Shown here: positions 1 through 64,000 of the stretch, in pieces | Layout of the letters: the number at the start of each line of letters is the position of its first letter | Position numbering within the stretch: the first letter of the stretch is position 1 | Origin: Parahaliea mediterranea | GTDB lineage: Bacteria > Pseudomonadota > Gammaproteobacteria > Pseudomonadales > Halieaceae | NCBI RefSeq assembly: GCF_003402235.1 | Contig: NZ_QEWO01000002.1 | Coordinates: 310,001-374,000 of the forward strand | Length of the DNA stretch: 64,000 bases | Direction of reading: 5' to 3' | The notes under the pieces: generated by a model | Databases searched by the model: none | The model's input: only the letters and a program-made list of their open reading frames with translations | What the model was told of the DNA's origin: nothing | Program-made: the position numbers and the translations under genes

Positions 1-638
1 GCGCGCACGGCCCCAAGGCCAAGCACCAGCAGGGGTTTGCTGGCCGCGGCCAGGCGTTCAGCCGCCTCGGCCAGTGCCTCCGCAGCCGCCTGTGCCGGCG
101 CCGGGATTGTGTCAGGCTCTGCCGAGGGGCCGGCGGCCTGCGCGCTCAGGCCCACCGGCAGGCCGATATGCACCGGCCCCGGGCGCTCGCTCATGGCAAG
201 CCGGCCGGCATCCATCACAATCTTGCGGGCGTTGTCCGCACTCAGCCGGGTCGTGGCCTTGGTAACCGGCGCCATCAGCGCCTGGTGATCAATCCCCATC
301 TGGGTCACCCGGTGGCGCATTGGCTCTGGCATCTCGTCGGTCAGGGCGATCATCGGCGAGCGATCCAGCAGGGCGCTGCCAATCCCGGTGGACAGGTTGG
401 TGGCGCCGGGGCCGAAGGTGCCAAAGCACACGCCGGGTGCCCCGCTCAGGCGGCCGCACACATCCGCCATGAACGCTGCACCGCCCTCGTGGGTGGCAAG
501 CACGAACTCAATGCCGTCCGTCTGCCGCAGGGCTTCCATGTAATCCACCCAGCCACCGCTGGGCACGCCAAATACATGCTTGACGCCCAGATCACGCAGG
601 GCTTCCACTACTTCAAATGCGACGGTTTTTGCAGTCAT
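1..638 (-). CDS. Thiamine pyrophosphate-dependent enzyme, acetolactate synthase-like (partial)
   Basis: Only the first 212 residues are visible; the gene runs off the left edge. The N-terminal TPP-binding (PYR) domain is clear: the start MTAKTVAFEVVEALRDLGV, FGVPSGG near residue 23, the catalytic Glu in ATHEGGAAFMAD (about residue 51) and FGPGATNLSTG near residue 74. The family includes acetolactate synthase, benzoylformate decarboxylase and sulfoacetaldehyde acetyltransferase, and the visible part cannot separate them. The start is the ATG preceded by an AAGAGGTC ribosome-binding site. It is divergent from the DUF4160 gene. Its promoter region holds a TTATAGC-type motif and a TTGTAT half-site like those near the other catabolic genes here, so a catabolic role is plausible but inferred. 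Confidence 0.85.
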   Translation of the reverse strand, partial: MTAKTVAFEVVEALRDLGVKHVFGVPSGGWVDYMEALRQTDGIEFVLATHEGGAAFMADVCGRLSGAPGVCFGTFGPGATNLSTGIGSALLDRSPMIALTDEMPEPMRHRVTQMGIDHQALMAPVTKATTRLSADNARKIVMDAGRLAMSERPGPVHIGLPVGLSAQAAGPSAEPDTIPAPAQAAAEALAEAAERLAAASKPLLVLGLGAVR

Positions 639-800
639 GACGACCTCTTGTTGCCGGGAATGTGGGAGCAGTCTAGCGAAGGGGGGGTATATGGGATAAA
701 TACAATTTGTGGCGGGAGCTATAACAAAAAGCGCGTTTGTGATGAACGCCAGCGCGCCGCAACCGGCTAACCTCGGCGCTGCGCAAAAGCGGAGCCCGAC
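639..800. promoter_or_regulatory. Divergent promoter region of the TPP enzyme and the DUF4160 gene
   Basis: This AT-rich spacer contains GCTATAAC at 718-725 (GTTATAGC on the minus strand), a run of seven G at 681-687 and an AATACAATTTGTG stretch with a TTGTAT half-site on the minus strand. The first motif resembles sequences in the LysR promoter at 39.7 kb. No promoter could be fixed with confidence. Confidence 0.35.
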
Positions 801-1061
801 ATGCCCACCATCAGCGAATTCTTCGGCATTTACATCAGGATGTACTACGACGATCACAGTCCGCCGCACTTTCACGCCTATTACAACGAGCACCAGGCGT
901 TGATCTGCATTGAAACACTGGCGATCATAGACGGCGAACTCCCCAGGCGCGTGCGCTCCCTGGTACTGGAGTGGGCCGTTGAGCACCGACAGGAGCTGCG
1001 CGAGGACTGGCAGTTGGCTCAACGGCACCAGCCACTGAATTCAATTGACCCATTGGAGTAA
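801..1061 (+). CDS. DUF4160 family protein
   Basis: An 86-residue protein with the family signature: MPTISEFFGIYIRMYYDDH followed by SPPHFHAYY. The central HxPPHFHA-like segment is typical of DUF4160. The function of DUF4160 is not established. It is usually paired with a DUF2442 gene, as here (5 bp downstream), and the pair is often discussed as a toxin-antitoxin-like or sensor module. Recognition of the family is firm; function is unknown. Confidence 0.85.
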   Translation: MPTISEFFGIYIRMYYDDHSPPHFHAYYNEHQALICIETLAIIDGELPRRVRSLVLEWAVEHRQELREDWQLAQRHQPLNSIDPLE

Positions 1062-1066
1062 CACCC

Positions 1067-1303
1067 ATGCGCCGAGTCACGCAGGTTGAAACCAAAGCCG
1101 GCTACATCCTGCTACTAACCTTCGACGACGGCACGACGGGCGATGTGTGTATTGCCGACCGTCTGTTTGGGCCAATGTTCGCCCCGCTGAAAGACCCGGC
1201 CCTGTTCGCCCAGGCCAGAGTCGATGAGTTCGGCGCAGTGTGCTGGCCGAACAAGGCCGACCTGGCGCCCGATGCGCTGTACCGGCAAATCACCGCCCAC
1301 TGA
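1067..1303 (+). CDS. DUF2442 family protein
   Basis: A 78-residue protein starting MRRVTQVETKAGYILLLTFDDG and ending in an FAQARVDEFGAVCWPNKADLAPDALY segment, which is characteristic of DUF2442 (F.....D...G.i.WPnGaDl.pd.Ly). It follows the DUF4160 gene by 5 bp, so the two are one transcription unit. An unusually small, self-contained pair; biochemical role unknown. An antitoxin role has been proposed for such pairs but nothing in the sequence proves it. Confidence 0.85.
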   Translation: MRRVTQVETKAGYILLLTFDDGTTGDVCIADRLFGPMFAPLKDPALFAQARVDEFGAVCWPNKADLAPDALYRQITAH

Positions 1304-1304
1304 C

Positions 1305-1328
1305 GAAAAAAGCCGCCCGAGGGCGGCC
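1305..1328 (-). terminator. Rho-independent terminator of the LVIVD/TonB receptor unit
   Basis: GCCGCCC, a two-base turn and GGGCGGC form a hairpin (1312-1327). On the minus strand it is followed by six T, so it terminates the minus-strand gene that ends at 1352. It may also act on the DUF2442 transcript, but there is no T-run on that side. Confidence 0.8.
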
Positions 1329-1351
1329 AAACTGCACAGCAGGTAAGGGGC

Positions 1352-3115
1352 TCAGCGCGGCGGCCAGGGTGTGTCCGGCACGCCGCTCTGGGGTTCGCCC
1401 AGCAGCGGCGTGCTCAGGGCGTAGATGGCGTAGTTGGTAAACAGCCACAACACGTTGCGGTCGTACTCCACATAGATACCGTAGCTGAGGTTGCCGGTGA
1501 CATAGTCCGGCGCCTCTTCCGGGGTGGGAAAACGCGGCACGTAGTAGCCGGCAATGGTCGCGTTGGTGGGGTCGCTCACGTCGAATATCTGCACCCCGGC
1601 GTTATAGAAGGCGTAGGGTACTATGCCCTGCTTCCAGCGGCCGGGCTGGGTGGTGTGATAACCCGGGCGCTTGGGGCCAAAGCTCCCCTTGCGCTGGCAG
1701 TAGTCGGTAAAGGACGCCTCTGCCGGCGGTGTGGGCCGCGGCAGTTTGGCGGCCACCTTCGGCGCGCTGACATCACTGGCGTCAACCACGAAGATGTCCT
1801 TGTAGGGTTCGTAGCATTCGTCGTTCATGGGGTAGCCGTTGGTGAGCACGTAGCCGGTGCGCTCGTACTGGCTGACATCCACATTGTCGAACTCGGTGCC
1901 GGCAAACTTGGGTGGCACGTTGAGGCTGCCCACTTCCTTCATGTTGGCCGGGTCGCTGACATCGAGGATGCGCAGGCCAAGTCCGGCCATGCCGCCGAAG
2001 GCGATCTTGCCCCCCTCCTCCACCGGCTTTGGCAAAAAGGGCGGCATGCGCGAGCCCATCCAGGATGTGCGATTGCCCGCCCGCGGGTTCATCAGGTAGG
2101 CGTCTTCGTGAGCGGCCTCGCCGGCAATCTGGCCGAGGGCGGCAAACTGGTCGAGGAATTTGGGATTGGCCGGGTCGGTCATATCCCAGGCCTGGTAACC
2201 CGGCGAGTAGAGGTAGTCCGGGTATTCGCTGAGGGCGAAGGTCTCATCCGGCGCCGCCGACAGGAACATGTATTTGCCGCCAAACCAGGCCGGCACATCC
2301 AGCGCGCCGGAGCCGCGCTGCTCGCCGATCGGGGCATCCGGGTGCTGGTAGTCTGTGTTGACCGTGGCCAGCAGCTCCCATTCGTCAGGCAGCGGGCCGT
2401 TCATGGCATATACCTTAAAGCCCTTGTGGGCCGGCCAGTGGCGCACGTAATCCACCCGCTCGGGCTCTTTCATTTTGTCGGTCATAACGCCGATGCGACC
2501 CACTTCGTAGGACTGCACCATCACGTACTTGCCCAGTTTGTCGTGCCACTGGATGGAAGCGGCGCCAAAGCGCTCGCCTTCGGGGAAGGGGTTTACTTCC
2601 TCGCTCGGGCCCTTGCCGCTCCACTTGCTGCCCTTGCTGTGCACCAGTTTGGCACGGGCTGGGTCGGTAATATCGAAAATGCGCAGGTTGCGACTGCCGT
2701 AAACATACAGGTAGCGCGTATCGCCAAAGTCGACAATGTTCTGCCAGGAGTGAAAGGGCGAGGCGATGTCGGTGTACACCGCCAGCACCTCCACGTTCTT
2801 GGCGTAGCTGTTCTGGTCCCAGTGATCCAGCTGCCCCTCGAAGTTGGGGAACTCGGTTACCAGCGGCGTGGCCCTGGGGTGGTGAAAAACCCCGATTTTT
2901 GGGTCCATGCCGTAGTCCACCCCCGGCACCGGGGCCGGGGGTTTCTGGTCGTAGACCAGATCGTGCAGGATCTGGATCTGCGGGTCGCGGATGTCGATGG
3001 GCGCATCGGCGGGCAGCGAGCCGCCCCCGGCGGCGGCCACGCCACCCGACACCAGGCTGGTGAGGGCAGCGGCCAGAGCCCGCCGGCGCAGGGCGGTAAA
3101 CGGCGTGTACATCAT
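1352..3115 (-). CDS. LVIVD-repeat beta-propeller protein, exported
   Basis: A 587-residue protein with a signal peptide (MMYTPFTALRRRALAAALTS, hydrophobic core, AAAGG). Several LVIVD-type repeats are visible: LRIFDITDPARAKLV, YQAWDMTDPANPKFL, LRILDVSDPANMKEV, DIFVVDASDVSAPKV and VQIFDVSDPTNATIAG, a pattern that folds as a beta-propeller at the cell surface or in the periplasm. The start is chosen at the ATGATG preceded by AGGAGCACA; a longer reading frame upstream overlaps the receptor gene. It lies 26 bp after the TonB receptor and should be co-transcribed with it, so it may capture or process the receptor's ligand. The substrate is unknown. Confidence 0.85.
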   Translation of the reverse strand: MMYTPFTALRRRALAAALTSLVSGGVAAAGGGSLPADAPIDIRDPQIQILHDLVYDQKPPAPVPGVDYGMDPKIGVFHHPRATPLVTEFPNFEGQLDHWDQNSYAKNVEVLAVYTDIASPFHSWQNIVDFGDTRYLYVYGSRNLRIFDITDPARAKLVHSKGSKWSGKGPSEEVNPFPEGERFGAASIQWHDKLGKYVMVQSYEVGRIGVMTDKMKEPERVDYVRHWPAHKGFKVYAMNGPLPDEWELLATVNTDYQHPDAPIGEQRGSGALDVPAWFGGKYMFLSAAPDETFALSEYPDYLYSPGYQAWDMTDPANPKFLDQFAALGQIAGEAAHEDAYLMNPRAGNRTSWMGSRMPPFLPKPVEEGGKIAFGGMAGLGLRILDVSDPANMKEVGSLNVPPKFAGTEFDNVDVSQYERTGYVLTNGYPMNDECYEPYKDIFVVDASDVSAPKVAAKLPRPTPPAEASFTDYCQRKGSFGPKRPGYHTTQPGRWKQGIVPYAFYNAGVQIFDVSDPTNATIAGYYVPRFPTPEEAPDYVTGNLSYGIYVEYDRNVLWLFTNYAIYALSTPLLGEPQSGVPDTPWPPR

Positions 3116-3141
3116 TGTGCTCCTGTTCGGTTGCATGGGGC

Positions 3142-5493
3142 TCAGTCGAGGTTCCAGCGCACGGTGGCGCCCCAGGTACGCGGCGGCGCATAGGAGGTGA
3201 GCACCGAGCCAATCACGTCCACCTTGCCGGAGGCATACAGTTCGTCGTCCAGGTTTTTGCCCCACAGCGAGAGCATCCACTTATCGGTGGGTGAGTACCA
3301 GTTGACGCTGGCGTTCCAGACGCTGTAAGCGTCGTTTTTGGTGCGCGGGTTGTTCTCGTTGTCGAAGAAGTAGGCGTCGGTGTAGCTGTAGTCCACCACA
3401 AAATCGACGGCGCCGGCGCCGCCCAGCTCAAAGCTTAAGGTGTTCACCAGGTTATAGGAATTCTCCGGCGTGCGGCGCAGGGTGTTGCCCTTGAGGTTGG
3501 TGTCCTCGCGCAGGTTGGAGCAGTCACACTCCGGGTTGTAGCCAAGGGTAGTGCTGATCAGGTCGCCGGTGATTTCACCGTCCTGGTAGGCGTAGGTGCC
3601 AGAGAGCGACCACCACTCGGTGAACACGGCGGAAAATTCCAGCTCGATGCCCTTCACTTCCGCCTCGCCGGCGTTGGCGATGATGTTGTCGGGCGGCAGG
3701 TTTTCGTCGTACACCACAAACTGCTGGGTTTGCAGGTCCTCGTAGGTGGTGAAGAAGCCGGTGGCATTCAGCCGCAGGCGGTTATCCAGCAGCTGGGTTT
3801 TGCCGCCGATCTCAAAGTTCACCGCTTCTTCGGTGTCGTAGGGTTGGGCCGCCTCCGCCGCGGTGGTGGCGTTCTCGCCGTTCCAGCCGCCGCTCTTGAA
3901 GCCGGTGGAGGCCGAGGCGTAGAGGAACACATCGTCGGTGGCCTGCCAGTTCAGGGTCACGGCCGGGTCGATGGAATCCCAGCTATCGCTATCACTGGCG
4001 CTAAAGGCCTGAATAATGTTGCCATTCTCGTCCTCAAAGGGCGCCCCGAGGAAGTTGCCCACGTTGCTGCGTTTTACCGCAAAATCCTTTTCATCCAGGG
4101 TATAGCGCAGGCCAAACACCGCGCTGACAGAATCGGAAATGTCCCAGGTGAGCTCGGCAAAGGCGCCGTAGGTGTCGTTTTTGGAGGTGGTGACTGCGCC
4201 CTCGTAGCCCTCGTTCCAGAAGTCGACAAAGAGATAGTCGGCGTCTTCTTCGCGCTGGATGTCCTCGTACATGTAGAACAGGCCAAGCATGTAATTCACG
4301 CTGCCATCCATGGCGGACTGCCAGCGCAGTTCCTGGGAGAAACTGTCCACTTCCTCGGACTTGCGGTTGACGTAGTAGTCATCGTTGAAATCCGCCGCGC
4401 TCACCGGTCCGTCGCCAAAGTGCAGCGTGAAGAAATCAACCCGGCCATCGTCGTCATAGGGCAGTGCATCAAAGTCGATGAAGCTGCCGCCGTCGTTGGA
4501 GAGGTAGTCGAACTGGCCCTTGCGCACAGCGGTGATGGAGGTGAGGGTGCCGCTGTCGGTGGTCCAGTTGATGTGCAGGTCGGCCCCTTCCACCTCGGCG
4601 TCGGATTCGCCGGTGATGTTGTTGGGCCCCTTGCGCGGGTCGCGGTTTTTAAAGGGCACGTTGTGCTCTGAGGGAATCTCCATATCGATCCAGGGAGCGG
4701 TGCCCTCCCGGCGGTTGTAGTCCGCGCTGAACAGGAATTCCAGGTCATCGTTGGCCAAATAGCGCAGTTGGCCGCGCACGGCGGTGGATTCCAGCGTCTC
4801 CATGTCGTCGCCAGTAAAGGTATTGTCGGCAAAGCCGCCACGGTCGCGGTAGCTTGCGCTGATACGCCCCTGCAGGTTGTCGCCAAGGGCGCCGTTCACA
4901 AAGCCCTGGGTTTCGATCAGGTCGTAGTCACCGGCGGTAATCTCCACCTGGGCGTCGGTTTCGTCGCTCGGGCGGTTAGTGACAAAGTTCACCACGCCGC
5001 CAGTCACGTTCTTGCCGTAGAGCGTGCCCTGGGGCCCGCGTACCACCTCCACCCGCGCGATATCCACCAGGTCCATGGAAAAGGCCATGGCGCGGGACAG
5101 GTACACCTCGTTCACGAACATGCCAATGGCGGAGTTTGACGCGGCGCTCTCGATATCGGTGCCAATGCCACGCATGAAGATGTTGGGCTCAGTCACGTTA
5201 TCGGCGTTCATCACAAAGCCGGGCACGCGGCCAATCACCTCAGAGATATCGTTGATTTCGGATTCCGCCAGGAAGTCGGCATCAAACACTGCCGCCGATA
5301 CCGGCGCGCTCTGCAGGCTCTCACTGCGCTTGCGGGCGGTAACCACCACCTCTTCCAACGCCAGCGAGTGGCCCTCCTGGGCATGCAGCGCCGCAGGGGT
5401 GATGCCGGCCATTACGGCACCAGCCACCAGTGCCGGCAGCGTTTTCTTGTGTAGTGCCGGCAGCGTTCTTCTCTGTAATGTCGTCTTATTCAT
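3142..5493 (-). CDS. TonB-dependent outer membrane receptor
   Basis: A 783-residue protein with a signal peptide (MNKTTLQRRTLPALHKKTLP to ALHAQ), a TonB box LEEVVVTARKRSESLQ, plug-domain motifs (NIFMRGIGTDIE, VEVVRGPQGTLYGKNVTGGVVNF) and a beta-barrel ending in RTWGATVRWNLD. It imports a ligand across the outer membrane using TonB energy. The barrel is of the sphingomonad/OMG type usually linked to uptake of aromatic, terpenoid or glycoside compounds, not to classical siderophores. Start chosen at the ATG after GGGGAATA. First gene of the unit with the LVIVD protein and divergent from the TRAP operon, which suggests a common ligand. Confidence 0.93.
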   Translation of the reverse strand: MNKTTLQRRTLPALHKKTLPALVAGAVMAGITPAALHAQEGHSLALEEVVVTARKRSESLQSAPVSAAVFDADFLAESEINDISEVIGRVPGFVMNADNVTEPNIFMRGIGTDIESAASNSAIGMFVNEVYLSRAMAFSMDLVDIARVEVVRGPQGTLYGKNVTGGVVNFVTNRPSDETDAQVEITAGDYDLIETQGFVNGALGDNLQGRISASYRDRGGFADNTFTGDDMETLESTAVRGQLRYLANDDLEFLFSADYNRREGTAPWIDMEIPSEHNVPFKNRDPRKGPNNITGESDAEVEGADLHINWTTDSGTLTSITAVRKGQFDYLSNDGGSFIDFDALPYDDDGRVDFFTLHFGDGPVSAADFNDDYYVNRKSEEVDSFSQELRWQSAMDGSVNYMLGLFYMYEDIQREEDADYLFVDFWNEGYEGAVTTSKNDTYGAFAELTWDISDSVSAVFGLRYTLDEKDFAVKRSNVGNFLGAPFEDENGNIIQAFSASDSDSWDSIDPAVTLNWQATDDVFLYASASTGFKSGGWNGENATTAAEAAQPYDTEEAVNFEIGGKTQLLDNRLRLNATGFFTTYEDLQTQQFVVYDENLPPDNIIANAGEAEVKGIELEFSAVFTEWWSLSGTYAYQDGEITGDLISTTLGYNPECDCSNLREDTNLKGNTLRRTPENSYNLVNTLSFELGGAGAVDFVVDYSYTDAYFFDNENNPRTKNDAYSVWNASVNWYSPTDKWMLSLWGKNLDDELYASGKVDVIGSVLTSYAPPRTWGATVRWNLD

Positions 5494-5689
5494 TATTCCC
5501 CGTCCCCCAGCTGCGCTGAAAGTGCCAGATGTGTGAATGCGGCAAGTGCCTTTGTTTGCAGTCCCTGACGAATTCCACAGAGACAGTGGGGTCAAACTTA
5601 CGAAGAGACCAGCTATAAAGTAAAATAACCTTTCGTGCGCCAGCTATATCAAACCCATATATAACAAAGTCGCTATAGAAAGCCATGAG
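5494..5689. promoter_or_regulatory. Divergent promoter region, TonB receptor / TRAP operon
   Basis: AT-rich stretch at 5641-5690 with CAGCTATATC, ATATATAAC and GCTATAG close together. On the minus strand these read TATAGC twice plus GTTATATATGGG. Related TTATAGC words occur in the other catabolic promoters of this window. No -10/-35 pair was fixed. Confidence 0.35.
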
Positions 5690-6697
5690 ATGGCGATTTT
5701 TCAGGCCGGTGGCAAGTGCGCCAGTATGTCCTGCCCCGCTGCTTATGGAACGGCCGTGACCCGCTGTCTACGACATGCCCGGCATTATATCGCCAGCCTG
5801 CTGTTGCTGTGGGGCTTCTCGATGCCTGCGGCTGCCACGTTGTTTCGCATTGGGCTGATCACCCCGCCGGGGCACCAGTGGACGGACGCCGCTGACGCCT
5901 TTGCCAGTGCGGTGGCCACACAGTACGGCGGCGAACATGAAGTAATCGTCTATCCCAGTCGCCAGCTCGGCACCGAGGCCCAGATGCTGCAATTGCTGCA
6001 AACCGGTGCCCTGGATTTTGCCATTCTCACCGTCTCGGAACTGAGCAATCGCCTGCCGCGCTTCAATGCCTTGTACGCGCCCTACCGGGTTGGCAGCGCT
6101 CAACAGGCAGCCGAACTGCTTGGGTCCGCTGCAGCGCGCGAGCTGCTGGCCGGCTTGCCCGACGAACTCGGGGTGATTGGCACCGGCTATACCATGGCCG
6201 GCATGCGCCACATTCTGAGCCGAAAACCACTAGCACAAGTGCAGGACTTGCAAGGCATCAAGGTGCGAATTACTCCGCTCGCCCCGGTGCGGGATTTTTA
6301 CCGGTTGCTTGGCGCTGCGCCCACCCCCATGCCGCTGTCGTCGGTGTTTGATGCCCTTGCCAACGGGCAGATTGACGCCATCGACATGGATCTGGAATCC
6401 ATCTGGACACTGCGCTACTACGAATACGCCGACACCCTGCTCCTTTCAGGCCACATGATGTTCCCTGCGGTAGGCCTGATGTCCGCCCGCGGTTCACTGC
6501 GCCTGCCAGCTCACCTACGGCAGGCTTTGGCAGCCCTGCTCCAGCAGCAGTTGGAGGCGGTGCTGAATCGCTACCCGGCACTGGAAGCCCAATGGCTCAA
6601 CCAGTTGCAGGCCACCGGTATTACCATCACGGCGGTGGATGCCGCCTGGTTTGGCGAGGCTCCTGTACAGTGGCAGCAGCACACACTGCCGCCGTGA
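5690..6697 (+). CDS. TRAP transporter solute-binding protein, DctP family
   Basis: A 335-residue periplasmic binding protein. After a hydrophobic signal (IASLLLLWGFSMPAAA) come typical DctP segments: FRIGLITPPGHQWTDAADAF, YPSRQLGTEAQMLQLLQTGALDFAILTVSELS, then LQGIKVRITPLAPVRDFYRLLGAAPTPMPLSSVFDALANGQIDAIDMDLESIW. It delivers a carboxylate-type ligand to the DctQM channel. The start at 5690 is uncertain; a second ATG at 5726 (MSCPAAYG) gives a more compact signal peptide and neither has a strong ribosome-binding site. Its stop overlaps the next start (TGATG), so translation is coupled. Confidence 0.88.
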   Translation: MAIFQAGGKCASMSCPAAYGTAVTRCLRHARHYIASLLLLWGFSMPAAATLFRIGLITPPGHQWTDAADAFASAVATQYGGEHEVIVYPSRQLGTEAQMLQLLQTGALDFAILTVSELSNRLPRFNALYAPYRVGSAQQAAELLGSAAARELLAGLPDELGVIGTGYTMAGMRHILSRKPLAQVQDLQGIKVRITPLAPVRDFYRLLGAAPTPMPLSSVFDALANGQIDAIDMDLESIWTLRYYEYADTLLLSGHMMFPAVGLMSARGSLRLPAHLRQALAALLQQQLEAVLNRYPALEAQWLNQLQATGITITAVDAAWFGEAPVQWQQHTLPP

Positions 6698-7221
6698 TGC
6701 TCCTTGGGCGCATGGCCGATGCCTGGTGCCGTGTGCTGCACTGTTGCGCCGCCGGCCTGCTCGGCGCAACGGCGCTACTCATTCTGTTGAATGTCATCAC
6801 CCGCTCCCTGGGCAGTGCGCTGTTCTGGGTGGACGAGCTGGCGGTGTACTGCATGATCTGGTCGGCCCTACTGGGCGCCGTCACAACAGTGCGCCGGCGG
6901 GAGGCCATTGCCCTGCGCCTGCTGCCATCGCTGCTTGGCGCCCGCTGGCGCCGCGGCCTGCACTACCTTGCCGACACGGCGGTGCTCGCCTTCGCCCTGG
7001 TGATGGTGGCGACATGCTGGCTGTGGTTTGACCTGCCGCTACTGATCAGCGTTGGTTTTGACGTAGATGCCTTTATCCGCGCCAGCTACAACTTTATTTA
7101 CCGTGACCCCACCCACACCCTGGGCATCGGCCGCATCTGGCCGTGGCTGGTCATGCCAATCATGGCCCTCAGCCTTCTCCTGTTCTCGCTGGCCAACCTG
7201 CTGGAGAATCGCCACCTGTGA
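6697..7221 (+). CDS. TRAP transporter small membrane subunit, DctQ family
   Basis: A 174-residue protein with four hydrophobic segments: LLGATALLILLNVITRSLG, FWVDELAVYCMIWSALLGAV, YLADTAVLAFALVMVATCWL and IWPWLVMPIMALSLLLFSL. The FWVDELAVY...GAVTTVRRREAI pattern is typical of DctQ. It pairs with the large DctM subunit to form the inner-membrane transporter, driven by a sodium or proton gradient. The ATG start overlaps the DctP stop by one base, and the stop overlaps the DctM GTG start. Confidence 0.88.
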   Translation: MLLGRMADAWCRVLHCCAAGLLGATALLILLNVITRSLGSALFWVDELAVYCMIWSALLGAVTTVRRREAIALRLLPSLLGARWRRGLHYLADTAVLAFALVMVATCWLWFDLPLLISVGFDVDAFIRASYNFIYRDPTHTLGIGRIWPWLVMPIMALSLLLFSLANLLENRHL

Positions 7222-8477
7222 CCATCGCGCTGTTCCTGCTCCTGTTGCTGGCCGGCGTGCCCATCGCCGTCTGTCTGGGGCTAGTAACGGCAACCTATAT
7301 CGTGGTCTCTGGCAATACGGTGTTACTGCAGTCTTATGCGCTGCAGCAGTTTGCCGCCGTGGAAAGCTACGGGTTGCTGGCCATTCCCCTGTTCATGCTG
7401 GTGGGCGAGCTCATGAATGGCGCCGGCATTACGCCACGCCTGGTGCGGGCTGCCTCAGTAATGGTTGGCCAGGTGCGCGGCGGCCTTGCCTTCGTGAACC
7501 TGCTGGCAAATAGCCTGGTGGCGGCCATTATCGGTTCGGCGGCGGCGCAGATCGCCGTGATGTCGCGCACCATGACGCCAGCAATGAAGGCCCAGGGCTA
7601 CAGCCCGGCCTTCGCGGCAGCCACCACCGCCGCAGGCGGGCTGCTCTCTCCGATTATTCCACCCTCCATGCTGCTGGTGATTTACGGCGTGCTGGCACAA
7701 CTGTCCATTGCGGACCTGTTCATCGCCGGCATCCTGCCTGGCCTGCTGCTGTTGTTCGCTTTTCTTGCCACACTGGGTGTTCTGTCGCGCCGGCTGGATC
7801 TGCCCAGAGGCGATGCCCTGAAGGGACAAGACCGTCGGACCCGGCTGCGCGAAGGCCTGGTGCCAGCTCTGGTACCCTGCATCATCATTGCCTCCATCAC
7901 CCTTGGCCTGGCGACGCCAACCGAGGCTGCCGCCCTGGCCGCCGCCGCCGCCTGGGCGCTGGGGCGCTTTTACTACCGGGAGCTGGACAGGCGCGCCCTG
8001 TGGCAGGCACTGTTGCGCGCCAGCACTGGCGCAGCCCTCATCCTGTTCGTGATTGCCACTGCCGGCCTGCTCAGCTGGGTGCTGCTTTTCGAGCAGATTC
8101 CCCAACAGCTGGCCGCGGGCATCACGGGTCTCACGCAAAATCCGTTTTATTTCCTGCTGCTGGTCAACCTGGCTCTGTTGCTGGTAGGCGCCCTGCTGGA
8201 CGGTATTCCCGCCATGATCATGCTGGTGCCCATTCTGCTGCCCATCGCAGCCACTCAGTATGGCATCGACCCCTACCAGTTCGGCATCATCCTGTCACTG
8301 AACCTGGTGCTGGGGCTGCTGACACCACCGGTGGGCACCGGGCTCTATATTGCCGCCGAGGCCGCCCAAATCGGCCCCGGCCGGGTATTCCAGGCGGTAC
8401 TGCCCTTCCTGCTGGCCGCCACCTTGGTGCTGGTTCTGCTAAGCTGGCAGCCCGGAGTGATTACGGCGCTGCACTGA
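7218..8477 (+). CDS. TRAP transporter large permease, DctM family
   Basis: A 419-residue, highly hydrophobic protein with about 11-12 membrane segments. Family motifs seen are PLFMLVGELMNGAGIT, GGLAFVNLLANSLVAAIIGSAAAQIAVM, GGLLSPIIPPSMLLVIYGVLA and a C-terminal LLTPPVGTGLYIAAEAA. The GTG at 7218 overlapping the DctQ stop (GTGA) is the natural start; a longer upstream reading would lie inside DctQ. It completes a DctPQM operon. The ligand class is probably an organic acid; the neighbouring TonB receptors suggest an unusual carboxylated molecule. Confidence 0.9.
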   Translation: MTIALFLLLLLAGVPIAVCLGLVTATYIVVSGNTVLLQSYALQQFAAVESYGLLAIPLFMLVGELMNGAGITPRLVRAASVMVGQVRGGLAFVNLLANSLVAAIIGSAAAQIAVMSRTMTPAMKAQGYSPAFAAATTAAGGLLSPIIPPSMLLVIYGVLAQLSIADLFIAGILPGLLLLFAFLATLGVLSRRLDLPRGDALKGQDRRTRLREGLVPALVPCIIIASITLGLATPTEAAALAAAAAWALGRFYYRELDRRALWQALLRASTGAALILFVIATAGLLSWVLLFEQIPQQLAAGITGLTQNPFYFLLLVNLALLLVGALLDGIPAMIMLVPILLPIAATQYGIDPYQFGIILSLNLVLGLLTPPVGTGLYIAAEAAQIGPGRVFQAVLPFLLAATLVLVLLSWQPGVITALH

Positions 8478-8510
8478 GCGCCGCAGCGCGGCAGGCCAAT
8501 GGGCGTTTAA

Positions 8511-8526
8511 CCCGGCCAAGGCCGGG
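8511..8526 (+). terminator. Hairpin downstream of the TRAP operon
   Basis: CCCGGCC-AA-GGCCGGG is a perfect 7-bp stem shortly after the DctM stop. There is no following T-run, so it may act as a Rho-dependent stop or 3' stabiliser, not a classical intrinsic terminator. Confidence 0.4.
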
Positions 8527-8706
8527 ATGGCTGCTACACTTATAAGTCATCAAAAACTGTCGTTTTGCTGACAGTATCATTCGACAAGACCCGCTATTGT
8601 CGCGCCGGCTCCGTCCAGCGTGCCTAAAAAATAGCCGCTGGCTGCATGATAATCGGCCACCGCAGGCCAGATAACAGTGACACCGATAACAACCGAGGAA
8701 CGACCC

Positions 8707-10986
8707 ATGACACCACGTCTCTTCAGGCTCAGTGCCCTGACTGCCGCCCTGACCGCCGCCCATATTGCCCAGGCACAGCCTGCGCTGGAAGAAGTTGTTG
8801 TTACCGCCCAAAAGCGCGCCCAGGACATCCAGGATGTGCCCATTTCCATCACCGCCTTCTCCGGGGACTACCTGAACGCAGCCGGCGTGAAGGACATCGG
8901 CGATGTGGCCCAAATGACGCCCAACTTCACCATTTCAAACTCGTCCCAGCAGACCAACAGCCGCATTGCAATACGCGGTGTGGGCTCAGTGGGCAACAGT
9001 GGTATTGAGCCCAGTGTTGGCGTGTTCATCGACGGTGTTTACTACCCTCGCCCCGGTTCGGTCATCGGCCAGCTGATGGATGTTGCCTCCTTCGAGGTAC
9101 TGCGCGGCCCCCAGGGCACGCTGTTTGGCCGCAACACCCCCATGGGTGCCCTGAACATCACCACCAACAACCCCGGCTACGAGCACGAGGGCATGGTGGA
9201 AGCCGGCTTTGGTGACTACAGCGCCTACGAAGTGGGCGGCATGTACAACGCCCCACTTGGAGAGAAAGTAGCCGGGCGCATCGCCATCAAATACTCCGAG
9301 CGCGACGGCTACGGTAAAAACCTGCTCAACGGCGACGAGATTGGCGAGCGCGACGACCTCAACCTGCGCGGCAAGCTGCTGTTTGACTTCAGCGACAACC
9401 TGTCCATGCTGGTGACCGCCGACTACGCCGAAATCAACTCCGGCGGCGGCGCCATCGAAATCACAGAAGGCACCGAGAACCCGGTGTTTGACGCCACCCT
9501 GCAAGCCCTCTACGGTGCCGGCGCGTCCACCAAGGACGGTTACGACCAGCAGATCAGCCAGGATCACCGCGACAAGCTGAATGACGAGCAGTATGGCCTG
9601 TCGGTTGATATCAACTACGACTTCGCCAGCGGCATTCGCCTGCGCTCCATCTCCGCCTACCGCAACTGGGAGGCCGACGTCTACGAAAGTGCCCTGCGCA
9701 TCCCGGCCTACATGGTGCTGCGCGACACCCTGTACGAAACAGAAACCGTGTCCCAGGAATTCCAGCTCATCTCCCCCGGGGGCGCCACCATCGACTGGGT
9801 GGGCGGCCTGTTCTACTACCAGGAGGAGTACAACATCGGGCAGGCCTTCGATGCCGGTGACGACTACTGCACCCCCACCATTGCTGGCCTGGTGGGCCTG
9901 GAAGCTGGCCTGCAGTGCGATACCTTGCAGCAAGACGCCATGGTAGACAGCCAGTTCACCCAGGACCTGGACAGCATCGCCCTCTTTGGCCAGGCCACCT
10001 GGAACATCAGCGAGGCCTTCACCGCCACCTTTGGCGGCCGCTACACCGAAGACCAGAAAGATGGCGACTTTGTACAGGTGGTCAACAATCCCTTCGGCGG
10101 CCTGGTGCGCACCAACGAAACCGTGCTCGACATGGAGCGCGACGACTCCAAGTCCACCTGGTTCGGCAACGTTAACTGGTTCGTCAACAACGACATCATG
10201 CTGTTTGCCACCGCCTCCACCGGCTACAAGTCCGGCGGCTTTAACTCCGAAGGTGGCAGCATCGCACTCGGCCGCGAACGCCGCATCTTCGGCCCGGAAG
10301 AGGCCACCAACTATGAGTTGGGCCTGAAGAGCACCCTGCTCGATGGCAGCATGACCGCCAACATCACCGCCTACCGCACCGACCTGGAAGACTTCCAGGA
10401 TCGCCTGTTCGACGGCCTGTCCTTCGTGGTGGTCAACGCCGGCGAGGTACGCCAGCAGGGCCTGGAAGCCGATATTGCCTGGGTACCGCTGGATCAGCTG
10501 TCCCTGCGCGCCGGCATCAGCTACCTGGATTCCGAATACCTGGACTTCAAGGACGCCCCCGGCCTGCCTGGCGGCCCCAACCAGGATCTGACCGGTGAGA
10601 GCAAGCCCTACTCCCCCGAGTGGCAGACCTCCCTTGCCGCCGATTGGAGCGACAGCCTGGGCGATAGCATGGAGTGGTTTGTGGGTGCCAGCTGGATGTG
10701 GATGGACGAGCAGAATCTCGGCGCTGTATCCAACAACAACCCGCAATCGGTGCAGGAGGCCTACTCCCTCATCGACGCCCGCGTGGGTGTGCGCGACGCC
10801 GGTGGCAAGTGGTCCGTGACCCTGTTTGGCAACAACCTGACGGACGAAGGCTACTGCCTGACCATGTATGACCAGCCCTTCGGCGCCCAGCTCGGCGCGC
10901 TGAATGCTGCGAACAACACCATGGTCCAGCGGTGCGTGCTGGGTGCCCCCAGCACCTGGAACGTGAAGATGGACTACTTCTTCTAA
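8707..10986 (+). CDS. TonB-dependent outer membrane receptor
   Basis: A 759-residue receptor: signal peptide (MTPRLFRLSALTAALTAAHI to AQAQP), TonB box LEEVVVTAQKRAQDIQDVP, plug motifs NSRIAIRGVGSVG and FEVLRGPQGTLFGRNTPMGALNI, and a C-terminal barrel ending TWNVKMDYFF. The start is the ATG preceded by GAGGAACGACC; an in-frame ATG 30 bp upstream lacks a site. It lies on the same strand as the TRAP genes and the DUF3604 gene, so the likely model is outer-membrane import here followed by inner-membrane import by TRAP. Ligand unknown. Confidence 0.93.
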   Translation: MTPRLFRLSALTAALTAAHIAQAQPALEEVVVTAQKRAQDIQDVPISITAFSGDYLNAAGVKDIGDVAQMTPNFTISNSSQQTNSRIAIRGVGSVGNSGIEPSVGVFIDGVYYPRPGSVIGQLMDVASFEVLRGPQGTLFGRNTPMGALNITTNNPGYEHEGMVEAGFGDYSAYEVGGMYNAPLGEKVAGRIAIKYSERDGYGKNLLNGDEIGERDDLNLRGKLLFDFSDNLSMLVTADYAEINSGGGAIEITEGTENPVFDATLQALYGAGASTKDGYDQQISQDHRDKLNDEQYGLSVDINYDFASGIRLRSISAYRNWEADVYESALRIPAYMVLRDTLYETETVSQEFQLISPGGATIDWVGGLFYYQEEYNIGQAFDAGDDYCTPTIAGLVGLEAGLQCDTLQQDAMVDSQFTQDLDSIALFGQATWNISEAFTATFGGRYTEDQKDGDFVQVVNNPFGGLVRTNETVLDMERDDSKSTWFGNVNWFVNNDIMLFATASTGYKSGGFNSEGGSIALGRERRIFGPEEATNYELGLKSTLLDGSMTANITAYRTDLEDFQDRLFDGLSFVVVNAGEVRQQGLEADIAWVPLDQLSLRAGISYLDSEYLDFKDAPGLPGGPNQDLTGESKPYSPEWQTSLAADWSDSLGDSMEWFVGASWMWMDEQNLGAVSNNNPQSVQEAYSLIDARVGVRDAGGKWSVTLFGNNLTDEGYCLTMYDQPFGAQLGALNAANNTMVQRCVLGAPSTWNVKMDYFF

Positions 10987-11067
10987 GCTCCACCTTCAGC
11001 GTTGCCGGCCAGCCCTGCCCCGCCCTCCGGCATGGGGCACCCAGGCAGGGCTGCCCGCCCGCTCCAA

Positions 11068-11094
11068 CATACGCCCCGCTCCCCGGGGCGTATG
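11068..11094. repeat. Perfect 11-bp inverted repeat (stem-loop)
   Basis: CATACGCCCCG and CGGGGCGTATG flank a five-base CTCCC loop between the TonB receptor and the DUF3604 gene. It is a strong stem without a T-run on either strand. It could be an RNA processing or stabilising stem that sets different expression of the two genes, or an operator. Confidence 0.6.
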
Positions 11095-11197
11095 CACATT
11101 GCCGCCATCTCCATGCCCACGCGCGCAGCGGCAATGTTCGCTTGCTGATACGAACAGGCGACCGCCTGTTGACCGAACAAGAACAAGGAGAGCAGCC

Positions 11198-13126
11198 ATG
11201 TACCACCGCCACCACACCGGTTCCAACACCAACTACCGTCCCTTCGCCCTCGCCCTGGCCTGCGCCGCGGCCCTTGGCACTGCCGGCCTGAAGGCCGCCG
11301 AGCCCGCGACTGCCCAGGCCGCCACCGCAAGCCAGGCAACCGCAGGCCAGAAACAGCTGCTGTGGGGCGATACCCACCTGCATACCAGCCAGTCCACCGA
11401 TGCCTTTGGCTTTGGCGTGCGCCTGGAGCTGGAACAGGCCTTCCGCTTTGCCCGCGGCGAAACCGTCACCTCCAGCCACGGCCTGAAGGCCCGGCTGGAC
11501 CGACCGCTGGACTTCCTGCTGGTTGCCGACCACGCGGAATCCCTGGGCATCATGCAGCGTGTGTACGACGGTGACCCAGAGGTGACCAGCAACGAGACCG
11601 CCGCCCACTGGCATGAACAGGTCACCGGCTCGGCGCAGCAGCAGCGCGCCTTCCAGGCCATGATCAAGGACGGTGAGCAGCGCCGCGCGGCCTTTACCCT
11701 GCTGTCCACCCTCGGCGGCCCCGCCCTGCACCAGTCCATCTGGCAGGACACCCTGGCCACCGCAGAGCGCTTCAACCAGCCCGGCGAGTTCACCGCCCTG
11801 CTGGGCTACGAATGGACCGCTGGCGTACGCGGCAACAACTTGCACCGGGTCATCATGTACCGCGACGATGCCGCCACCGTCGGCCAGATACAGCCCTTTT
11901 CCCAGACCGACAGCTCTGACCCGCGCGAACTGTGGGACTACATGGCCGGCTACGAACGCGATACCGGCGGCCAGGTACTGGCCATTCCCCACAACGGCAA
12001 CCTCAGCAACGGCGTCATGTTCCCGGTGGAAACCACCCAGTTTGGCGCCGCCGTGGATGCCGACTACGCCGCCAACCGCCGCCGCTGGGAGCCGGTGTAT
12101 GAAGTCACCCAGATGAAGGGCGACGGGGAGACCCACCCCCTGCTGTCGCCGGACGATGAGTTTGCCGACTACGAAACCTGGGACCGCGGCAACTTCTTCG
12201 GGCTGCCCAAAACCGAGGACATGCTGCCGGCGGAATACGCCCGCTCTGCGCTGAAGAGCGGCCTGGCCATTGCCCGCCGGGAGGGCGTAAACCCCTACCA
12301 GTTCGGCATGATCGGCTCCACCGACTCCCACACGGGCCTCAGCACCGCCGACGAGGACAACTTTTTCGGCAAGCACAGCGGCGTGGAGCCCGACGCCGGG
12401 CGCTGGCAGCGGGCAATCGGCAGCGCGGGCGACTGGAAAGTGATGGGCTGGGAGCAGACCGCTTCCGGCATGGCCGCTGTATGGGCGAGCGACAACACCC
12501 GCGAAGCCATCTGGGATGCCTTCAAGCGCCGCGAAGTGTATGCCACCACCGGGCCACGTATTGCCGTGCGCCTGTTTGCCGGCTGGCACTTTGACGATGC
12601 CGACGTACAGGCCGCAGACCTGGCCGCACGCGGCTACGCCGGCGGCACCCCCATGGGCGGCACCCTTTCTGGCACCCCGGAGGGCAGCGACACTGGTACG
12701 GCCCCGCGCTTCCTGGTGGCCGCCAGCCGCGACCCGCAGGGCGCCAACCTGGATCGCATCCAGATCGTCAAGGGCTGGATAGACGCCAAGGGCGACACCC
12801 ACGAGCAGGTTTACGATGTGAGTTGGTCCAGCCCCGACAGCCGACAGCCCGGCGCCGATGGCAAACTGCCCCCGGTTGGCAACACCGTGGATGTTGCCGC
12901 CGCCAGTTGGAGCAATACCATCGGCACTGGCGAGTTGGCCACCGTGTGGCAGGACCCAGACTTCGACCCGTCACAAGCGGCCTTTTATTACGCCCGGGTA
13001 TTGCAGATCCCCACACCGCGCTGGACCGCCTACGACGCCAAGCGCTACAACATCAAGATGGATGCGGAAGTTCCCATGATTACCGTGGAGCGCGCCTACA
13101 CCTCCCCCATCTGGTATCAGCCATAG
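11198..13126 (+). CDS. DUF3604 family protein, PHP-like metallo-hydrolase, exported
   Basis: A 642-residue protein with a signal peptide (FALALACAAALGTAGLKAAE). DUF3604 motifs are visible: LLWGDTHLHTSQSTDAF (metal-binding HxH), LDFLLVADHAESLGI, LAIPHNGNLSNG and GMIGSTDSHTGLS. These resemble the metal centre of PHP-domain phosphoesterases, so a hydrolytic role in the periplasm is likely, but no substrate is established for DUF3604. The start is the ATG after AAGGAGAGCAGCC. It follows the TonB receptor by about 210 bp containing a strong stem-loop. Confidence 0.87.
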   Translation: MYHRHHTGSNTNYRPFALALACAAALGTAGLKAAEPATAQAATASQATAGQKQLLWGDTHLHTSQSTDAFGFGVRLELEQAFRFARGETVTSSHGLKARLDRPLDFLLVADHAESLGIMQRVYDGDPEVTSNETAAHWHEQVTGSAQQQRAFQAMIKDGEQRRAAFTLLSTLGGPALHQSIWQDTLATAERFNQPGEFTALLGYEWTAGVRGNNLHRVIMYRDDAATVGQIQPFSQTDSSDPRELWDYMAGYERDTGGQVLAIPHNGNLSNGVMFPVETTQFGAAVDADYAANRRRWEPVYEVTQMKGDGETHPLLSPDDEFADYETWDRGNFFGLPKTEDMLPAEYARSALKSGLAIARREGVNPYQFGMIGSTDSHTGLSTADEDNFFGKHSGVEPDAGRWQRAIGSAGDWKVMGWEQTASGMAAVWASDNTREAIWDAFKRREVYATTGPRIAVRLFAGWHFDDADVQAADLAARGYAGGTPMGGTLSGTPEGSDTGTAPRFLVAASRDPQGANLDRIQIVKGWIDAKGDTHEQVYDVSWSSPDSRQPGADGKLPPVGNTVDVAAASWSNTIGTGELATVWQDPDFDPSQAAFYYARVLQIPTPRWTAYDAKRYNIKMDAEVPMITVERAYTSPIWYQP

Positions 13127-13171
13127 GCCTGTGTTGGGCCTGTGACCGGCGCCCCTGCTGTTGGGTTTTGA

Positions 13172-14539
13172 TCAGCCCGCCAGCAGGGAATAGCACAGGC
13201 CCACCAGCACCGCCGGCACCGCAAAGCGCACCGACAATAACCACAGGCGATAGGGCAGCGTGTCCTGCCCCAGGCCAAGCTCTTCGGCGGTCACCCGCCG
13301 CGCCAGTGCCCAGCCCACGTACAGCGCAATGCAGGCGCCGATCAACGGCGACAGCAGGCGGGTGACCACAAAGTCGAACAAGTCGAAAAAGGTCATGCTC
13401 TGGAAGTAGTCCAGCCCCCCGAGCGGGTGCACCCCCGCCAGATAGCTGAAGGACAGCACGCAGCTAAGCCCCAGCAGCCACACAACGACCCCCACCGCCA
13501 GGGTGGCCGGCCGCCGGCGCCAGTGCCGTTCGTCGATCAAGTAGGACACGGGCGTCTCCAGCATGCACAGGGCCGAGGTCAGCGCGGCAAAACTCAGCAG
13601 CAAAAAGAACACAGTGCCAAGCAGCAGCCCGCCGCTCACGTTGCCAAACACAATGGGCAGGCTCATGAACACCAGCCCCGGCCCGCCGGCCGGCGCCAGC
13701 TGGTGGGCAAAAATCACCGGGAAGATCGCCAGGCCCGCCAGCAGGGCCACCAGGGTATCGGCGCCGACAATCACCGCGCTGGAGCGCACAATGCTGGTGC
13801 TGCGACTCATGTAGGCCCCGTAGGCCATCAGGTTAGTGAGCCCCACACTGATGGAAAAAAACGCCTGGCCAAAAGCATCCAGCACAATGGCGGGAGTCAC
13901 CGCACTGAAATCCGGCACAAACAGAAAGGCCAGTGCGCGGGTGAAATCGCCGGTGATGGCAGCGTAAATCACCATGCCCACCAGCATCACCAGCAGCGCC
14001 GGCATCAGCAGTTTGACCGTGCGCTCCACCCCGGATTGCAGGCCCAAGGAGGACAGGGCGACGGTAATCCCGAGGAAGGCCGTGTAGGCCAGCAGCATCA
14101 GGCCCGGGCTGGCGGTGAGGCCATCAAACAACGCCTGCAGCGCCTCGGCGGACTGCCCCTGCAGGCCGCCGCTGCCGGCAATGGCCACGTAGCTCAGGGT
14201 CCAGCCGCCCACCACAGAATAAAAGGCCAGCACCAGCACCGCCGCCAGCAGGCCACCGTAACCCATCAGGGTCCAGCCGCGGCTGGCGCCGCTTTCGGCG
14301 CTGGCCCGGCTGATTGACAGGGTGGGCGTGGCCTGGCCGCGCCGCCCCACCAGCAGTTCCGCCATCAGCAGTGGCAGAGCCACGGTGAGCACCGCGCCGA
14401 GGTAGATCAGCACAAAGGCACCGCCGCCACTGACCCCCGCGGTGTAGGGAAAGCGCCACATATTGGCCAGGCCGATGGCCGAGCCCATGGCCGCCAACAT
14501 AAAGCCCCACTGGGAGGACCACTGCTCGCGACCGGCCAT
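13172..14539 (-). CDS. Sodium-dependent transporter, NSS (SNF) family
   Basis: A 455-residue membrane protein with the NSS signature near its N-terminus: WGFMLAAMGSAIGLANMWRFPYTAGVSGGGAF. Its 11 or so hydrophobic segments resemble prokaryotic relatives of LeuT/TnaT. These import amino acids with sodium. Placed directly after kynureninase, kynurenine or tryptophan is the most economical substrate (inference). The ATG at 14539 overlaps the kynureninase stop (TGATG); a longer upstream frame would lie in that gene. Last gene of the eight-gene operon. Confidence 0.9.
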   Translation of the reverse strand: MAGREQWSSQWGFMLAAMGSAIGLANMWRFPYTAGVSGGGAFVLIYLGAVLTVALPLLMAELLVGRRGQATPTLSISRASAESGASRGWTLMGYGGLLAAVLVLAFYSVVGGWTLSYVAIAGSGGLQGQSAEALQALFDGLTASPGLMLLAYTAFLGITVALSSLGLQSGVERTVKLLMPALLVMLVGMVIYAAITGDFTRALAFLFVPDFSAVTPAIVLDAFGQAFFSISVGLTNLMAYGAYMSRSTSIVRSSAVIVGADTLVALLAGLAIFPVIFAHQLAPAGGPGLVFMSLPIVFGNVSGGLLLGTVFFLLLSFAALTSALCMLETPVSYLIDERHWRRRPATLAVGVVVWLLGLSCVLSFSYLAGVHPLGGLDYFQSMTFFDLFDFVVTRLLSPLIGACIALYVGWALARRVTAEELGLGQDTLPYRLWLLSVRFAVPAVLVGLCYSLLAG

Positions 14540-15780
14540 CAGGTCACCGCGCTGCGGCGGTTGAACTGCTCCTGGCGCCACTCTTCGCGCGCCATCACCT
14601 GCACCAGATGCTCCACCGCGTCCCACACGTCGCAGAAGCCGTTATACAGCGGCGCAAAGCCAAAGCGCATGTTGCCCGGCTCCCGGTAATCGCCAATCAC
14701 ACCGCGGGCAATCAGGGCCTGCACAATGGCGTAAGCCTGCGCGTGATGGAAGGACACCTGGCTGCCGCGACGGGCGCTGTCGCTGGGGCTCACCAGCGTA
14801 AAGCCCGCCTGGGGGCAGCGCTGCTGCACCAGGTCGATAAACAGCTGGGTGAGCTGCTGCGACTTGGCGCGCACACTGGCCATGTCCTGGGCAAGGAACA
14901 CATCCAGCCCGCACTCCACCAGCGCCAGGCTGAGGATGGGCTGGGTGCCGCTCAGCATCTGGCGCACGGAGTCATGGGGCGCGTAGTCGCGGGTAAAGGC
15001 AAAGGGCTGGGCGTGCCCCCACCAGCCGGTCAGGGGCTGCTGGGCCCTGCCGTGGTGGCGCTTTGCCGCAAAAATAAAACCGGGGCTGCCGGGGCCGCCG
15101 TTCAGGTATTTGTAGGTGCAGCCAACGGCGAAATCCGCCTGGCAACCGTTCAAGTCCACCTCCAGCGCGCCGGCGCTGTGGCACAGGTCCCACACGCTGA
15201 TGGCGCCGGCGGCGTGGGTGCGGCGGGTCAGTTCTGCCATATCCAGCACGCGCCCGGATTTGTAGTGCACCTGGGTCAGGCACACCACCGCCACCGTCTC
15301 ATCAATGGCCGAGGCCAGTTCCTGTTCCTCGGCAAAGCGAATTTCATAGCACTGCCCCAGCTGCTGCACCAGGCCCTGGACTATGTAATTGTCGGTGGGA
15401 AAGTTGCTGCCCTCCAGCACAATCACCCGGCGCTCGGGCACCAGTTGCAGGGCGGCGGCCACGGCCTTGTAAACGTTAATGCCGGTGGAGTCGGTAATTA
15501 CCACCTCGCCGGCATCGGCGCCAATCAGTTTGCCCAGCTTGTCGCCAATGCGGGTGGGCAGGTCCCACCAGCCGGCCTTGTTCCAGCTGCGTATCAGGTC
15601 TTCGCCCCATTCCTTATCCAGCACGGCCCGGGCCCGCTCGCGGGCGGCCAGCGGCAGCACGCCCAGGGAGTTGCCATCCAGGTAAATGGTGCTTTCGGGC
15701 AGGTGAAACTGCCCCCGGCAGCCCGCCAGGGGGTCGGTGTTGTCACGGGCTTCGCAGTCGGCGCGGTTGATCGCGGCCAT
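14539..15780 (-). CDS. kynU: Kynureninase
   Basis: A 413-residue PLP enzyme that cleaves kynurenine to anthranilate plus alanine, or 3-hydroxykynurenine to 3-hydroxyanthranilate plus alanine. Family features: YLDGNSLGVLP (34-44), WNKAGWWDLPTRIGDKLGKLIGA, ITDSTGINVYKAVAAAL, WDLCHSAGALEVDL and the PLP lysine in CTYKYLNGGPGSPGF (Lys224). Length matches the bacterial family. It begins 4 bp after the alpha/beta hydrolase stop. It provides the entry step to the 3-hydroxyanthranilate pathway at 34-44 kb, but tryptophan 2,3-dioxygenase and kynurenine 3-monooxygenase are not in the window. Confidence 0.96.
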   Translation of the reverse strand: MAAINRADCEARDNTDPLAGCRGQFHLPESTIYLDGNSLGVLPLAARERARAVLDKEWGEDLIRSWNKAGWWDLPTRIGDKLGKLIGADAGEVVITDSTGINVYKAVAAALQLVPERRVIVLEGSNFPTDNYIVQGLVQQLGQCYEIRFAEEQELASAIDETVAVVCLTQVHYKSGRVLDMAELTRRTHAAGAISVWDLCHSAGALEVDLNGCQADFAVGCTYKYLNGGPGSPGFIFAAKRHHGRAQQPLTGWWGHAQPFAFTRDYAPHDSVRQMLSGTQPILSLALVECGLDVFLAQDMASVRAKSQQLTQLFIDLVQQRCPQAGFTLVSPSDSARRGSQVSFHHAQAYAIVQALIARGVIGDYREPGNMRFGFAPLYNGFCDVWDAVEHLVQVMAREEWRQEQFNRRSAVT

Positions 15781-15784
15781 GTTG

Positions 15785-16549
15785 TTACTCCATCCAGTTC
15801 AGTACGGCCCGGTTAAATGCCGCCGGGCTTTCATAAAAGGCCGAGTGGCCTGTATCGGGGATTTCCACCAGTTGCGCGCCGGCCACCTGCGCCGCCACCA
15901 GGCGAATGGCGGCAATGGGAAACAGCACGTCGTCGGTGCCGGCGATAAACAGCACCGGCACGCCAGTGTACGCCAGCGCCGACGGTGCATGGCGAACAAA
16001 GGCCCCGGCAAGATTGTGCCGGGTGACGGCATTGAAGCTGTTGATCTGTCGGTAGAGCACCGCGGCAGTGGGGTCCTCTTCCCGCACCCGCCGGCCCAGC
16101 ACCCGCTCGATCTGGCCGAGGTTGGCGGTGGCGGCGCGGGCGGCGTCCATTATAGTGGCCACCTCGGGCCCTTCCTGCAATGCGTGCAGCGAATCGGCCA
16201 CCACCAGCGAGGCCACCCGCCGCGGGTGCTGGCATGTGAAGCTGATGCAGGTGCCGCCCCCCATCGACTGACCCAGCAGGTGGGCGCGCTCAATGTGCAG
16301 GTGATCCAGCAGGGCCAGCAGATCGGCCACGTAGGCGCTGCGCCCTTCCCCCGCCGGGTCGCTAGAATTGCCAAAGCCCCGGTGGTCGAAGGTAATCACC
16401 CGGAACCTGGCGGCAAAATCCGTGAGCTGCCGGAACCAGATGGCGTGATTGCCCCCCATGCCGTGGGCCAGCACCAGTGCCGGCGCATCGGCCCCAAGCC
16501 CGTGCTCTTCGTAGTACAGGGTGGCGCCGTTGGCCTGCAGATGGGGCAC
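15785..16549 (-). CDS. Alpha/beta hydrolase (possible kynurenine-pathway or ring-cleavage hydrolase)
   Basis: A 254-residue alpha/beta-hydrolase: oxyanion motif LAHGMGGNHAIW, FDHRGFGNSSDP, nucleophile elbow LLGQSMGGGT (Ser95), acid segment LFIAGTDDVLFP and catalytic His in IPDTGHSAFYESP. It resembles 3-oxoadipate enol-lactonase and meta-cleavage hydrolases. Directly upstream of kynureninase, an N-formylkynurenine hydrolase role is possible, but it lacks the KynB family features, and hydrolysis of a ring-cleavage product is equally likely. One base separates it from the ATPase stop. Confidence 0.85.
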   Translation of the reverse strand: MPHLQANGATLYYEEHGLGADAPALVLAHGMGGNHAIWFRQLTDFAARFRVITFDHRGFGNSSDPAGEGRSAYVADLLALLDHLHIERAHLLGQSMGGGTCISFTCQHPRRVASLVVADSLHALQEGPEVATIMDAARAATANLGQIERVLGRRVREEDPTAAVLYRQINSFNAVTRHNLAGAFVRHAPSALAYTGVPVLFIAGTDDVLFPIAAIRLVAAQVAGAQLVEIPDTGHSAFYESPAAFNRAVLNWME

Positions 16550-16550
16550 G

Positions 16551-17363
16551 CTAGCGCACGCCCATCAGTTCGGACAACTGCACAATGTAGTCGCCAAAGC
16601 GCGGGTCCTCGCGGGTGTCGGACGGGTCCCGCGGGCGCGGCAGGTCGATGCTCACGTCTTCAATCAATCGCCCCGGGCGCTCGGACAGCACCAGCACCCG
16701 GTCCGACAGCAGCACCGCCTCGCTGATGCTGTGGGTAATCAGCACCACGGTTTTTTTGCGCGCCTGCCAGATGCGCAGCAGCTCCATGTTCAGGTGGTCC
16801 CGGGTCAGCGCGTCCAGGGCACCGAAGGGCTCATCCATCAGCAGCACCGCCGGGTCGCGTATCAGCGCCTGGCCAATGGCCACCCGGTGACGCATGCCGC
16901 CCGACAGCTCGTGGGGGTAGCGCTTTTCAAAGCCGGTGAGGCCCAGGGTGCCCAGCATGGCGGCGCGCTGCTCGGCGCTGGCATCGCTGCCGTTGACCCG
17001 CAGGGCCAGGGTGAGGTTCTCTTCCACGTTCAACCAGGGCAGCAGGTTGGAGGTCTGGAACACCACGCCCACTGGGTCCAGCGCGCCGTGCACCGGCTCG
17101 CCGGCCACCTGCACCGACCCACGCTCGTAGGGAATGAGCCCGGCCAGAATACGCAGCAGCGTGCTCTTGCCACAGCCGCTGGGGCCAATCACTGACACAA
17201 ACTCCGAGTCGCGAATGCTGAAGCTCACATCCGACAGGGCGGTCACTTCGCTCTCGCCCTGCCCGAAGATTTTGCTGACTCCGGCCAGTTCGATGCCGTT
17301 GCGCCCAGCGGCCGCCACGGGCGCCGCCTCCCCTTCTTTGTGATTCACTAATTGGAGCGCCAC
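16551..17363 (-). CDS. ABC transporter ATP-binding protein, NitT/TauT family
   Basis: A 270-residue ATPase with Walker A GPSGCGKST, Q-loop VVFQTSNLLPWLNVEEN, signature LSGGMRHRVAIGQAL, Walker B PAVLLMDEPFGALD and switch His in VVLITHSISEA. The PFGALDALTRDHLN pattern is typical of the nitrate/sulfonate/taurine group, members of which also import aromatic carboxylates, pyrimidine precursors and phthalate-like ligands. It overlaps the permease gene by 16 bp. Confidence 0.94.
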   Translation of the reverse strand: MALQLVNHKEGEAAPVAAAGRNGIELAGVSKIFGQGESEVTALSDVSFSIRDSEFVSVIGPSGCGKSTLLRILAGLIPYERGSVQVAGEPVHGALDPVGVVFQTSNLLPWLNVEENLTLALRVNGSDASAEQRAAMLGTLGLTGFEKRYPHELSGGMRHRVAIGQALIRDPAVLLMDEPFGALDALTRDHLNMELLRIWQARKKTVVLITHSISEAVLLSDRVLVLSERPGRLIEDVSIDLPRPRDPSDTREDPRFGDYIVQLSELMGVR

Positions 17364-18100
17364 CAGACCAGTCTCCCCAGCAGTTCAATGATGTAAAACA
17401 GCGCCAGCGACAGGGCTGTCACCGCCGCCAGCGCGGCAAAGGTCAGGGCCGTCTGGGACGAACCCGTGGCCATCAGGATCAGGTTGCCGAGCCCGTCGTT
17501 GGAGCCGACGAATTCCCCCACAATGGCGCCAATCACCGCCAGCGGCATGGCCACCTTGCAGCCATCGACAAAGTTCGGTAGGGCCGAGGGCACCCGCAGG
17601 CGCCAGAAGGTGGCCCAGGGCGAGGCGCGCATGGCGCGAAAGTGCTCCTCCAAGTGGGCCGGCACACCGCCGAGCCCGCCGAGGGTGGAAATCACAATCG
17701 GGAAGAAGGCAAACAAAAAGGCCATGATGACCTTGGACGACAGCCCATAGCCAAACCACACTACAATCAAAGGCGCCAGGCCGATCTTGGGAATACTCTG
17801 CAGCGCGATCATGAAGGGGTACAGGGTGCGCCTGGCCAGCGGCACGAAGTAGATCAGCACCGCTATCAGCACGCCCAGCACCACTGCCGACAGAAAGCCC
17901 CACAGCACCTCGCCCAGGGTAATCAGGCTGTTCTCCCAGATTATGGCCCGCGACTGCCACAGGGCATCGGCAATATCGCTGATGGCCGGCAGCAGGTAGG
18001 GCTTGATGTCAAACACGTGGACGGAGGCCTCCCAGATCACCCCCAACACCACAAAAAACAGCAGCCCTTCCAGCAGGCCGCGATTGGCGCTCGCTTTCAT
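17348..18100 (-). CDS. ABC transporter permease, NitT/TauT family
   Basis: A 250-residue inner-membrane permease with about six hydrophobic segments and the EAA loop segment MRASPWATFWRLRVPSALPNFVDGCKVAMPLAVIGAIVGEF. The ATG overlaps the VOC gene's stop (ATGA), which fixes the start; the frame continues upstream but inside that gene. It forms the channel for the binding protein and ATPase of the same operon. Confidence 0.93.
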   Translation of the reverse strand: MKASANRGLLEGLLFFVVLGVIWEASVHVFDIKPYLLPAISDIADALWQSRAIIWENSLITLGEVLWGFLSAVVLGVLIAVLIYFVPLARRTLYPFMIALQSIPKIGLAPLIVVWFGYGLSSKVIMAFLFAFFPIVISTLGGLGGVPAHLEEHFRAMRASPWATFWRLRVPSALPNFVDGCKVAMPLAVIGAIVGEFVGSNDGLGNLILMATGSSQTALTFAALAAVTALSLALFYIIELLGRLVWWRSN

Positions 18101-18654
18101 GACACCTCCCCGCTCTGGCGCTTGAGTATCTGCTTGATGCGCTCCGGCGGCTCCACCACAAAGCGTTCCAGGCGCCAGCGGTCGAAGGTTTCCAGCTCGC
18201 CGCCATCCCACACCTGTGGCTGGCGCGCGCTGGCGCGGGGTATCTGCTCCATGTCGGAATAGAATTCCACGTTATTGCCGTCGGGGTCGCGAAACACAAT
18301 GAAGGTGTTTTCGCCGGGGCCGTGGCGCCCCGGGCCGCGGTCGATCTCGATACCGCGCAGCTGCAGCATCTCGGTGATCTGCAGGATTTCGTCCACGCTC
18401 TCCACCCGGTAAGAGAAGTGCTCCACACCGGTGTAGTTGCCCGGTGGTGGGTCGATGGCATCCGGCGGCAGTTGCAGCAAGGCAAGGTCGTGGTGGTCTT
18501 CGCCGGCGCGCATGAACACCATGCGATCGTCAATCCAGTCGGAGACTTCCAGGCCCACCACATCGCGATAGAAGGCGGCGGAGCGCTGTACATCGCGCAC
18601 TTTCAGCACCAGGTGGCCAATGCGGGTCGGTTGCGGTCGGTACATGGCCCTCAC
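18097..18654 (-). CDS. VOC family protein, extradiol dioxygenase-like
   Basis: A 185-residue (or 182) two-module vicinal-oxygen-chelate protein. Possible metal ligands are the His in RIGHLVLKVRDVQRS, the His in YTGVEHFSYRVES and the Glu in DGNNVEFYSDM, which match the 2-His-1-carboxylate set of extradiol ring-cleavage enzymes. The GTG at 18654 overlaps the binding-protein stop (GTGA); an ATG three codons later is an alternative. In an operon with an FAH-family hydrolase and an alpha/beta hydrolase, ring cleavage of a catechol- or hydroxyanthranilate-type intermediate is the likely job (inference). Confidence 0.85.
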   Translation of the reverse strand: MRAMYRPQPTRIGHLVLKVRDVQRSAAFYRDVVGLEVSDWIDDRMVFMRAGEDHHDLALLQLPPDAIDPPPGNYTGVEHFSYRVESVDEILQITEMLQLRGIEIDRGPGRHGPGENTFIVFRDPDGNNVEFYSDMEQIPRASARQPQVWDGGELETFDRWRLERFVVEPPERIKQILKRQSGEVS

Positions 18655-19679
18655 TCCCCCGCCGGCGCAGCAAAAAACTGCATGGTGTAAACATCCTTCG
18701 TCTCCAGCGCCTTGTCCACCGCGTAGGCGGCGCTCAAGAAGGCCAGGGTGTTGCCCACCTTGCCCTCTTCCAGCCGGCCGAGCTGTTCGGCGCTGCCGAG
18801 CAGTTCAGACATCTCGGCAATCTGCTGCGCCGTTACCTCGCGGTTGAGCACCGGGAACTGGCGCTGCATGATGTCGGTGGCCTGCTGGGGGTTGTCGCGC
18901 ATCCAGGCGTAGCCGCGGTAGGTGGCATCCACAAAACCCTGCACCAGCGCCGGATGCTCGTTGATCAGCTTGTCGGTGGTGGCCAGGCCGCTGCCGTAGA
19001 TATCCAGGTTGAACTGGCTGTACTCGATCCAGCCCACACTCAGGCCGGCCTCGGCGGCACGCTTCTGGTACACCGCCAGGCTGTTGCCCAGCCAGCACTC
19101 GCCAGCGTCGATATCGCCTTCAATCAGCGAGGCGGCAATCACCGACGGGTCCAGCTGCATCATGGTGACGGTGTCACGCGGCAGGTTGTTGGCTGCCAGC
19201 CAGGCCGGCAGAATGGCCTGCACCGGCGAGTTCTGGCCGCCGCCCACTATCAGGCCGGCCAGATCGGCGGGCGTATCGACGGTATGACGCTCGGCGATGT
19301 AGCACAAACCCGCCGGCCAGCGCTGGTTGAGGGCGCCAATCATGCGTGTGTTGCCGCCGTTGGAGCGGTTGAGGATGATGGCCAGCGGGTCGCCGTAGCC
19401 GAACTCGAACATGCCCTGGTCCAGTTCGTTCATGGTGCGAATGCCGCCGAAGCCGCGCGTCACCGACACTGCCAGGCCCTCCTCGGCGTAAAAACCCTGA
19501 TCCATCGCCACGATCACGCCGGCCATACTGCCCTGGGGCAGCCAGGACATATTAAAAGTCACCGGTGTCAGTTTGGATTCCACCTGGCCTGTGTTGTGCT
19601 TGTCGTTGTCTGTGTCGCCGCAGGCCGACAACACGGCGGCAAAACCCAGGCCCGCCGCCACTGTCTTCAGGATGTTCAT
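18651..19679 (-). CDS. ABC transporter substrate-binding lipoprotein, NMT1/SsuA-like
   Basis: A 342-residue binding protein with a lipoprotein signal, MNILKTVAAGLGFAAVLSAC (lipobox LSAC, Cys20). Typical NMT1-like segments follow: TFNMSWLPQGSMAGVIVAMDQGFYAEEGLAVSV and GFGGIRTMNELDQGMFEFGYGDP. It belongs with the permease and ATPase of this operon. The ATG overlaps the FAH gene's stop (ATGA). It probably binds an aromatic or heteroaromatic acid related to kynurenine catabolism (inference from context only). Confidence 0.92.
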   Translation of the reverse strand: MNILKTVAAGLGFAAVLSACGDTDNDKHNTGQVESKLTPVTFNMSWLPQGSMAGVIVAMDQGFYAEEGLAVSVTRGFGGIRTMNELDQGMFEFGYGDPLAIILNRSNGGNTRMIGALNQRWPAGLCYIAERHTVDTPADLAGLIVGGGQNSPVQAILPAWLAANNLPRDTVTMMQLDPSVIAASLIEGDIDAGECWLGNSLAVYQKRAAEAGLSVGWIEYSQFNLDIYGSGLATTDKLINEHPALVQGFVDATYRGYAWMRDNPQQATDIMQRQFPVLNREVTAQQIAEMSELLGSAEQLGRLEEGKVGNTLAFLSAAYAVDKALETKDVYTMQFFAAPAGE

Positions 19680-20626
19680 GCGCAGTCCCTCGTATTGTGT
19701 TCAATGGCTTCCGCCGCCACCGGGTTGCGGATGGTGCCCACCGAGCCGACCCGCGCTTCCATTACATCACCCGCCTTCAGGAACAGGCCGCGCCCCATGC
19801 CAACGCCGGCGGGTGTGCCGGTCATGATCAGGTCGCCGCTCTGCAGGGTGAGGATGCTGGACAGGTACTCGATCTGCTCGAAGATATTCCAGATCAGCTC
19901 GCTGGTGTTGCCGTCCTGCATAGGCTCGCCGTTCAGGCTCAGGTGCAGCGACAGGTTGTGGGGGTCCGCCACGCAAGCGGCAGGCACAAACCAGGGCCCC
20001 ATGGGGCAGAAGGTGTCCCAGCTCTTGCCGCGGAACCAGTCGTGCTTGAAGGGGTAGTCGCTGCGCCGGTTCATGTCGCGGGCAGACACATCGTTGACCA
20101 CGGTATAGCCGGCAATATGCGCCAGGGCGTCTTCCTTGCGGATACGGCGCCCGCCCCGGCCGATCACCACGCCCAGCTCCACCTCCCAGTCGGGCTTTTC
20201 GGTCTCTGGCGGCAGCAGCACGGTGGCACCGGTGCCGATCACGCTGGTGGAAGCCTTCATGAAAATATAGGGGCTGGATTCGCTTTTGGCCGCAAGCAGG
20301 GTGTTCATCTCGGCGGCGTGCTCAATGTAGTTGGACGCGGTGCCGAAGATGCGCGGTGGCGTGTAGGGCGCCGGCAAGTGGCGGGCATCCACCGGCAGGG
20401 CCTGCAGCTGGCCGGCGGCGGCACGGGTGCTGGCCGCACTGGCCAGTTGCGCCAGAGTGGTTGCGCAGCCGGTGGCAATAACCTGCCCCACGCTGGCGGC
20501 CCAGGCCGGTGGCGCTGCGCCCTCAACGTCGCGCCAGCACTGGGCCAGGTCGTACAGGGTGTCTCCCAGCACCAGTGCCGGCGCCGTTCCCGCCCCGGTC
20601 TCGTAGGTCGCCAACGCGTACCACAT
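19676..20626 (-). CDS. Fumarylacetoacetate hydrolase (FAH) family protein
   Basis: A 316-residue protein with the FAH fold: DWEVELGVVIGRGGRRI (metal-binding Glu residues), YTVVNDVSARDMNRR and a C-terminal MTGTPAGVGMGRG loop. The family covers fumarylpyruvate hydrolase, acylpyruvases and 2-oxo-hepta-enedioate isomerases/decarboxylases, all acting on ring-cleavage products. The start is the ATG after CAGGAGAGGGATT; a longer frame upstream has no site. First gene of the operon, facing the GntR regulator across a promoter with a TTGAATACAA site. Confidence 0.9.
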   Translation of the reverse strand: MWYALATYETGAGTAPALVLGDTLYDLAQCWRDVEGAAPPAWAASVGQVIATGCATTLAQLASAASTRAAAGQLQALPVDARHLPAPYTPPRIFGTASNYIEHAAEMNTLLAAKSESSPYIFMKASTSVIGTGATVLLPPETEKPDWEVELGVVIGRGGRRIRKEDALAHIAGYTVVNDVSARDMNRRSDYPFKHDWFRGKSWDTFCPMGPWFVPAACVADPHNLSLHLSLNGEPMQDGNTSELIWNIFEQIEYLSSILTLQSGDLIMTGTPAGVGMGRGLFLKAGDVMEARVGSVGTIRNPVAAEAIEHNTRDCA

Positions 20627-20658
20627 AATCCCTCTCCTGTTGGTGTTATCGATTTGAC

Positions 20659-20668
20659 TTGAATACAA
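20659..20668. promoter_or_regulatory. Candidate GntR/FCD operator TTGAATACAA
   Basis: It differs by one base from the palindrome TTGTATACAA found at 32939 and 44425. It lies between the FAH-led operon and the divergent GntR gene, the usual place for an autoregulatory FCD operator. A second, weaker TTGTGTAC element follows at about 20680. FadR-subfamily sites commonly have a TNGT-N-ACNA layout, which this fits. Confidence 0.55.
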
Positions 20669-20760
20669 TCTTGGAATTTTGTGTACCTGTAAATTAACGA
20701 TCTGGCGACTGGCTATCACGTTTTTGCTATAGCCAAGCCGATTCGAGGAACAAAAACACC

Positions 20761-21423
20761 ATGAGCGGAACCATCGCAGAGCGCATTGCCCAGCAACTGG
20801 CGGACCAGATTCTGTCGGGGGAGCTGGCGCCGGGAGAGCGCATCGAGGAAAAAAAGGTCACCGAGCAGTTCGGCGTATCGCGCACGCCAGTGCGCGACGC
20901 CCTGCGCCACCTCGCCGCCACCGGCCTTGTCGCCATTCGCCCCCACCGGGGCGTTACCGTGGTGGACCTGGAAGTGGAGCAGCTCAGCGATATGTTTGAA
21001 GCCCAGGCAGAGATCGAGGCCCTGTGCGCGCAGCTGTCGGCACGGCGCATGAGCAACATCGAGCGGCGCAAGCTGGAGATGATTTCAGAGCGCAGCCGCC
21101 CCGCCCTTGAGGACACCGACCACGCCCTGTACTCCGCCACCAACGAGGATTTTCACAAACTGATCTACGCCGGCTCCCACAACGACACGCTGGAGCAGAT
21201 GGCCCTCAACCTGTGGAACCGGGTGGCGCCCTTTCGCCGCTCCATCTTCTTCAAGCTGGGCAACCGCATGGAACAGTCCTTCGACGAGCACGGCGAGATC
21301 ATCGCCGCCATCACCGCTGGCGACGAGACGCGCGCCCGGCAGGCGATGCACGCGCACATCACCAATTCCAGCGTAAACGCCATCGACTACCTGTTGCGGC
21401 ACGGGCGCGATGGCGCGGCATAA
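20761..21423 (+). CDS. GntR family transcriptional regulator, FadR/FCD subfamily
   Basis: A 220-residue regulator. Residues 1-70 form the winged helix-turn-helix (IAERIAQQLADQILSGELAPGERIEEKKVTEQFGVSRTPVRDALRHLAATGLV). Residues 80-210 form the FCD ligand domain with likely metal-binding residues in NEDFHKLIYAGSHN and SFDEHGEIIAAITAGD...HAHI. Such regulators sense organic acids, usually the substrate or an intermediate. Divergent from the FAH/ABC/kynureninase operon, which it very probably controls; similar palindromes elsewhere in the window suggest a wider regulon. Confidence 0.93.
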   Translation: MSGTIAERIAQQLADQILSGELAPGERIEEKKVTEQFGVSRTPVRDALRHLAATGLVAIRPHRGVTVVDLEVEQLSDMFEAQAEIEALCAQLSARRMSNIERRKLEMISERSRPALEDTDHALYSATNEDFHKLIYAGSHNDTLEQMALNLWNRVAPFRRSIFFKLGNRMEQSFDEHGEIIAAITAGDETRARQAMHAHITNSSVNAIDYLLRHGRDGAA

Positions 21424-21457
21424 AAGAAATGAAAATGAAGCGCTTTATAGCTTATTA

Positions 21458-21619
21458 ACAGGCCGTTGAAAAACGTTTCTAGGGACGGCTTTCTCTGCTC
21501 GATTCACTAAGGATCGCCGCTCCTACGTGAAATCTGGAGCAGTTCATGCCGTTTACTTCTCTAGATTTCACGTAGAAACGCATCATTCGTCCCCCCAAAA
21601 CGGTTTTTTAACAGCCTGC
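21458..21619. mobile_element. MITE-like repeat element at the left end of the island
   Basis: About 160 bp with imperfect terminal inverted repeats: the left end reads CAGGCCGTTGAAAAACGTTT and the right end, read on the minus strand, CAGGCTGTTAAAAAACCGTT, each followed by a G-run and GACG. Inside is a perfect inner inverted repeat, CTACGTGAAATCT (21523-21535) and AGATTTCACGTAG (21563-21575). It contains no gene. CTAGATTTCACGTAG recurs at 31642 at the other end of the AT-richer block. The ends resemble those of insertion-sequence relics, but the family is not recognised. Confidence 0.65.
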
Positions 21620-21628
21620 CAGGACGTC

Positions 21629-22984
21629 TTATCGAAGACGCAGCGTAAAAACGAGCATTCCCGATATCACCAGGGGAATTGAGAATGCAATGAAATTTGA
21701 TTGAGCAGTAACACCTGACTCGAGCGAGAAACCGGCCACGGCTGGGGCAATCACCGCGCCGAGCCTTCCCATGCCCAAAGCCCAGCCAACTCCGGTCGCC
21801 CGAACATTCGTAGCGTAGAGCTTCGCTGCTACCGCGTAGAGGGCGTTATAGGCGCTTTGTAACATAAAGCCCGTTAAAAGTATCAGGAGAAGAAGCTTTT
21901 CCTTCCCCACCATCACTTGACTAAGAATCAACATCAGGCCGCTGGTAGAGAGCATAAACACGCCAACCAGACTGCTAAGAGCGTACCGGGCTGACAACAT
22001 TCCGAACACCAGAATCCCCAACACGCCGCCAAAGCTAAATATTGTGTACGCGCTGTACGATACAGTATCGTCAAATCCCATCTGTGTTACCAACTTGGGA
22101 ATCCAACTCATAAGAAAGTACAGCGTTGACGAGCAGCAGCAAAATACCAGCCAAAGTACTAGTGTTTTCTTTCTGTAACCAGCCTCGAATAGCGCCCTGA
22201 TACTGCTCCACGCCCCCCGCTTTGCGCCAGGATCGGCAGTCTCAGGCAATTTGCTCAGTGGCGGCCGATTAAACTGGCGAAGAACAGCGTTCATACGTTG
22301 CAGTGCGCCTTCTGGCTGCCTGTTACCCAGATAGGCCAGCGACTCAGGTATCAATGCAATAGCCAGCAGGGTGAGAACCGCTGTGACTGCCCCGCCTGCC
22401 AGGAACATGCCCTTCCAGCCGGCCACAGGCATAATCACGCCAGCGACGATGCCCGTGGTCATCGCCCCCAAAGGATATCCAGCGGTAACCAACGTAATGG
22501 TAAGTGTTCGATACTTCTCGGTTGAGAACTCACTGACCAACGAAGCCTGGGTAGCGAGTAGCGCTCCTGCACCCAGGCCACTTACAAAACGAAGTGCGAT
22601 CAAAGAATAGACATCCCGCGACAGGGCCGTCATGAGTACGGAGAAGCTGATGGCACAAAGGGCGCCTATGATAACCTTGCGGCGGCCCAAGATGTCTGCA
22701 ACGGGGGCGATCAACATGCCCCCGACCATCATTCCCGCCAGAGCGAAGCTAAACAGCAAGCCAATACGGCTTTCATCGAGGCTGAGCGCCGCGCCTATCT
22801 CCTTCGCTGCTACCGCCATCACGGTAATGTCGAAACCATCGACAATATTGAATAGAAGGCACAAGGCAATGACCACGACCTGCCGCGAGCAGGGCTTAAT
22901 CTGGATCGCTTCGGCCGCATCCAAATCACGCCAAAGGTTAGCGACTTGCTGAGGGGCTTCCGTGGACGATTCTCTTTTATTCAT
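21629..22984 (-). CDS. MFS transporter, aromatic acid:H+ symporter (AAHS)-like
   Basis: A 451-residue transporter with 12 membrane segments. The first helix carries FNIVDGFDITVMAVAA, the DGFD motif of the AAHS family, and the loop after helix 2 carries VADILGRRKVIIGAL (MFS signature). A second GMLSARYAL loop follows the central domain. AAHS members import aromatic acids such as 4-hydroxybenzoate; related members carry sugar acids. Its start overlaps the TIM-barrel gene's end by 8 bp, so the two are co-translated. Codon use is less GC-rich than in neighbouring blocks, in line with transfer. Confidence 0.88.
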   Translation of the reverse strand: MNKRESSTEAPQQVANLWRDLDAAEAIQIKPCSRQVVVIALCLLFNIVDGFDITVMAVAAKEIGAALSLDESRIGLLFSFALAGMMVGGMLIAPVADILGRRKVIIGALCAISFSVLMTALSRDVYSLIALRFVSGLGAGALLATQASLVSEFSTEKYRTLTITLVTAGYPLGAMTTGIVAGVIMPVAGWKGMFLAGGAVTAVLTLLAIALIPESLAYLGNRQPEGALQRMNAVLRQFNRPPLSKLPETADPGAKRGAWSSIRALFEAGYRKKTLVLWLVFCCCSSTLYFLMSWIPKLVTQMGFDDTVSYSAYTIFSFGGVLGILVFGMLSARYALSSLVGVFMLSTSGLMLILSQVMVGKEKLLLLILLTGFMLQSAYNALYAVAAKLYATNVRATGVGWALGMGRLGAVIAPAVAGFSLESGVTAQSNFIAFSIPLVISGMLVFTLRLR

Positions 22985-24002
22985 CAGGCAACTGAGCCCG
23001 CGAGGGAAGATTCATATTCATCCAGGCACTTGAAAAGACGGCGCTCTCCCACACTGGCAGATCGGCGCGGTCATTCTCAACGACTAGCCAGCCACTGAAG
23101 TCCTCACCCAGCGCCTTGAATACCGCTGCCAGATCGAGATCACCTCTACCCGGTTCAATCCAGATACCGCTTTTAACAGCATCCTGGTAGGTGCCTGTTC
23201 CCTGGTGGCTGGACCTGGCAATCGCCCCCCTAACATCTTTGATATGTACGCCTGCAACCCTGTCGTGGTAGTCACGGATAATCATGGCCGGATCGACCCC
23301 CGCCCAATAGAGGTGCCCCACGTCCGGACCAAAATCCAGTATTGCCGGGCTCACATAGTCGAGCACCTGCCGGACTTCGCTTTCGGTTTCGATCCAGCCC
23401 CCCACATGCTGGTGCAGCGCGGGACGCACTCCCTCCGCAACAAGCACGTGAGCTATCTGATCCATTAGTTTGGCTATGCGCTCAAGACGGGCCAGGTCAA
23501 AGGCAACTCCCTGGGCGGGCACCGCCACGCGCGGCGCACTTTTGAGTTGGGACATTGAAACGAACATTCGGTCCTGGCCGCACACCACATGCTGCTCTGC
23601 AGCTTGCTTTACAAGTTCGAGCGTTGTCTTCTGCGACCGGCCTTCTTCAGGCAGACGGATGGAAAGATAGCCCGGGGCAGCCTCAAGGTCCGCCTGCGCC
23701 AGTGCCGAACGAAACTCCTGAGCTGAAATGTCTCCCGGGACCGCGACGGGAACGGCGTTAAACCCCGCCGATTTGACTAGGTTCAGCAGCTCACCCAACG
23801 GAGGCAAAAGCCGCGGGTCGATCCAGCCATCGGGCGTCGCCATCCACTGAATGGGATTGAGCGCCATTTTCCATCTATTCCGGGCTTCCGAGCTTTCAGG
23901 TCGGTCAGGACAATTCCCTGCCAACGCGTGGGTACCTGTGGCGGTGATCGCCGCAAATGCTGACGCACCTAGAAAATTTCGTCTGCCAAAGCCTGCTGCC
24001 AT
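22977..24002 (-). CDS. Sugar phosphate isomerase/epimerase-like TIM-barrel protein, Tat-exported
   Basis: A 341-residue AP-endonuclease-2/xylose-isomerase-like barrel. It begins with a Tat-type signal (AAGFGRRNFLGASAFAAITA). Possible metal-site segments are PALHQHVGGWIETESEV, LDFGPDVGHLYWAGVDP, VAGVHIKDVRG and WLVVENDRAD. Members act as isomerases, epimerases, or as lyases on 3-keto-glycosides. The start chosen has a strong AAGGAGGAGCAC site; an ATG 24 bp upstream does not. Beside a periplasmic GMC dehydrogenase, action on an oxidised sugar is plausible (inference). Confidence 0.85.
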   Translation of the reverse strand: MAAGFGRRNFLGASAFAAITATGTHALAGNCPDRPESSEARNRWKMALNPIQWMATPDGWIDPRLLPPLGELLNLVKSAGFNAVPVAVPGDISAQEFRSALAQADLEAAPGYLSIRLPEEGRSQKTTLELVKQAAEQHVVCGQDRMFVSMSQLKSAPRVAVPAQGVAFDLARLERIAKLMDQIAHVLVAEGVRPALHQHVGGWIETESEVRQVLDYVSPAILDFGPDVGHLYWAGVDPAMIIRDYHDRVAGVHIKDVRGAIARSSHQGTGTYQDAVKSGIWIEPGRGDLDLAAVFKALGEDFSGWLVVENDRADLPVWESAVFSSAWMNMNLPSRAQLPDE

Positions 24003-24136
24003 GTGCTCCTCCTTGGATTCATTCAAGCTTCCTCCCCGTCATCAGTGGGTTGCCGGATCGATTCGGCAGCCAATCACCATTCGCCCCAGCGCCATCGTCT
24101 TAACTTCTATCGCTTCAGCACATCCAATCAATACCA

Positions 24137-24154
24137 AATGTAAACGTTTACATT
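24137..24154. promoter_or_regulatory. LacI-type operator palindrome
   Basis: Perfect 18-bp palindrome AATGTAAACGTTTACATT with the central CG typical of LacI-family operators. It lies between the divergent TIM-barrel/MFS and GMC dehydrogenase units. The same 18 bp, plus two or more matching flanking bases on each side, occurs at 31387-31404. No LacI gene is present in the window. Confidence 0.8.
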
Positions 24155-24258
24155 ATATATTTCAAGTATTAAGCTTCATCTATCCCTCTGCCTATGGTTC
24201 TGGGCGGATGCGGGGCTTACACCCGTGTGAATGAGTAAATCTATTTTTGGATAAGGAC

Positions 24259-24828
24259 ATGAACAGAAGGCAACTACTGGCCGCTTCAGCCTGGGCACTG
24301 GCAATCACTGGATCCTGGCCCGTTGCCTCGGGCCTGCGCTCCTCGGCATCGACGTCTTTCACTTCCAGTAGTAGCGAAACACTATCCGCTCACAAACGAG
24401 AGCTTGTGCGATGCATTTGTGAGGCCATTATTCCAGAAACCGATACGCCTGGAGCCACTACTGCGCGAGTCCCGGATTTCATAAAGCTGATCTACGATGA
24501 CTGGTTCACAGCCGAGGAACGTCGGGAGTTTCTGTCTGGCCTGTATATCGTCGATGGGTACGCCCGACGCAGGCATTCGCAATCCTTTATCAGGCAACCC
24601 CTGTCGATACAACAGGACATTTTTCGTTCTCTGCAGCGGGAAGCCGAGGAAGCCCAAGACAGAAATATCGACCTTCGGGAGTTCGTTGCCACGATTCGGG
24701 AACTGGTCGTCACCGGATACTTCATGTCTGAAGCGGCTTCCAAGAACACCCTCGCCTACAACCCGGCGCCAATGAGCTATGAAGGAGATTACGCGCTCGA
24801 CAATGTCAACAAACAGTGGACCTACTGA
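24259..24828 (+). CDS. Gluconate 2-dehydrogenase subunit 3 family protein
   Basis: A 189-residue protein with a Tat/Sec-like signal (NRRQLLAASAWALAITG). Its body (LVRCICEAIIPETDTPGATTARVPDFIKLIYDDWFTAEERREFLSGL) matches the small gamma subunit that escorts FAD-dependent GMC dehydrogenases through the Tat system. Translation starts at the ATG after AAGGAC; a TTG 12 bp upstream is less likely. It is followed 30 bp later by the catalytic subunit. The operator palindrome lies about 105 bp upstream. Confidence 0.9.
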   Translation: MNRRQLLAASAWALAITGSWPVASGLRSSASTSFTSSSSETLSAHKRELVRCICEAIIPETDTPGATTARVPDFIKLIYDDWFTAEERREFLSGLYIVDGYARRRHSQSFIRQPLSIQQDIFRSLQREAEEAQDRNIDLREFVATIRELVVTGYFMSEAASKNTLAYNPAPMSYEGDYALDNVNKQWTY

Positions 24829-24858
24829 GAACATCGTCCGAACTGCGGAGACCATGAT

Positions 24859-26556
24859 ATGCCTTTACAAGAGAACCCTGAATTTCATGCCATCGTCATA
24901 GGTTCCGGTATCACAGGTGGCTGGGCTGCCAAGGAACTGACAGAAAAGGGGCTCAGCGTGTTGCTACTCGAACGCGGTAAAATGATCGAGCATGGCAAGG
25001 ACTACCGGGGCGAGCATATGCCGCCGTGGCAGATTCCTTTTGGCGGACTTCCGCTGCGGGATTTGTATGATCGAGACTATTTCATTCAGCGAAAGAGTTA
25101 TGCTTTTGACGAAACGACAAGGCACTTCTGGAATAATGACCGCCTGAACCCCTACCTACACGAAAACAACGAATTTAACTGGATGCGGACAGATACTGTA
25201 GGCGGGCGCTCACTGGTATGGGGGCGCCATGTATACCGGTGGAGTGACCTCGATTTCAGCGCCAACGCCAACGACGGCCACGGCGTGGACTGGCCGATTC
25301 GATACACCGATATCGAGCCCTGGTATAGATATGTGGAGCGCTTTATTGGCGTCAGCGGCCAGGCGGAACAACTGCCCCACCTTCCAGATGGTGAGTTCCT
25401 TCCCCCCATGGAACTGAACGTAGCGGAGGAGCACATTCGCGGCTGCATCGCCAGGCGCTTCCCCGGCCGGCTCTTGACTCCGGGAAGGCTTGCGATTCTC
25501 ACACGAGCACACAACGGTCGTGCGCCCTGCCACTACTGTGGCCCTTGCCACCGGGGGTGCTCGACCGGATCTTACTTCAGCACCCAGAGTTCGACCCTTC
25601 CCGCGGCAATAAAGACAGGTAAGTTGACCCTGAAAAGCGATGTCGTGGTCGAAAAATTGAATTACGATCCCGAGCGTGCACGAATTGCATCTGTAGACGT
25701 TATCGACACTCGAACCCACGCCCGCAAAAGACATACCGCGAGAATGGTATTCCTGTGTGCCTCCACGGTTGGATCGACACAAATACTGCTGAACTCCAGC
25801 TCGGAATCTTTCCCAAACGGATTGGGCAACCGCAGCGGTGCGCTTGGCCGCTACCTTATGGACCATACCATGGCATCCAGCACAACCGCCATCGTGCCGG
25901 GAATGCTCGACAGATATGTCTACGGAAACCGCCCCTCCGGAATCTACCTCCCTCGGTTTCGCAATCTCCAGCCAGAGCGCGAAGTAGATTTTGTGCGTGG
26001 ATATGGCTATCAGGGAGGCGCCAAGCGCATGACCTGGCAGAATATGATTCACGCCACCAGCGACATTGGAGAACGCTATAAGGATCGACTTTCCGCACCC
26101 GGCCCTTGGTCCATTCGTCTGGTCGGCCTCGGGGAATGCCTCCCCTATCGAACGAATGCCATTACATTGAATCACCGGAAGCTCGACCGCTTTGGAGTGC
26201 CCCAGGTCCAGTTTGCTTTCAGTTACCGGGAGAACGAGCACCGAATGGTTCGGGATATGGCGACCCAGGCTGAGGTAATGCTGCGTTCCGCAGGGTGCAT
26301 GGACATAAAATCCCATATCGAAATGAACACCGGGGGAGATACCATACATGAGATGGGAACCGCCCGAATGGGAAGAGATCCGCAAACATCGGTTCTTAAC
26401 CGCTGGAATCAGGTGCACGATGTACCGAACCTGTTTGTCACCGACGGTTCATGTATGGCGTCGTCGTCTTGCGTCAACCCTTCGCTGACATATATGGCGT
26501 TGACTGCCAGGGCAGCGGACTACGCAGCCAAAGAGTTCAAGGCCGGACGCATATAG
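24859..26556 (+). CDS. GMC family FAD-dependent dehydrogenase, catalytic subunit
   Basis: A 565-residue GMC oxidoreductase. FAD-binding AIVIGSGITGGWAAKELTEKG lies near residue 11, and the C-terminal active site has His in TIHEMGTARMGRDP and Asn in SSSCVNPSLTYMALTARA. A cysteine cluster, CHYCGPCHRGC (C-x2-C-x2-C-x3-C, near residue 225), matches the iron-sulfur site position known from bacterial FAD glucose dehydrogenases. With the gamma subunit it should oxidise a sugar or glycoside in the periplasm (for example at C3 or C1). The usual cytochrome c subunit is not in the window. Substrate not established. Confidence 0.9.
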   Translation: MPLQENPEFHAIVIGSGITGGWAAKELTEKGLSVLLLERGKMIEHGKDYRGEHMPPWQIPFGGLPLRDLYDRDYFIQRKSYAFDETTRHFWNNDRLNPYLHENNEFNWMRTDTVGGRSLVWGRHVYRWSDLDFSANANDGHGVDWPIRYTDIEPWYRYVERFIGVSGQAEQLPHLPDGEFLPPMELNVAEEHIRGCIARRFPGRLLTPGRLAILTRAHNGRAPCHYCGPCHRGCSTGSYFSTQSSTLPAAIKTGKLTLKSDVVVEKLNYDPERARIASVDVIDTRTHARKRHTARMVFLCASTVGSTQILLNSSSESFPNGLGNRSGALGRYLMDHTMASSTTAIVPGMLDRYVYGNRPSGIYLPRFRNLQPEREVDFVRGYGYQGGAKRMTWQNMIHATSDIGERYKDRLSAPGPWSIRLVGLGECLPYRTNAITLNHRKLDRFGVPQVQFAFSYRENEHRMVRDMATQAEVMLRSAGCMDIKSHIEMNTGGDTIHEMGTARMGRDPQTSVLNRWNQVHDVPNLFVTDGSCMASSSCVNPSLTYMALTARAADYAAKEFKAGRI

Positions 26557-26587
26557 CCTGCCCGGCGAGGTCAGGAGCCAGCGGACG

Positions 26588-29022
26588 CTATTGCTCAGCA
26601 CTTTCGGGATTCAGGCCGTTGCCCGGTAACACCACATCTGATTTGCAGGTCGAGGTTTCGAAAAGCTCCATCTGGTCGCTATAGTGTTGGTCTGGATGCC
26701 CGCTCGGGCCGATAAACCCGCTTTGACCCGGTGCGGTCACCGAACAGAGGGTTACACTTCCCTCCCGCATTTCCACCAGGAAATTCGTGGTGCCCCTGTT
26801 CATATACTGTGGCAGGGATAGCAGTTCATCCACTCCGGCGATGGGTACGCCAAGCGCGTTTTTGGGCGGGAAATAGTGCTTCGCAACGGGTGTCAGCCAG
26901 CCCTTAGACTCCTCACCAAAGCGCTCCGACAATTGACGGTCAACATCGGCCAGGGCTTTGAGTATTACACTATCAGGCGTCGCACCGTTTAAAAAGTCGT
27001 ATTCCTGGGGTATACCGGACGCGGAGCCCTCCAGTGCGTTGAAAAGTATCTTTGAGAGCTGTGCCGTCCGTATGCTTCCCGGCGATGATTTGTCCGTGGG
27101 CTCAGGATAACCCAGACGTTGATAGTCCCTGTATACAGACCTGGGCAAGTCGTCTCGAAAGACACGCCGCTCCATGGCCAGAAGCCAGGCGCGAAACACT
27201 GTCACTGCCGGGCTGTCATAGTTTCCGTCACCATCGCTGTCGCTGTTTTCCATATTCCAGGCTTTGAGAAGACGCAAGAGCCGGTGACGAGTGTCGCTGG
27301 CATCAAGGTCGCTTGCCGCCCGTAGAATGTAGGGAATGAAGTACGGCGCGTTCAAGTCGACCGTCGAAACTAATTCGCTGATCTTCCAAATTTCGTGTGC
27401 GCTGAACTCCGGCCTGCTCTCAAGCGACTGGACGATGGCATTGACACGATCCACCACAGAAAAATTCGCTCCGTCCGCCCTGAGACCACGTACTATCTGG
27501 TTATTCCAGCTTGCCAGATAGCCCTGTTCTGGATTTAGCGATCTGGGGTTTTGCGCGAACGGTTTGAAACCACGCCATTCGCGACTTCCGTCTCCTGGTG
27601 AGGGGAACTGGATATCGACATAAGGATCACGAAGTGGTTGCTTCCCCAGCCCCACTGCACCGATATTGCCTGCAGTATCTGCGAAAAACCAGGTGATTGA
27701 GACACTAACACGCGATGCATACTCCAAGTATTCATCCCAGCTCTCGGAACGTGCGGCCTGAGCCCACGCAATCATGGTCTCGAGTTCCCGCCCCTCCCAA
27801 CTGCGTTTTATCGTGTAGGCACTGTCGTTTTGCTTGTCCCAACTTCTTACAAAACCGTGTACGGTAGAATAGATATCAATCTTTACAGCCTCTTCGCCCC
27901 TCACCTCTATAATATCTGTTCTCTTGCTCATCGGACGATACGCACCGTTGAACCAGTATTCGTAGGGATTATTCGGATTCAGACGCTCTTGGAAAACATC
28001 GTTCGTATCTAGTGAACCTACCGTCGATCCCCAGGCAACTCGGCCATTTGTCCCGAAGAGGACGGGGATCAACCCCACTGGCGTCATGCCGGTTATATTG
28101 TAACCGACACCATGCAATCCAATCCCATAGACGAAGCCCGGGTTACTGAATCCCTGCTGGGGAGCGTTGTAAAGTATCGCGCTCCCGCCAGTGTTCTTTG
28201 TTGGCCCGATAACCCACGCGCTGCTAGCGGTGGGCATGTTATACGCGGACTCAAGGCCGCTAAGTGCGACTTGCGCCCGCCGGAACGCCGCTGCGCCTTT
28301 TGACGAAACAGGTTGAAGAGCCAACGACGCGACGGCTCCATCGACTTTTTTTCAGCCCCTCTGTCCGCCTCTCCGGGAATTATGGTAGGAGCGTGAGGAT
28401 CCTCTTTCCAGCGTAGTTGCGCGTATATTTCCCGGCCATTTTTATCGCCCTTTTCACGCTGTAACTGCGTAAGCAAGGTAAGGTTATCTACTTCCATGCT
28501 GTTGCCGAAAAACCTATTGAAGATCAGACCAACACCGATCATCACCACATCAGATTCGGTCCAGAAAGTCGGTTCAAAATCATATTCCGCGAACTGTCGC
28601 GGCAATAACCGCTCTTTGTCGGAAAGGACTTCCCGCACACGCTTGTTAATCCCGGCGGCATAGCCTTTGAACATCGCTCTGGCATCATGGGGTAGTTCCT
28701 CCAGTTGTGACTCTATTGACTGTGGGGAGATCGATCTGCGGGTGGCGATGTCTGTTATCAGGTATTCGCTTCCCAGAACCTCCGCGATAGAGCCATTTCC
28801 AGTTCGCTTGGCCATCTCCAGCTGAAACAGCCGATCCTGTGCTATGGCGTACCCGAAGCCAAAATACAGAGACACGATGTTGGCGGCGTAGACGTGCGGG
28901 ACACCGTAACTATCACGCCGTATTTCAAACTGCTCGTGTTGAGCTGAACAGCTCAATGAAATGACATATATACCTAAGAGTATGGATTTGAACGAGAATT
29001 TCCAGCGATTCTCTGAAGTCAT
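26588..29022 (-). pseudogene. Penicillin acylase family (N-terminal nucleophile) amidohydrolase, frameshifted
   Basis: The protein is split between two frames. The N-terminal part starts at 29022 (MTSENRWKFSFK) with a lipobox ISLSC and continues IRRDSYGVPHVYA, LYFGFGYAIAQDRLFQLEMAKRTGNGSIAEVLG (alpha chain). Its frame becomes nonsense near 28350. The beta chain lies in the other frame with the catalytic Ser in ASSAWVIGPTKNTGG (codon 28225-28223), LHGVGYNITG and ASWNNQIVRG. A run of seven T (28346-28352; A on the coding strand) is the likely slip site: eight A would join the frames as AEKKVDGAVASLALQPV. The protein would be about 810 residues, normal for the family, which cleaves amide bonds of penicillins, acyl-homoserine lactones or other acyl amides. 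Confidence 0.85.
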
Positions 29023-29150
29023 AGAATATTCGTTGTAAAAAAGACCCAGGCCTTCTTCAAATTTCGAAAGAAAGCACTGGGTCAACCGCCAATAATAGCT
29101 TTCGTACCAGCTCCAGCGAATAACACTGCAAGCGCGTTCTAGCGCGGATG

Positions 29151-31289
29151 TCAAAGCCAGCGGTAAGTGAGTTTGATTCCGTAAGTGAGAGGAGTCGATA
29201 GACCATAGGTGTAGCTACGCCACAGCCCACTTTTCCCGGCACTGGTAATAACCACATCGTCTTCCAGATTCCGAGCATAACCCTGGAGTGTCCAATCTGA
29301 ATTGTTACTCTGATAAGTCAGAAGGATATCTGTTCTAGTAAACTCGTCCTTCTCCTGGAAGCCGAGATTGGCCACACCAAGGTAGGATTCCGTTTCATAG
29401 TGTGACTGAATGCGCGCTGTTAGAACTCCCCGAGTAAATTCAAAATCATGCTCGTATCCAATACCAACTGAAGTATCCGGTGTTTGTGTGGGTGAGTTAC
29501 CAGCAAAGTCAACCAAGCATTTTCCGCCAGCAATATATTGCGCACAGAAATCTGTGTATTCAGCATCCAGAAAAACTACTGAACCGTCAAAACGATCCAA
29601 CGGTGTAATAAGTGCTGTCCAATCAAACTCTAGGCCAACTATTTCAGATTCGCCCGCATTCACAATCGACGATAGGCCATCGGCGTTTCTGACCGATGCC
29701 TGCTGATCGCTGTAATCATAACGAAATGCAGCTATGTTCATCTGTATCCTGCCATCCAGATACTGCCCTTTTACGCCCGCTTCAAATGCTTCCAAGGTTT
29801 CCGGACCATACGGATTGGATTCAGCCCTACCCGGTACATTGTTAAAACCACCCGCCTTATAACCCGTACTGAACTTGGCGTAGGCCATGACATCGTCACT
29901 AATGTTCCAGTTAGCCCCAACATGATATGTAGACTTGGAATTATCTCCGGAGTTGTCGTAAACAGAAGGCGTCCCGAATACGAGTTGGTTGCCGCGGCGA
30001 GACAATTCATCTTCCGAGTACCGCGCACCCAACTCAAAGGTAAGGACGTCCGAGAAATCATAGCTGGTGTGAACGAAAACAGCAGTCGACTCTGATTCGA
30101 CATCAAAGTCGAAGACCATCAGGTCCACCGGGATCGCTGTATCCGTGTAATCTCGGAAAATGGAGGTTAGAGCATTGGTCTCCTTGAAGTAATTGCCACC
30201 AAGTTGCCATTGAAAATCGCTGCTATCGCTGGATGCAATACGTAATTCGTGTGAGATATCTTTTACGTCTTCGCTCAGGTCAAAATAGTTGTCCGAACGA
30301 AAGAGACCATCCAGGTCGCGCCTCTGTCTGTAGTCAGATCTACGAACACCCCCAATATAATTCACACTCACGTTGTCAAAATCATACTTTGCGGTAACCT
30401 GATACGTCTGGTAGTTGTGGTCCAGATACTGGTTCGGTTTGCCATGCGACACCCCTCCTTTGTCCATTCTGGGAACGGCGTTATCGGTCCACGCCTCGAC
30501 TGGGGTTCCTGTTACTGTCGGCCCTACTCCTCCCAGTTCGGTAAACTGTGCTGAGAAGAGGAGATAAAGCCGTTCTGTAGGCTGATAATCAAGATGAAAG
30601 CGGCCTGATTTCATGTCGGCATCATCACCTGCATCCGCCGGGCCTTCATCCTCTCGGTACCCATCGTGTTCCCGAGTCATGAAAGAAGCCCGGGCATTTA
30701 CCTTGTTAGACAATGGGAGATTGATCATACCCTCGGTATTGAAGGTGTCGTAATTGCCGAAACCGGCTGAAACCTCTGCTTCAAATTCCGGTACGGGCTT
30801 TTCAGTAATGAAGTTAATGACCCCTCCAGTCGCATTTTTCCCATACAGAGTACCTTGGGGGCCACGCAGCACCTCAACTCGCTCCATATCGTACAGTGCG
30901 TTGGAGAAGGAATTGGCCCTCTCAATGTAAAAACCATCTTGGGCGATCGCTACCGCCGGGTTCCCAGTTTCGTTGGTATCCTGGCTGTTGACACCTCTTA
31001 TGCTGACGACGACGTTGGCTGAGTTTTTGGTAAATGTTACGCCCGGTGCAATACCAGCAAGATCTTCAACCTGGCTTACGCCATTGTCATCCAGGGCGTC
31101 ACCGGTAAAAACACTCATCGCGATGGCCGTGTCCTGGACCGAAGTCTCGCGCTTGGTTGCAGTTACAACCACTTCTTCGATCGCGTAGCTGCTATTCGCC
31201 TGCGCCTGCGCCCAAGTTCCATGAACCACCCCACTGACAGCAAGCGACAACGTTGTGTATCTAACGAACTGCCTTTTTATATTTCTCAT
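29151..31289 (-). CDS. TonB-dependent outer membrane receptor
   Basis: A 712-residue receptor with a signal peptide (MRNIKRQFVRYTTLSLAVSG to WAQAQ), TonB box IEEVVVTATKRETSVQDTA, plug motifs VVVSIRGVNSQDTNE and VEVLRGPQGTLYGKNATGGVINF, and a barrel ending LTYGIKLTYRWL. Start chosen at the ATG after TTGAGGGGTACTTCT. It is 128 bp upstream of the acylase gene on the same strand, and its promoter carries the LacI-type palindrome about 100 bp before the start. It probably imports the substrate of the acylase and GMC dehydrogenase. Confidence 0.93.
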   Translation of the reverse strand: MRNIKRQFVRYTTLSLAVSGVVHGTWAQAQANSSYAIEEVVVTATKRETSVQDTAIAMSVFTGDALDDNGVSQVEDLAGIAPGVTFTKNSANVVVSIRGVNSQDTNETGNPAVAIAQDGFYIERANSFSNALYDMERVEVLRGPQGTLYGKNATGGVINFITEKPVPEFEAEVSAGFGNYDTFNTEGMINLPLSNKVNARASFMTREHDGYREDEGPADAGDDADMKSGRFHLDYQPTERLYLLFSAQFTELGGVGPTVTGTPVEAWTDNAVPRMDKGGVSHGKPNQYLDHNYQTYQVTAKYDFDNVSVNYIGGVRRSDYRQRRDLDGLFRSDNYFDLSEDVKDISHELRIASSDSSDFQWQLGGNYFKETNALTSIFRDYTDTAIPVDLMVFDFDVESESTAVFVHTSYDFSDVLTFELGARYSEDELSRRGNQLVFGTPSVYDNSGDNSKSTYHVGANWNISDDVMAYAKFSTGYKAGGFNNVPGRAESNPYGPETLEAFEAGVKGQYLDGRIQMNIAAFRYDYSDQQASVRNADGLSSIVNAGESEIVGLEFDWTALITPLDRFDGSVVFLDAEYTDFCAQYIAGGKCLVDFAGNSPTQTPDTSVGIGYEHDFEFTRGVLTARIQSHYETESYLGVANLGFQEKDEFTRTDILLTYQSNNSDWTLQGYARNLEDDVVITSAGKSGLWRSYTYGLSTPLTYGIKLTYRWL

Positions 31290-31641
31290 AGAAGTACCCC
31301 TCAAGGAACACGCCAACTTTCGATCCTCGGCAATAACCACAAAGCCTAGCTCCACGACCAGCTTGCCAGCATTGCTCAGACCGCCAAATGTAAACGTTTA
31401 CATTAATACGATACGCTTGATTATTTCAAATGTAAAGTGTTTTTGAGATGCGAGAATTTCGTAAGCGCTTAGTGACCACGCGCTCCAGACCCAGGGTGAA
31501 CGAGTCCCCCAGAGACAGCGTGAGAGACTTGGCCGAGGAAACCCCTGCCAGGCCCACGACATCGTTGATCGAGCTTGCTAAGCTATGCGTGGAACTGATC
31601 AGGCGCCACTTACAATGGAGCGCGCTCCTCCGTTAACCTCG
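31290..31641. other. Non-coding stretch at the right end of the island
   Basis: Contains the receptor promoter and the palindrome at 31387. From about 31440 to 31640 the base composition changes; a short open frame on the plus strand (from 31448) has no recognisable family and no ribosome-binding site. This part may be a relic of an inserted element. Nothing else was recognised. Confidence 0.4.
31387..31404. promoter_or_regulatory. LacI-type operator palindrome (second copy)
   Basis: AATGTAAACGTTTACATT, identical to the copy at 24137-24154, upstream of the TonB receptor of the island. The shared flanks (CC before, TA after) point to one regulator controlling both promoters. Confidence 0.8.
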
Positions 31642-31656
31642 CTAGATTTCACGTAG
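31642..31656. repeat. 15-bp match to the left-end repeat element
   Basis: CTAGATTTCACGTAG is identical to 21561-21575 inside the MITE-like element. It is a partial copy: the outer terminal repeats of the left element are not recognised here. It marks the probable right boundary of the AT-richer block. Confidence 0.6.
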
Positions 31657-31749
31657 GTGGGAAAGCGCCTCAATTGAAGGAGGCTCGGCGCAAGACACCA
31701 GAGAAATAAGAATTAATGCCGCGGAAAATAGCGCTGTAACTTTATTCAC
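31642..31749 (-). CDS. Short lipoprotein reading frame, probably truncated
   Basis: A GTG-started, 35-residue frame: a hydrophobic signal, LFSAALILISLVSC (lipobox LVSC), then AEPPSIEALSHLREI and a stop. GAGG lies 8 bp before the GTG. The stop falls within CTACGTGAAATCTAG, the sequence shared with the repeat at 21561-21575, so the gene was probably cut by the island or repeat insertion and the rest lost. An intact entericidin-like small lipoprotein is an alternative. Confidence 0.45.
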   Translation of the reverse strand: MNKVTALFSAALILISLVSCAEPPSIEALSHLREI

Positions 31750-32035
31750 TTCATACAACCTCAAAGCCAAGCAAAAAACAAACATCTTGGCATTTATCAT
31801 AGGCTGAAGATCACCGGGGTTACTCCCCCTAAAAACCCGGTGAAAACAGCGCCTGCAGCTACTTTATCAAGCAGAAAACAACCTGTTTTTGTACAGCTCA
31901 TTATAGTTGAGGTTTTAGGCCAGCCTTACACTGTCATTAATCTATTTCCGCCATTTTCACAATCGTCTGAAACGCCACCGCACAGCCTGGGCCACGAGCC
32001 GCCCAAGGATAAGTAAAGCTTGATATTCGCGAGAA
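31750..32035. other. Intergenic region between the lipoprotein relic and the TauE gene
   Basis: No gene recognised. CACCGGG near 31814 and CCCGGTG near 31838 can pair and may form a terminator for the minus-strand TauE gene. The sequence is AT-richer than the flanks. Confidence 0.4.
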
Positions 32036-32860
32036 TTAACTGGCGAAAGCGCGGTAAAGCATCCGGATAGACACAATCAGCAGGAAGCTGCCGAACACCA
32101 GCGACAGCTGGCGCTGGTCCAGTTTGTGGGCCAGTTTGGCCCCCAGCGGCGCCGCCAGCACGGTGGTCGGCGCAATCAGGCACAGCCCCAGCAGGCTCAC
32201 ATAGCCCAGGTTGCCGCTGGGCAGGCGCGGGTCGCCCCAGCCGGTGATCACGTAGGTCAGCGCGCCGGGCACGGCAATCAACAGGCCAAACAGGGCCGAT
32301 GTGCCCACGGCCCGGTGCACGGGCACGCTCATCATGGTCAGCGCCGGCACGCTCAGGCTGCCGCCGCCAATCCCCATCATGCAGGACAGGCCGCCAATCA
32401 GCACGGGCGGAATCTTGCCGGGCAGTCCACCTGGCACGTGATTCGACAGGCGCAGGTTGTCGGTGGGCAGCACCATCTTCAGCGCCACCAGAATGGCCAC
32501 CACGGCAAACACCATGGACAGCACGCTGCTGTCCATGTGGCTGGCCAGCACCGTGCCGGCCACCGACCCCAGCAGAATGAACAGCCCCCACTCCCTGGCC
32601 AGCGCAAAGTCCACCGCGCCCTTGCGGTGGTGGGCGCGGGTGGATGAAATGGAGGTGAGAATGATGGTGGCCAGGGAGGTGGCCACGGCAATGTGCATGC
32701 GAATGGCCGGGTCGACCCCCATCATGCCGAGCGCCGTATCCAGCACCGGCACAATCACAATGCCGCCCCCGACACCCAGCAGCCCCGCCAGTACCCCGGC
32801 AAACAGGCCCGTCCCCAGCATAGCCAGCCCCAGGGGCAGCAGCTCTGTCACATTGTCCAT
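32036..32860 (-). CDS. TauE/SafE family sulfite/anion exporter
   Basis: A 274-residue membrane protein with about eight hydrophobic segments and the family's duplicated glycine motifs: [16 protein letters not shown] in the first half and [17 protein letters not shown] in the second. TauE/SafE proteins export sulfite, sulfoacetate or other organic anions. The start is the ATG after GGAGTGAGTGG; the frame runs further upstream without a site. It is divergent from the nitroreductase, and the shared promoter has a TTGTATACAA palindrome. Confidence 0.9.
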
Positions 32861-32938
32861 CCACTCACTCCAGTCATTGGCTTTGTTGCGCGCGGCGGCT
32901 GGCCGCGCCATGGTGGCGCAATATACGCGCACTTCATG

Positions 32939-32948
32939 TTGTATACAA
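32939..32948. promoter_or_regulatory. Candidate GntR/FCD operator TTGTATACAA
   Basis: Perfect 10-bp palindrome in the divergent TauE / nitroreductase promoter. It is one base different from the site beside the GntR gene at 20659 and identical in its core to the one at 44425. A further GTATAC follows at 32961. Confidence 0.6.
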
Positions 32949-33005
32949 TTTTATTCGTTCGTATACTCCGACGGCATTCGCCATCGCCCGCTACGGAGCC
33001 ACCCC

Positions 33006-33713
33006 ATGCGCACTGATTCGCTCGACAAAACCCCGGACAACCTACAGGACAACCTGCAGGACAACCCCCTGGCCAGCCCCGCCGCGCGGGCGGCCCAGGC
33101 ACGGGCCGCGGCGCTGCAGGCTGCATCGCGGCGCCTGGATGACCCGGCCCTGGACCAGCTCTTTCGCCAGGCCCGCAGCCACAATGGCTGGCAGGACAAG
33201 CCGGTGCCCGGTGCGCTGCTAGAAGAACTCTACCGCCTGTCGAGTTGGGGGCCCACCAGCATGAACTGCAGCCCGGCGCGCTTTGTGTTTGTTCGCAGCC
33301 AGGCCGCCCGGGACAAGTTGCTGCCGGCCCTGGCCCCGGCCAATGTCGACAAAGTCAGCGCCGCGCCGGTCACCGCCATCATCGCCCAGGACGAGCGCTT
33401 CTACGAGCAGCTGCCGCGCCTGTTCCCCCACCGGGATGCCGCACCGCTGTTTCGCAACAACGCGGCGCTGGCCCAGGCTACGGCCTTTCGCAACGCCACC
33501 CTGCAAGGCGCCTACCTGATGATGGCCGCCCGCGCCCTGGGGCTGGACTGCGGCCCCCTGTCGGGCTTTGACAACGCCGCGGTGGATGCCGCCTTCTTCA
33601 GCGGCACCGCCTACCACAGCAACTTCCTGTGCTGCCTGGGCTACGGCCAGACCGAACAGCTGTTTCAGCGCCTGCCGCGCCTGGACTTCAACAGCGCCTG
33701 CCAGGTGCTGTAG
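33006..33713 (+). CDS. Nitroreductase family protein, RutE/HadB-like
   Basis: A 235-residue FMN enzyme: [45 protein letters not shown] near the N-terminus and [37 protein letters not shown] later. This pattern is that of RutE/malonic semialdehyde reductases, which reduce short aldehydes with NAD(P)H. The first 40 residues are a low-complexity extension ([10 protein letters not shown]). Shares its promoter with TauE. A real nitro-group reductase role cannot be excluded, but the subfamily speaks for an aldehyde or enone substrate. Confidence 0.87.
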
Positions 33714-34814
<1,101 letters not shown>

Positions 34815-34936
34815 TGGCCCACCGCCGGCCTTAGCGGTTTGCGATACCCGGGCCGGCGGATTCTATTGTTACGTTTAGGCTGGCCCGCCCGCATCGCCCC
34901 TGGTGACGGTGGCCGTGGCAGCGCAAGGGGAACACC

Positions 34937-35758
34937 ATGCCAGAAGCACCAACCAAACGCCGTGTCGGCATTGCCGGCTTTGGCACCATTGGCCGCAAGG
35001 TCGGCCAGGCCCTGCTGGCAGGCATGCCGGGGCTGAGCCTCGCCGCCATCAGCAGTGGCAACCGCGACAGGGCCGCCGCCGCCCTGCAGGCCATGGGCGC
35101 CAGCTTACCGGTGGTGGATGCCGCCGAACTGCCCAGCCACTGCGACATTATTGTCGAGTGCGCCCCCACCGACGCCTTTCTTGCGGTGGCAGAGCCCGCA
35201 TTACAGGCCGGCTGTACTGTCATCACCGTAAGCGGCGCCGCCATCTTGCAGCACCCCCACATTGTGGAGCTTGCGCGCGAGCACCGCGGCCAGATCATCC
35301 TCGCAACTGGCGCTTTGCTGGGCCTGGACGCCGTGCGCGCTGCGGCCGAGGGCGAGATTCACAGCGTCACCATGGTGACCCGCAAGCCGCCAAAATCCCT
35401 GAAAAAAGCCCGTTATATCGTCGAGCAGGGCATTGAACTGGAAGGCATCAGCGCGCCCCTGCGGGTGTTTGCCGGCAGCGCCCGGGAAGGTGCCGAAAAA
35501 TTCCCCGCTAACGTCAATGTGGCGGCCGCCCTGGGCCTGGCCGGCGTTGGCGCCGAGCGCACCCAACTGGAAATCTGGGCCGACCCGGGCCTGTCCCGCA
35601 ATACCCACTTTATTACCGTGGATGCCGACAGCGCGCGGCTGGAACTGAAAATCGAAAACGTACCCACCGAGGAAAACCCCGGCACCGGGCGCATCACCGC
35701 CCTCAGTGTCATCACCGCCCTGCGCTCTCTGGGCGCAGCGTTGCGGGTCGGCAGCTAG
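34937..35758 (+). CDS. Aspartate dehydrogenase-like NAD(P)-dependent oxidoreductase
   Basis: A 273-residue protein of the NadX/L-aspartate dehydrogenase family: Rossmann motif VGIAGFGTIGRKVGQAL, IIVECAPTDAFLAVAEPAL, and the C-terminal domain FPANVNVAAALGLAGVG with NTHFITVDADSARLELKIENVP. Known members convert aspartate to oxaloacetate or iminoaspartate, or run reductive amination. It is not part of the textbook 3-hydroxyanthranilate meta pathway, so its place between haaO and the acetaldehyde dehydrogenase is odd. The ATG has an AAGGGGAACACC site. Confidence 0.85.
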   Translation: MPEAPTKRRVGIAGFGTIGRKVGQALLAGMPGLSLAAISSGNRDRAAAALQAMGASLPVVDAAELPSHCDIIVECAPTDAFLAVAEPALQAGCTVITVSGAAILQHPHIVELAREHRGQIILATGALLGLDAVRAAAEGEIHSVTMVTRKPPKSLKKARYIVEQGIELEGISAPLRVFAGSAREGAEKFPANVNVAAALGLAGVGAERTQLEIWADPGLSRNTHFITVDADSARLELKIENVPTEENPGTGRITALSVITALRSLGAALRVGS

Positions 35759-35767
35759 GAGCCCGCT

Positions 35768-36697
35768 ATGAGCAACAAAATCACAGTCCCGAGCGGCAAG
35801 GTAAAAGCCGCCATCATCGGCCCCGGCAACATCGGCACCGACCTGCTGATGAAGGCCATGCGCAGTGACGTGATCGAACCGGTCTGGATGGTGGGCGTGG
35901 TGCCGGATTCCCCCGGCCTGGCCCGCGCCCAGGACATGGGCCTGAAGACCACGGCCGAGGGCGTGGACGGCATGCTGCCGAGCATGAAGGAAGACGGCGT
36001 GCAGATCTGCTTCGACGCCACCTCCGCCTACGTGCACGCCGAGAACAGCCGCAAGGTGAACGAGCAGGGCGCGGTGATGATCGACCTCACCCCCGCCGCC
36101 ATCGGCCCCTTCTGCGTGCCGCCGGTGAACCTGTCCAACGCCGTGGCCGAGCGCAAAATGAACGTGAATATGGTTACCTGCGGCGGCCAGGCCACCATTC
36201 CGCTGGTGGCCGCTGTATCGCGCGTGCAGAGCGTGTCCTACGCCGAGATTGTGGCCACCGTGAGCAGCAAGTCCGCCGGCCCCGGCACCCGCAAGAATAT
36301 CGACGAGTTCACCCGCACCACCTCGCGCGGCATCGAGAGCGTGGGCGGCGCCGAGAAAGGCAAGGCCATTATCATCATCAACCCGGCCGAGCCGCCGCTG
36401 ATCATGCGCGACACCGTGCACTGCCTGACCGTGGATGAGCCGGACCAGGATGCCATTCGCCAGTCCATCGACGACATGATCGTCGAGGTGCAGAAGTACG
36501 TGCCGGGCTACACCTTGAAGAACGGCCCGGTGTTCGACGGCAAGCGCGTGTCCATCTACATGGAGGTGGAGGGCCTTGGGGACTTTTTGCCCAAGTACGC
36601 GGGCAACCTGGACATCATGACCGCCGCGGGCCTGCGCACGGCGGAGATGTACGCCGAGGAAATCCTGGCGGGCAACTTCGTGCCCAGCGCCGCCTGA
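35768..36697 (+). CDS. Acetaldehyde dehydrogenase (acylating)
   Basis: A 309-residue enzyme of the MhpF/DmpF/NbaJ family that turns acetaldehyde, CoA and NAD+ into acetyl-CoA. Seen: Rossmann [20 protein letters not shown], catalytic Cys138 in [12 protein letters not shown], and [20 protein letters not shown]. It lies 9 bp after the AspDH-like gene and 25 bp before its physical partner, the aldolase, with which it forms a substrate-channelling complex in the known systems. Confidence 0.96.
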
Positions 36698-36722
36698 TCG
36701 CTACCGAGAGAGAACTGACACC

Positions 36723-37754
36723 ATGGACCTGAAAGGCAAGAAAATCACCGTTCACGACATGTGCCTGCGCGACGGCATGCACCCCAAGCAGCACCAGATC
36801 AGTGTGGACGAAATGGTCACCGTCGCCAAGGCGATGGACGAAGCCGGCATTCCGCTGATTGAAGTCACCCACGGCGACGGCCTGGGGGGCGCCTCGGTGA
36901 ACTACGGCTTCCCCGCCAACAGTGACGAAGAGTACCTGAGCGCCGTGTGCGGCGCGGTCAAGAACAGCAAAGTGTCTGCCCTGCTGCTGCCCGGCATCGG
37001 CACCGTCGACCACCTGAAAATGGCGGTGGACTGCGGCATTGGCACCATCCGCGTGGCCACCCACTGCACCGAGGCGGATGTGTCCGAGCAGCACCTGACC
37101 ATGGCCGCCAAGTACGACAAGCTGGACGTGGTGGGCTTTTTGATGATGGCCCACATGATCGAGCCCGAGGCCCTGCTGGAACAACTGCAGCTGATGGAAA
37201 GCTACGGCGCCAACTGCGTGTACATCACCGACTCCGCCGGCTACATGCTGCCGGACGACGTGACCGCCCGGGTGGCCCTGGCGCGGGAGAAACTGAACCC
37301 CAGCACCGAGATCGGCTTTCACGGTCACCACAACCTGGGCATGGGCATCGCCAACTCCCTGGCGGCGGTGGAGGCCGGGGCCACCCGTATCGACGGCTCC
37401 CTGGCGGGCCTGGGCGCCGGCGCCGGCAACACCCCGCTGGAAGTGTTCCTGGCAGTGTGCGACCGCATGGGCGTGGAAACCGGCGTGGACCTGTTCAAGG
37501 CCATGGACGTGGCGGAAGACCTGATCGTGCCGATGATGGATGACATCGTGCGGGTGGACCGGGATTCATTGACCCTGGGCTGGGCCGGTGTGTACTCCTC
37601 CTTCCTGCTGTTCGCCAAGCGGGCGGCGAAAAAGTACAACCTGTCGGCGCGGGACATCCTGGTGGAACTGGGCCGGCGCCGCACCGTGGGTGGCCAGGAA
37701 GACATGATTGAGGACCTGGCGCTGGATATGGCCAGGGCGCGGGACGCAGCCTGA
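36723..37754 (+). CDS. 4-Hydroxy-2-oxovalerate aldolase
   Basis: A 343-residue aldolase of the MhpE/DmpG/NbaI family that cleaves 4-hydroxy-2-oxovalerate into pyruvate and acetaldehyde. Motifs: [20 protein letters not shown] (catalytic Arg16 and metal Asp17), [15 protein letters not shown] and metal-binding His in [16 protein letters not shown]. Last gene of the first 3-hydroxyanthranilate operon, followed by a terminator. Confidence 0.96.
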
Positions 37755-37786
37755 AACCCGCACCGCGCCCGCGGGTGTCATTCGCT

Positions 37787-37820
37787 GGCCCTGGCTGAAA
37801 AGCGCTCAGGCCGTTTTTTT
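37787..37820 (+). terminator. Likely intrinsic terminator of the first operon
   Basis: GGCC(C)TGG and CTCAGGCC pair around a GCTGAAAAGCG loop and are followed by seven T (37814-37820). The stem has mismatches but the position just after the aldolase gene fits. Confidence 0.6.
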
Positions 37821-37897
37821 CCCGTCGGCATCCGTACCCTGGGCCCTCTTGGCCGCCAATGTTCCATTTTTCCTGGATGAGAGCAGCGGGGACACGT

Positions 37898-38185
37898 TTA
37901 GTGGAGCTGAGTGAAAACTTCCGGGTGTTGTTCCGCAATACGCAGCAACGCCACAGCCGGACCTTGAGGCTCACGGCGGCCTTGCTCCCAATCCTGGAGT
38001 GTACGCATGCTGACACCCAGCAAGCCGGCAAACGCGGATTGTGACATTTTTAGTTTTTGACGGATGACTTTAGGCGGGGAAGGCTCCGACAGTTCGGTAA
38101 CTCTCAAATGAAGCTTCCCCTTTTTGTGCTGCTGGATTTCCTTAATACCATCCAGGATCTCAGCACCAATATCACGTTTACTCAT
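37898..38185 (-). CDS. HigA-type antitoxin, XRE-family helix-turn-helix protein
   Basis: A 95-residue protein whose C-terminal half is a classic helix-turn-helix: PKVIRQKLKMSQSAFAGLLGVSMRTLQDWEQGRREPQGPAVALLRI. Its ATG overlaps the toxin stop by 8 bp, an arrangement of HigB-HigA loci where the toxin comes first. It neutralises the toxin and represses the shared promoter, which holds a 15-bp palindrome. It is transcribed toward, and ends about 80 bp from, the terminator of the aldolase operon. Confidence 0.88.
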   Translation of the reverse strand: MSKRDIGAEILDGIKEIQQHKKGKLHLRVTELSEPSPPKVIRQKLKMSQSAFAGLLGVSMRTLQDWEQGRREPQGPAVALLRIAEQHPEVFTQLH

Positions 38186-38489
38186 GATCAATTGCCTCTG
38201 CGATTTTCTTCAGGATATGACCAGGAATCGTGGCCTGCTCCGATTTACTGTAGATAGTCAGCATCCAGATTTCATGGTCCGGCTTTTTCCAGTAATAGAT
38301 AACTCGAACTCCGCCACTTTTCCCTTTGCCGCCGGGCGCCCAGCGAACTTTCCTCACTCCTCCGGATCCTTTGACAATATCCCCGGCGTCAGGCTTTTGC
38401 AGCAGATAGCTTTGTAAAGCCCGATATTCCTCATCTGAAAGGTAAGCCGGAAGGAGCTTGGTGAAGGCACTGGTTTCGATAAATATCAT
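38178..38489 (-). CDS. RelE/HigB-like toxin
   Basis: A 103-residue protein starting MIFIETSAFTKLLPAYLSDE with the RelE-fold segments GSGGVRKVRWAPGGKGKSGGVRVIYYW and HEIWMLTIYSKSEQATIP. The family cleaves ribosome-bound mRNA. The ATG at 38489 is chosen because it gives the family N-terminus and sits just 9 bp after a -10 box; an in-frame ATG 36 bp upstream lies inside the promoter. Paired with the HigA-like gene. Confidence 0.87.
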   Translation of the reverse strand: MIFIETSAFTKLLPAYLSDEEYRALQSYLLQKPDAGDIVKGSGGVRKVRWAPGGKGKSGGVRVIYYWKKPDHEIWMLTIYSKSEQATIPGHILKKIAEAIDHE

Positions 38490-38497
38490 TACGCCAA

Positions 38498-38525
38498 ATA
38501 ATACGGCATTGCCGTACATTTGCAA
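38498..38525 (-). promoter_or_regulatory. Toxin-antitoxin promoter with palindromic operator
   Basis: On the minus strand: -35 TTGCAA (38520-38525), a 16-bp spacer and -10 TATTAT (38498-38503). The spacer holds the palindrome TACGGCA-A-TGCCGTA (38502-38516), a natural antitoxin operator. Transcription would begin within a few bases of the toxin ATG, giving a leaderless or nearly leaderless mRNA. Confidence 0.65.
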
Positions 38526-38653
38526 GGAGGAAAGCTGAGCGATGCAATGATGCGGCTCCCGCAGCTCAGTCCAGCAAAAACTTCCGCTTTGTGGCGAAAG
38601 CGGTAACCCCTCCCTCTACGACCTCCAGCCACCGGCTTCAGGGCCACAGCGCC

Positions 38654-39607
38654 TCAAGGCCGCACCTCCCCCATTCCCGCCGCGGCGTCGCGCAGGGTCT
38701 GCAGGAAGAATTGCACGGCCGGTGTGTATTCGTGGCCGACGCGCACGGTGTAGCCCACCGGGCCGAGGTCGGTTTTGATGGCGATGGGCAGGCGCTGCAG
38801 CAGGCCCACTTCTTCGTAGGCCTTGAGCACCTGGTCGGGCATGACGGCGATCATGTCGGTTTCCATCAGCAGGGTTCGGTTGGTGAGCATGGAAACGCTT
38901 TCCACGTTATTGGTGGGCACGGGCAGGTTGGCGGCGTGGAAGGCGTTGTCGATTTCCCGGCGCAGCACGGTGCCCTCCGAGGGCAGTATCCAGCTCTGGC
39001 CCACTAGGTGCTTTAAGGTGAGCTTCTTTTTGGCCAGCAGGGGGTGGCCCTTGCGCACCACCAGCGAGACGGGCTCGTAGTACAGCGCCACGGATTCCAC
39101 GCCCTCTTCGTCCTGCACCTCGGGCAGGCGCCCTACCACCACGTCTATCTCGCCAATCAGCAATTTGGGAATCAGCATGTCGTTGGTGCCCTCGGTGACC
39201 GTCACCGAGATGTTGCTGCGCTCGGCCTTGAGCCGGGCCACGCTTTTGGGCAACAGGGTGGGGCTGGCCGCCAGCAGTGTGCCCACGTTGAGATGGCCAG
39301 ATACACCCTCGTGCAGCGATACCAGCTCTTCCGACACATGGCGCACCTGCGACAGGATCAGTTTGGCGTGCTTGATCAGCACTTCGCCGTAGGGCGTGGG
39401 GGTCACGCCCCGGGAGCTGCGATTGAACAGGGTGAGGTCGAGGGCGTTTTCCATATCGCGGATGGTTTTGGTCACTGCCGGCTGGGCCATGTTCAGCAAC
39501 TGGGACGCCTTGAAGATATTGTTCTGCTCGCCCACCGTGGCCAGCAGCTTGAGGTGCTTGATCTTCAGGCGGGACACCAGGTGGCGTTCGATACTGGCGG
39601 GCTGCAT
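38654..39607 (-). CDS. LysR family transcriptional regulator
   Basis: A 317-residue regulator. The N-terminal helix-turn-helix (residues 14-75) reads LKIKHLKLLATVGEQNNIFKASQLLNMAQPAVTKTIRDMENALDLTLFNRSSRGVTPTPYGEVLI. A ligand-binding domain follows from about residue 100. It resembles GbpR/PcaQ-type activators of aromatic and sugar-acid catabolism. Divergent from the aminomuconate semialdehyde dehydrogenase operon with inverted repeats between, so it probably controls that operon in response to a pathway intermediate. Confidence 0.92.
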   Translation of the reverse strand: MQPASIERHLVSRLKIKHLKLLATVGEQNNIFKASQLLNMAQPAVTKTIRDMENALDLTLFNRSSRGVTPTPYGEVLIKHAKLILSQVRHVSEELVSLHEGVSGHLNVGTLLAASPTLLPKSVARLKAERSNISVTVTEGTNDMLIPKLLIGEIDVVVGRLPEVQDEEGVESVALYYEPVSLVVRKGHPLLAKKKLTLKHLVGQSWILPSEGTVLRREIDNAFHAANLPVPTNNVESVSMLTNRTLLMETDMIAVMPDQVLKAYEEVGLLQRLPIAIKTDLGPVGYTVRVGHEYTPAVQFFLQTLRDAAAGMGEVRP

Positions 39608-39693
39608 GGGGCGCTCCTTGGATGAATGGAAACGGGCGATGGCAAACGGCCCACAAGAACAGCGGGGCCGGCACGTGGGGCCATAGCAACAAT

Positions 39694-39719
39694 GTTATAG
39701 CGTGAGCACATACTATAAC
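39694..39719. promoter_or_regulatory. Candidate LysR operator GTTATAG-N12-CTATAAC
   Basis: A perfect 7-bp inverted repeat with a 12-bp spacer lies between the LysR gene and the dehydrogenase operon. The layout suits a LysR recognition site. The half-site GTTATAGC or close variants occur in other promoters of the window. Confidence 0.6.
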
Positions 39720-39757
39720 CCCGGCCCCGCCTTCGGCATCACGCGATTTCTTCGCTG

Positions 39758-39779
39758 GTTATAATTTTTTTTGCATAAC
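39758..39779. promoter_or_regulatory. Second inverted repeat, GTTAT-N12-ATAAC
   Basis: A second repeat with the same outer half-site, centred 62 bp from the first and closer to the dehydrogenase start. It includes a run of eight T. It may be the activation site overlapping the promoter in a typical two-site LysR control region. Confidence 0.5.
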
Positions 39780-39853
39780 AAAACATGGATTTTCTATTTT
39801 TGCATTATGAGAGCTTCCCCTAGAGTGCGGGGAAATTTCAGGGGAACGCCATC

Positions 39854-41332
39854 ATGCCCGCCAGCACGCCAGCCCACAGCGAATGCCTTGCCAACTACGT
39901 TGGCGGCGCTTTCGATAGCAGCGGCAACACCTTCACCAACCTGAGCCCGGTAGACGGCTCGGTGGTTAACCGGGTCTGCGAGGCCGACGCCGCTGTGGTG
40001 AACCGCGCCGTGGCCGCGGCCCGGGCGGCCCTGGCCGGTGACTGGGGCGCCATGGGCGACAACGAGCGCAGCGCCCTGTTGCACAAGGTGGCCGATGGCA
40101 TCGAGCGCCGTTTTGACGATTTTGTGCAGGCGGAGATGGCCGATACGGGCAAGTCTCTGTGGCAGGCGCGCACCATTGATATCCCGCGCGGCGCCGCCAA
40201 CTTCAGGGTGTTTGCCGACCTCGCCCGGCAGCGCGCCAGCGAGTGCTTCCACACCACCACCGCCGACGGGCGCCAGGCCCTGAACTACGCCATCAACAAG
40301 CCCCTTGGCGTGGTGGCGGTGATCGCCCCGTGGAACCTGCCGCTGTTGCTGCTCACCTGGAAGCTGGCGCCGGCGCTGGCGGTGGGCAATGCGGTGATTG
40401 CCAAGCCCTCTGAAGACACCCCCTCGTCCGCCACACTGCTGGCCGAGGTGATGCACGAGGCGGGCATGCCCCCCGGCGCCTTCAACCTGGTGCACGGCTT
40501 TGGGCCGGATTCCGCCGGCGAGCTGCTCAGCCGCCACCCGGACATTGACGCAGTGACCTTTACCGGCGAATCGCGCACCGGCAGCGCCATCATGCGCGCC
40601 GCCGCCGACAACGTAAAAGCCCTGTCTTTTGAGCTGGGCGGCAAGAATGCCGCGCTGGTGTTTGAAGACGCCGACTTCGACGCCGCCGTGGAAGGCACAG
40701 CCAAGTCGGTGTTCACCAACGGCGGGCAGGTTTGCCTGTGCACCGAACGGGTGTACGTGCAGCGCCCCATCTTCGACCGCTTTGTGGCGGCGCTGAAGGG
40801 CCGGGCGGAGGCCCTGCGCATCGACTGGCCCGACAGCCCGGATACCGACATGGGCCCGCTGATTTCCCACGAACACCGCGACAAGGTGCTGGCCTACTAC
40901 CAGCTGGCCCGTACTGAGGGTGGCACCATCGTCACCGGCGGCGGCGCCCCCCACTTCGGCGATGCCCGCGACAGCGGCGCCTGGGTGCAGCCCACCATCG
41001 TCACTGGCCTTGCGGAGCAGTCGCGCTGCGTGACCGAAGAAGTATTCGGCCCCTTCTGCCATATCGCGCCGTTTGATACCGAAGAGGAAGCCATTGCCCT
41101 GGCCAACGCCAGCGACTACGGCCTGGCCGGCACCGTCTGGACCACCAACCTGCAGCGCGGCCACCGCGTTGCCCAGCGCATTCACGCCGGCATTGTATGG
41201 GTGAACACCTGGTACCTGCGCGACCTGCGCACGCCCTTTGGCGGCGTAAAGCTGTCGGGCATCGGCCGCGAGGGCGGCCAGCACTCCCTCAATTTTTACG
41301 CCGAACCGACCAACATCTGCATTCAGCTCTGA
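39854..41332 (+). CDS. 2-Aminomuconate-6-semialdehyde dehydrogenase
   Basis: A 492-residue aldehyde dehydrogenase (AmnC/NbaE, close to 2-hydroxymuconate semialdehyde dehydrogenase). Seen: [20 protein letters not shown] with the conserved Asn161, [11 protein letters not shown] (Glu260) and the catalytic Cys294 in [37 protein letters not shown] is the subfamily's substrate-side segment. It oxidises 2-aminomuconate semialdehyde with NAD+. First of five tightly packed genes, behind the LysR operators. Naming relies on both sequence and pathway context. Confidence 0.93.
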
Positions 41333-41336
41333 ACCC

Positions 41337-42134
41337 ATGACCGAGAACACCGCCATTGCGGCCGCTGCGCAACAACTGCGCAACGCCATCGCCAACGCCA
41401 CGCCCTGCGCGCCCCTGCGCAGCACCCTGCCGGCTGACGACATTGCCGCGGCCTACGCCGTGCAGCAGTGCAACACCGATTACTGGTGCCGCCAGGGCCG
41501 CCGCCTGGTGGGCGCCAAAACCGGGCTCACCAGCCGCAGCGTGCAGCGCCAGTTGGGGGTGGACCAGCCCGACTTTGGCCGCCTGTTTGCCGACATGTGG
41601 GTGGCAGATGGCGAGGCCATTGCCCCGGATGCGGTGCTGCAACCGAAGGTGGAGGCAGAAGTCGCCCTGGTGCTGGAGCGGGATATCGACCTGGAGGCGC
41701 CCACCGTGGCCGATGTGATCAGCGCCACCGCCTACGCCCTGCCAGCCATAGAAATTGTCGGCAGTCGCATCGCCAACTGGGACATCAACATTGTCGACAC
41801 GGTGGCCGACAACGCCTCATCCGGCCTGTTTGTGCTCGGCAACCAGCCGCGCAGCCTGCGCCAGCTGGATTTGCGCCTGTGCGGCATGCGCCTGGACCAC
41901 CGCGGCGCTGTGCTCTCCACCGGCACCGGCCTTGCCTGCCTTGGCCACCCGTTAAATGCCGCCGCCTGGCTGGCGCGCACCCTCGCCGCCCAGGGCGCCC
42001 CCCTGCGCGCGGGCGACATTCTGCTCACCGGCGCCCTGGGCCCGATGGTGCCGGTGTCATCCGGGGTGTACGAAGCGCAGATCAACGGGCTGGGTTCAGT
42101 CAGGGCCGCCTTTACCGCAAGCAAAGAACACTGA
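41337..42134 (+). CDS. 2-Oxopent-4-enoate hydratase (MhpD/NbaH family)
   Basis: A 265-residue member of the hydratase/decarboxylase family: [48 protein letters not shown] (metal-binding Glu pair), [31 protein letters not shown]. It adds water to 2-oxopent-4-enoate to give 4-hydroxy-2-oxovalerate. It is a paralogue of the next gene; the KTGLTS and [12 protein letters not shown] segments favour the hydratase branch. Confidence 0.9.
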
Positions 42135-42144
42135 AGGAACACGC

Positions 42145-42927
42145 ATGACAGACCTCAACCAACTGGCGGCGCGCCTGGACGACGCCGCCCTCACCGCCAC
42201 CGCCACGGCGCAGCTCTCGGAAGACGGCGGCATTACCCTGGCCCAAGCCTACGAGGTGCAGGCCCGCTCCGTCGGCCGGCGGCTGGAGCGCGGCGAGGCG
42301 CTGGTGGGCATCAAGTTGGGCTTTACCAGCCGGGCCAAAATGGAACAGATGGGCGTCGACGACCTGATCTGGGGCCGCCTGACCGACGCCATGCTGCTGG
42401 ATGATGGCGGCGAGTTGGACTTTGCCCGCTACGTGCATCCGCGCATCGAACCGGAAATTGCCTTCCGCCTGGCGCGGCCACTGCGCGGACGGGTGTCGCT
42501 GGCCGAGGCCATGGCGGCGGTGGAATCGGTGGCGCCGGCGCTGGAGGTGATCGACTCGCGCTACCGCGACTTCCGCTTTTCGCTGGAGGATGTGGTGGCC
42601 GACAACTCCTCGTCTTCCGGCTTTGTGATTGGCGCCTGGCAGTCACCCCAATGTGCCCTGGAAAACCTCGGCATTCACCTGGCCATCGACGGCGAGACCG
42701 TGCAGAGCGGCAGTTCGGCGGCCATTCTTGGCGACCCGCGCCGCTCGCTGGTGGAGGCGGCGCGGCTGGCGGATGAAGCCGGCATCACCCTGCAGCCCGG
42801 CTGGGTGGTGCTGGCCGGCGCCGCCACCGCCGCCGAGGCCCTGCGCCCCGGCTGCCATGTGCGCGCCGAAGTGCAAGGGCTGGGCAGTGTGGAAATTCGG
42901 GTCAAGGGAGGGCAACAACATGACTGA
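42145..42927 (+). CDS. 4-Oxalocrotonate (2-oxo-3-hexenedioate) decarboxylase (DmpH/NbaG family)
   Basis: A 260-residue paralogue of the preceding hydratase, with the decarboxylase-branch segment [31 protein letters not shown], then [15 protein letters not shown] and [31 protein letters not shown]. It removes CO2 from 2-oxo-3-hexenedioate, giving 2-oxopent-4-enoate. In known pathways decarboxylase and hydratase form a complex. The ATG lies 10 bp after the hydratase stop; its own stop overlaps the RidA gene by 8 bp. Confidence 0.92.
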
Positions 42928-43369
42928 GCAGCCCACCAGCCAGGTGATTGCCGGCAAGGCCAAGCCCCGCGGGCGCTTTCCCCACTACCAGCGGGCGGGG
43001 GATTTCATCTACGTATCCGGCACCAGCTCGCGCCGCGCCGACAACACCTTTGTTGGCGTAGCGGTTGACGAGATGGGCACCACCAACCTCGATATCGCCG
43101 CCCAGACCCGGGCCGTGATCGACAACATCCGCGACATCCTGCGCGAAGCGGGGGCCGACCTGTGCGACCTGGTGTCGGTTACCACCTACCTAGTGAACAT
43201 GAACGACTTTGGCGGTTACAACGCCGTGTACAGCGCGTACTTTGACGAAAGCGGCCCCACCCGTACCACGGTGGCGGTGCACCAGCTGCCCCACCCCCAC
43301 CTGCTGATCGAGATGCAGGCGGTGGCTTATGTGGCGCCAAAGGCGGAGGCCAGCCATGCTCAAGGTTGA
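42920..43369 (+). CDS. RidA family 2-aminomuconate deaminase
   Basis: A 149-residue YjgF/YER057c/UK114 protein with [22 protein letters not shown] and [25 protein letters not shown]. The NbaF/AmnD group removes ammonia from 2-aminomuconate to give 4-oxalocrotonate. Its start codon lies inside the last codons of the decarboxylase gene and its end overlaps the next gene by 14 bp, so translation is coupled. The pathway position makes this function likely. Confidence 0.92.
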
Positions 43370-44348
43370 TATGCACAGCCACTTCCTGCCGGAAACCTGG
43401 CCCGACCTGGCCCAGCGCTTTGGCACCCCCGACTGGCCCTGGATGCGCCACAGCGGCAACGGGCGCGCCATGCTGATGCGCGGCGACGAGGAGTTTCGCC
43501 CGGTCACCGAAGCGGTGTGGAACCCGGCGGTGCGCCTGGAGCACATGGACCGGGACAACATCGACGTGCAGATCATCAGCGCAACCCCGGTGCTGTTTGG
43601 CTATGCCCGCCCGCCCGAGCAGGCGCTGGCGGCGGCGCAGATCTTCAACGACGCCGCCCTGGAGATCTGCGCCCACAACCCCGCGCGCTTGAAGGCCATG
43701 AGCCAGGTGCCCCTGCAGGATATCGACGCCGCCTGCACCGAGGCCAGCCGCGCGGCGCGCAACGGCCACGTGGGCGTGCAGATCGGTAACCACGTGGGCC
43801 TTAAGAACCTCGACGACGAGGGCATTGTCACCTTTTTGCAGCACTGCGCCAGCGAGCACATTCCGGTGCTGGTGCACCCCTGGGACATGATGGCCACCGA
43901 ACGCATGCCCAAGTACATGCTGCCCTGGCTGGTGGCCATGCCGGCGGAAACCCAGCTGTCCATCCTGTCGCTGATTCTTTCCGGCGCTTTCGAGCGCCTG
44001 CCGCGCAGCCTGAAGCTCTGCTTTGCCCACGGCGGCGGCAGCTTCCCCTATCTGCTGGGGCGGGTGGACAACGCCTGGCGGCACCGCGACATCGTGCGCG
44101 AAGACTGCCCGCAACTGCCCTCTTCTTACACCGACCGCTTCTACGTGGACTCGGCCGTGTTCAACGCCGGCGCCCTCAAGCTGCTGGCGGAGGTGATGGG
44201 CGGCGAGCGCGTGATGCTGGGCTCCGACTACCCCTTCCCCCTGGGCGAGCAGCAGATCGGCGACCTAGTGGCCAATCACCCGGAGCTGGACACCCACACC
44301 CGCCAGCGCATTCTCGGCGCCAACGCCCGCGAGTTCTTCGCACTCTGA
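43356..44348 (+). CDS. 2-Amino-3-carboxymuconate-6-semialdehyde decarboxylase
   Basis: A 330-residue amidohydrolase-superfamily decarboxylase (ACMSD/NbaD). Metal ligands: His7 and His9 in [11 protein letters not shown], His in VLVHPWDMM, and Asp in [33 protein letters not shown]-type segments (here starting [11 protein letters not shown]) are typical. It decarboxylates the HaaO product, preventing its cyclisation to quinolinate. The start is the ATG after GGCGGAGGCCAGCC. Last gene of the second operon. Confidence 0.94.
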
Positions 44349-44349
44349 G

Positions 44350-44369
44350 CCGCCCCGGGCGGTTTTCTT
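44350..44369 (+). terminator. Short intrinsic terminator after the second operon
   Basis: CCGCC-CCG-GGCGG followed by TTTTCTT directly after the decarboxylase stop. The stem is only 5-6 bp but GC-only. Confidence 0.6.
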
Positions 44370-44371
44370 AT

Positions 44372-44400
44372 AGCGGCAAATCAAAATGTGATTTGCCGCT
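44372..44400. repeat. Perfect 12-bp inverted repeat upstream of the TonB receptor
   Basis: AGCGGCAAATCA and TGATTTGCCGCT around a five-base AAATG loop. It follows the terminator hairpin and overlaps the end of the repeated word TTTTCTTATAGC (44363-44374). It may be a second terminator stem or an operator for the receptor gene. Confidence 0.65.
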
Positions 44401-44424
44401 CACTTCGTATTCTTTTTAGCTTGT

Positions 44425-44434
44425 TTGTATACAA
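44425..44434. promoter_or_regulatory. Candidate GntR/FCD operator TTGTATACAA
   Basis: The palindrome extends to TTTGTATACAAA (44424-44435), 66 bp before the TonB receptor start. It is identical in its 10-bp core to the site at 32939 and one base from that at 20659. Confidence 0.6.
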
Positions 44435-44501
44435 ATAACGAGTCGCCGTGTCCGTTTGGGCCGCCCGCAAGACAATAACTCGCACAAGCTGAGGAGAAGC
44501 G

Positions 44502-47171
44502 ATGAACTGCAACACCCGACCCCGGGGCCTTGCCCTGTCACTGATGGTAGCGGCCGTGGCCGCCGCCAACACCAGCCTGGCCGGTGCCCAATCCGGCGCG
44601 CCTCAATCTGGCGCCATGCAGCCGGGCACGCTTGAGGAGGTGGTGATTACCGGCTCCTTCATCAAGCGAAAATCCCAGAGCGACTACGCCTCGCCCCTGT
44701 CCACCGTGGGGCGCGAAGACATGGACGCCATGGGCGTGATGACCCTGTCCGACATCGTCAACACCCTGCCGGAAAACAACGGCGCCCAGGTGTATTCCGA
44801 CAGCTTCGAACAGGCCCGTTCCGCCGGCACCACCAACATCAACCTGCGCGGGCTGGGGGTAACCTCCACCCTGGTGCTGCTCAACGGCCGGCGCCAGACC
44901 ATGACCCCGGCTGTCACCGAAAACGGCGAGCAGTTTGTGGACCTCAACACCCTGGTGCCCATGATTGCCGTGGAGCGGGTGGAAGTCCTCAAAGACGGCG
45001 CCTCGTCGCTTTATGGCTCCGATGCGGTGGCCGGGGTGGTGAACTTTATCACCCGGTCGGACTTTGAAGGCTTTGAATACCAGCTCGGCTACCAGGACAA
45101 CAAGGCCGATTCCGACGAGCTGAATGCCGGCCTGATTTTTGGCGCCCACGGCGAGCGCAGCCGGGTCATGCTGGCCATGAACTACCTGGAACGCGACGCC
45201 CTACCCAACAGCGCAATGCGCGACGACTACGCCGCCAAGCAGGATTCCTGGAGCGGCTACAGCATGCCCTCCAAGGTGCTGGCCTTCGACGGCCCGCCCG
45301 GGCCACCCATCCGCCTGATTGACCCGGCCTGCCTGGACGGCTCGGCCTATGCCGAATTCCCGGGCCTGGTGCGCCGCAAGCCCGACGCTGACGTGCCGAG
45401 CGATGGCAGTTGCCAGCTCAACTACGGTTACTTCGGCGACATCATCGCCGAAGCGCAGCAGACCCAGGTGTTCGCCCAGGCGGACTTTGACATGAACGAC
45501 ACAATCACCCTGTTCAGCGAGTTGGGCTACGCCCGCAGCGAAACCCTGATTCACTCCACCCCCAGCCAGCCGCAACTGTCTGCGGTGCGGGTGCCGGCCC
45601 ACCACCCGGACGCCATTGCCATCGGCGGTGGCGACCCTTTTGCCGGCAGCGCCTCCAACAGCGGCGTGTGGTTTGGCCGCCCGCTGGGAGCGGGCTCGCC
45701 GGCCAACGAGGACGACAAGCGCTATGAAGGATTTCGCGCCCAGTTGGGGGCCCGCGGCGACGCCGGTGCCTGGAGCTGGGAGGCCGCCTGGACCTACTCG
45801 CGCAACACCGCCACCAACAGCCGCCTGGACATCATCACCGACAACCTGCAGCGCGCCCTGAATGGCCAGGGCGGCTCGACCGGCGATCAGTACTACCACT
45901 GGCTGTTCAGCGCCCAGGGGCTGAACACACCGGATATGTACCAGTACATCTTCGGGGAGTTTGGCTATACCGCCGAGGCGGACCAGAGCGTGTTCGACGC
46001 CCACGTGAGTGGCGACCTGTTCCAGCTGGGTGGGCGCACCGTGGGCGCCGCCGTTGGCGTGCAGTACCGCAAGGACGGCCTGAGCTACGACTTCAACGAG
46101 CGCTCCGAGGAACTGGCCTTTAACTTCTTCGGCGGCGGCGAGGACTTCAGTGGCAGCCAGCAGGTGTACGCGGCCTTCGCGGAGCTGGCGCTGCCACTGG
46201 CGGACACGCTGGAGCTGCAGGCCGCGATACGCTACGAGGACTTTGACAGCGCCGACACCACCAACCCCAAACTGGCCCTGTTGTGGACACCCTCGCAGGA
46301 CTGGAGCCTGCGCGCCAGCTGGGGCACCTCTTTCCGTATCGCCACGGTGTTCCAGCAGCAATCCGAGTTCATCACCCCGCAAACCGCCAACGACCCGCTG
46401 GCCGGCGGCGAGGAAGTCACGTTTATCTCGCTGCTCACCGGCGACCCGGCGCAGCCGCTCAAACCCCAGGAGGCTGACGCCTGGAACGCCGGCGTCACCT
46501 GGAGCCCGGGCGACTTCACCGCCAGCCTGGATTACTGGCGCTTTGACTACCAGGACTACATCACCCCGGAAGCCCCGGCCGCCCTGCTCAGCAGCAACCC
46601 GAGCAGCGCGCAGATCGAACGCGGCCCCGATGGCAACGCGGTGAAAATCACCACCTACTACCGCAACGCCGGCTCAGTGGAAACCGATGGCGTCGACTTC
46701 AGCCTGGCCTACCTGGCGGACCTTGGCGGCCTGGGCACCCTGCGCCCAAGCCTGCAGGGCACCTGGATTCTCAATTACGACCTGGACGACCCGATACTGG
46801 GTGCCATCGATGGCCTGGGCAACGTCAACGACGAGAACTTTGGCGATTCCAACGTGCAGCTGCGCGCCAACCTGGGCCTGCAGTGGTTGCTGGGGCGGCA
46901 CAGCGCCCACGGCTACCTGCGCTACATCGGCGAGTACGAAAACGACAACGAAGACAACGCCACGGTGGACGATTGGGCGCGGCTGGATTTGCAGTACGCC
47001 TACCAGCTGGAGGGGCTGTTTGGCGGGCGCGAGGCCACCACCTTTACCGCCGGGGTACTCAACGCCCTGGATGAGGCCGCGCCGCAGGTGCGCAATTCAG
47101 TGGGCTACGATGCCACCGTGCACGACCCGCGGGGGCGAATGTTCTATGTCAGCGTGAGCCAGCGTTTCTAG
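44502..47171 (+). CDS. TonB-dependent outer membrane receptor (large)
   Basis: An 889-residue receptor: signal peptide (LALSLMVAAVAAANTSLAGA), TonB box LEEVVITGSFIKRKSQSDYA, plug motifs STLVLLNGRRQTMTPAV and RVEVLKDGASSLYGSDAVAGVVNFITR, and a barrel ending RGRMFYVSVSQRF. This longer class differs from the three shorter receptors in the window. It follows the 3-hydroxyanthranilate operons and carries a GntR-type palindrome in its promoter, so import of a kynurenine-like or tryptophan-derived compound is plausible. GAGGAGAAGCG precedes the ATG. Confidence 0.93.
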   Translation: MNCNTRPRGLALSLMVAAVAAANTSLAGAQSGAPQSGAMQPGTLEEVVITGSFIKRKSQSDYASPLSTVGREDMDAMGVMTLSDIVNTLPENNGAQVYSDSFEQARSAGTTNINLRGLGVTSTLVLLNGRRQTMTPAVTENGEQFVDLNTLVPMIAVERVEVLKDGASSLYGSDAVAGVVNFITRSDFEGFEYQLGYQDNKADSDELNAGLIFGAHGERSRVMLAMNYLERDALPNSAMRDDYAAKQDSWSGYSMPSKVLAFDGPPGPPIRLIDPACLDGSAYAEFPGLVRRKPDADVPSDGSCQLNYGYFGDIIAEAQQTQVFAQADFDMNDTITLFSELGYARSETLIHSTPSQPQLSAVRVPAHHPDAIAIGGGDPFAGSASNSGVWFGRPLGAGSPANEDDKRYEGFRAQLGARGDAGAWSWEAAWTYSRNTATNSRLDIITDNLQRALNGQGGSTGDQYYHWLFSAQGLNTPDMYQYIFGEFGYTAEADQSVFDAHVSGDLFQLGGRTVGAAVGVQYRKDGLSYDFNERSEELAFNFFGGGEDFSGSQQVYAAFAELALPLADTLELQAAIRYEDFDSADTTNPKLALLWTPSQDWSLRASWGTSFRIATVFQQQSEFITPQTANDPLAGGEEVTFISLLTGDPAQPLKPQEADAWNAGVTWSPGDFTASLDYWRFDYQDYITPEAPAALLSSNPSSAQIERGPDGNAVKITTYYRNAGSVETDGVDFSLAYLADLGGLGTLRPSLQGTWILNYDLDDPILGAIDGLGNVNDENFGDSNVQLRANLGLQWLLGRHSAHGYLRYIGEYENDNEDNATVDDWARLDLQYAYQLEGLFGGREATTFTAGVLNALDEAAPQVRNSVGYDATVHDPRGRMFYVSVSQRF

Positions 47172-47177
47172 CGCGCC

Positions 47178-48278
47178 CTACAGCTCACTGAACTTCACCA
47201 CCCGCGCGTTCACCGGCGGGTGGTCCTTCGCCCCAATCCAGCGCCAGCACAGGGTGCCGCGGTTATGGCCGGTGGTTTCCACCCAGTTGGGATGGCCTGG
47301 CTGCTGGTGTGCCACGATGATTTTTACCGAGCCATCCGGCTCGTAATGGGCAGTGTGCTTGTTGAAGTGGATGTTGTGGTAGCGAAAGTCCAGCGACTCC
47401 ATCCACCAGTTCTGCAGCACAAAGTTCCAGGTCTGGCACTCGGGGATTACCGGGGCCTCCACCACCAGGGCCTCGTCGTCGGCCAGCTCCCAGGCGCTGT
47501 GGAAGTAGTAGATATTCGGGTCGCCGCCGATAGCCTGGCAGAAGGCCTGGTCCGCCGGCGCCACCTGGTTGGTGGTGCCAAGGAAGCCCTCGGCCCAGCC
47601 CTCGAACAGGCCGGTGGTCATCTTCACAAACTGCACCGCCCCCTGCAGGCCGCGGTCGAGTTTTTCCGGGGTCAGTGGCGCGGGGCGGTCGTTCTCCCAG
47701 CCAATGCGCTCCAGGGTGAGTTCGGCGCGCACCTCACACTTGCGGTCCTGGAAGGTCTGGCGCACGTTCAGCGAGTTGGTTTCAGGCCCCATGCGCAGCC
47801 AGTTGCCCGGGTGCTCGCGCTGGCTGATGATGACCTCGAAGTTGCCGTCGGCGTCGATGTCGATTTCCCGCGAATCCAGAAAGCCGTCGGTTTTCATGCC
47901 CCCGCCGCTGCTGTAGCGGTTGATCACGGTGCCAAAGCCCAGGTAGTCCACCGTGCCCCGGCTGCCGCTCAGGCGGTAGTCGTACTGGGGGTTCAAGGGC
48001 GCGCTCTGGTAGTAGTTGTCGGGGTTGTCGGCACCGAGCTTGATGGTTTCGTGGGCCGGGCAGCGCAGCACCGGAAAGGCCGGATCACCGCCCTCCACAA
48101 AGCTCTCCAGCCCGGCGCGCAGCATGCGCGACAGGTAGCGGTAGCCCTCGGCCCGGTCGAAGGGCGTGGCTGGCGCCTTGTCGGCAAACACCAGTTGCCC
48201 GGCTTCTTTCAGGCCATCACAAAAATCCGCCCAGGCCTGCCCGTTCATTACGCGTTCACTGCTGTCCTGTTCACTCAC
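47178..48278 (-). CDS. DUF1214 domain protein
   Basis: A 366-residue protein. The C-terminal part, NIYYFHSAWELADDEALVVEAPVIPECQTWNFVLQNWWMESLDFRYH, is a DUF1214 pattern; no signal peptide is evident. The biochemical role of DUF1214 is not established. The GTG start (VSEQDSSERV) is chosen for the strong CCGGAGGATCAAG site 19 bp after the sulfotransferase stop. It is co-transcribed with that gene and converges on the TonB receptor gene, 6 bp away. Confidence 0.8.
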   Translation of the reverse strand: MSEQDSSERVMNGQAWADFCDGLKEAGQLVFADKAPATPFDRAEGYRYLSRMLRAGLESFVEGGDPAFPVLRCPAHETIKLGADNPDNYYQSAPLNPQYDYRLSGSRGTVDYLGFGTVINRYSSGGGMKTDGFLDSREIDIDADGNFEVIISQREHPGNWLRMGPETNSLNVRQTFQDRKCEVRAELTLERIGWENDRPAPLTPEKLDRGLQGAVQFVKMTTGLFEGWAEGFLGTTNQVAPADQAFCQAIGGDPNIYYFHSAWELADDEALVVEAPVIPECQTWNFVLQNWWMESLDFRYHNIHFNKHTAHYEPDGSVKIIVAHQQPGHPNWVETTGHNRGTLCWRWIGAKDHPPVNARVVKFSEL

Positions 48279-48297
48279 CTTGATCCTCCGGGGCCGC

Positions 48298-49452
48298 CTA
48301 TTCCAGGCCCAGTCCGTAGCGTTGCATATAGGGGGCAAAAAGGTCGGCGACCTCTTCGCGGCTGATGCCGTAATCGTCCAGGCGATATTCATGGCGGCCG
48401 TGCTTGCCCTTGGGGTGGGCCTCAAGCCAGGCCTGCATGGCATGCCGGCTGGACTGCGACAGTGGCGTGCCACGGGCGGCGTAAATGGCCTGCACCGCCG
48501 GCCAGGGATCACGTACAAAATCATCGTGCTGCACATCAATAAACTGGCCGGGAAAGTCCGCCTCCAGCGCCGCGCGGTCGGCTTCGAAGGTGCGGGTGTA
48601 AATGCGCAGCATGTCCATCCAGTCGCGGCCGACTTCGTGCGCATCAACCGTGTCGGAACCGCTGCGACGCAGCATCTCGCTGAAGCTGCAGCCAGAGGCA
48701 ACAAACTGCAGCGGCGCGCGGTGGGTCTGCACGATGATGGCATCCGGGTACACCCGCAGAATCTCCCGAAGCCCCAGCTGGTGAAAGGGCGCCTTCAGCA
48801 CCCAGTGGCCCGGGTGGCGATACTGCAGCAGCTGCAGCTGGCGCTTGTGGCTGTGGTAGGCGCCGCGCTGGCACAGGTTGGCGTAAAGCCAGTTGGCGTA
48901 ACTGGGAATGTGGAACATGGCCGAGTATTCCACCGACAGGAAATCCCGGTTCAGCAGCATGTAGCACTCGTCCGGCTCTTCGGCGTCGATCAAATGGGCC
49001 TTGAGAAAGCCGGGCAGGAACTGCTCGGTCAGCGCCACACCTGCAGCCCGGGCCTCGATGCGCGGGTCGCTGAGGTAGGTGGCAGTCTCCGGCGGCGGCA
49101 CCGGGTCCTGGGCCTCCCACAGGCGCAGGGTGCGGTTGCCCGGGTCCTGGTTCAGCAGGTGATGCAAGGCGGTAGTGCCGGTGCGCGGCAGGCCCACAAT
49201 AAACACCGGCCGCGGCACAGGCTGGCCCTGCACATCCGGGTGTTTGGCCAGGTAGTCGTTGATCTTCAGCCGGTTAACGAGACCCGAGTGCAGCGTCATC
49301 TGCGCGCGCAACTGACCGAAGTCATTGAGGCGGGCCTCGCTGTTCAGGGCATCGATCAGCAAATCCAGGGGTTGGTGGAAGGCCGGGTCGCCAAAATCAG
49401 ACAGCCCCGTCTCCGCCTGCGCCGCCGTGAGTAAGGTATTTTTATCCAACAC
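48298..49452 (-). CDS. Sulfotransferase family protein
   Basis: A 384-residue protein with the PAPS 5'-phosphosulfate loop VFIVGLPRTGTTALHHLL, a GHWVLKAPFHQLGLREIL segment and IIVQTHRAPLQFVASGCS (3'-phosphate-binding region). It would move a sulfate group from PAPS onto a hydroxyl of a small molecule, or belong to the sulfotransferase-like relatives of unknown acceptor. Start is uncertain: GTG at 49452 is used; a TTG at 49470 is an alternative and neither has a strong site. Forms an operon with the DUF1214 gene. Confidence 0.83.
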   Translation of the reverse strand: MLDKNTLLTAAQAETGLSDFGDPAFHQPLDLLIDALNSEARLNDFGQLRAQMTLHSGLVNRLKINDYLAKHPDVQGQPVPRPVFIVGLPRTGTTALHHLLNQDPGNRTLRLWEAQDPVPPPETATYLSDPRIEARAAGVALTEQFLPGFLKAHLIDAEEPDECYMLLNRDFLSVEYSAMFHIPSYANWLYANLCQRGAYHSHKRQLQLLQYRHPGHWVLKAPFHQLGLREILRVYPDAIIVQTHRAPLQFVASGCSFSEMLRRSGSDTVDAHEVGRDWMDMLRIYTRTFEADRAALEADFPGQFIDVQHDDFVRDPWPAVQAIYAARGTPLSQSSRHAMQAWLEAHPKGKHGRHEYRLDDYGISREEVADLFAPYMQRYGLGLE

Positions 49453-49629
49453 GTGTGCTTCGCTCTGCAAGCCAGAGCCCGCAGACTACTGCCTGGCGCA
49501 AGCTGGCTTCAACACTGCACGGCGCAGGGCGCGGGCATTGTGCGATTGGTACAACATCTGATACCCCCGCCGATGCGGTGCCGATACGCTAGTATGATCG
49601 GAACAGTGGCACCGCAAGGGAAGGTTGAC

Positions 49630-50706
49630 GTGTCTATCAAACATCTGTGGCGAGGGCGGCCGGGCGTGAGGCCGGCAGTGAGGACGGGCCTGTTGCTGGC
49701 CTGCCTGTGCCTGCTAACGGCTTGGCCGGCAAGCGCATCCGACGTTCACCAGAAAACCGACGTCATCACACTCTACAACGGCGACCGGGTGACGGGCGAA
49801 ATCAAGTCGATGAGCGCCGGCCTGCTGGTGCTCGGCACCGACGCCATGGACAGCGTGAGCATCCAGTGGCAGGAAATCGCCCGCATCGACAGCCGGTACA
49901 ACTACCAGGTGCGCACCAGTACCGGCCAGCGCTACTACGGCGAGCTGCAACCCGGCGAACGGCCGGGGGAGTTGGCCATCAAGGATCTGTATGGCAGCCA
50001 CACCATAGAGTACCTGGAGATTGTGGAGCTGGAGCCCATTGAAGAGCGCTGGCTGGATCGCTTCGACGCCTATCTGTCCGCCGGCTACTCCTACACCAAG
50101 GCCAGCTCGGTGGCGCAGACCACCCTGAACACCACCCTCAGCTACGAAGACCAGCATTCGCGCAACAGCATCAACGCCCGCACCACCCTCACCAATACCG
50201 AGGAAGACAGTAGCCAGAGCAGCAAGATCGATTTGACACGGCAGGTGTGGTCCACCAGCCGGGCAAGGTACTTTCAGGCTTACTATGGCAACTTTGAAAA
50301 GAACGATGAACTGGGGGTCGACTATCGCCTGTCGGTTGGCGCCGGACTCGGACGCTATTTTATTGATACCTATCGCACCCGCCTCACTGGTGGCGCCGGC
50401 TTACAGGTGCTAACAGAGGAGGGAACGGAAGAAGGTACTCGCCAGAGTGTTGAAGCCTTTTTCTCCGGAGAATACGGCTTCTGGCGCTTTGACGACCCGG
50501 AGATGGACATCAGCTTTACCCTGAGCCTGTACCCCAGCCTGAGCGAAAGCGGGCGCTTGCGCAGCAGCAGCGACCTGCGCGTTCGCTGGGAAATCATCAA
50601 CGATCTGTACTGGGACATTACCGCCTTTGGCAGCTACGACAACCAGGCGGACTCCGACCGCAACGTGGACTACGGGGTGACCACCGGCGTCGGCTGGACC
50701 TACTGA
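49630..50706 (+). CDS. DUF481 family outer membrane protein
   Basis: A 358-residue protein with a signal peptide (TGLLLACLCLLTAWPASA). An N-terminal domain, DVITLYNGDRVTGEIKSMSAGLLVLGTDAMDSVSIQWQEIARIDS, is the small beta-domain often seen before DUF481. The rest, SAGYSYTKASSVAQTTLNTTLSYED through TTGVGWTY, is a predicted beta-barrel of the YdiY (DUF481) type with a terminal aromatic. Start is the GTG after AAGGGAAGGTTGAC. Function unknown; probably structural in the outer membrane. It overlaps the end of the convergent MscS gene by 7 bp. Confidence 0.85.
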   Translation: MSIKHLWRGRPGVRPAVRTGLLLACLCLLTAWPASASDVHQKTDVITLYNGDRVTGEIKSMSAGLLVLGTDAMDSVSIQWQEIARIDSRYNYQVRTSTGQRYYGELQPGERPGELAIKDLYGSHTIEYLEIVELEPIEERWLDRFDAYLSAGYSYTKASSVAQTTLNTTLSYEDQHSRNSINARTTLTNTEEDSSQSSKIDLTRQVWSTSRARYFQAYYGNFEKNDELGVDYRLSVGAGLGRYFIDTYRTRLTGGAGLQVLTEEGTEEGTRQSVEAFFSGEYGFWRFDDPEMDISFTLSLYPSLSESGRLRSSSDLRVRWEIINDLYWDITAFGSYDNQADSDRNVDYGVTTGVGWTY

Positions 50707-52442
50707 TCGCCCTCGCTGCGCTCCACCGGATAGACATGCACATCGCGCTGTGGGAAGGGAATGGAAATACCCTCGGCGTCAAAGCGCAGTTTCACCGCGC
50801 GGGTCAGGTCCCAGTACACGTCCCAGTAATCCTCGGTGCGCACCCAGGGCCGCACGATGAAGTTGACCGAGGAATCCCCGAGGGTGTGCACCTTGATCAC
50901 CGGCTCTGGCGAGCGCAGCACCTTGTCGTGGGCGGCCACCACCTCGTGCAGCACCTGCTCTGTGTGTTCGATGTTGTCGCTGTAGCTGATGCCGAACACC
51001 AGGTCTACCCGGCGCACCCGCTGGGCGGTGACGTTCTTGATCACGTCTCCCCAGATCTTGTTGTTGGGCACCACCAGCACCTGGTTGTCGAAGGTGGCGA
51101 TGGTGGTGGATACCAGCGTCATCTTCTTGACCACCCCAGAGGCGCCGGATACCTCAATGAAGTCGTTCACGTCATAGGGCCGGTAGAGCAGGATCATCGC
51201 TCCGGAAGCAAAGTTGGACAGGGTGTCCTGCAGCGCAAAGCCGACAATGAAGCCGGCAACCCCCAGGCCCGCCAGCATCGGCCCCAGCGAGATACCCAAC
51301 TGCGACAGGGCCATCATCAACCCCATGACCAGCATCACACCGCCGGACACGGAAATAAGGACCTCTTTCAGCAGGCTGGATATCTTCAGGTTGGAGCGGT
51401 CCAACCCCTTGCGCATCAGCCGCTTGAGCCCCCGCGCAAACCAGAAGAACAGCAGCAGGGTGGATACAAACAGCAGGAAGCGGAAAATACCGTCGGCGGC
51501 GTTTTCAACAATGCTGGACTTCAGGTTCTTCCAGCCGTCGCGCACCATGCCGGCCAGCACGTGGGAATCGAACATGCTGATGGACACCACATCGCCCTTC
51601 TGCAGAATTACTGTGCGATAGGGCGCGCTGTCCAGGGCCAGGCGATCCATCAGCTCCACGGCAATGCGCAAATCGTCGATGTAGCGGGCCTGCTCAAGCT
51701 GCAATTCATCCAGGGCCGTGGCCAAGTCCTGCTGGTCCGGGCGCGCCTTTAGCCGCTGGCGCAGGGCGGCGATAGCCGCAGTGGAAAACTCCACCTTGCC
51801 CACCTGGGTCTCGGCATACTGGAACAGCTCCTGCGGCAGGTTGCGCAGCACTTCCAATGGCGGCAGGCCGTGGTCCTCGCGATTGCGCGAATACACGATC
51901 AGCGCCTCGTAATAGCGAAAGCGCAGCTGCTCCAGGCTTTCCAGGTTGGCCTCAAGCTCTACCCGCTCCACGCCGCTGGCCTCCTCCACTCGCGCCAGCT
52001 GCTCATCAATGCGCTGTTCCAGCTCTTTCAGGCGGTCGTAAACGGCGCGGCCGACATCGGCCAGGTCACCGCGAATGCGCTGTTCAAGGTTGCTGCGCGT
52101 CGGGTCTTCGGCGGGCAGTTCGAGTACCAGGGGCGTGATGCGATCCAGCAGGCGCACCACATCCAGGCTGCGTAAATCGCGGCGATACAGCAGGGCGTTG
52201 CGGCTATCGCCGGTGGCCCGCTGCAGGCGCTCGGACAACAGACGAATCTGGCCGACCTCGGCCTCCAGTTGGGTGACCAGGGCGTCGAGGTCGGCCGTTA
52301 CCGATGCCGATGCTGTGGTCGAAGTTGTAGTCGGTGGCGCTGTGGAAGCCAGCGGTGCCTGGGCCCGGGCACTGCCCGCCAACAGCAGCAGCGCCGCCGC
52401 CACGGCAAGGGCATTGCGCAACCGCGGTAAAAATAGCGCCAA
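50700..52442 (-). CDS. Mechanosensitive ion channel, MscS family
   Basis: A 580-residue protein: signal peptide (LRNALAVAAALLLLAGSARA), a coiled-coil-rich periplasmic part to about residue 290 (LVTQLEAEVGQIRLLSERLQRATGD), membrane helices at about 310-335 and 360-410, and the MscS pore/beta domain (GLMMALSQLGISLGPMLAGLGVAGFIVGFALQDTLSNFASGAMI, YRPYDVNDFIEVSGASGVVKKMTLVSTTIATFDNQVLVVPNNKIWG). Releases solutes on hypo-osmotic shock. The large periplasmic domain places it with MscK/YbdG-like long members. Confidence 0.92.
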   Translation of the reverse strand: MALFLPRLRNALAVAAALLLLAGSARAQAPLASTAPPTTTSTTASASVTADLDALVTQLEAEVGQIRLLSERLQRATGDSRNALLYRRDLRSLDVVRLLDRITPLVLELPAEDPTRSNLEQRIRGDLADVGRAVYDRLKELEQRIDEQLARVEEASGVERVELEANLESLEQLRFRYYEALIVYSRNREDHGLPPLEVLRNLPQELFQYAETQVGKVEFSTAAIAALRQRLKARPDQQDLATALDELQLEQARYIDDLRIAVELMDRLALDSAPYRTVILQKGDVVSISMFDSHVLAGMVRDGWKNLKSSIVENAADGIFRFLLFVSTLLLFFWFARGLKRLMRKGLDRSNLKISSLLKEVLISVSGGVMLVMGLMMALSQLGISLGPMLAGLGVAGFIVGFALQDTLSNFASGAMILLYRPYDVNDFIEVSGASGVVKKMTLVSTTIATFDNQVLVVPNNKIWGDVIKNVTAQRVRRVDLVFGISYSDNIEHTEQVLHEVVAAHDKVLRSPEPVIKVHTLGDSSVNFIVRPWVRTEDYWDVYWDLTRAVKLRFDAEGISIPFPQRDVHVYPVERSEGDQ

Positions 52443-52519
52443 ACCTGAACCTCCCTTGTCGGGGCGAATGCGCCCCGTTCACGAAGGCTTACAGTAGCAT
52501 AGGCCCGGCCGGCGGGGGA

Positions 52520-53377
52520 TCAGAGCTCGGGGATGATGCGGGCGAATTCCTCGATCATCGGCATGACAATCTCCGGCCGATCCCAGTTTTCCACGCCAAC
52601 GCCAATGTTGCAGCGCTGCACGCCCATGTCGCGGTAGGACTTGAGCAGGTCGGCTGTGACCGGCGACATGACCACCAGGGTGATTTCCACCTTGTCGGGG
52701 TCGCGCCCGGCGGCGCTCACCGCGGCGCGAAAATCGGCAATGCCCTGCTTTACATCGGGCATGGCCACATCCACCGGCATCCAGCCGTCGGCCCACTCGG
52801 CCGCGTGGCGCACGCCCAACGGGCCCATAGCGCCAAACACCACCGGCGGGCCACCGGCCTGCACAGGCTTGGGCTCAAACCACACCGGGTCGAAGTCAAT
52901 CAGCTCGCCGTGATACTCGGGCTCGGCGTCGTTGAACAGGTTGCGCTGGGCGGCCACCAGTTCCTTCAGGGCCAGGTAGCGACGCTTCCAGGGCAGGTGG
53001 GTGGCGTTTTCAAATTCCTCTTCGTTCCAGCCCACGCCGCAGCCAATCAGCACGCGGCCATTGCTGAGACGATCGAGGGTGGCAATGGTTTTGGCCTGGG
53101 AGAACAGCTCCCGCTCCAGCAGCAGGGCAATGCCGGTGCCAATCTTCAACTTGCGGGTCACCGCCGCGGCCGCCATCAGCGACACGTAGGGGTCCATCAT
53201 CTTCTTGTAGGGTTCCGGCAGGTCGCCACCGGGTGGATAGGGCGTGGTGCGCGCCACGGGAATGTGGCTGTGCTCGCCGTACCAGAGGGATTCAAAGCCC
53301 GCCTCTTCCAGGGTGCGAGCCAGCAAATCGGGGGCCGGGTCGTCGGCGGTGTTCATGGAACTGAAACCCAGGTGCAT
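52520..53377 (-). CDS. LLM class flavin-dependent oxidoreductase
   Basis: A 285-residue luciferase-like monooxygenase: MHLGFSSMNTADDPAPDLLARTLEEAGFESLWYGEHSHIP, LKIGTGIALLLERELFSQAKTIATLDRLSNGRVLIGCGVGWNEEEF. It resembles the TIGR03619 F420-type group, though many proteobacterial members probably use FMN. Start is the ATG after GAGGAAGCGCCC; an upstream ATG has no site. Stands alone; substrate unknown. Confidence 0.88.
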   Translation of the reverse strand: MHLGFSSMNTADDPAPDLLARTLEEAGFESLWYGEHSHIPVARTTPYPPGGDLPEPYKKMMDPYVSLMAAAAVTRKLKIGTGIALLLERELFSQAKTIATLDRLSNGRVLIGCGVGWNEEEFENATHLPWKRRYLALKELVAAQRNLFNDAEPEYHGELIDFDPVWFEPKPVQAGGPPVVFGAMGPLGVRHAAEWADGWMPVDVAMPDVKQGIADFRAAVSAAGRDPDKVEITLVVMSPVTADLLKSYRDMGVQRCNIGVGVENWDRPEIVMPMIEEFARIIPEL

Positions 53378-53511
53378 GGGCGCTTCCTCACGTCGGTTTG
53401 TTATGCCCTGAATGTACTGCGTGAGGAGCGCGCGCACCAGTCGGCGCCCGTGCCGGGGCCGGCTGGTTCAGCATAGTGTGCCTGTCGCCGAGGGGCAGGC
53501 CGGCGAATGCC

Positions 53512-54564
<1,053 letters not shown>

Positions 54565-54679
54565 ACCATGGCAGCCTTGAGTCGAGGGGAATGCTTGCTA
54601 TAGGGTTGGCAGCGAAAGCCAGCCCGCTACTATACCATCGCCCCGGCGGGCCTGCAGGCGCCCCCACAGCAAAGGAGAA

Positions 54680-54688
54680 CCCCCCCCC
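54680..54688 (+). promoter_or_regulatory. Nine-C tract between ribosome-binding site and start codon
   Basis: AAAGGAG is followed by AA and nine C, then the GTG of the S9 peptidase. The spacer is about 11 bp, longer than optimal. Slippage in the C run would change the spacing and therefore translation. Confidence 0.5.
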
Positions 54689-57094
54689 GTGAAACGCCTT
54701 ATTGCCACCGCCCTGCTGGGCCTTGGCGCCGGCCTTGCCCAGGCCGCCGAGCCCCCCACCCTGGAGTTGGTCATGTCCGACCCGGACTGGATCGGCCACG
54801 CTCCGCAAGCGCCCTACTGGGGCGACGACGGTACCCGCGTGTACTACCAGCAAAAACGCAGCGGCGAGGACTACCGCGACCTGTACCGCATCGACCTCGC
54901 CACCGGCAGCGCCGAGCCACTGCCGGAAACCGCGAGCCCCGAAGACAGCGGCGGCGGCAAAGTCTACAACCGCCAGCGCAGCGCCGTGGCCTGGCTGCGC
55001 CGGGGAGATGTCTTCCTCAAGGATCTGGGCAGCGGCCGGGTGCGCCGCGTGACCGGCACCGCCGCCGACGAAAGCCACCTGGGTTTTAGCGCCGACGGCA
55101 GCCGCCTGTTCTTTGCCCGCGACGGCCAGTTTTACGCCCTGGCCGTGGCCACCGGCGCCGTGAACCAGGTGACCGACCTGCGTGAGGCCGACGACCCGGA
55201 CGCCGCGGCGGATTTCGACCCCCTGCGCGAACACCACCTGCGCAACTACCGCACCGTGGCGGAAAACCTGCGCCGCGACGCCGCCGAACGGGCCGATGAC
55301 CGCGCGCGCGACCTGCGCCCGGCGCCGGTTTTCCTTGGCGATGGCTACCGCATTCTGGATCGCCAGCTCTCCCCCGCTGGGGATGTGCTGGCCCTGGTGG
55401 TCACCGACAAGGACGGCGATAGCGGCCGCAAGGGCAGCATGCCCAACTACGTGACCGCCGATGGCTACGTGGCCGTGCGCGAAGTGCGCTCGCGGGTGGG
55501 CCGCAACACCCAGCTGCCGCAGCAGGTGCTGCTGGTGCAACTGGCAACCGGCACGGTCAGCCCGGTGGACATCACCAGTCTGCCCGGCATCGACAGCGAC
55601 CCGCTGGCGGCGCTGCGCAAATCCGCCCTTGCCTGGCATGTCGAACAGGGCGCCGACGAGGCCCAGGTCAAAAAGGCGCTGGAGGCGCCCGCGCAGCGCG
55701 ATGTCTCCGTCAGTGGCATGGCCTTCAGCCCCGACGGACGGCACCTGGCCTTGCAGTTTATCGCCAACGACTTCAAGGACCGCTGGCTGGTGACTTTGGA
55801 GCCAGAAGCAAGCGGGCCGGGCGCCAGCGGGCCGGGCGCGCCGCGCCTGCAACACCGCCTGAGTGACGAGGCCTGGATCAACTGGGAATACAACGCCTTC
55901 GGCTGGCTGCCCGACAGCCAGACACTGTGGTACCTATCGGAGGAAAGCGGCTATTCCCACCTGTACACCAAGGGCGTTGCCGAGCGGCGCGCCAAAGCCC
56001 TCACCAGCGGCAAGTTCGTGGTGCGCGAGCCGGTCATTGGTCCGGCGTCACAGTACGCCTGGGTGGTATCCAATCGCGCCCACCCGGGCAACTACCAGAT
56101 CTATCGGGTGCCACTGGCCGGCGGCGAGTTGCAGCGGGTGGCCGACATCGACGGCGTCAGCCAGTTCACCCTGTCACCCGATGGCAGCAAGGTGCTGGTG
56201 TCGCGCTCCTGGTTTGACCGCCACGCCGACCTGTATCTCGGCAACAGTGACGGCAGCGGCGAGCTGCGCCAGCTCACCGATACGGTGTCGGCGCGCTACA
56301 GCGCCATCGACTGGACGGTGCCGGAGATTGTCGAGGTGCCCTCCTCGCACGTGGACCGGCCGATCTACTCCAAGCTCTACCTGCCGAAGGATCATGACCC
56401 CGCCAAAACCTACCCGGCGGTGATGTTCGTTCACGGCGCCGGCTACACCCAGAACGCCCACATGGGCTGGCCCTATTATTTCCGCGAGTTCATGTTCCAC
56501 ACCCTGCTCAACGAGGCCGGCTACGTGGTGCTGGACATGGACTACCGTGCCTCCGAGGGCTATGGCCGCGACTGGCGCACCAGCATCTACCGGCAGATGG
56601 GCCACCCGGAACTGGAGGACTATCTGGATGGCATCGACTACCTGGTACAGCACCACGGGGTGGACCGGGAGCGCGTGGGTATCTACGGCGGCTCCTACGG
56701 CGGCTTTATGACCTTCATGGCCCTGTTCCGCGCGCCGGATGCCTTTGCCGCCGGGGCCGCCCTGCGCCCGGTGGCGGACTGGATGCACTACGAAAACGAC
56801 TACACCCGGCGCATTCTGAACACGCCCCTGATCGACCCCGAGGCCTACCAGCGCAGCTCGCCCATCAACCACGTGGCGGGCCTGAAGAACCCCTTGCTCA
56901 TTGCCTCTGGCATGCAGGACGACAATGTCTTCTTCCAGGACTCGGTACTGATGGTGCAGCGCCTGCTGGAGCTGAAAAAACCGGATTTCGAGATGGCCAT
57001 TTACCCCCTCGACCCCCACGGCTTTGTGAACGCGGAGTCCTGGCTGGATGAATACCGACGCATCTTCCGCCTGATGGAAAACAACCTGAAATAA
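54689..57094 (+). CDS. Prolyl oligopeptidase family (S9) serine peptidase, exported
   Basis: An 801-residue protein with a signal peptide (KRLIATALLGLGAGLAQA). Residues 40-520 form a beta-propeller of DPP4/WD40-like type (VYYQQKRSGEDYRDLYRIDLATG, LGFSADGSRLFFARDG). The C-terminal hydrolase domain has the nucleophile elbow IYGGSYGGFMTFMALF (Ser669) and a catalytic His in YPLDPHGFVNAESW. Cleaves short proline-containing or other peptides in the periplasm. Start is GTG behind an AAAGGAG site. It is followed 11 bp later by an NTF2-like gene. Confidence 0.93.
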   Translation: MKRLIATALLGLGAGLAQAAEPPTLELVMSDPDWIGHAPQAPYWGDDGTRVYYQQKRSGEDYRDLYRIDLATGSAEPLPETASPEDSGGGKVYNRQRSAVAWLRRGDVFLKDLGSGRVRRVTGTAADESHLGFSADGSRLFFARDGQFYALAVATGAVNQVTDLREADDPDAAADFDPLREHHLRNYRTVAENLRRDAAERADDRARDLRPAPVFLGDGYRILDRQLSPAGDVLALVVTDKDGDSGRKGSMPNYVTADGYVAVREVRSRVGRNTQLPQQVLLVQLATGTVSPVDITSLPGIDSDPLAALRKSALAWHVEQGADEAQVKKALEAPAQRDVSVSGMAFSPDGRHLALQFIANDFKDRWLVTLEPEASGPGASGPGAPRLQHRLSDEAWINWEYNAFGWLPDSQTLWYLSEESGYSHLYTKGVAERRAKALTSGKFVVREPVIGPASQYAWVVSNRAHPGNYQIYRVPLAGGELQRVADIDGVSQFTLSPDGSKVLVSRSWFDRHADLYLGNSDGSGELRQLTDTVSARYSAIDWTVPEIVEVPSSHVDRPIYSKLYLPKDHDPAKTYPAVMFVHGAGYTQNAHMGWPYYFREFMFHTLLNEAGYVVLDMDYRASEGYGRDWRTSIYRQMGHPELEDYLDGIDYLVQHHGVDRERVGIYGGSYGGFMTFMALFRAPDAFAAGAALRPVADWMHYENDYTRRILNTPLIDPEAYQRSSPINHVAGLKNPLLIASGMQDDNVFFQDSVLMVQRLLELKKPDFEMAIYPLDPHGFVNAESWLDEYRRIFRLMENNLK

Positions 57095-57105
57095 GAGAGC
57101 ACACT

Positions 57106-57510
57106 ATGGACACCGACATTCCCCGCCTGCTGGCGGCCCGCTACGCCAAGTTCGTCGACGACCGCGAATTCTCCCGCATGGCGGAAATCATGACACCCGA
57201 GTTCACCCAGAAGGGCCCCGGCTTTGGTGCCAACAGCCTGCAGGAGTTTGTCACCAACCTGGAGTTTTTGCGCCAGTACAGCGCCACGTTGCACATGGTG
57301 GGCAACCAGATCGGCGAGTGGCACAACGCCATCTACACCGGCGAAACCTGGTGCGTGGCGTCGCACATCTACGAAAAAGACGGCGTGGCCCGCAAGCTGG
57401 ACATGGGCATTCGCTACCAGGACGTGATCGAGGATGTCGGCGGCCACTACCGCTACACCTCGCGCGACCTCAACGTGGTGTGGACCCAGGACCTGCCCTG
57501 CCAGGGCTAA
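57106..57510 (+). CDS. NTF2/SnoaL-like small protein
   Basis: A 134-residue protein with the cystatin-like alpha+beta pattern of the SnoaL_4 group: LLAARYAKFVDDREFSRMAEIMTPEFTQKGPGF at the N-terminus and WCVASHIYEKDGVARKLDMGIRYQDVIEDVGGHYRYTSRDLNVVWTQ at the end. Such proteins include isomerases, dehydratases and dioxygenase small subunits, as well as non-catalytic binders. Probably co-transcribed with the S9 peptidase. Function unknown. Confidence 0.82.
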   Translation: MDTDIPRLLAARYAKFVDDREFSRMAEIMTPEFTQKGPGFGANSLQEFVTNLEFLRQYSATLHMVGNQIGEWHNAIYTGETWCVASHIYEKDGVARKLDMGIRYQDVIEDVGGHYRYTSRDLNVVWTQDLPCQG

Positions 57511-57517
57511 ACGCGGC

Positions 57518-58075
57518 TCAGTGCAGATCCTGCGGGCGGTCGGCGTCGCGCAGCACGCCCGGGTCGGCCAGCGGCATCAGTTGCAGTGCATCGGCGTGCT
57601 GCTGGATGACGCCGCGCGCGCCCTCGTCCCCTTCCAGCTGCGCCAGGGCGCTGTAAAAGCGCCGGCCAAAGGCCACCGGGTGGCCGCGCTGCCCGGCGTG
57701 AATGGGCGCCACAATGGCCTCGCTGTGGGCGGCGTCGGCCAGCTGGCGAAGGCTGTCGGGCGCAATCCAGGGCATATCGGCCAGGGCGATCAGAGTGGCG
57801 TCCCAGTCGGGCATGCGCTGGATGCCCTGGGCCAGCGTGTGGCCCATGCCGTGGCGGGCCTCCGGGCAGTAGCAGTACCCTACCCCGAGTTCGCTCAGCA
57901 GTTGTTCGCACTGGCTGTCGTCCGGCTTCAGGCACACCCGCAGGGGCAGGCCGGCCTCGCGAATGGTGCCCACCACAATCTCCAGTAATGGCCTGCCGCG
58001 GTACAGTGCCAGCCGCTTGTCGGCACCAAAACGCTGGCCCCTGCCGGCGGCCAGCACCATAGCGCCAACGTTCAA
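57518..58075 (-). CDS. mocA: MocA-like nucleotidyltransferase (molybdenum cofactor cytidylyltransferase)
   Basis: A 185-residue NTP transferase with VGAMVLAAGRGQRFGADKRLALYRGRPLLEI, RHGMGHTLAQGI and ALIALADMPWIAPDSL. In the MocA family it attaches CMP to molybdenum cofactor for xanthine-oxidase-type enzymes. It is about 60 bp downstream of an XdhC gene, its usual partner. No molybdenum hydroxylase structural gene is in the window, so the target enzyme lies elsewhere. Confidence 0.88.
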   Translation of the reverse strand: MNVGAMVLAAGRGQRFGADKRLALYRGRPLLEIVVGTIREAGLPLRVCLKPDDSQCEQLLSELGVGYCYCPEARHGMGHTLAQGIQRMPDWDATLIALADMPWIAPDSLRQLADAAHSEAIVAPIHAGQRGHPVAFGRRFYSALAQLEGDEGARGVIQQHADALQLMPLADPGVLRDADRPQDLH

Positions 58076-58135
58076 AGATGGGTTCTCAAAGCAGAGTACT
58101 CAAAGCCGCGTTCACAGCAGCGCTCACCGCCGTGC

Positions 58136-59092
58136 TCACTGATTGGCCCGCCTGCGCTGCAGGGCGGTGAGCTGGGCCATGATGGACACGGCAATTTCCA
58201 GCGGGGTTTTACTGCCGATATCCAGCCCCACCGGCGCGTGCAGGGCCTGCACCTGGCGCTCACTCAGGCCCAACTGGTGCAGCCGCTCAATGCGCTTTTG
58301 CGTGGTGCGCTCGGAGCCCAGCGCCCCCACATACCAGGCCGGGCTGGCCAGCGCTTCCATCAGCGCCATGTCGTCGATGCGCGGGTCGTGGGTGAGGGTG
58401 ATCACAATGCTGTGGGGGTCGGTGATGTGTTCGCGCACGGCGTCGTCGGGCATGCCGGGAATCAGCGGCACCCGGGGCCCCTGCCACTGCTGCCGCGCGC
58501 GCTCGCGCGGGTCCGACACCAGCACTTCGTAGTCCATGGCCAGGGCCAGTTCCGCCAGCGACTGGCTGAGCTGGCCAGCCCCCACCAGCAACAGGCGCTG
58601 GCGCGGACCCAGGGTCTGGATCAGGCGCTCTACGGTGAGCACCAGCGGGGCAAAGCCGGCCACCTGGCGCAGCAGGGTCTGGCCGCTGTGCAGGTTCACC
58701 TCGCGGCGCAGGCAGCGGCGCTGTGACAGGGCCAGCAGCAGCGCATCCAGCCAGTCGGTGTCATCCGCCTGCAGGCGCTGCACCAGTACCTGCAGGCGCC
58801 CGCCGCAGGGCAGGCCCAGGCGTTCGTTCTGCTCGGCGGTCACGCCGTAGGGGATCAGGTGGGCGCGCCCGGCGGGCATGGTGTTGCCGGCGATGCGCTC
58901 CAGCAGGTCGTCCTCGATGCAACCGCCCGACAGGGACCCGCGCTGCTCGCCGCGTTCGTTGCAGGCCAGCAGGGTACCCAGCGGGCGCGGCGACGAACCC
59001 ACCGCGCTAACGATGGTGCACAGCCAGCTGCCGGCACCGGCGCGCAGCCAGTCCCGGGCCGCCTCCAGTACTTCCCAGTCCAGTGCCCTCAT
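58136..59092 (-). CDS. XdhC/CoxI family protein
   Basis: A 318-residue maturation factor. The N-terminal XdhC/CoxI domain has IVSAVGSSPRPLGTLLACNERGEQRGSLSGGCIEDDLL, and the C-terminal Rossmann domain has LLLVGAGQLSQSLAELALAMDYEVLVSDPRER and VGALGSERTTQKRIERL. It inserts or protects sulfurated molybdenum cofactor for xanthine dehydrogenase-like enzymes. Works with the neighbouring MocA-like gene. Confidence 0.92.
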   Translation of the reverse strand: MRALDWEVLEAARDWLRAGAGSWLCTIVSAVGSSPRPLGTLLACNERGEQRGSLSGGCIEDDLLERIAGNTMPAGRAHLIPYGVTAEQNERLGLPCGGRLQVLVQRLQADDTDWLDALLLALSQRRCLRREVNLHSGQTLLRQVAGFAPLVLTVERLIQTLGPRQRLLLVGAGQLSQSLAELALAMDYEVLVSDPRERARQQWQGPRVPLIPGMPDDAVREHITDPHSIVITLTHDPRIDDMALMEALASPAWYVGALGSERTTQKRIERLHQLGLSERQVQALHAPVGLDIGSKTPLEIAVSIMAQLTALQRRRANQ

Positions 59093-59101
59093 GGGATGCG
59101 A

Positions 59102-59701
59102 TTAAAGCAGTTCCGCCAGTGCAATGCGATGGGCCGCGCACAGGGCCGCGAGTTCGGCGCCGCTGGCCTCGGGTATGCGCAGCTCAAGGCGAACGGTGTT
59201 GCTGTATGCCACCGCGCTCACCTCGCCGCCCTGCCCCGCCAGCCAGTGGCGCAGCACCTGCTCGCAGGCAAAGTCACCTTCGGCACGCCAGGCGGTCATG
59301 GCCTGCACCCGGGCGCAGGGCGCCGCGTCCAGGGCCTGCTGGGCGGCGGCGCTGTAGGCGCGCACCAGCCCGCCGGCGCCGAGTTTCACGCCGCCAAAAT
59401 AGCGGACGACAATCACCAGCACGTCGCCAAGGTGGCCATGCTGCAGCACATTGAGTATCGGTTTGCCGGCGGTGCCGGCGGGCTCGCCGTCGTCGTTCAT
59501 GCCGGCGCTGCGGGCATCCCGGGGCTGCCCCAGCAGGTAGGCCCAGCAGTGGTGGCGCGCATCGGGATAGTCGGCACGCGCCCTGGCCACTGCCAGGTTG
59601 ACGTCGTCGCGGCTGCTCACCGCCTGAATGCGGGCGATAAAGCGGCTCTTTTTCTCAACGTGTTCACACTCGGTGGTGCCGGTGACAACCGCGTAGGGCA
59701 C
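59102..59701 (-). CDS. YigZ/IMPACT family protein
   Basis: A 199-residue protein. UPF0029 N-terminal domain: KKSRFIARIQAVSSRDDVNLAVARARADYPDARHHCWAYLLG, NDDGEPAGTAGKPILNVLQHGHLGDVLVIVVRYFGGVKLGAGGLVRAYS, all typical of YigZ, followed by a DUF1949 C-terminal domain. Exact function not settled; the eukaryotic relative IMPACT regulates translation. Forms a compact minus-strand run with XdhC and the next lipoprotein. Confidence 0.93.
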   Translation of the reverse strand: MPYAVVTGTTECEHVEKKSRFIARIQAVSSRDDVNLAVARARADYPDARHHCWAYLLGQPRDARSAGMNDDGEPAGTAGKPILNVLQHGHLGDVLVIVVRYFGGVKLGAGGLVRAYSAAAQQALDAAPCARVQAMTAWRAEGDFACEQVLRHWLAGQGGEVSAVAYSNTVRLELRIPEASGAELAALCAAHRIALAELL

Positions 59702-59704
59702 CGC

Positions 59705-60133
59705 TCAGTTCTTGACGATAATCAGCGGGTCCAGCGGCGCCTGGGGGCAGTCCTTGGCCACGATGGTGTATTTGTACTCGATGCCGGCCTCAGTGGCCGG
59801 GGCCATGGCCGCCACCGGGCCGCTTCTGACCACCTTGCCGCGCTGCAGGAACTGCTCCGGCGATGCCTGCTGGAAGGGGTCAAAGTACACGGTAATGTCT
59901 GACGAGCCGGGGCCAGTGGCTTCCCATTCCACCCCATCCAGAGCCTTGCGAGAGAGCACCAGCGGCTGCTCGGGGGTGACCTTTACCGGGCAGCCGCGCT
60001 TGTCGAACAGCACTTTTACCGCCTTGTATTCGCGGGCGGGCTTGAACTCCGGCGTGTGGCTGCAGGCCACCAGCAGCCCCGAGCTCACCACCAACGCCAG
60101 CGCCACTGCCTTTGCGTGTGTTGTTGTTGTCAT
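59705..60133 (-). CDS. Hypothetical lipoprotein
   Basis: A 142-residue protein with a lipoprotein signal (AVALALVVSSGLLVAC, Cys24). No known domain recognised. The body, FDKRGCPVKVTPEQPLVLSRKALDGVEWEATG and YKYTIVAKDCPQAPLDPLIIVKN, looks like a small all-beta domain with two cysteines that could form a disulfide. It is 11 bp after the TPR gene and probably in its operon. Start fixed by GGGAGAATCAGG before the ATG. Confidence 0.75.
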   Translation of the reverse strand: MTTTTHAKAVALALVVSSGLLVACSHTPEFKPAREYKAVKVLFDKRGCPVKVTPEQPLVLSRKALDGVEWEATGPGSSDITVYFDPFQQASPEQFLQRGKVVRSGPVAAMAPATEAGIEYKYTIVAKDCPQAPLDPLIIVKN

Positions 60134-60144
60134 CCTGATTCTCC

Positions 60145-62142
60145 CTATTGCTGCTTTTTTTCCTTCCCGGCGGGAAGCAGATTGGTAAACCGCGGCTCGC
60201 TGCGCAAGTCGGCGAAGTTGGCGTCCATGGCCAGCAGGTGTGGCGGATAGCCCAGCTCAACCGCCTGCGCCAGGGCGTCCAGCGCAAGCCCGTCCATGCC
60301 GAGCATATCGCTCGCCATTGCCATGTAGTAAAGCACACTGATGGGCTGGTCACCGGTCTGGTGCAGGGGCTTGAGGTAGGCCAGGGCCGCGCGGCGGCTG
60401 CCCAGTTGGGCCTGGTAGCTGGCCAGCATGGCCCTGGGCAGGGGCTCGCTGGGGTTAACCTGGACCACCTCTTCGGCCAGCGCAATGGCCCGCTCAAAGG
60501 CCTGCTTGCGTTCTGGCGCCTGGTCGTCCAGAAAGCGCAGGGCCTCGCCCAGGTTGCCCCAGTAACGGTAGTTGTCCGGCGCCAGCGCTATCGCCTGGCG
60601 GTAACGCTGCGCGGCGCCGCTGAAGTCTCCGCTGTAAAACAGGGCCGAGCCGAGGTTGGACAGGGTCTCGGCCGAGGGCGTCAGCTCCACCGAGCGCGAC
60701 CAGGCCCGGCTGGCCTCCTCCACCCTGCCGAGCATGTAGTACATGGACCCAAGGTTGTGAAAGGTGGTGTCACTGTCGGGGTTGAACTCGGCGACCTTTT
60801 CCAGCAGCGGCAGGGCGCTCAGGTAATCGCCGCGTGTAAAGTAGAAGGTGCCCAGTTCGTTATAGGCGCGCCAGTAGTTGGGCTGCAGTTGTATGGCCTT
60901 GTCGAAATCCGCCACTGCCGCCGGGCCCTCGCCCATGGCGGCGTGGGTTTTGCCCCGGCCGAGATAGGCCTCCACCGTGGCGGGCGCCAGCGCCAACCCG
61001 CGGGAGAAAGCCGCCAGGGATTCCTCATAGCGGCCGGATACCCGGTACAGGTTGCCCTGGGAGACATACACCGGGATGGCGTTGGCATCCAGATTCAGGG
61101 CCTGCTGGCAGGCGGCATCGGCGCGTTGGAAATCCGCGGTGCTCAGGGTTTGCACGTAGCGCCCCAGCACGCCGTCGCACACCCCGGCCCAGGCCGCGGC
61201 AAATGACGGCGAAATGGCCAGCGCCCGCTCAAACAGGGCCACCGCCGTACTCAGGTTGGCCTCGTCGGCCTGCTGGCGCAAAAAGTCGCGCCCGCGCAGG
61301 TAAAAGTCATAGGCGGCGGGGTCGATGTCCACCGGCTGGTCCAGGCGCTGGCGGGCGCTATCGGACAGCACTACCTGCAACGAGTCCACCACCTGGCGGG
61401 CAATGTCTTCCTGCAGGGCCAGCAGCCCCCCCACATGCCGGTCGTAAGTGCTGGACCACACCTGGAAGCCGGTGACGGTATCAATCAGTTGGGCGCTCAC
61501 CCGCACCTGTTCGCCGTCGCGGCGCACGCTGCCCTCGAGGATGTGACCCACGCCAAGGGACTGGGCCACCTGCTTGAGATCCGGATTGGCGTCACGAAAG
61601 AAAAACGACGAGGTGCGCGCGGCCACATTCAGTTCGTTCAGGCGGGCCAGCAGGTTGAGGATTTCCTCCGCCACGCCGTCGCCCAGATAGGCCATGTCGC
61701 CGCTGTCGCTCATGTTGACGAATGGCATAACGGCAATGGACGGGCGCTCGCCCGGCGCGGCGCGCGGCGGCGCAGTAGCGCCATCGTCCTGTAGCCGCTC
61801 GATGTAGAGATACCCCACTGAGACCACCAGCGCCAGGATCATGCCCAACTCCAGAATGTGGGGGGCGGATGCCGGGGCCTGGCGCACGCCGCTGTTGGCG
61901 GCAACGGAGCCGCTCACCACGCCCTCCGGGGTCAGGTCGAACCACCAGGCCAGCAGCATGGCCGGGAAAAAGCCGATACCCGCGGCCACCAGCACCAGAG
62001 TAACCGACTCGTCCGGCAGCCCGAGAATGGGAAAGAACAGGTCGGCCACCTGCAACAGCGCCCAGGCGCCGGCGCAATACAGGGCGGCGGTGCGATACAC
62101 GCCCCGGGTTTTCAATTCGGCAATGAACTGGCGCGCATCCAT
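60145..62142 (-). CDS. Membrane-anchored TPR protein with TolB-like domain (adenylate cyclase-associated type)
   Basis: A 665-residue protein. It starts MDARQFIAELKTRGVYRTAAL, the N-terminus typical of this family, with hydrophobic segments at about 18-40, 48-70 and 100-115. A FlgO/TolB-like domain follows (PSIAVMPFVNMSDSGDMAYLGDGVAEEILNLLARL, residues 130-260), then about eight TPR repeats (LGTFYFTRGDYLSALPLLEKVAEFNPDSDTTFHNLGSMYYMLGRVEEA). It resembles the C-terminal part of class III cyclase or protein kinase fusions, but no cyclase or kinase domain is present. Probably a scaffold; function unknown. Confidence 0.83.
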   Translation of the reverse strand: MDARQFIAELKTRGVYRTAALYCAGAWALLQVADLFFPILGLPDESVTLVLVAAGIGFFPAMLLAWWFDLTPEGVVSGSVAANSGVRQAPASAPHILELGMILALVVSVGYLYIERLQDDGATAPPRAAPGERPSIAVMPFVNMSDSGDMAYLGDGVAEEILNLLARLNELNVAARTSSFFFRDANPDLKQVAQSLGVGHILEGSVRRDGEQVRVSAQLIDTVTGFQVWSSTYDRHVGGLLALQEDIARQVVDSLQVVLSDSARQRLDQPVDIDPAAYDFYLRGRDFLRQQADEANLSTAVALFERALAISPSFAAAWAGVCDGVLGRYVQTLSTADFQRADAACQQALNLDANAIPVYVSQGNLYRVSGRYEESLAAFSRGLALAPATVEAYLGRGKTHAAMGEGPAAVADFDKAIQLQPNYWRAYNELGTFYFTRGDYLSALPLLEKVAEFNPDSDTTFHNLGSMYYMLGRVEEASRAWSRSVELTPSAETLSNLGSALFYSGDFSGAAQRYRQAIALAPDNYRYWGNLGEALRFLDDQAPERKQAFERAIALAEEVVQVNPSEPLPRAMLASYQAQLGSRRAALAYLKPLHQTGDQPISVLYYMAMASDMLGMDGLALDALAQAVELGYPPHLLAMDANFADLRSEPRFTNLLPAGKEKKQQ

Positions 62143-62307
62143 GGTGGGAACCCTCATGCACCACCCGCTCTGCGGCGCGCTGGAACAACAACTGCAATGG
62201 CGTGTGCCACATCTCCCCCGATACCGCCACTGCGGACGTAATGGCTGCTGCCTCAGTGGCTAGTGTAAGCCATATCGAAGGCCGGGCAAGCCAGCGGCGC
62301 GGCCTTG

Positions 62308-62805
62308 TCAGTCCCACTGGCCGGCAAAATGCTCATCCACCAGGGTGCCGATGGTGTTGGGCGCCACCAGGTGGGCGGCGTACCAGGTGTGCAGGCAGCG
62401 AATACGGGTGAAGTCCTCGATGCCGCCAATACCGCGCTGGGTAAACACGGTGGCAAAGCCCAGGCGCTCGATCTCGGCGCGGATATCGGGCGTCATGTAC
62501 TGCGCCCGCAGGGCAATATGGGCACGGTGATCGGCAGCCATGGCGGCCTGCAGGTCGGCGCTGTCATCCACCTGCGCCTGCAGGTGGGCGATCAGGCCCG
62601 CCGCTTCCACCCGGTCAATGCGGTAACTGAGCGCGGCATCCACCAGCCAGAACAGGGTGGGAAAGGGCTTGCCATCCACCAGCGACGCCACCCGGATCAC
62701 CCGGGGCTGGCCCTTGTCATCGGCCACCGCCACGGCTTCCAGGCCGCGTGGCTCGCGGCCCAGCAATTGGGTGATGTGGGCGATCTGCCCGGCGTCCGGC
62801 TTCAC
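62308..62805 (-). CDS. DUF501 family protein
   Basis: A 165-residue protein: IAHITQLLGREPRGLEAVAV, VIRVASLVDGKPFPTLFWLVDAALSYRIDRVEAAGLI and GIGGIEDFTRIRCLHTWYAAHLVAPNTIG. These are DUF501 hallmarks. Function unknown. It is divergent from cobS with about 55 bp between starts. Confidence 0.88.
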   Translation of the reverse strand: MKPDAGQIAHITQLLGREPRGLEAVAVADDKGQPRVIRVASLVDGKPFPTLFWLVDAALSYRIDRVEAAGLIAHLQAQVDDSADLQAAMAADHRAHIALRAQYMTPDIRAEIERLGFATVFTQRGIGGIEDFTRIRCLHTWYAAHLVAPNTIGTLVDEHFAGQWD

Positions 62806-62860
62806 CTGTCGGGGGCTCTCTTGTATGGTGGGCGCCCGATTCTACGCGACCACCCCCGGG

Positions 62861-63637
62861 ATGACCATGAACAGCGGCCCCACCTCCCTGTGGCAGCGCG
62901 AGTGGCAGGCCTGTCACTGCGCCGTTACCTTCCTCACCCGCATCCCCTTGCCCGCCAGCCCCTGGCAGGATGCCGCCCTGACCCGCTCGTCGGCCTACTT
63001 TCCGCTGGTGGGTTTGCTGGTAGGCAGCCTGGGTGCGCTGATTTACGCCGGGGCTACCCAGTACTGGCACAGCGATATCGCCGCGCTGCTGGCCATGGCC
63101 GCCATGCTTCTGCTGACCGGCGGCTTCCACGAGGATGGCCTGGCCGATACCGCCGACGGACTGGGGGGCGGCTGGTCGGTGGACGACAAGCTGCGCATCA
63201 TGAAAGACAGCCGCCTTGGCACCTACGGCGCGCTGGCGCTGGTGATGGCCCTGCTGCTGAAGTTTGCGCTGCTCAGCGCCCTGCCACCGGCGAGCGTTCC
63301 CGCCGCCCTGATCCTTGGCCAGGTGCTGGGTCGCTGGGCCGCGCTGCCGCTGATTGCCACCACCGCCTATGTGCGCAGCGAAGGCACCGGCAAACCGCTG
63401 GTGGGGGGCGTGACAGGGCCGCGCCTGCTGGCGGCCACCGGCTTCAGCCTGCTGGTGCTGGTGGTGCTTGAGGGCACAGCCCCGGGCGCCATCGCACTGG
63501 CTGTGGTGGCGCTGATCGCCCTGTGGCGCTGGCACTGCCAGCGCCAGATTGGCGGCATTACCGGCGATACCCTGGGGGCCGGCAACCAGCTGGCCGAGCT
63601 GGCGGTGTACCTGGTGCTCGCCGCCACACCTGGCTGA
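62861..63637 (+). CDS. cobS: Adenosylcobinamide-GDP ribazoletransferase
   Basis: A 258-residue membrane enzyme of the cobalamin salvage pathway that joins adenosylcobinamide-GDP and alpha-ribazole (phosphate). Motifs: TFLTRIPLPASPW, MLLLTGGFHEDGLADTADGLGGG (metal-binding acidic cluster) and RIMKDSRLGTYGALAL; at least five hydrophobic segments follow. The start is one of two ATGs at 62861 and 62867. The cobC gene begins 4 bp after its stop. Confidence 0.95.
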   Translation: MTMNSGPTSLWQREWQACHCAVTFLTRIPLPASPWQDAALTRSSAYFPLVGLLVGSLGALIYAGATQYWHSDIAALLAMAAMLLLTGGFHEDGLADTADGLGGGWSVDDKLRIMKDSRLGTYGALALVMALLLKFALLSALPPASVPAALILGQVLGRWAALPLIATTAYVRSEGTGKPLVGGVTGPRLLAATGFSLLVLVVLEGTAPGAIALAVVALIALWRWHCQRQIGGITGDTLGAGNQLAELAVYLVLAATPG

Positions 63638-63641
63638 CCCG

Positions 63642-64000
63642 GTGCCACGCCCCACCCTGCTGCTGTTGCGCCACGCCACCTGCAGCGCCCCCGCTGGCAC
63701 CTGCCTGGGCCAGCGCGATATGCCGCTGGATGAACCCGGCCGGCGCGCCGCCCGCGCCCTGGCAGGCCGCTGGGCGCTTTCGCTGCACGGCCCCCTGCAC
63801 GGCCCCCTGCACGGGCCCCTGCCCGAGCCCGAGCGCCAGCTCCTGTCCCAGCCCCTGCCGCAGCGGGTGTACTGCAGCGACCTGCTGCGCGCCCGCCAGA
63901 CCCTGGCCCCGCTGCTGGACGCCCCGCTACTTGGCGCCCAGCCCCTAAACGTTTGCTACGACGCGCGCCTGCGCGAGCTGTCGTTTGGCGCCTGGGAGGG
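63642..64000 (+). CDS. cobC: Histidine phosphatase, alpha-ribazole phosphatase-like (partial)
   Basis: The gene runs off the right edge; 119 residues are visible. Read from GTG: VPRPTLLLLRHATCSAPAG has the RHA catalytic motif, VYCSDLLRARQTLAPLL the second and LRELSFGAWEG the third, all typical of CobC. It dephosphorylates alpha-ribazole 5'-phosphate. Odd feature: residues encoded by 63783-63818 are three tandem LHGP units from an almost perfect 12-bp triplicate repeat, lengthening a loop. An ATG further in is too far inside to be the start. Confidence 0.82.
   Translation, partial: MPRPTLLLLRHATCSAPAGTCLGQRDMPLDEPGRRAARALAGRWALSLHGPLHGPLHGPLPEPERQLLSQPLPQRVYCSDLLRARQTLAPLLDAPLLGAQPLNVCYDARLRELSFGAWE
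63783..63818 (+). repeat. Three tandem 12-bp repeats inside cobC
   Basis: CTGCACGGCCCC is present three times in a row (one base differs in the third copy). The unit is a multiple of three, so copy changes keep the frame and only alter the length of an LHGP loop. Confidence 0.75.

Follow-up and report, generated by a model that had tools for sequence, protein, structure and literature searches.

A low-GC island of Parahaliea mediterranea that probably serves the uptake and dismantling of amide-bearing sugar or ring-alcohol compounds

What could be the shared task of a TonB-dependent receptor, a penicillin-acylase-like enzyme, a GMC dehydrogenase with its gamma subunit, a TIM-barrel protein and an MFS carrier that stand together under one type of operator? 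An island in a 64,000-nucleotide stretch of the Parahaliea mediterranea genome (NZ_QEWO01000002.1, positions 310,001 to 374,000; hereafter the window) raises this question, and a sequence-only reading had proposed it as a possible new system for an amide-linked glycoconjugate. The island probably serves to take up sugar or ring-alcohol compounds to which a group is bound by an amide, and to dismantle them by oxidation followed by elimination, under control from elsewhere in the genome. Pfam and NCBIfam profiles (TonB, Penicil_amidase, GMC, gamma, AP_endonuc_2, MFS) agree with the six gene families that had been named; the span given for them, 22977-31289, holds five of the genes, but the MFS gene lies outside it (Table 1). 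Each part is of a known kind; none of the other genomes sampled yielded the same set together with a penicillin-acylase-like enzyme.

Table 1. Features of the island (window coordinates)
Feature	Position	Strand	Remarks
Inverted repeat with two of three TAGATTTCACGTAG copies	21518..21580	.	left island edge
MFS importer	21629..22984	-	TIGR00895 343.8 bits, cut-off 418.55
IolE-like TIM barrel with Tat signal	22977..24002	-	PF01261 (AP_endonuc_2) 68.2 bits; candidate 3-keto-glycoside or keto-cyclitol eliminase
Operator AATGTAAACGTTTACATT	24137..24154	.	between divergent TIM-MFS and gamma-GMC units
Gluconate_2-dh3 gamma subunit, Tat	24259..24828	+	PF13618 88.6 bits
GMC flavin dehydrogenase	24859..26556	+	GMC_oxred_N/C; candidate glycoside (or cyclitol) 3-dehydrogenase
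Acylase beta-chain reading frame	26588..28351	-	PF01804 283.9 bits; best solved match 3k3w_B
Acylase alpha-chain reading frame	28093..29022	-	ATG at 29022; PF01804 128.8 bits; putative lipoprotein signal
A7 run, heptamer A AAA AAG in alpha frame	28346..28352	-	likely place of -1 frame change
TonB-dependent outer-membrane receptor	29151..31289	-	PF00593 + PF07715
Operator AATGTAAACGTTTACATT	31387..31404	.	upstream of receptor-acylase unit
Third TAGATTTCACGTAG copy	31643..31656	+	near right island edge

Base composition suggests that the island was acquired horizontally: between 22001 and 32000 (five bins of 2 kb) GC content is 0.497-0.566, against 0.576-0.694 in the remaining 27 bins. The motif at its edges, TAGATTTCACGTAG, has three matches at up to two mismatches in the window against 0.08 expected. 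Megablast of the island against the plasmid collection gave no match, and an empty site in the genus could not be demonstrated because the FCD regulator was without a match at E 1e-40 in the same-genus genomes G666 and G686. The flanks encode kynureninase and 3-hydroxyanthranilate dioxygenase. A kynurenine glucoside was considered as substrate and set aside; the evidence for it is positional, and a literature search returned nothing relevant.

The perfect palindrome TGTAAACGTTTACA occurs at 24139 and 31389. At up to three mismatches the operator has three matches in the window against 0.39 expected, the third being at 15468 with three mismatches; the search of the window gave the flanking genes no other site. 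Across the 5.09 Mb genome, seven sites were found at up to one mismatch (five exact and two with one mismatch), and all of them fall within three loci with GMC and gamma-subunit genes, namely the island, C25 and C11. One further site has two mismatches, and the reversed pattern, used as a control, gave one site at up to two mismatches. A single operator type over the island genes, as proposed earlier, is thus borne out by the two perfect sites and by this genome-wide restriction. C25 and C11 each contain a TonB receptor, a GMC dehydrogenase, a gamma subunit and a TIM barrel, and C25 additionally encodes sulfatases, a Gfo/Idh oxidoreductase, an AtHYD ortholog and, among its operator sites, a LacI regulator. 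This is the only one of the three LacI-domain genes found in the genome that adjoins operator sites, and its product would bind the operators of all three loci. The hydratase gene of the regulon lies in C25, outside the island: the C25 TIM barrel matches structure 8ro4 of AtHYD, a 2-hydroxy-3-keto-glucal hydratase, at 565.7 bits (E 4.4e-169); the best solved match of the Gfo/Idh protein is 3v5n, titled only 'Oxidoreductase'. This operator type is not pathway-specific, since it is present at up to two mismatches in 5 of 100 family genomes. In G666 it occurs once, upstream of a TonB receptor with no GMC gene nearby, and in G704 it adjoins sugar genes of another kind (both read by eye).

With its AtHYD ortholog and Gfo/Idh protein, the regulon resembles the non-hydrolytic 3-keto-glycoside pathway (AtOGE, AtHYD, PuCGE) of Agrobacterium tumefaciens and gut bacteria, which PMC10628242 and PMC13273386 describe as an oxidation at C3, a metal-dependent elimination, a hydration and a reduction. 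Compared with the pathway as described there, the island adds an acylase and has a predicted Tat-exported IolE-like barrel instead of AtOGE or CGE, and the genes are divided among three loci that have one LacI-type operator in common. The island GMC is 57% identical to its C25 and C11 paralogs, and its solved relatives are glucose dehydrogenase and fructose dehydrogenase. Tat export had been proposed for the dehydrogenase with its gamma subunit; a twin-arginine motif (NRRQLL, read by eye) stands at the N-terminus of the gamma subunit, but the GMC protein itself has no evident signal peptide and would be exported together with its partner. The pair would oxidise glycosides at C3. Non-sugar alcohols are also possible GMC substrates, as some relatives lie near P450 or DUF1302/DUF1329 genes (L043, L039). 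Steroid or bile-acid conjugates, prompted by the sulfatases and by P450 with DUF1302 at these loci, were rejected because AtHYD and the LacI operator indicate sugars.

In the lactose 3-dehydrogenase LacABC, LacB is a cytochrome, and a cytochrome c subunit is encoded in the operon. Between 21424 and 31950, no ORF of at least 50 aa carries CxxCH except for a motif within the GMC gene and its reverse-strand shadow. The Caulobacter system, LacABC with DUF1080, is presented in PMC9007349 as a multi-component sugar 3-dehydrogenase whose genes are near those of a ketoglycoside hydrolase, epimerases, a reductase and a transporter, whereas the island has neither DUF1080 among its genes nor a cytochrome-type ORF but does have an amidase and an IolE-like barrel.

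A divergent relative of IolE, the island TIM barrel retains the metal and catalytic set of AtOGE: H197, H199, D227, H253 and E309 match AtOGE His132, His134, Asp163, His189 and Glu233, and this HxH/D/H/E set is also present in IolE. The protein is nearest to IolE (myo-inosose-2 dehydratase) by sequence, profile and fold. It differs from IolE in its Tat signal (twin-arginine-type GRRNFLG, read by eye), in an identity of 25-28%, in a score of 126.8 bits that is far under the cut-off of 290 for the equivalog TIGR04379, and in two changed residues (E143 to Q, and HHH to HQH at 197-199) that are conserved in the IolE set. With an AF2 model of moderate confidence (pLDDT 66.3, pTM 0.70), VIA-align gave Z 28.4 for IolE and 21.7 for the 3-keto-glucoside lyase AL1, a comparison in which lyase-type folds are not distinct from other isomerases. 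Foldseek matched the model to AtOGE (8bvk) at E 2.6e-10, and the absence of 8bvk among the 50 VIA-align matches listed is uninformative either way. Homologues were found at E <= 1e-30 in 1 of 390 genomes of the order, which is the protein itself, and at E <= 1e-20 in 18 of 398 genomes of a phylum sample, its own included; the latter are 24-34% identical over the matched part and class as IolE-like from the alignment. The barrel is a putative eliminase.

The acylase can be assigned by sequence to the penicillin G acylase (PGA) family. Its beta frame has 3k3w_B as the best solved match (E 5.1e-116) and its alpha frame matches the PGA alpha chain 1cp9_A (E 1e-54); solved PGA structures come from E. 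coli, Kluyvera and Alcaligenes. The Ser nucleophile is residue 34 of the beta frame, counted from the TTG at 28324, and the PGA catalytic residues are kept (Ser beta-1, Gln beta-23, Asn beta-241, Arg beta-263), as is Arg alpha-145. The island enzyme differs from PGA by its pocket, its split gene and its LacI-type operator. In PGA, beta-Phe24 is part of the phenylacetyl pocket. Four pocket residues are changed here (beta-24 F to Q, beta-50 F to V, beta-69 A to V and beta-71 F to S), and among 14 homologues compared they are shared only with the one from Acinetobacter, which has Gln at beta-24 where the other 13 have Phe. Within the genus (three genomes), a PGA-type acylase was found in the P. 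mediterranea genome only, other matches being at most 29% identical. The description of this protein as a penicillin-acylase-type lipoprotein stands as regards the Penicil_amidase domains (26588-29022), with a lipoprotein signal read by eye in the alpha frame, but it missed that there is no single open frame. Likewise, the AAHS-type importer is clearly matched best by the NCBIfam model of the aromatic acid/H+ symport family (AAHS), but its score is under the curated cut-off; this family would suggest an aromatic acid as cargo, the alternative being a sugar acid. Its gene begins inside the TIM-barrel gene, whose last 8 nt the two share.

The GMC loci that we compared are the best 80 of at least 589 confirmed relatives and do not amount to a census. 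Co-occurrence was counted by tblastn on the DNA; ORF calling found the GMC gene in just 73 of the 80 and lost genes in GC-rich loci. Within these best 80, the gamma subunit has a match in 68, the C25 hydratase in 17 (14 of them at 61-72% identity), the C25 Gfo/Idh protein in 19, and hydratase and Gfo/Idh together in 15. The hydratase and Gfo/Idh counts, with the AtHYD ortholog under the same operator and the AtOGE residue set, support the sugar oxidation and elimination part of the earlier proposal. A conserved six-gene system, for which that proposal had itself made co-occurrence the test, is not supported: the acylase was absent from the same 80 GMC loci and GMC from 11 acylase loci, and no accession was common to the plasmid records listed for the two (60 of 63 and 60 of 107). 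A literature search gave no paper joining any two of 3-keto-glycoside, penicillin acylase and GMC.

We lean, with some reserve, towards reading the island as a horizontal acquisition that acts as a satellite to a non-hydrolytic 3-keto-glycoside regulon under LacI control, with the following mechanism. The receptor would import a decorated glycoside or a close analogue, and the lipoprotein acylase, if made and active as this model assumes, would remove the amide-bound group. GMC and gamma would oxidise the sugar ring at C3, and the exported IolE-like barrel would release the aglycone by metal-assisted beta-elimination. Inner-membrane carriers would take up the small products, the AAHS-type carrier most likely an (aromatic) acid, while the C25 hydratase and oxidoreductase would finish the enone and keto-sugar; the C25 LacI protein would repress all three loci until an inducer appears. 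Both the substrate and the order of steps are what we infer. The model is favoured by the operator common to the GMC/gamma loci, the single LacI gene beside its sites, the AtHYD ortholog, the gamma, hydratase and Gfo/Idh counts in the 80 GMC loci, the AtOGE residue set, the PGA residues and analogous hydrolase loci. It is weakened by the split acylase gene, the lack of acylase/GMC co-occurrence elsewhere and the closeness of the barrel to IolE, and further by the only moderate AF2 model, the P450/DUF1302/DUF1329 neighbours of GMC relatives, the missing cytochrome-type ORF, the MFS and TIM-barrel scores under their NCBIfam cut-offs and an operator type that is not pathway-specific.

The split gene may leave the acylase inactive, and a decaying acquisition, in which an indel in the A7 run has killed the enzyme while receptor, dehydrogenase, TIM barrel and importer still work as a common 3-keto-glycoside satellite that cleaves no amide, has a substantial chance of being correct, although we do not expect it. 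The alpha frame extends as far as 28093, the beta frame opens only at 28351, and no single-frame product results, whereas the precursor is in one frame in all 14 homologues compared; a surplus alpha chain would also have no obvious purpose. The two frames join through a -1 shift at the A7 run or within about 90 nt after it. The heptamer A AAA AAG is a -1 slippage motif and lies here in the appropriate phase, which speaks against decay, as do the beta frame that is open across 578 codons and the catalytic residues that it keeps. Programmed frameshifting aided by RNA structure is unsupported beyond the heptamer and its phase: RNA downstream of the A7 stretch is no more stable than its shuffled versions (z -0.33, 73 of 200 being equally or more stable), a result in favour of decay. 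Three open ORFs (13172-14626, 16551-17363 and 20761-21423) have A7/T7 runs within them, which makes a systematic assembly fault unlikely.

Other readings change the substrate or separate the acylase from its neighbours. Aromatic-acyl amides of aminocyclitols, of which hygromycin A is an example, might be opened by the acylase, with AAHS import of the freed acid, GMC oxidation of the ring and dehydration of the keto-cyclitol by the barrel. We consider this quite improbable: the IolE-like barrel, the importer nearest to aromatic-acid symporters and the altered pocket of an acylase from the aryl-acyl PGA family would fit, but the operator is shared with the AtHYD-bearing sugar cluster, E143 and the middle H of HHH are both replaced by Q, and the IolE equivalog cut-off is missed. 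Somewhat less improbable, yet still unlikely, is an acylase that scavenges arylacetyl or arylalkyl amides for AAHS import of the acid, while the sugar enzymes serve other substrates under a merely common regulator. Relatives of PGA have phenylacetate genes in their neighbourhood, annotated as such in Paracoccus; the PaaA_PaaC family occurs in L027 and L028, and AMP-ligase and Aldedh-MaoC proteins, which we take to be of the PaaK/PaaZ type, in L029, L151 and L152. The nearest acylase homologue adjoins genes that match FeaR and a primary-amine oxidase (above cut-off) and a phenylacetaldehyde dehydrogenase (below cut-off), the island itself sits between the kynureninase and 3-hydroxyanthranilate dioxygenase genes, and PMC9493321 gives PGA a role in scavenging phenylacetic esters and amides. 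Against this, the operator of the sugar regulon heads receptor and acylase in one direction, and the flanking genes have no operator site except that at 15468. As improbable as the cyclitol substrate, in our estimate, is a new catabolic pathway in which aminosugars or aminocyclitols carrying an aromatic-acyl amide would lose the aryl-acyl group outside the cytoplasm to a reshaped-pocket acylase (beta Q24/V50/V69/S71). GMC would then oxidise the freed ring and a Tat-exported enzyme derived from IolE would open it by beta-elimination, all under control of the 3-keto-glycoside LacI regulator and with -1 slippage at A AAA AAG yielding the acylase precursor.

If the satellite of the 3-keto-glycoside regulon is the correct reading, this recently described sugar pathway would grow by modules, one regulator and a core of hydratase and Gfo/Idh protein serving several uptake loci that differ in the decoration-stripping enzyme (a sulfatase, an esterase or, in the island, an amidase). 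The exported IolE-like barrel would be a new candidate eliminase, the acylase branch with the changed pocket would bear on the physiological role of penicillin G acylases, and the true substrate would point to the glycosides or cyclitol conjugates with an amide group that bacteria feed on. In related loci, esterases or sulfatases occupy the place of the acylase. The Alteromonas plasmid pAltI4 (L178) has the same layout, with a TonB receptor, a decoration-removing hydrolase before the dehydrogenase, gamma and GMC; it differs from the island in that the hydrolase is an ester-cleaving enzyme (tannase/feruloyl-esterase family) instead of an amidase, and no TIM barrel is annotated in the stretch examined. 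Additionally, the same-genus genome G686 contains a locus of carboxylesterase, GMC, gamma and TonB genes.

We found that the parts of the island are of known kinds and that their six-gene combination, which the sequence-only reading had proposed as a new system for an amide-linked glycoconjugate, was seen once among the loci sampled. That reading described the genes and the operator largely correctly. The acylase was absent from all 80 of the loci examined around relatives of the flavin (GMC) dehydrogenase (best 80 of 589), and GMC, gamma and TIM barrel were absent from all 11 fetched acylase loci (stretches of 14-20 kb), so that acylase and GMC stood together in none of them; the Acinetobacter and Paracoccus acylase stretches likewise yielded no GMC, gamma or TIM barrel. 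Among the plasmid matches listed (60 of 63 records for GMC, 60 of 107 for the acylase), no accession occurs on both sides. Counting its own genome, the acylase occurs in 8/293 genomes of the order (E <= 1e-40) and 5/369 of the class (E <= 1e-80).

Features of the island, its surroundings and related loci (families of units 1-3 by Pfam and NCBIfam)
Feature	Position	Remark
GntR/FCD regulator	ends 21423	island flank
MFS carrier	21629-22984 (-)	unit 1
TIM barrel	22977-24002 (-)	unit 1, leftward from 24002
Gamma (Gluconate_2-dh3)	24259-24828 (+)	unit 2, rightward from 24259
GMC	24859-26556 (+)	unit 2
Acylase, alpha/beta frames	26588-29022 (-)	unit 3
TonB receptor	29151-31289 (-)	unit 3, leftward from 31289
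TauE exporter	starts 32036	island flank
TAGATTTCACGTAG copies	21523, 21562, 31643	<=2 mismatches
Other A7/T7 runs	13855, 16751, 20849	within ORFs that remain open
Kynureninase	14539-15780	TIGR01814, above cut-off
3-Hydroxyanthranilate 3,4-dioxygenase	34290-34814	above cut-off
Further TonB receptors	3142-5595, 8677-10986, 44502-47171	without operator
C25 operator sites	C25:510829-520611	four sites
C11 operator site	C11:270916	one site
Two-mismatch site	C11:672911	outside the three loci
C11 genes	L012:8917-15992	
Small membrane protein, C11	L012:11490-11882	ahead of gamma
Small membrane protein, C25	L010:7083-7346 (-)	ahead of gamma
C-glycoside deglycosidase beta subunit, G686	L146:14906-16311	PF19906
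Amidase-signature gene	L037:7103-8527	

The palindrome AATGTAAACGTTTACATT lies between the divergent TIM barrel-MFS and gamma-GMC units and again upstream of the TonB receptor. Its 14-base core occurs five times exactly and twice with one mismatch in the whole genome, and these seven sites fall in the window (two) and at two other loci of the genome, C25 and C11; the same search gave one two-mismatch site elsewhere. By ORF calls, C25 has its own GMC and gamma genes, a TonB receptor and a small membrane protein. It also encodes two sulfatases, of which the first was assigned by eye and the second verified with Pfam, and a further protein that contains a sulfatase domain. A LacI regulator with an operator site on either side is present there too, as are a TIM barrel, a Gfo/Idh protein and an MFS carrier. 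At C11, ThuA accompanies GMC, gamma, a TonB receptor, a TIM barrel and a small membrane protein resembling that of C25. The small membrane proteins are 46% identical over 69 residues; they have no tblastn match within the window, and the C11 copy has no Pfam match. Four Gluconate_2-dh3 genes and three LacI-domain genes were detected in the genome, only the LacI gene of C25 being near operator sites. The window GMC is 57% identical to each of the other two, and its TIM barrel 22% and 25% identical to those of C25 and C11, respectively. ThuA-like genes also stand beside GMC in L037, L038, L039, L042 and L043. The operator type by itself is not specific to a 3-keto-glycoside pathway, since it is present (<=2 mismatches) in 5/100 family genomes, own genome counted; in the same-genus genome G666 (L143:9775-12046), an operator-like site directly precedes a TonB receptor that shares 37% identity with the one of C25, and the fetched stretch contains no GMC; a site in the genome G704 lies amid sugar genes of another kind, as judged by eye.

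The suggestion that a sugar is oxidized was strengthened by this regulon, through the C25 TIM barrel, the shared operator and the associations of GMC loci. The C25 TIM barrel matches AtHYD, the solved 2-hydroxy-3-keto-glucal hydratase of Agrobacterium, over its full length (565.7 bits); in the 3-keto-glycoside pathway, as described in passages of PMC13273386 and PMC10628242, oxidation at C3 is followed by beta-elimination, then by hydration and reduction. A scan of named genomes gave confirmed GMC loci in many phyla (best 80 of 589, 49-59% identity). Around these 80, tblastn matched gamma in 68, the C25 TIM barrel in 17 (in 14 cases at 61-72% identity, one of these matches spanning just 201 residues, and in three at 24-34%), the C25 Gfo/Idh protein in 19, both of the latter in 15, and a TonB receptor in nine. 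In the same-genus genome G686, the deglycosidase subunit adjoins a TIM barrel close to gamma and GMC. Because of the AtHYD match, these associations and the deglycosidase neighbour, we place the dehydrogenase family in 3-keto-sugar chemistry, with C3 oxidation by GMC as its putative role. Residues 224-234 of GMC form a C-x2-C-x2-C-x3-C motif (CHYCGPCHRGC), conserved in all three paralogs. Related dehydrogenases bind an iron-sulfur cluster via such a cysteine motif, and by analogy this one may do so.

The island TIM barrel is IolE-like by profile (126.8 bits against a cut-off of 290). AlphaFold, given 16 sequences, produced a model of moderate confidence (pLDDT 66.3, pTM 0.70), whose best fold match is IolE (Z 28.4); the isomerase Art22 (23.6), the 3-keto-glucoside lyase AL1 (21.7) and AtHYD (20.2) score lower. 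Unlike the IolE set, the island barrel has Q143 and Q198 at two conserved positions. It retains H197, H199, D227, H253 and E309, counterparts of AtOGE residues that passages of PMC10628242 describe as metal-binding or catalytic His. No homologue above 34% identity was found in 390 genomes of the order (E <= 1e-30) or 398 of the phylum (E <= 1e-20). The best reading is a putative exported eliminase, acting on 3-keto-glycosides or keto-cyclitols.

A layout of receptor, decoration-removing hydrolase, gamma and GMC recurs, the hydrolase being a tannase/feruloyl-esterase-family gene on the plasmid pAltI4, a carboxylesterase in G686 and sulfatases in C25. L037, whose GMC is the closest to the island's among the best 80 of 589 (59% identity), has an amidase-signature family gene nearby, which may be another amide-cleaving case.

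For both halves of the island acylase, penicillin G acylase (PGA) is the best match among solved proteins, and all catalytic residues checked are retained. Of 14 homologues, only an Acinetobacter protein, which is also the nearest relative found (44.8% across the beta part), has the same four pocket residues (beta-24 Q, beta-50 V, beta-69 V and beta-71 S). Its gene adjoins matches to FeaR and primary-amine oxidase (above cut-off) and phenylacetaldehyde dehydrogenase (below). An Acinetobacter record listed as a plasmid, NZ_CP064203.1 (L174; 3.97 Mb), is, judging by its size, probably a mislabelled chromosome. A Paracoccus relative lies upstream of annotated paa genes. Among the 11 acylase loci, a TonB receptor match is present in eight, PaaA_PaaC-family genes in two, L027 and L028, and genes of PaaK/PaaZ type, encoding ligase and Aldedh-MaoC proteins, in three, L029, L151 and L152. 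PGA relatives lie near phenylacetate-type genes in these five loci and in L175, and the five with a TonB receptor as well are likely phenylacetyl amide uptake loci; in passages of PMC9493321, PGA is regarded as a scavenger of phenylacetic esters and amides. Since its pocket is altered, whereas PGA relatives are tied to phenylacetate, the island acylase probably accepts a different acyl group, perhaps a larger one.

The alpha frame of the acylase continues to 28093, and its beta frame is open only past a TGA ending at 28352, right at the A7 run 28346-28352. The -1 frame change must therefore be located in this run or no more than about 90 nt beyond it. The run reads as the heptamer A AAA AAG, whose phase is that of known -1 slippage sites, and it is possible that the enzyme is made by slippage there; the RNA downstream is unremarkable. 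All 14 homologues are in a single frame, and inactivation by the frame change is possible, as is a one-off sequence error; three other A7/T7 runs of the window lie in ORFs that are not interrupted. As the frame is split, the amide-cleaving step proposed for the island may be broken.

The five 2-kb bins of 22001-32000 have a GC content of 49.7-56.6%, against 57.6-69.4% for the remaining 27 in the window (G000:C22:310001-374000; genome 5.09 Mb, 29 contigs). The three copies of TAGATTTCACGTAG near the island edges, where 0.08 would be expected, are possibly insertion traces. Kynureninase on one side and 3-hydroxyanthranilate dioxygenase on the other are accompanied by more ring-cleavage genes (13172-21423 and 33862-41332), and the island apparently interrupts an aromatic catabolic region.
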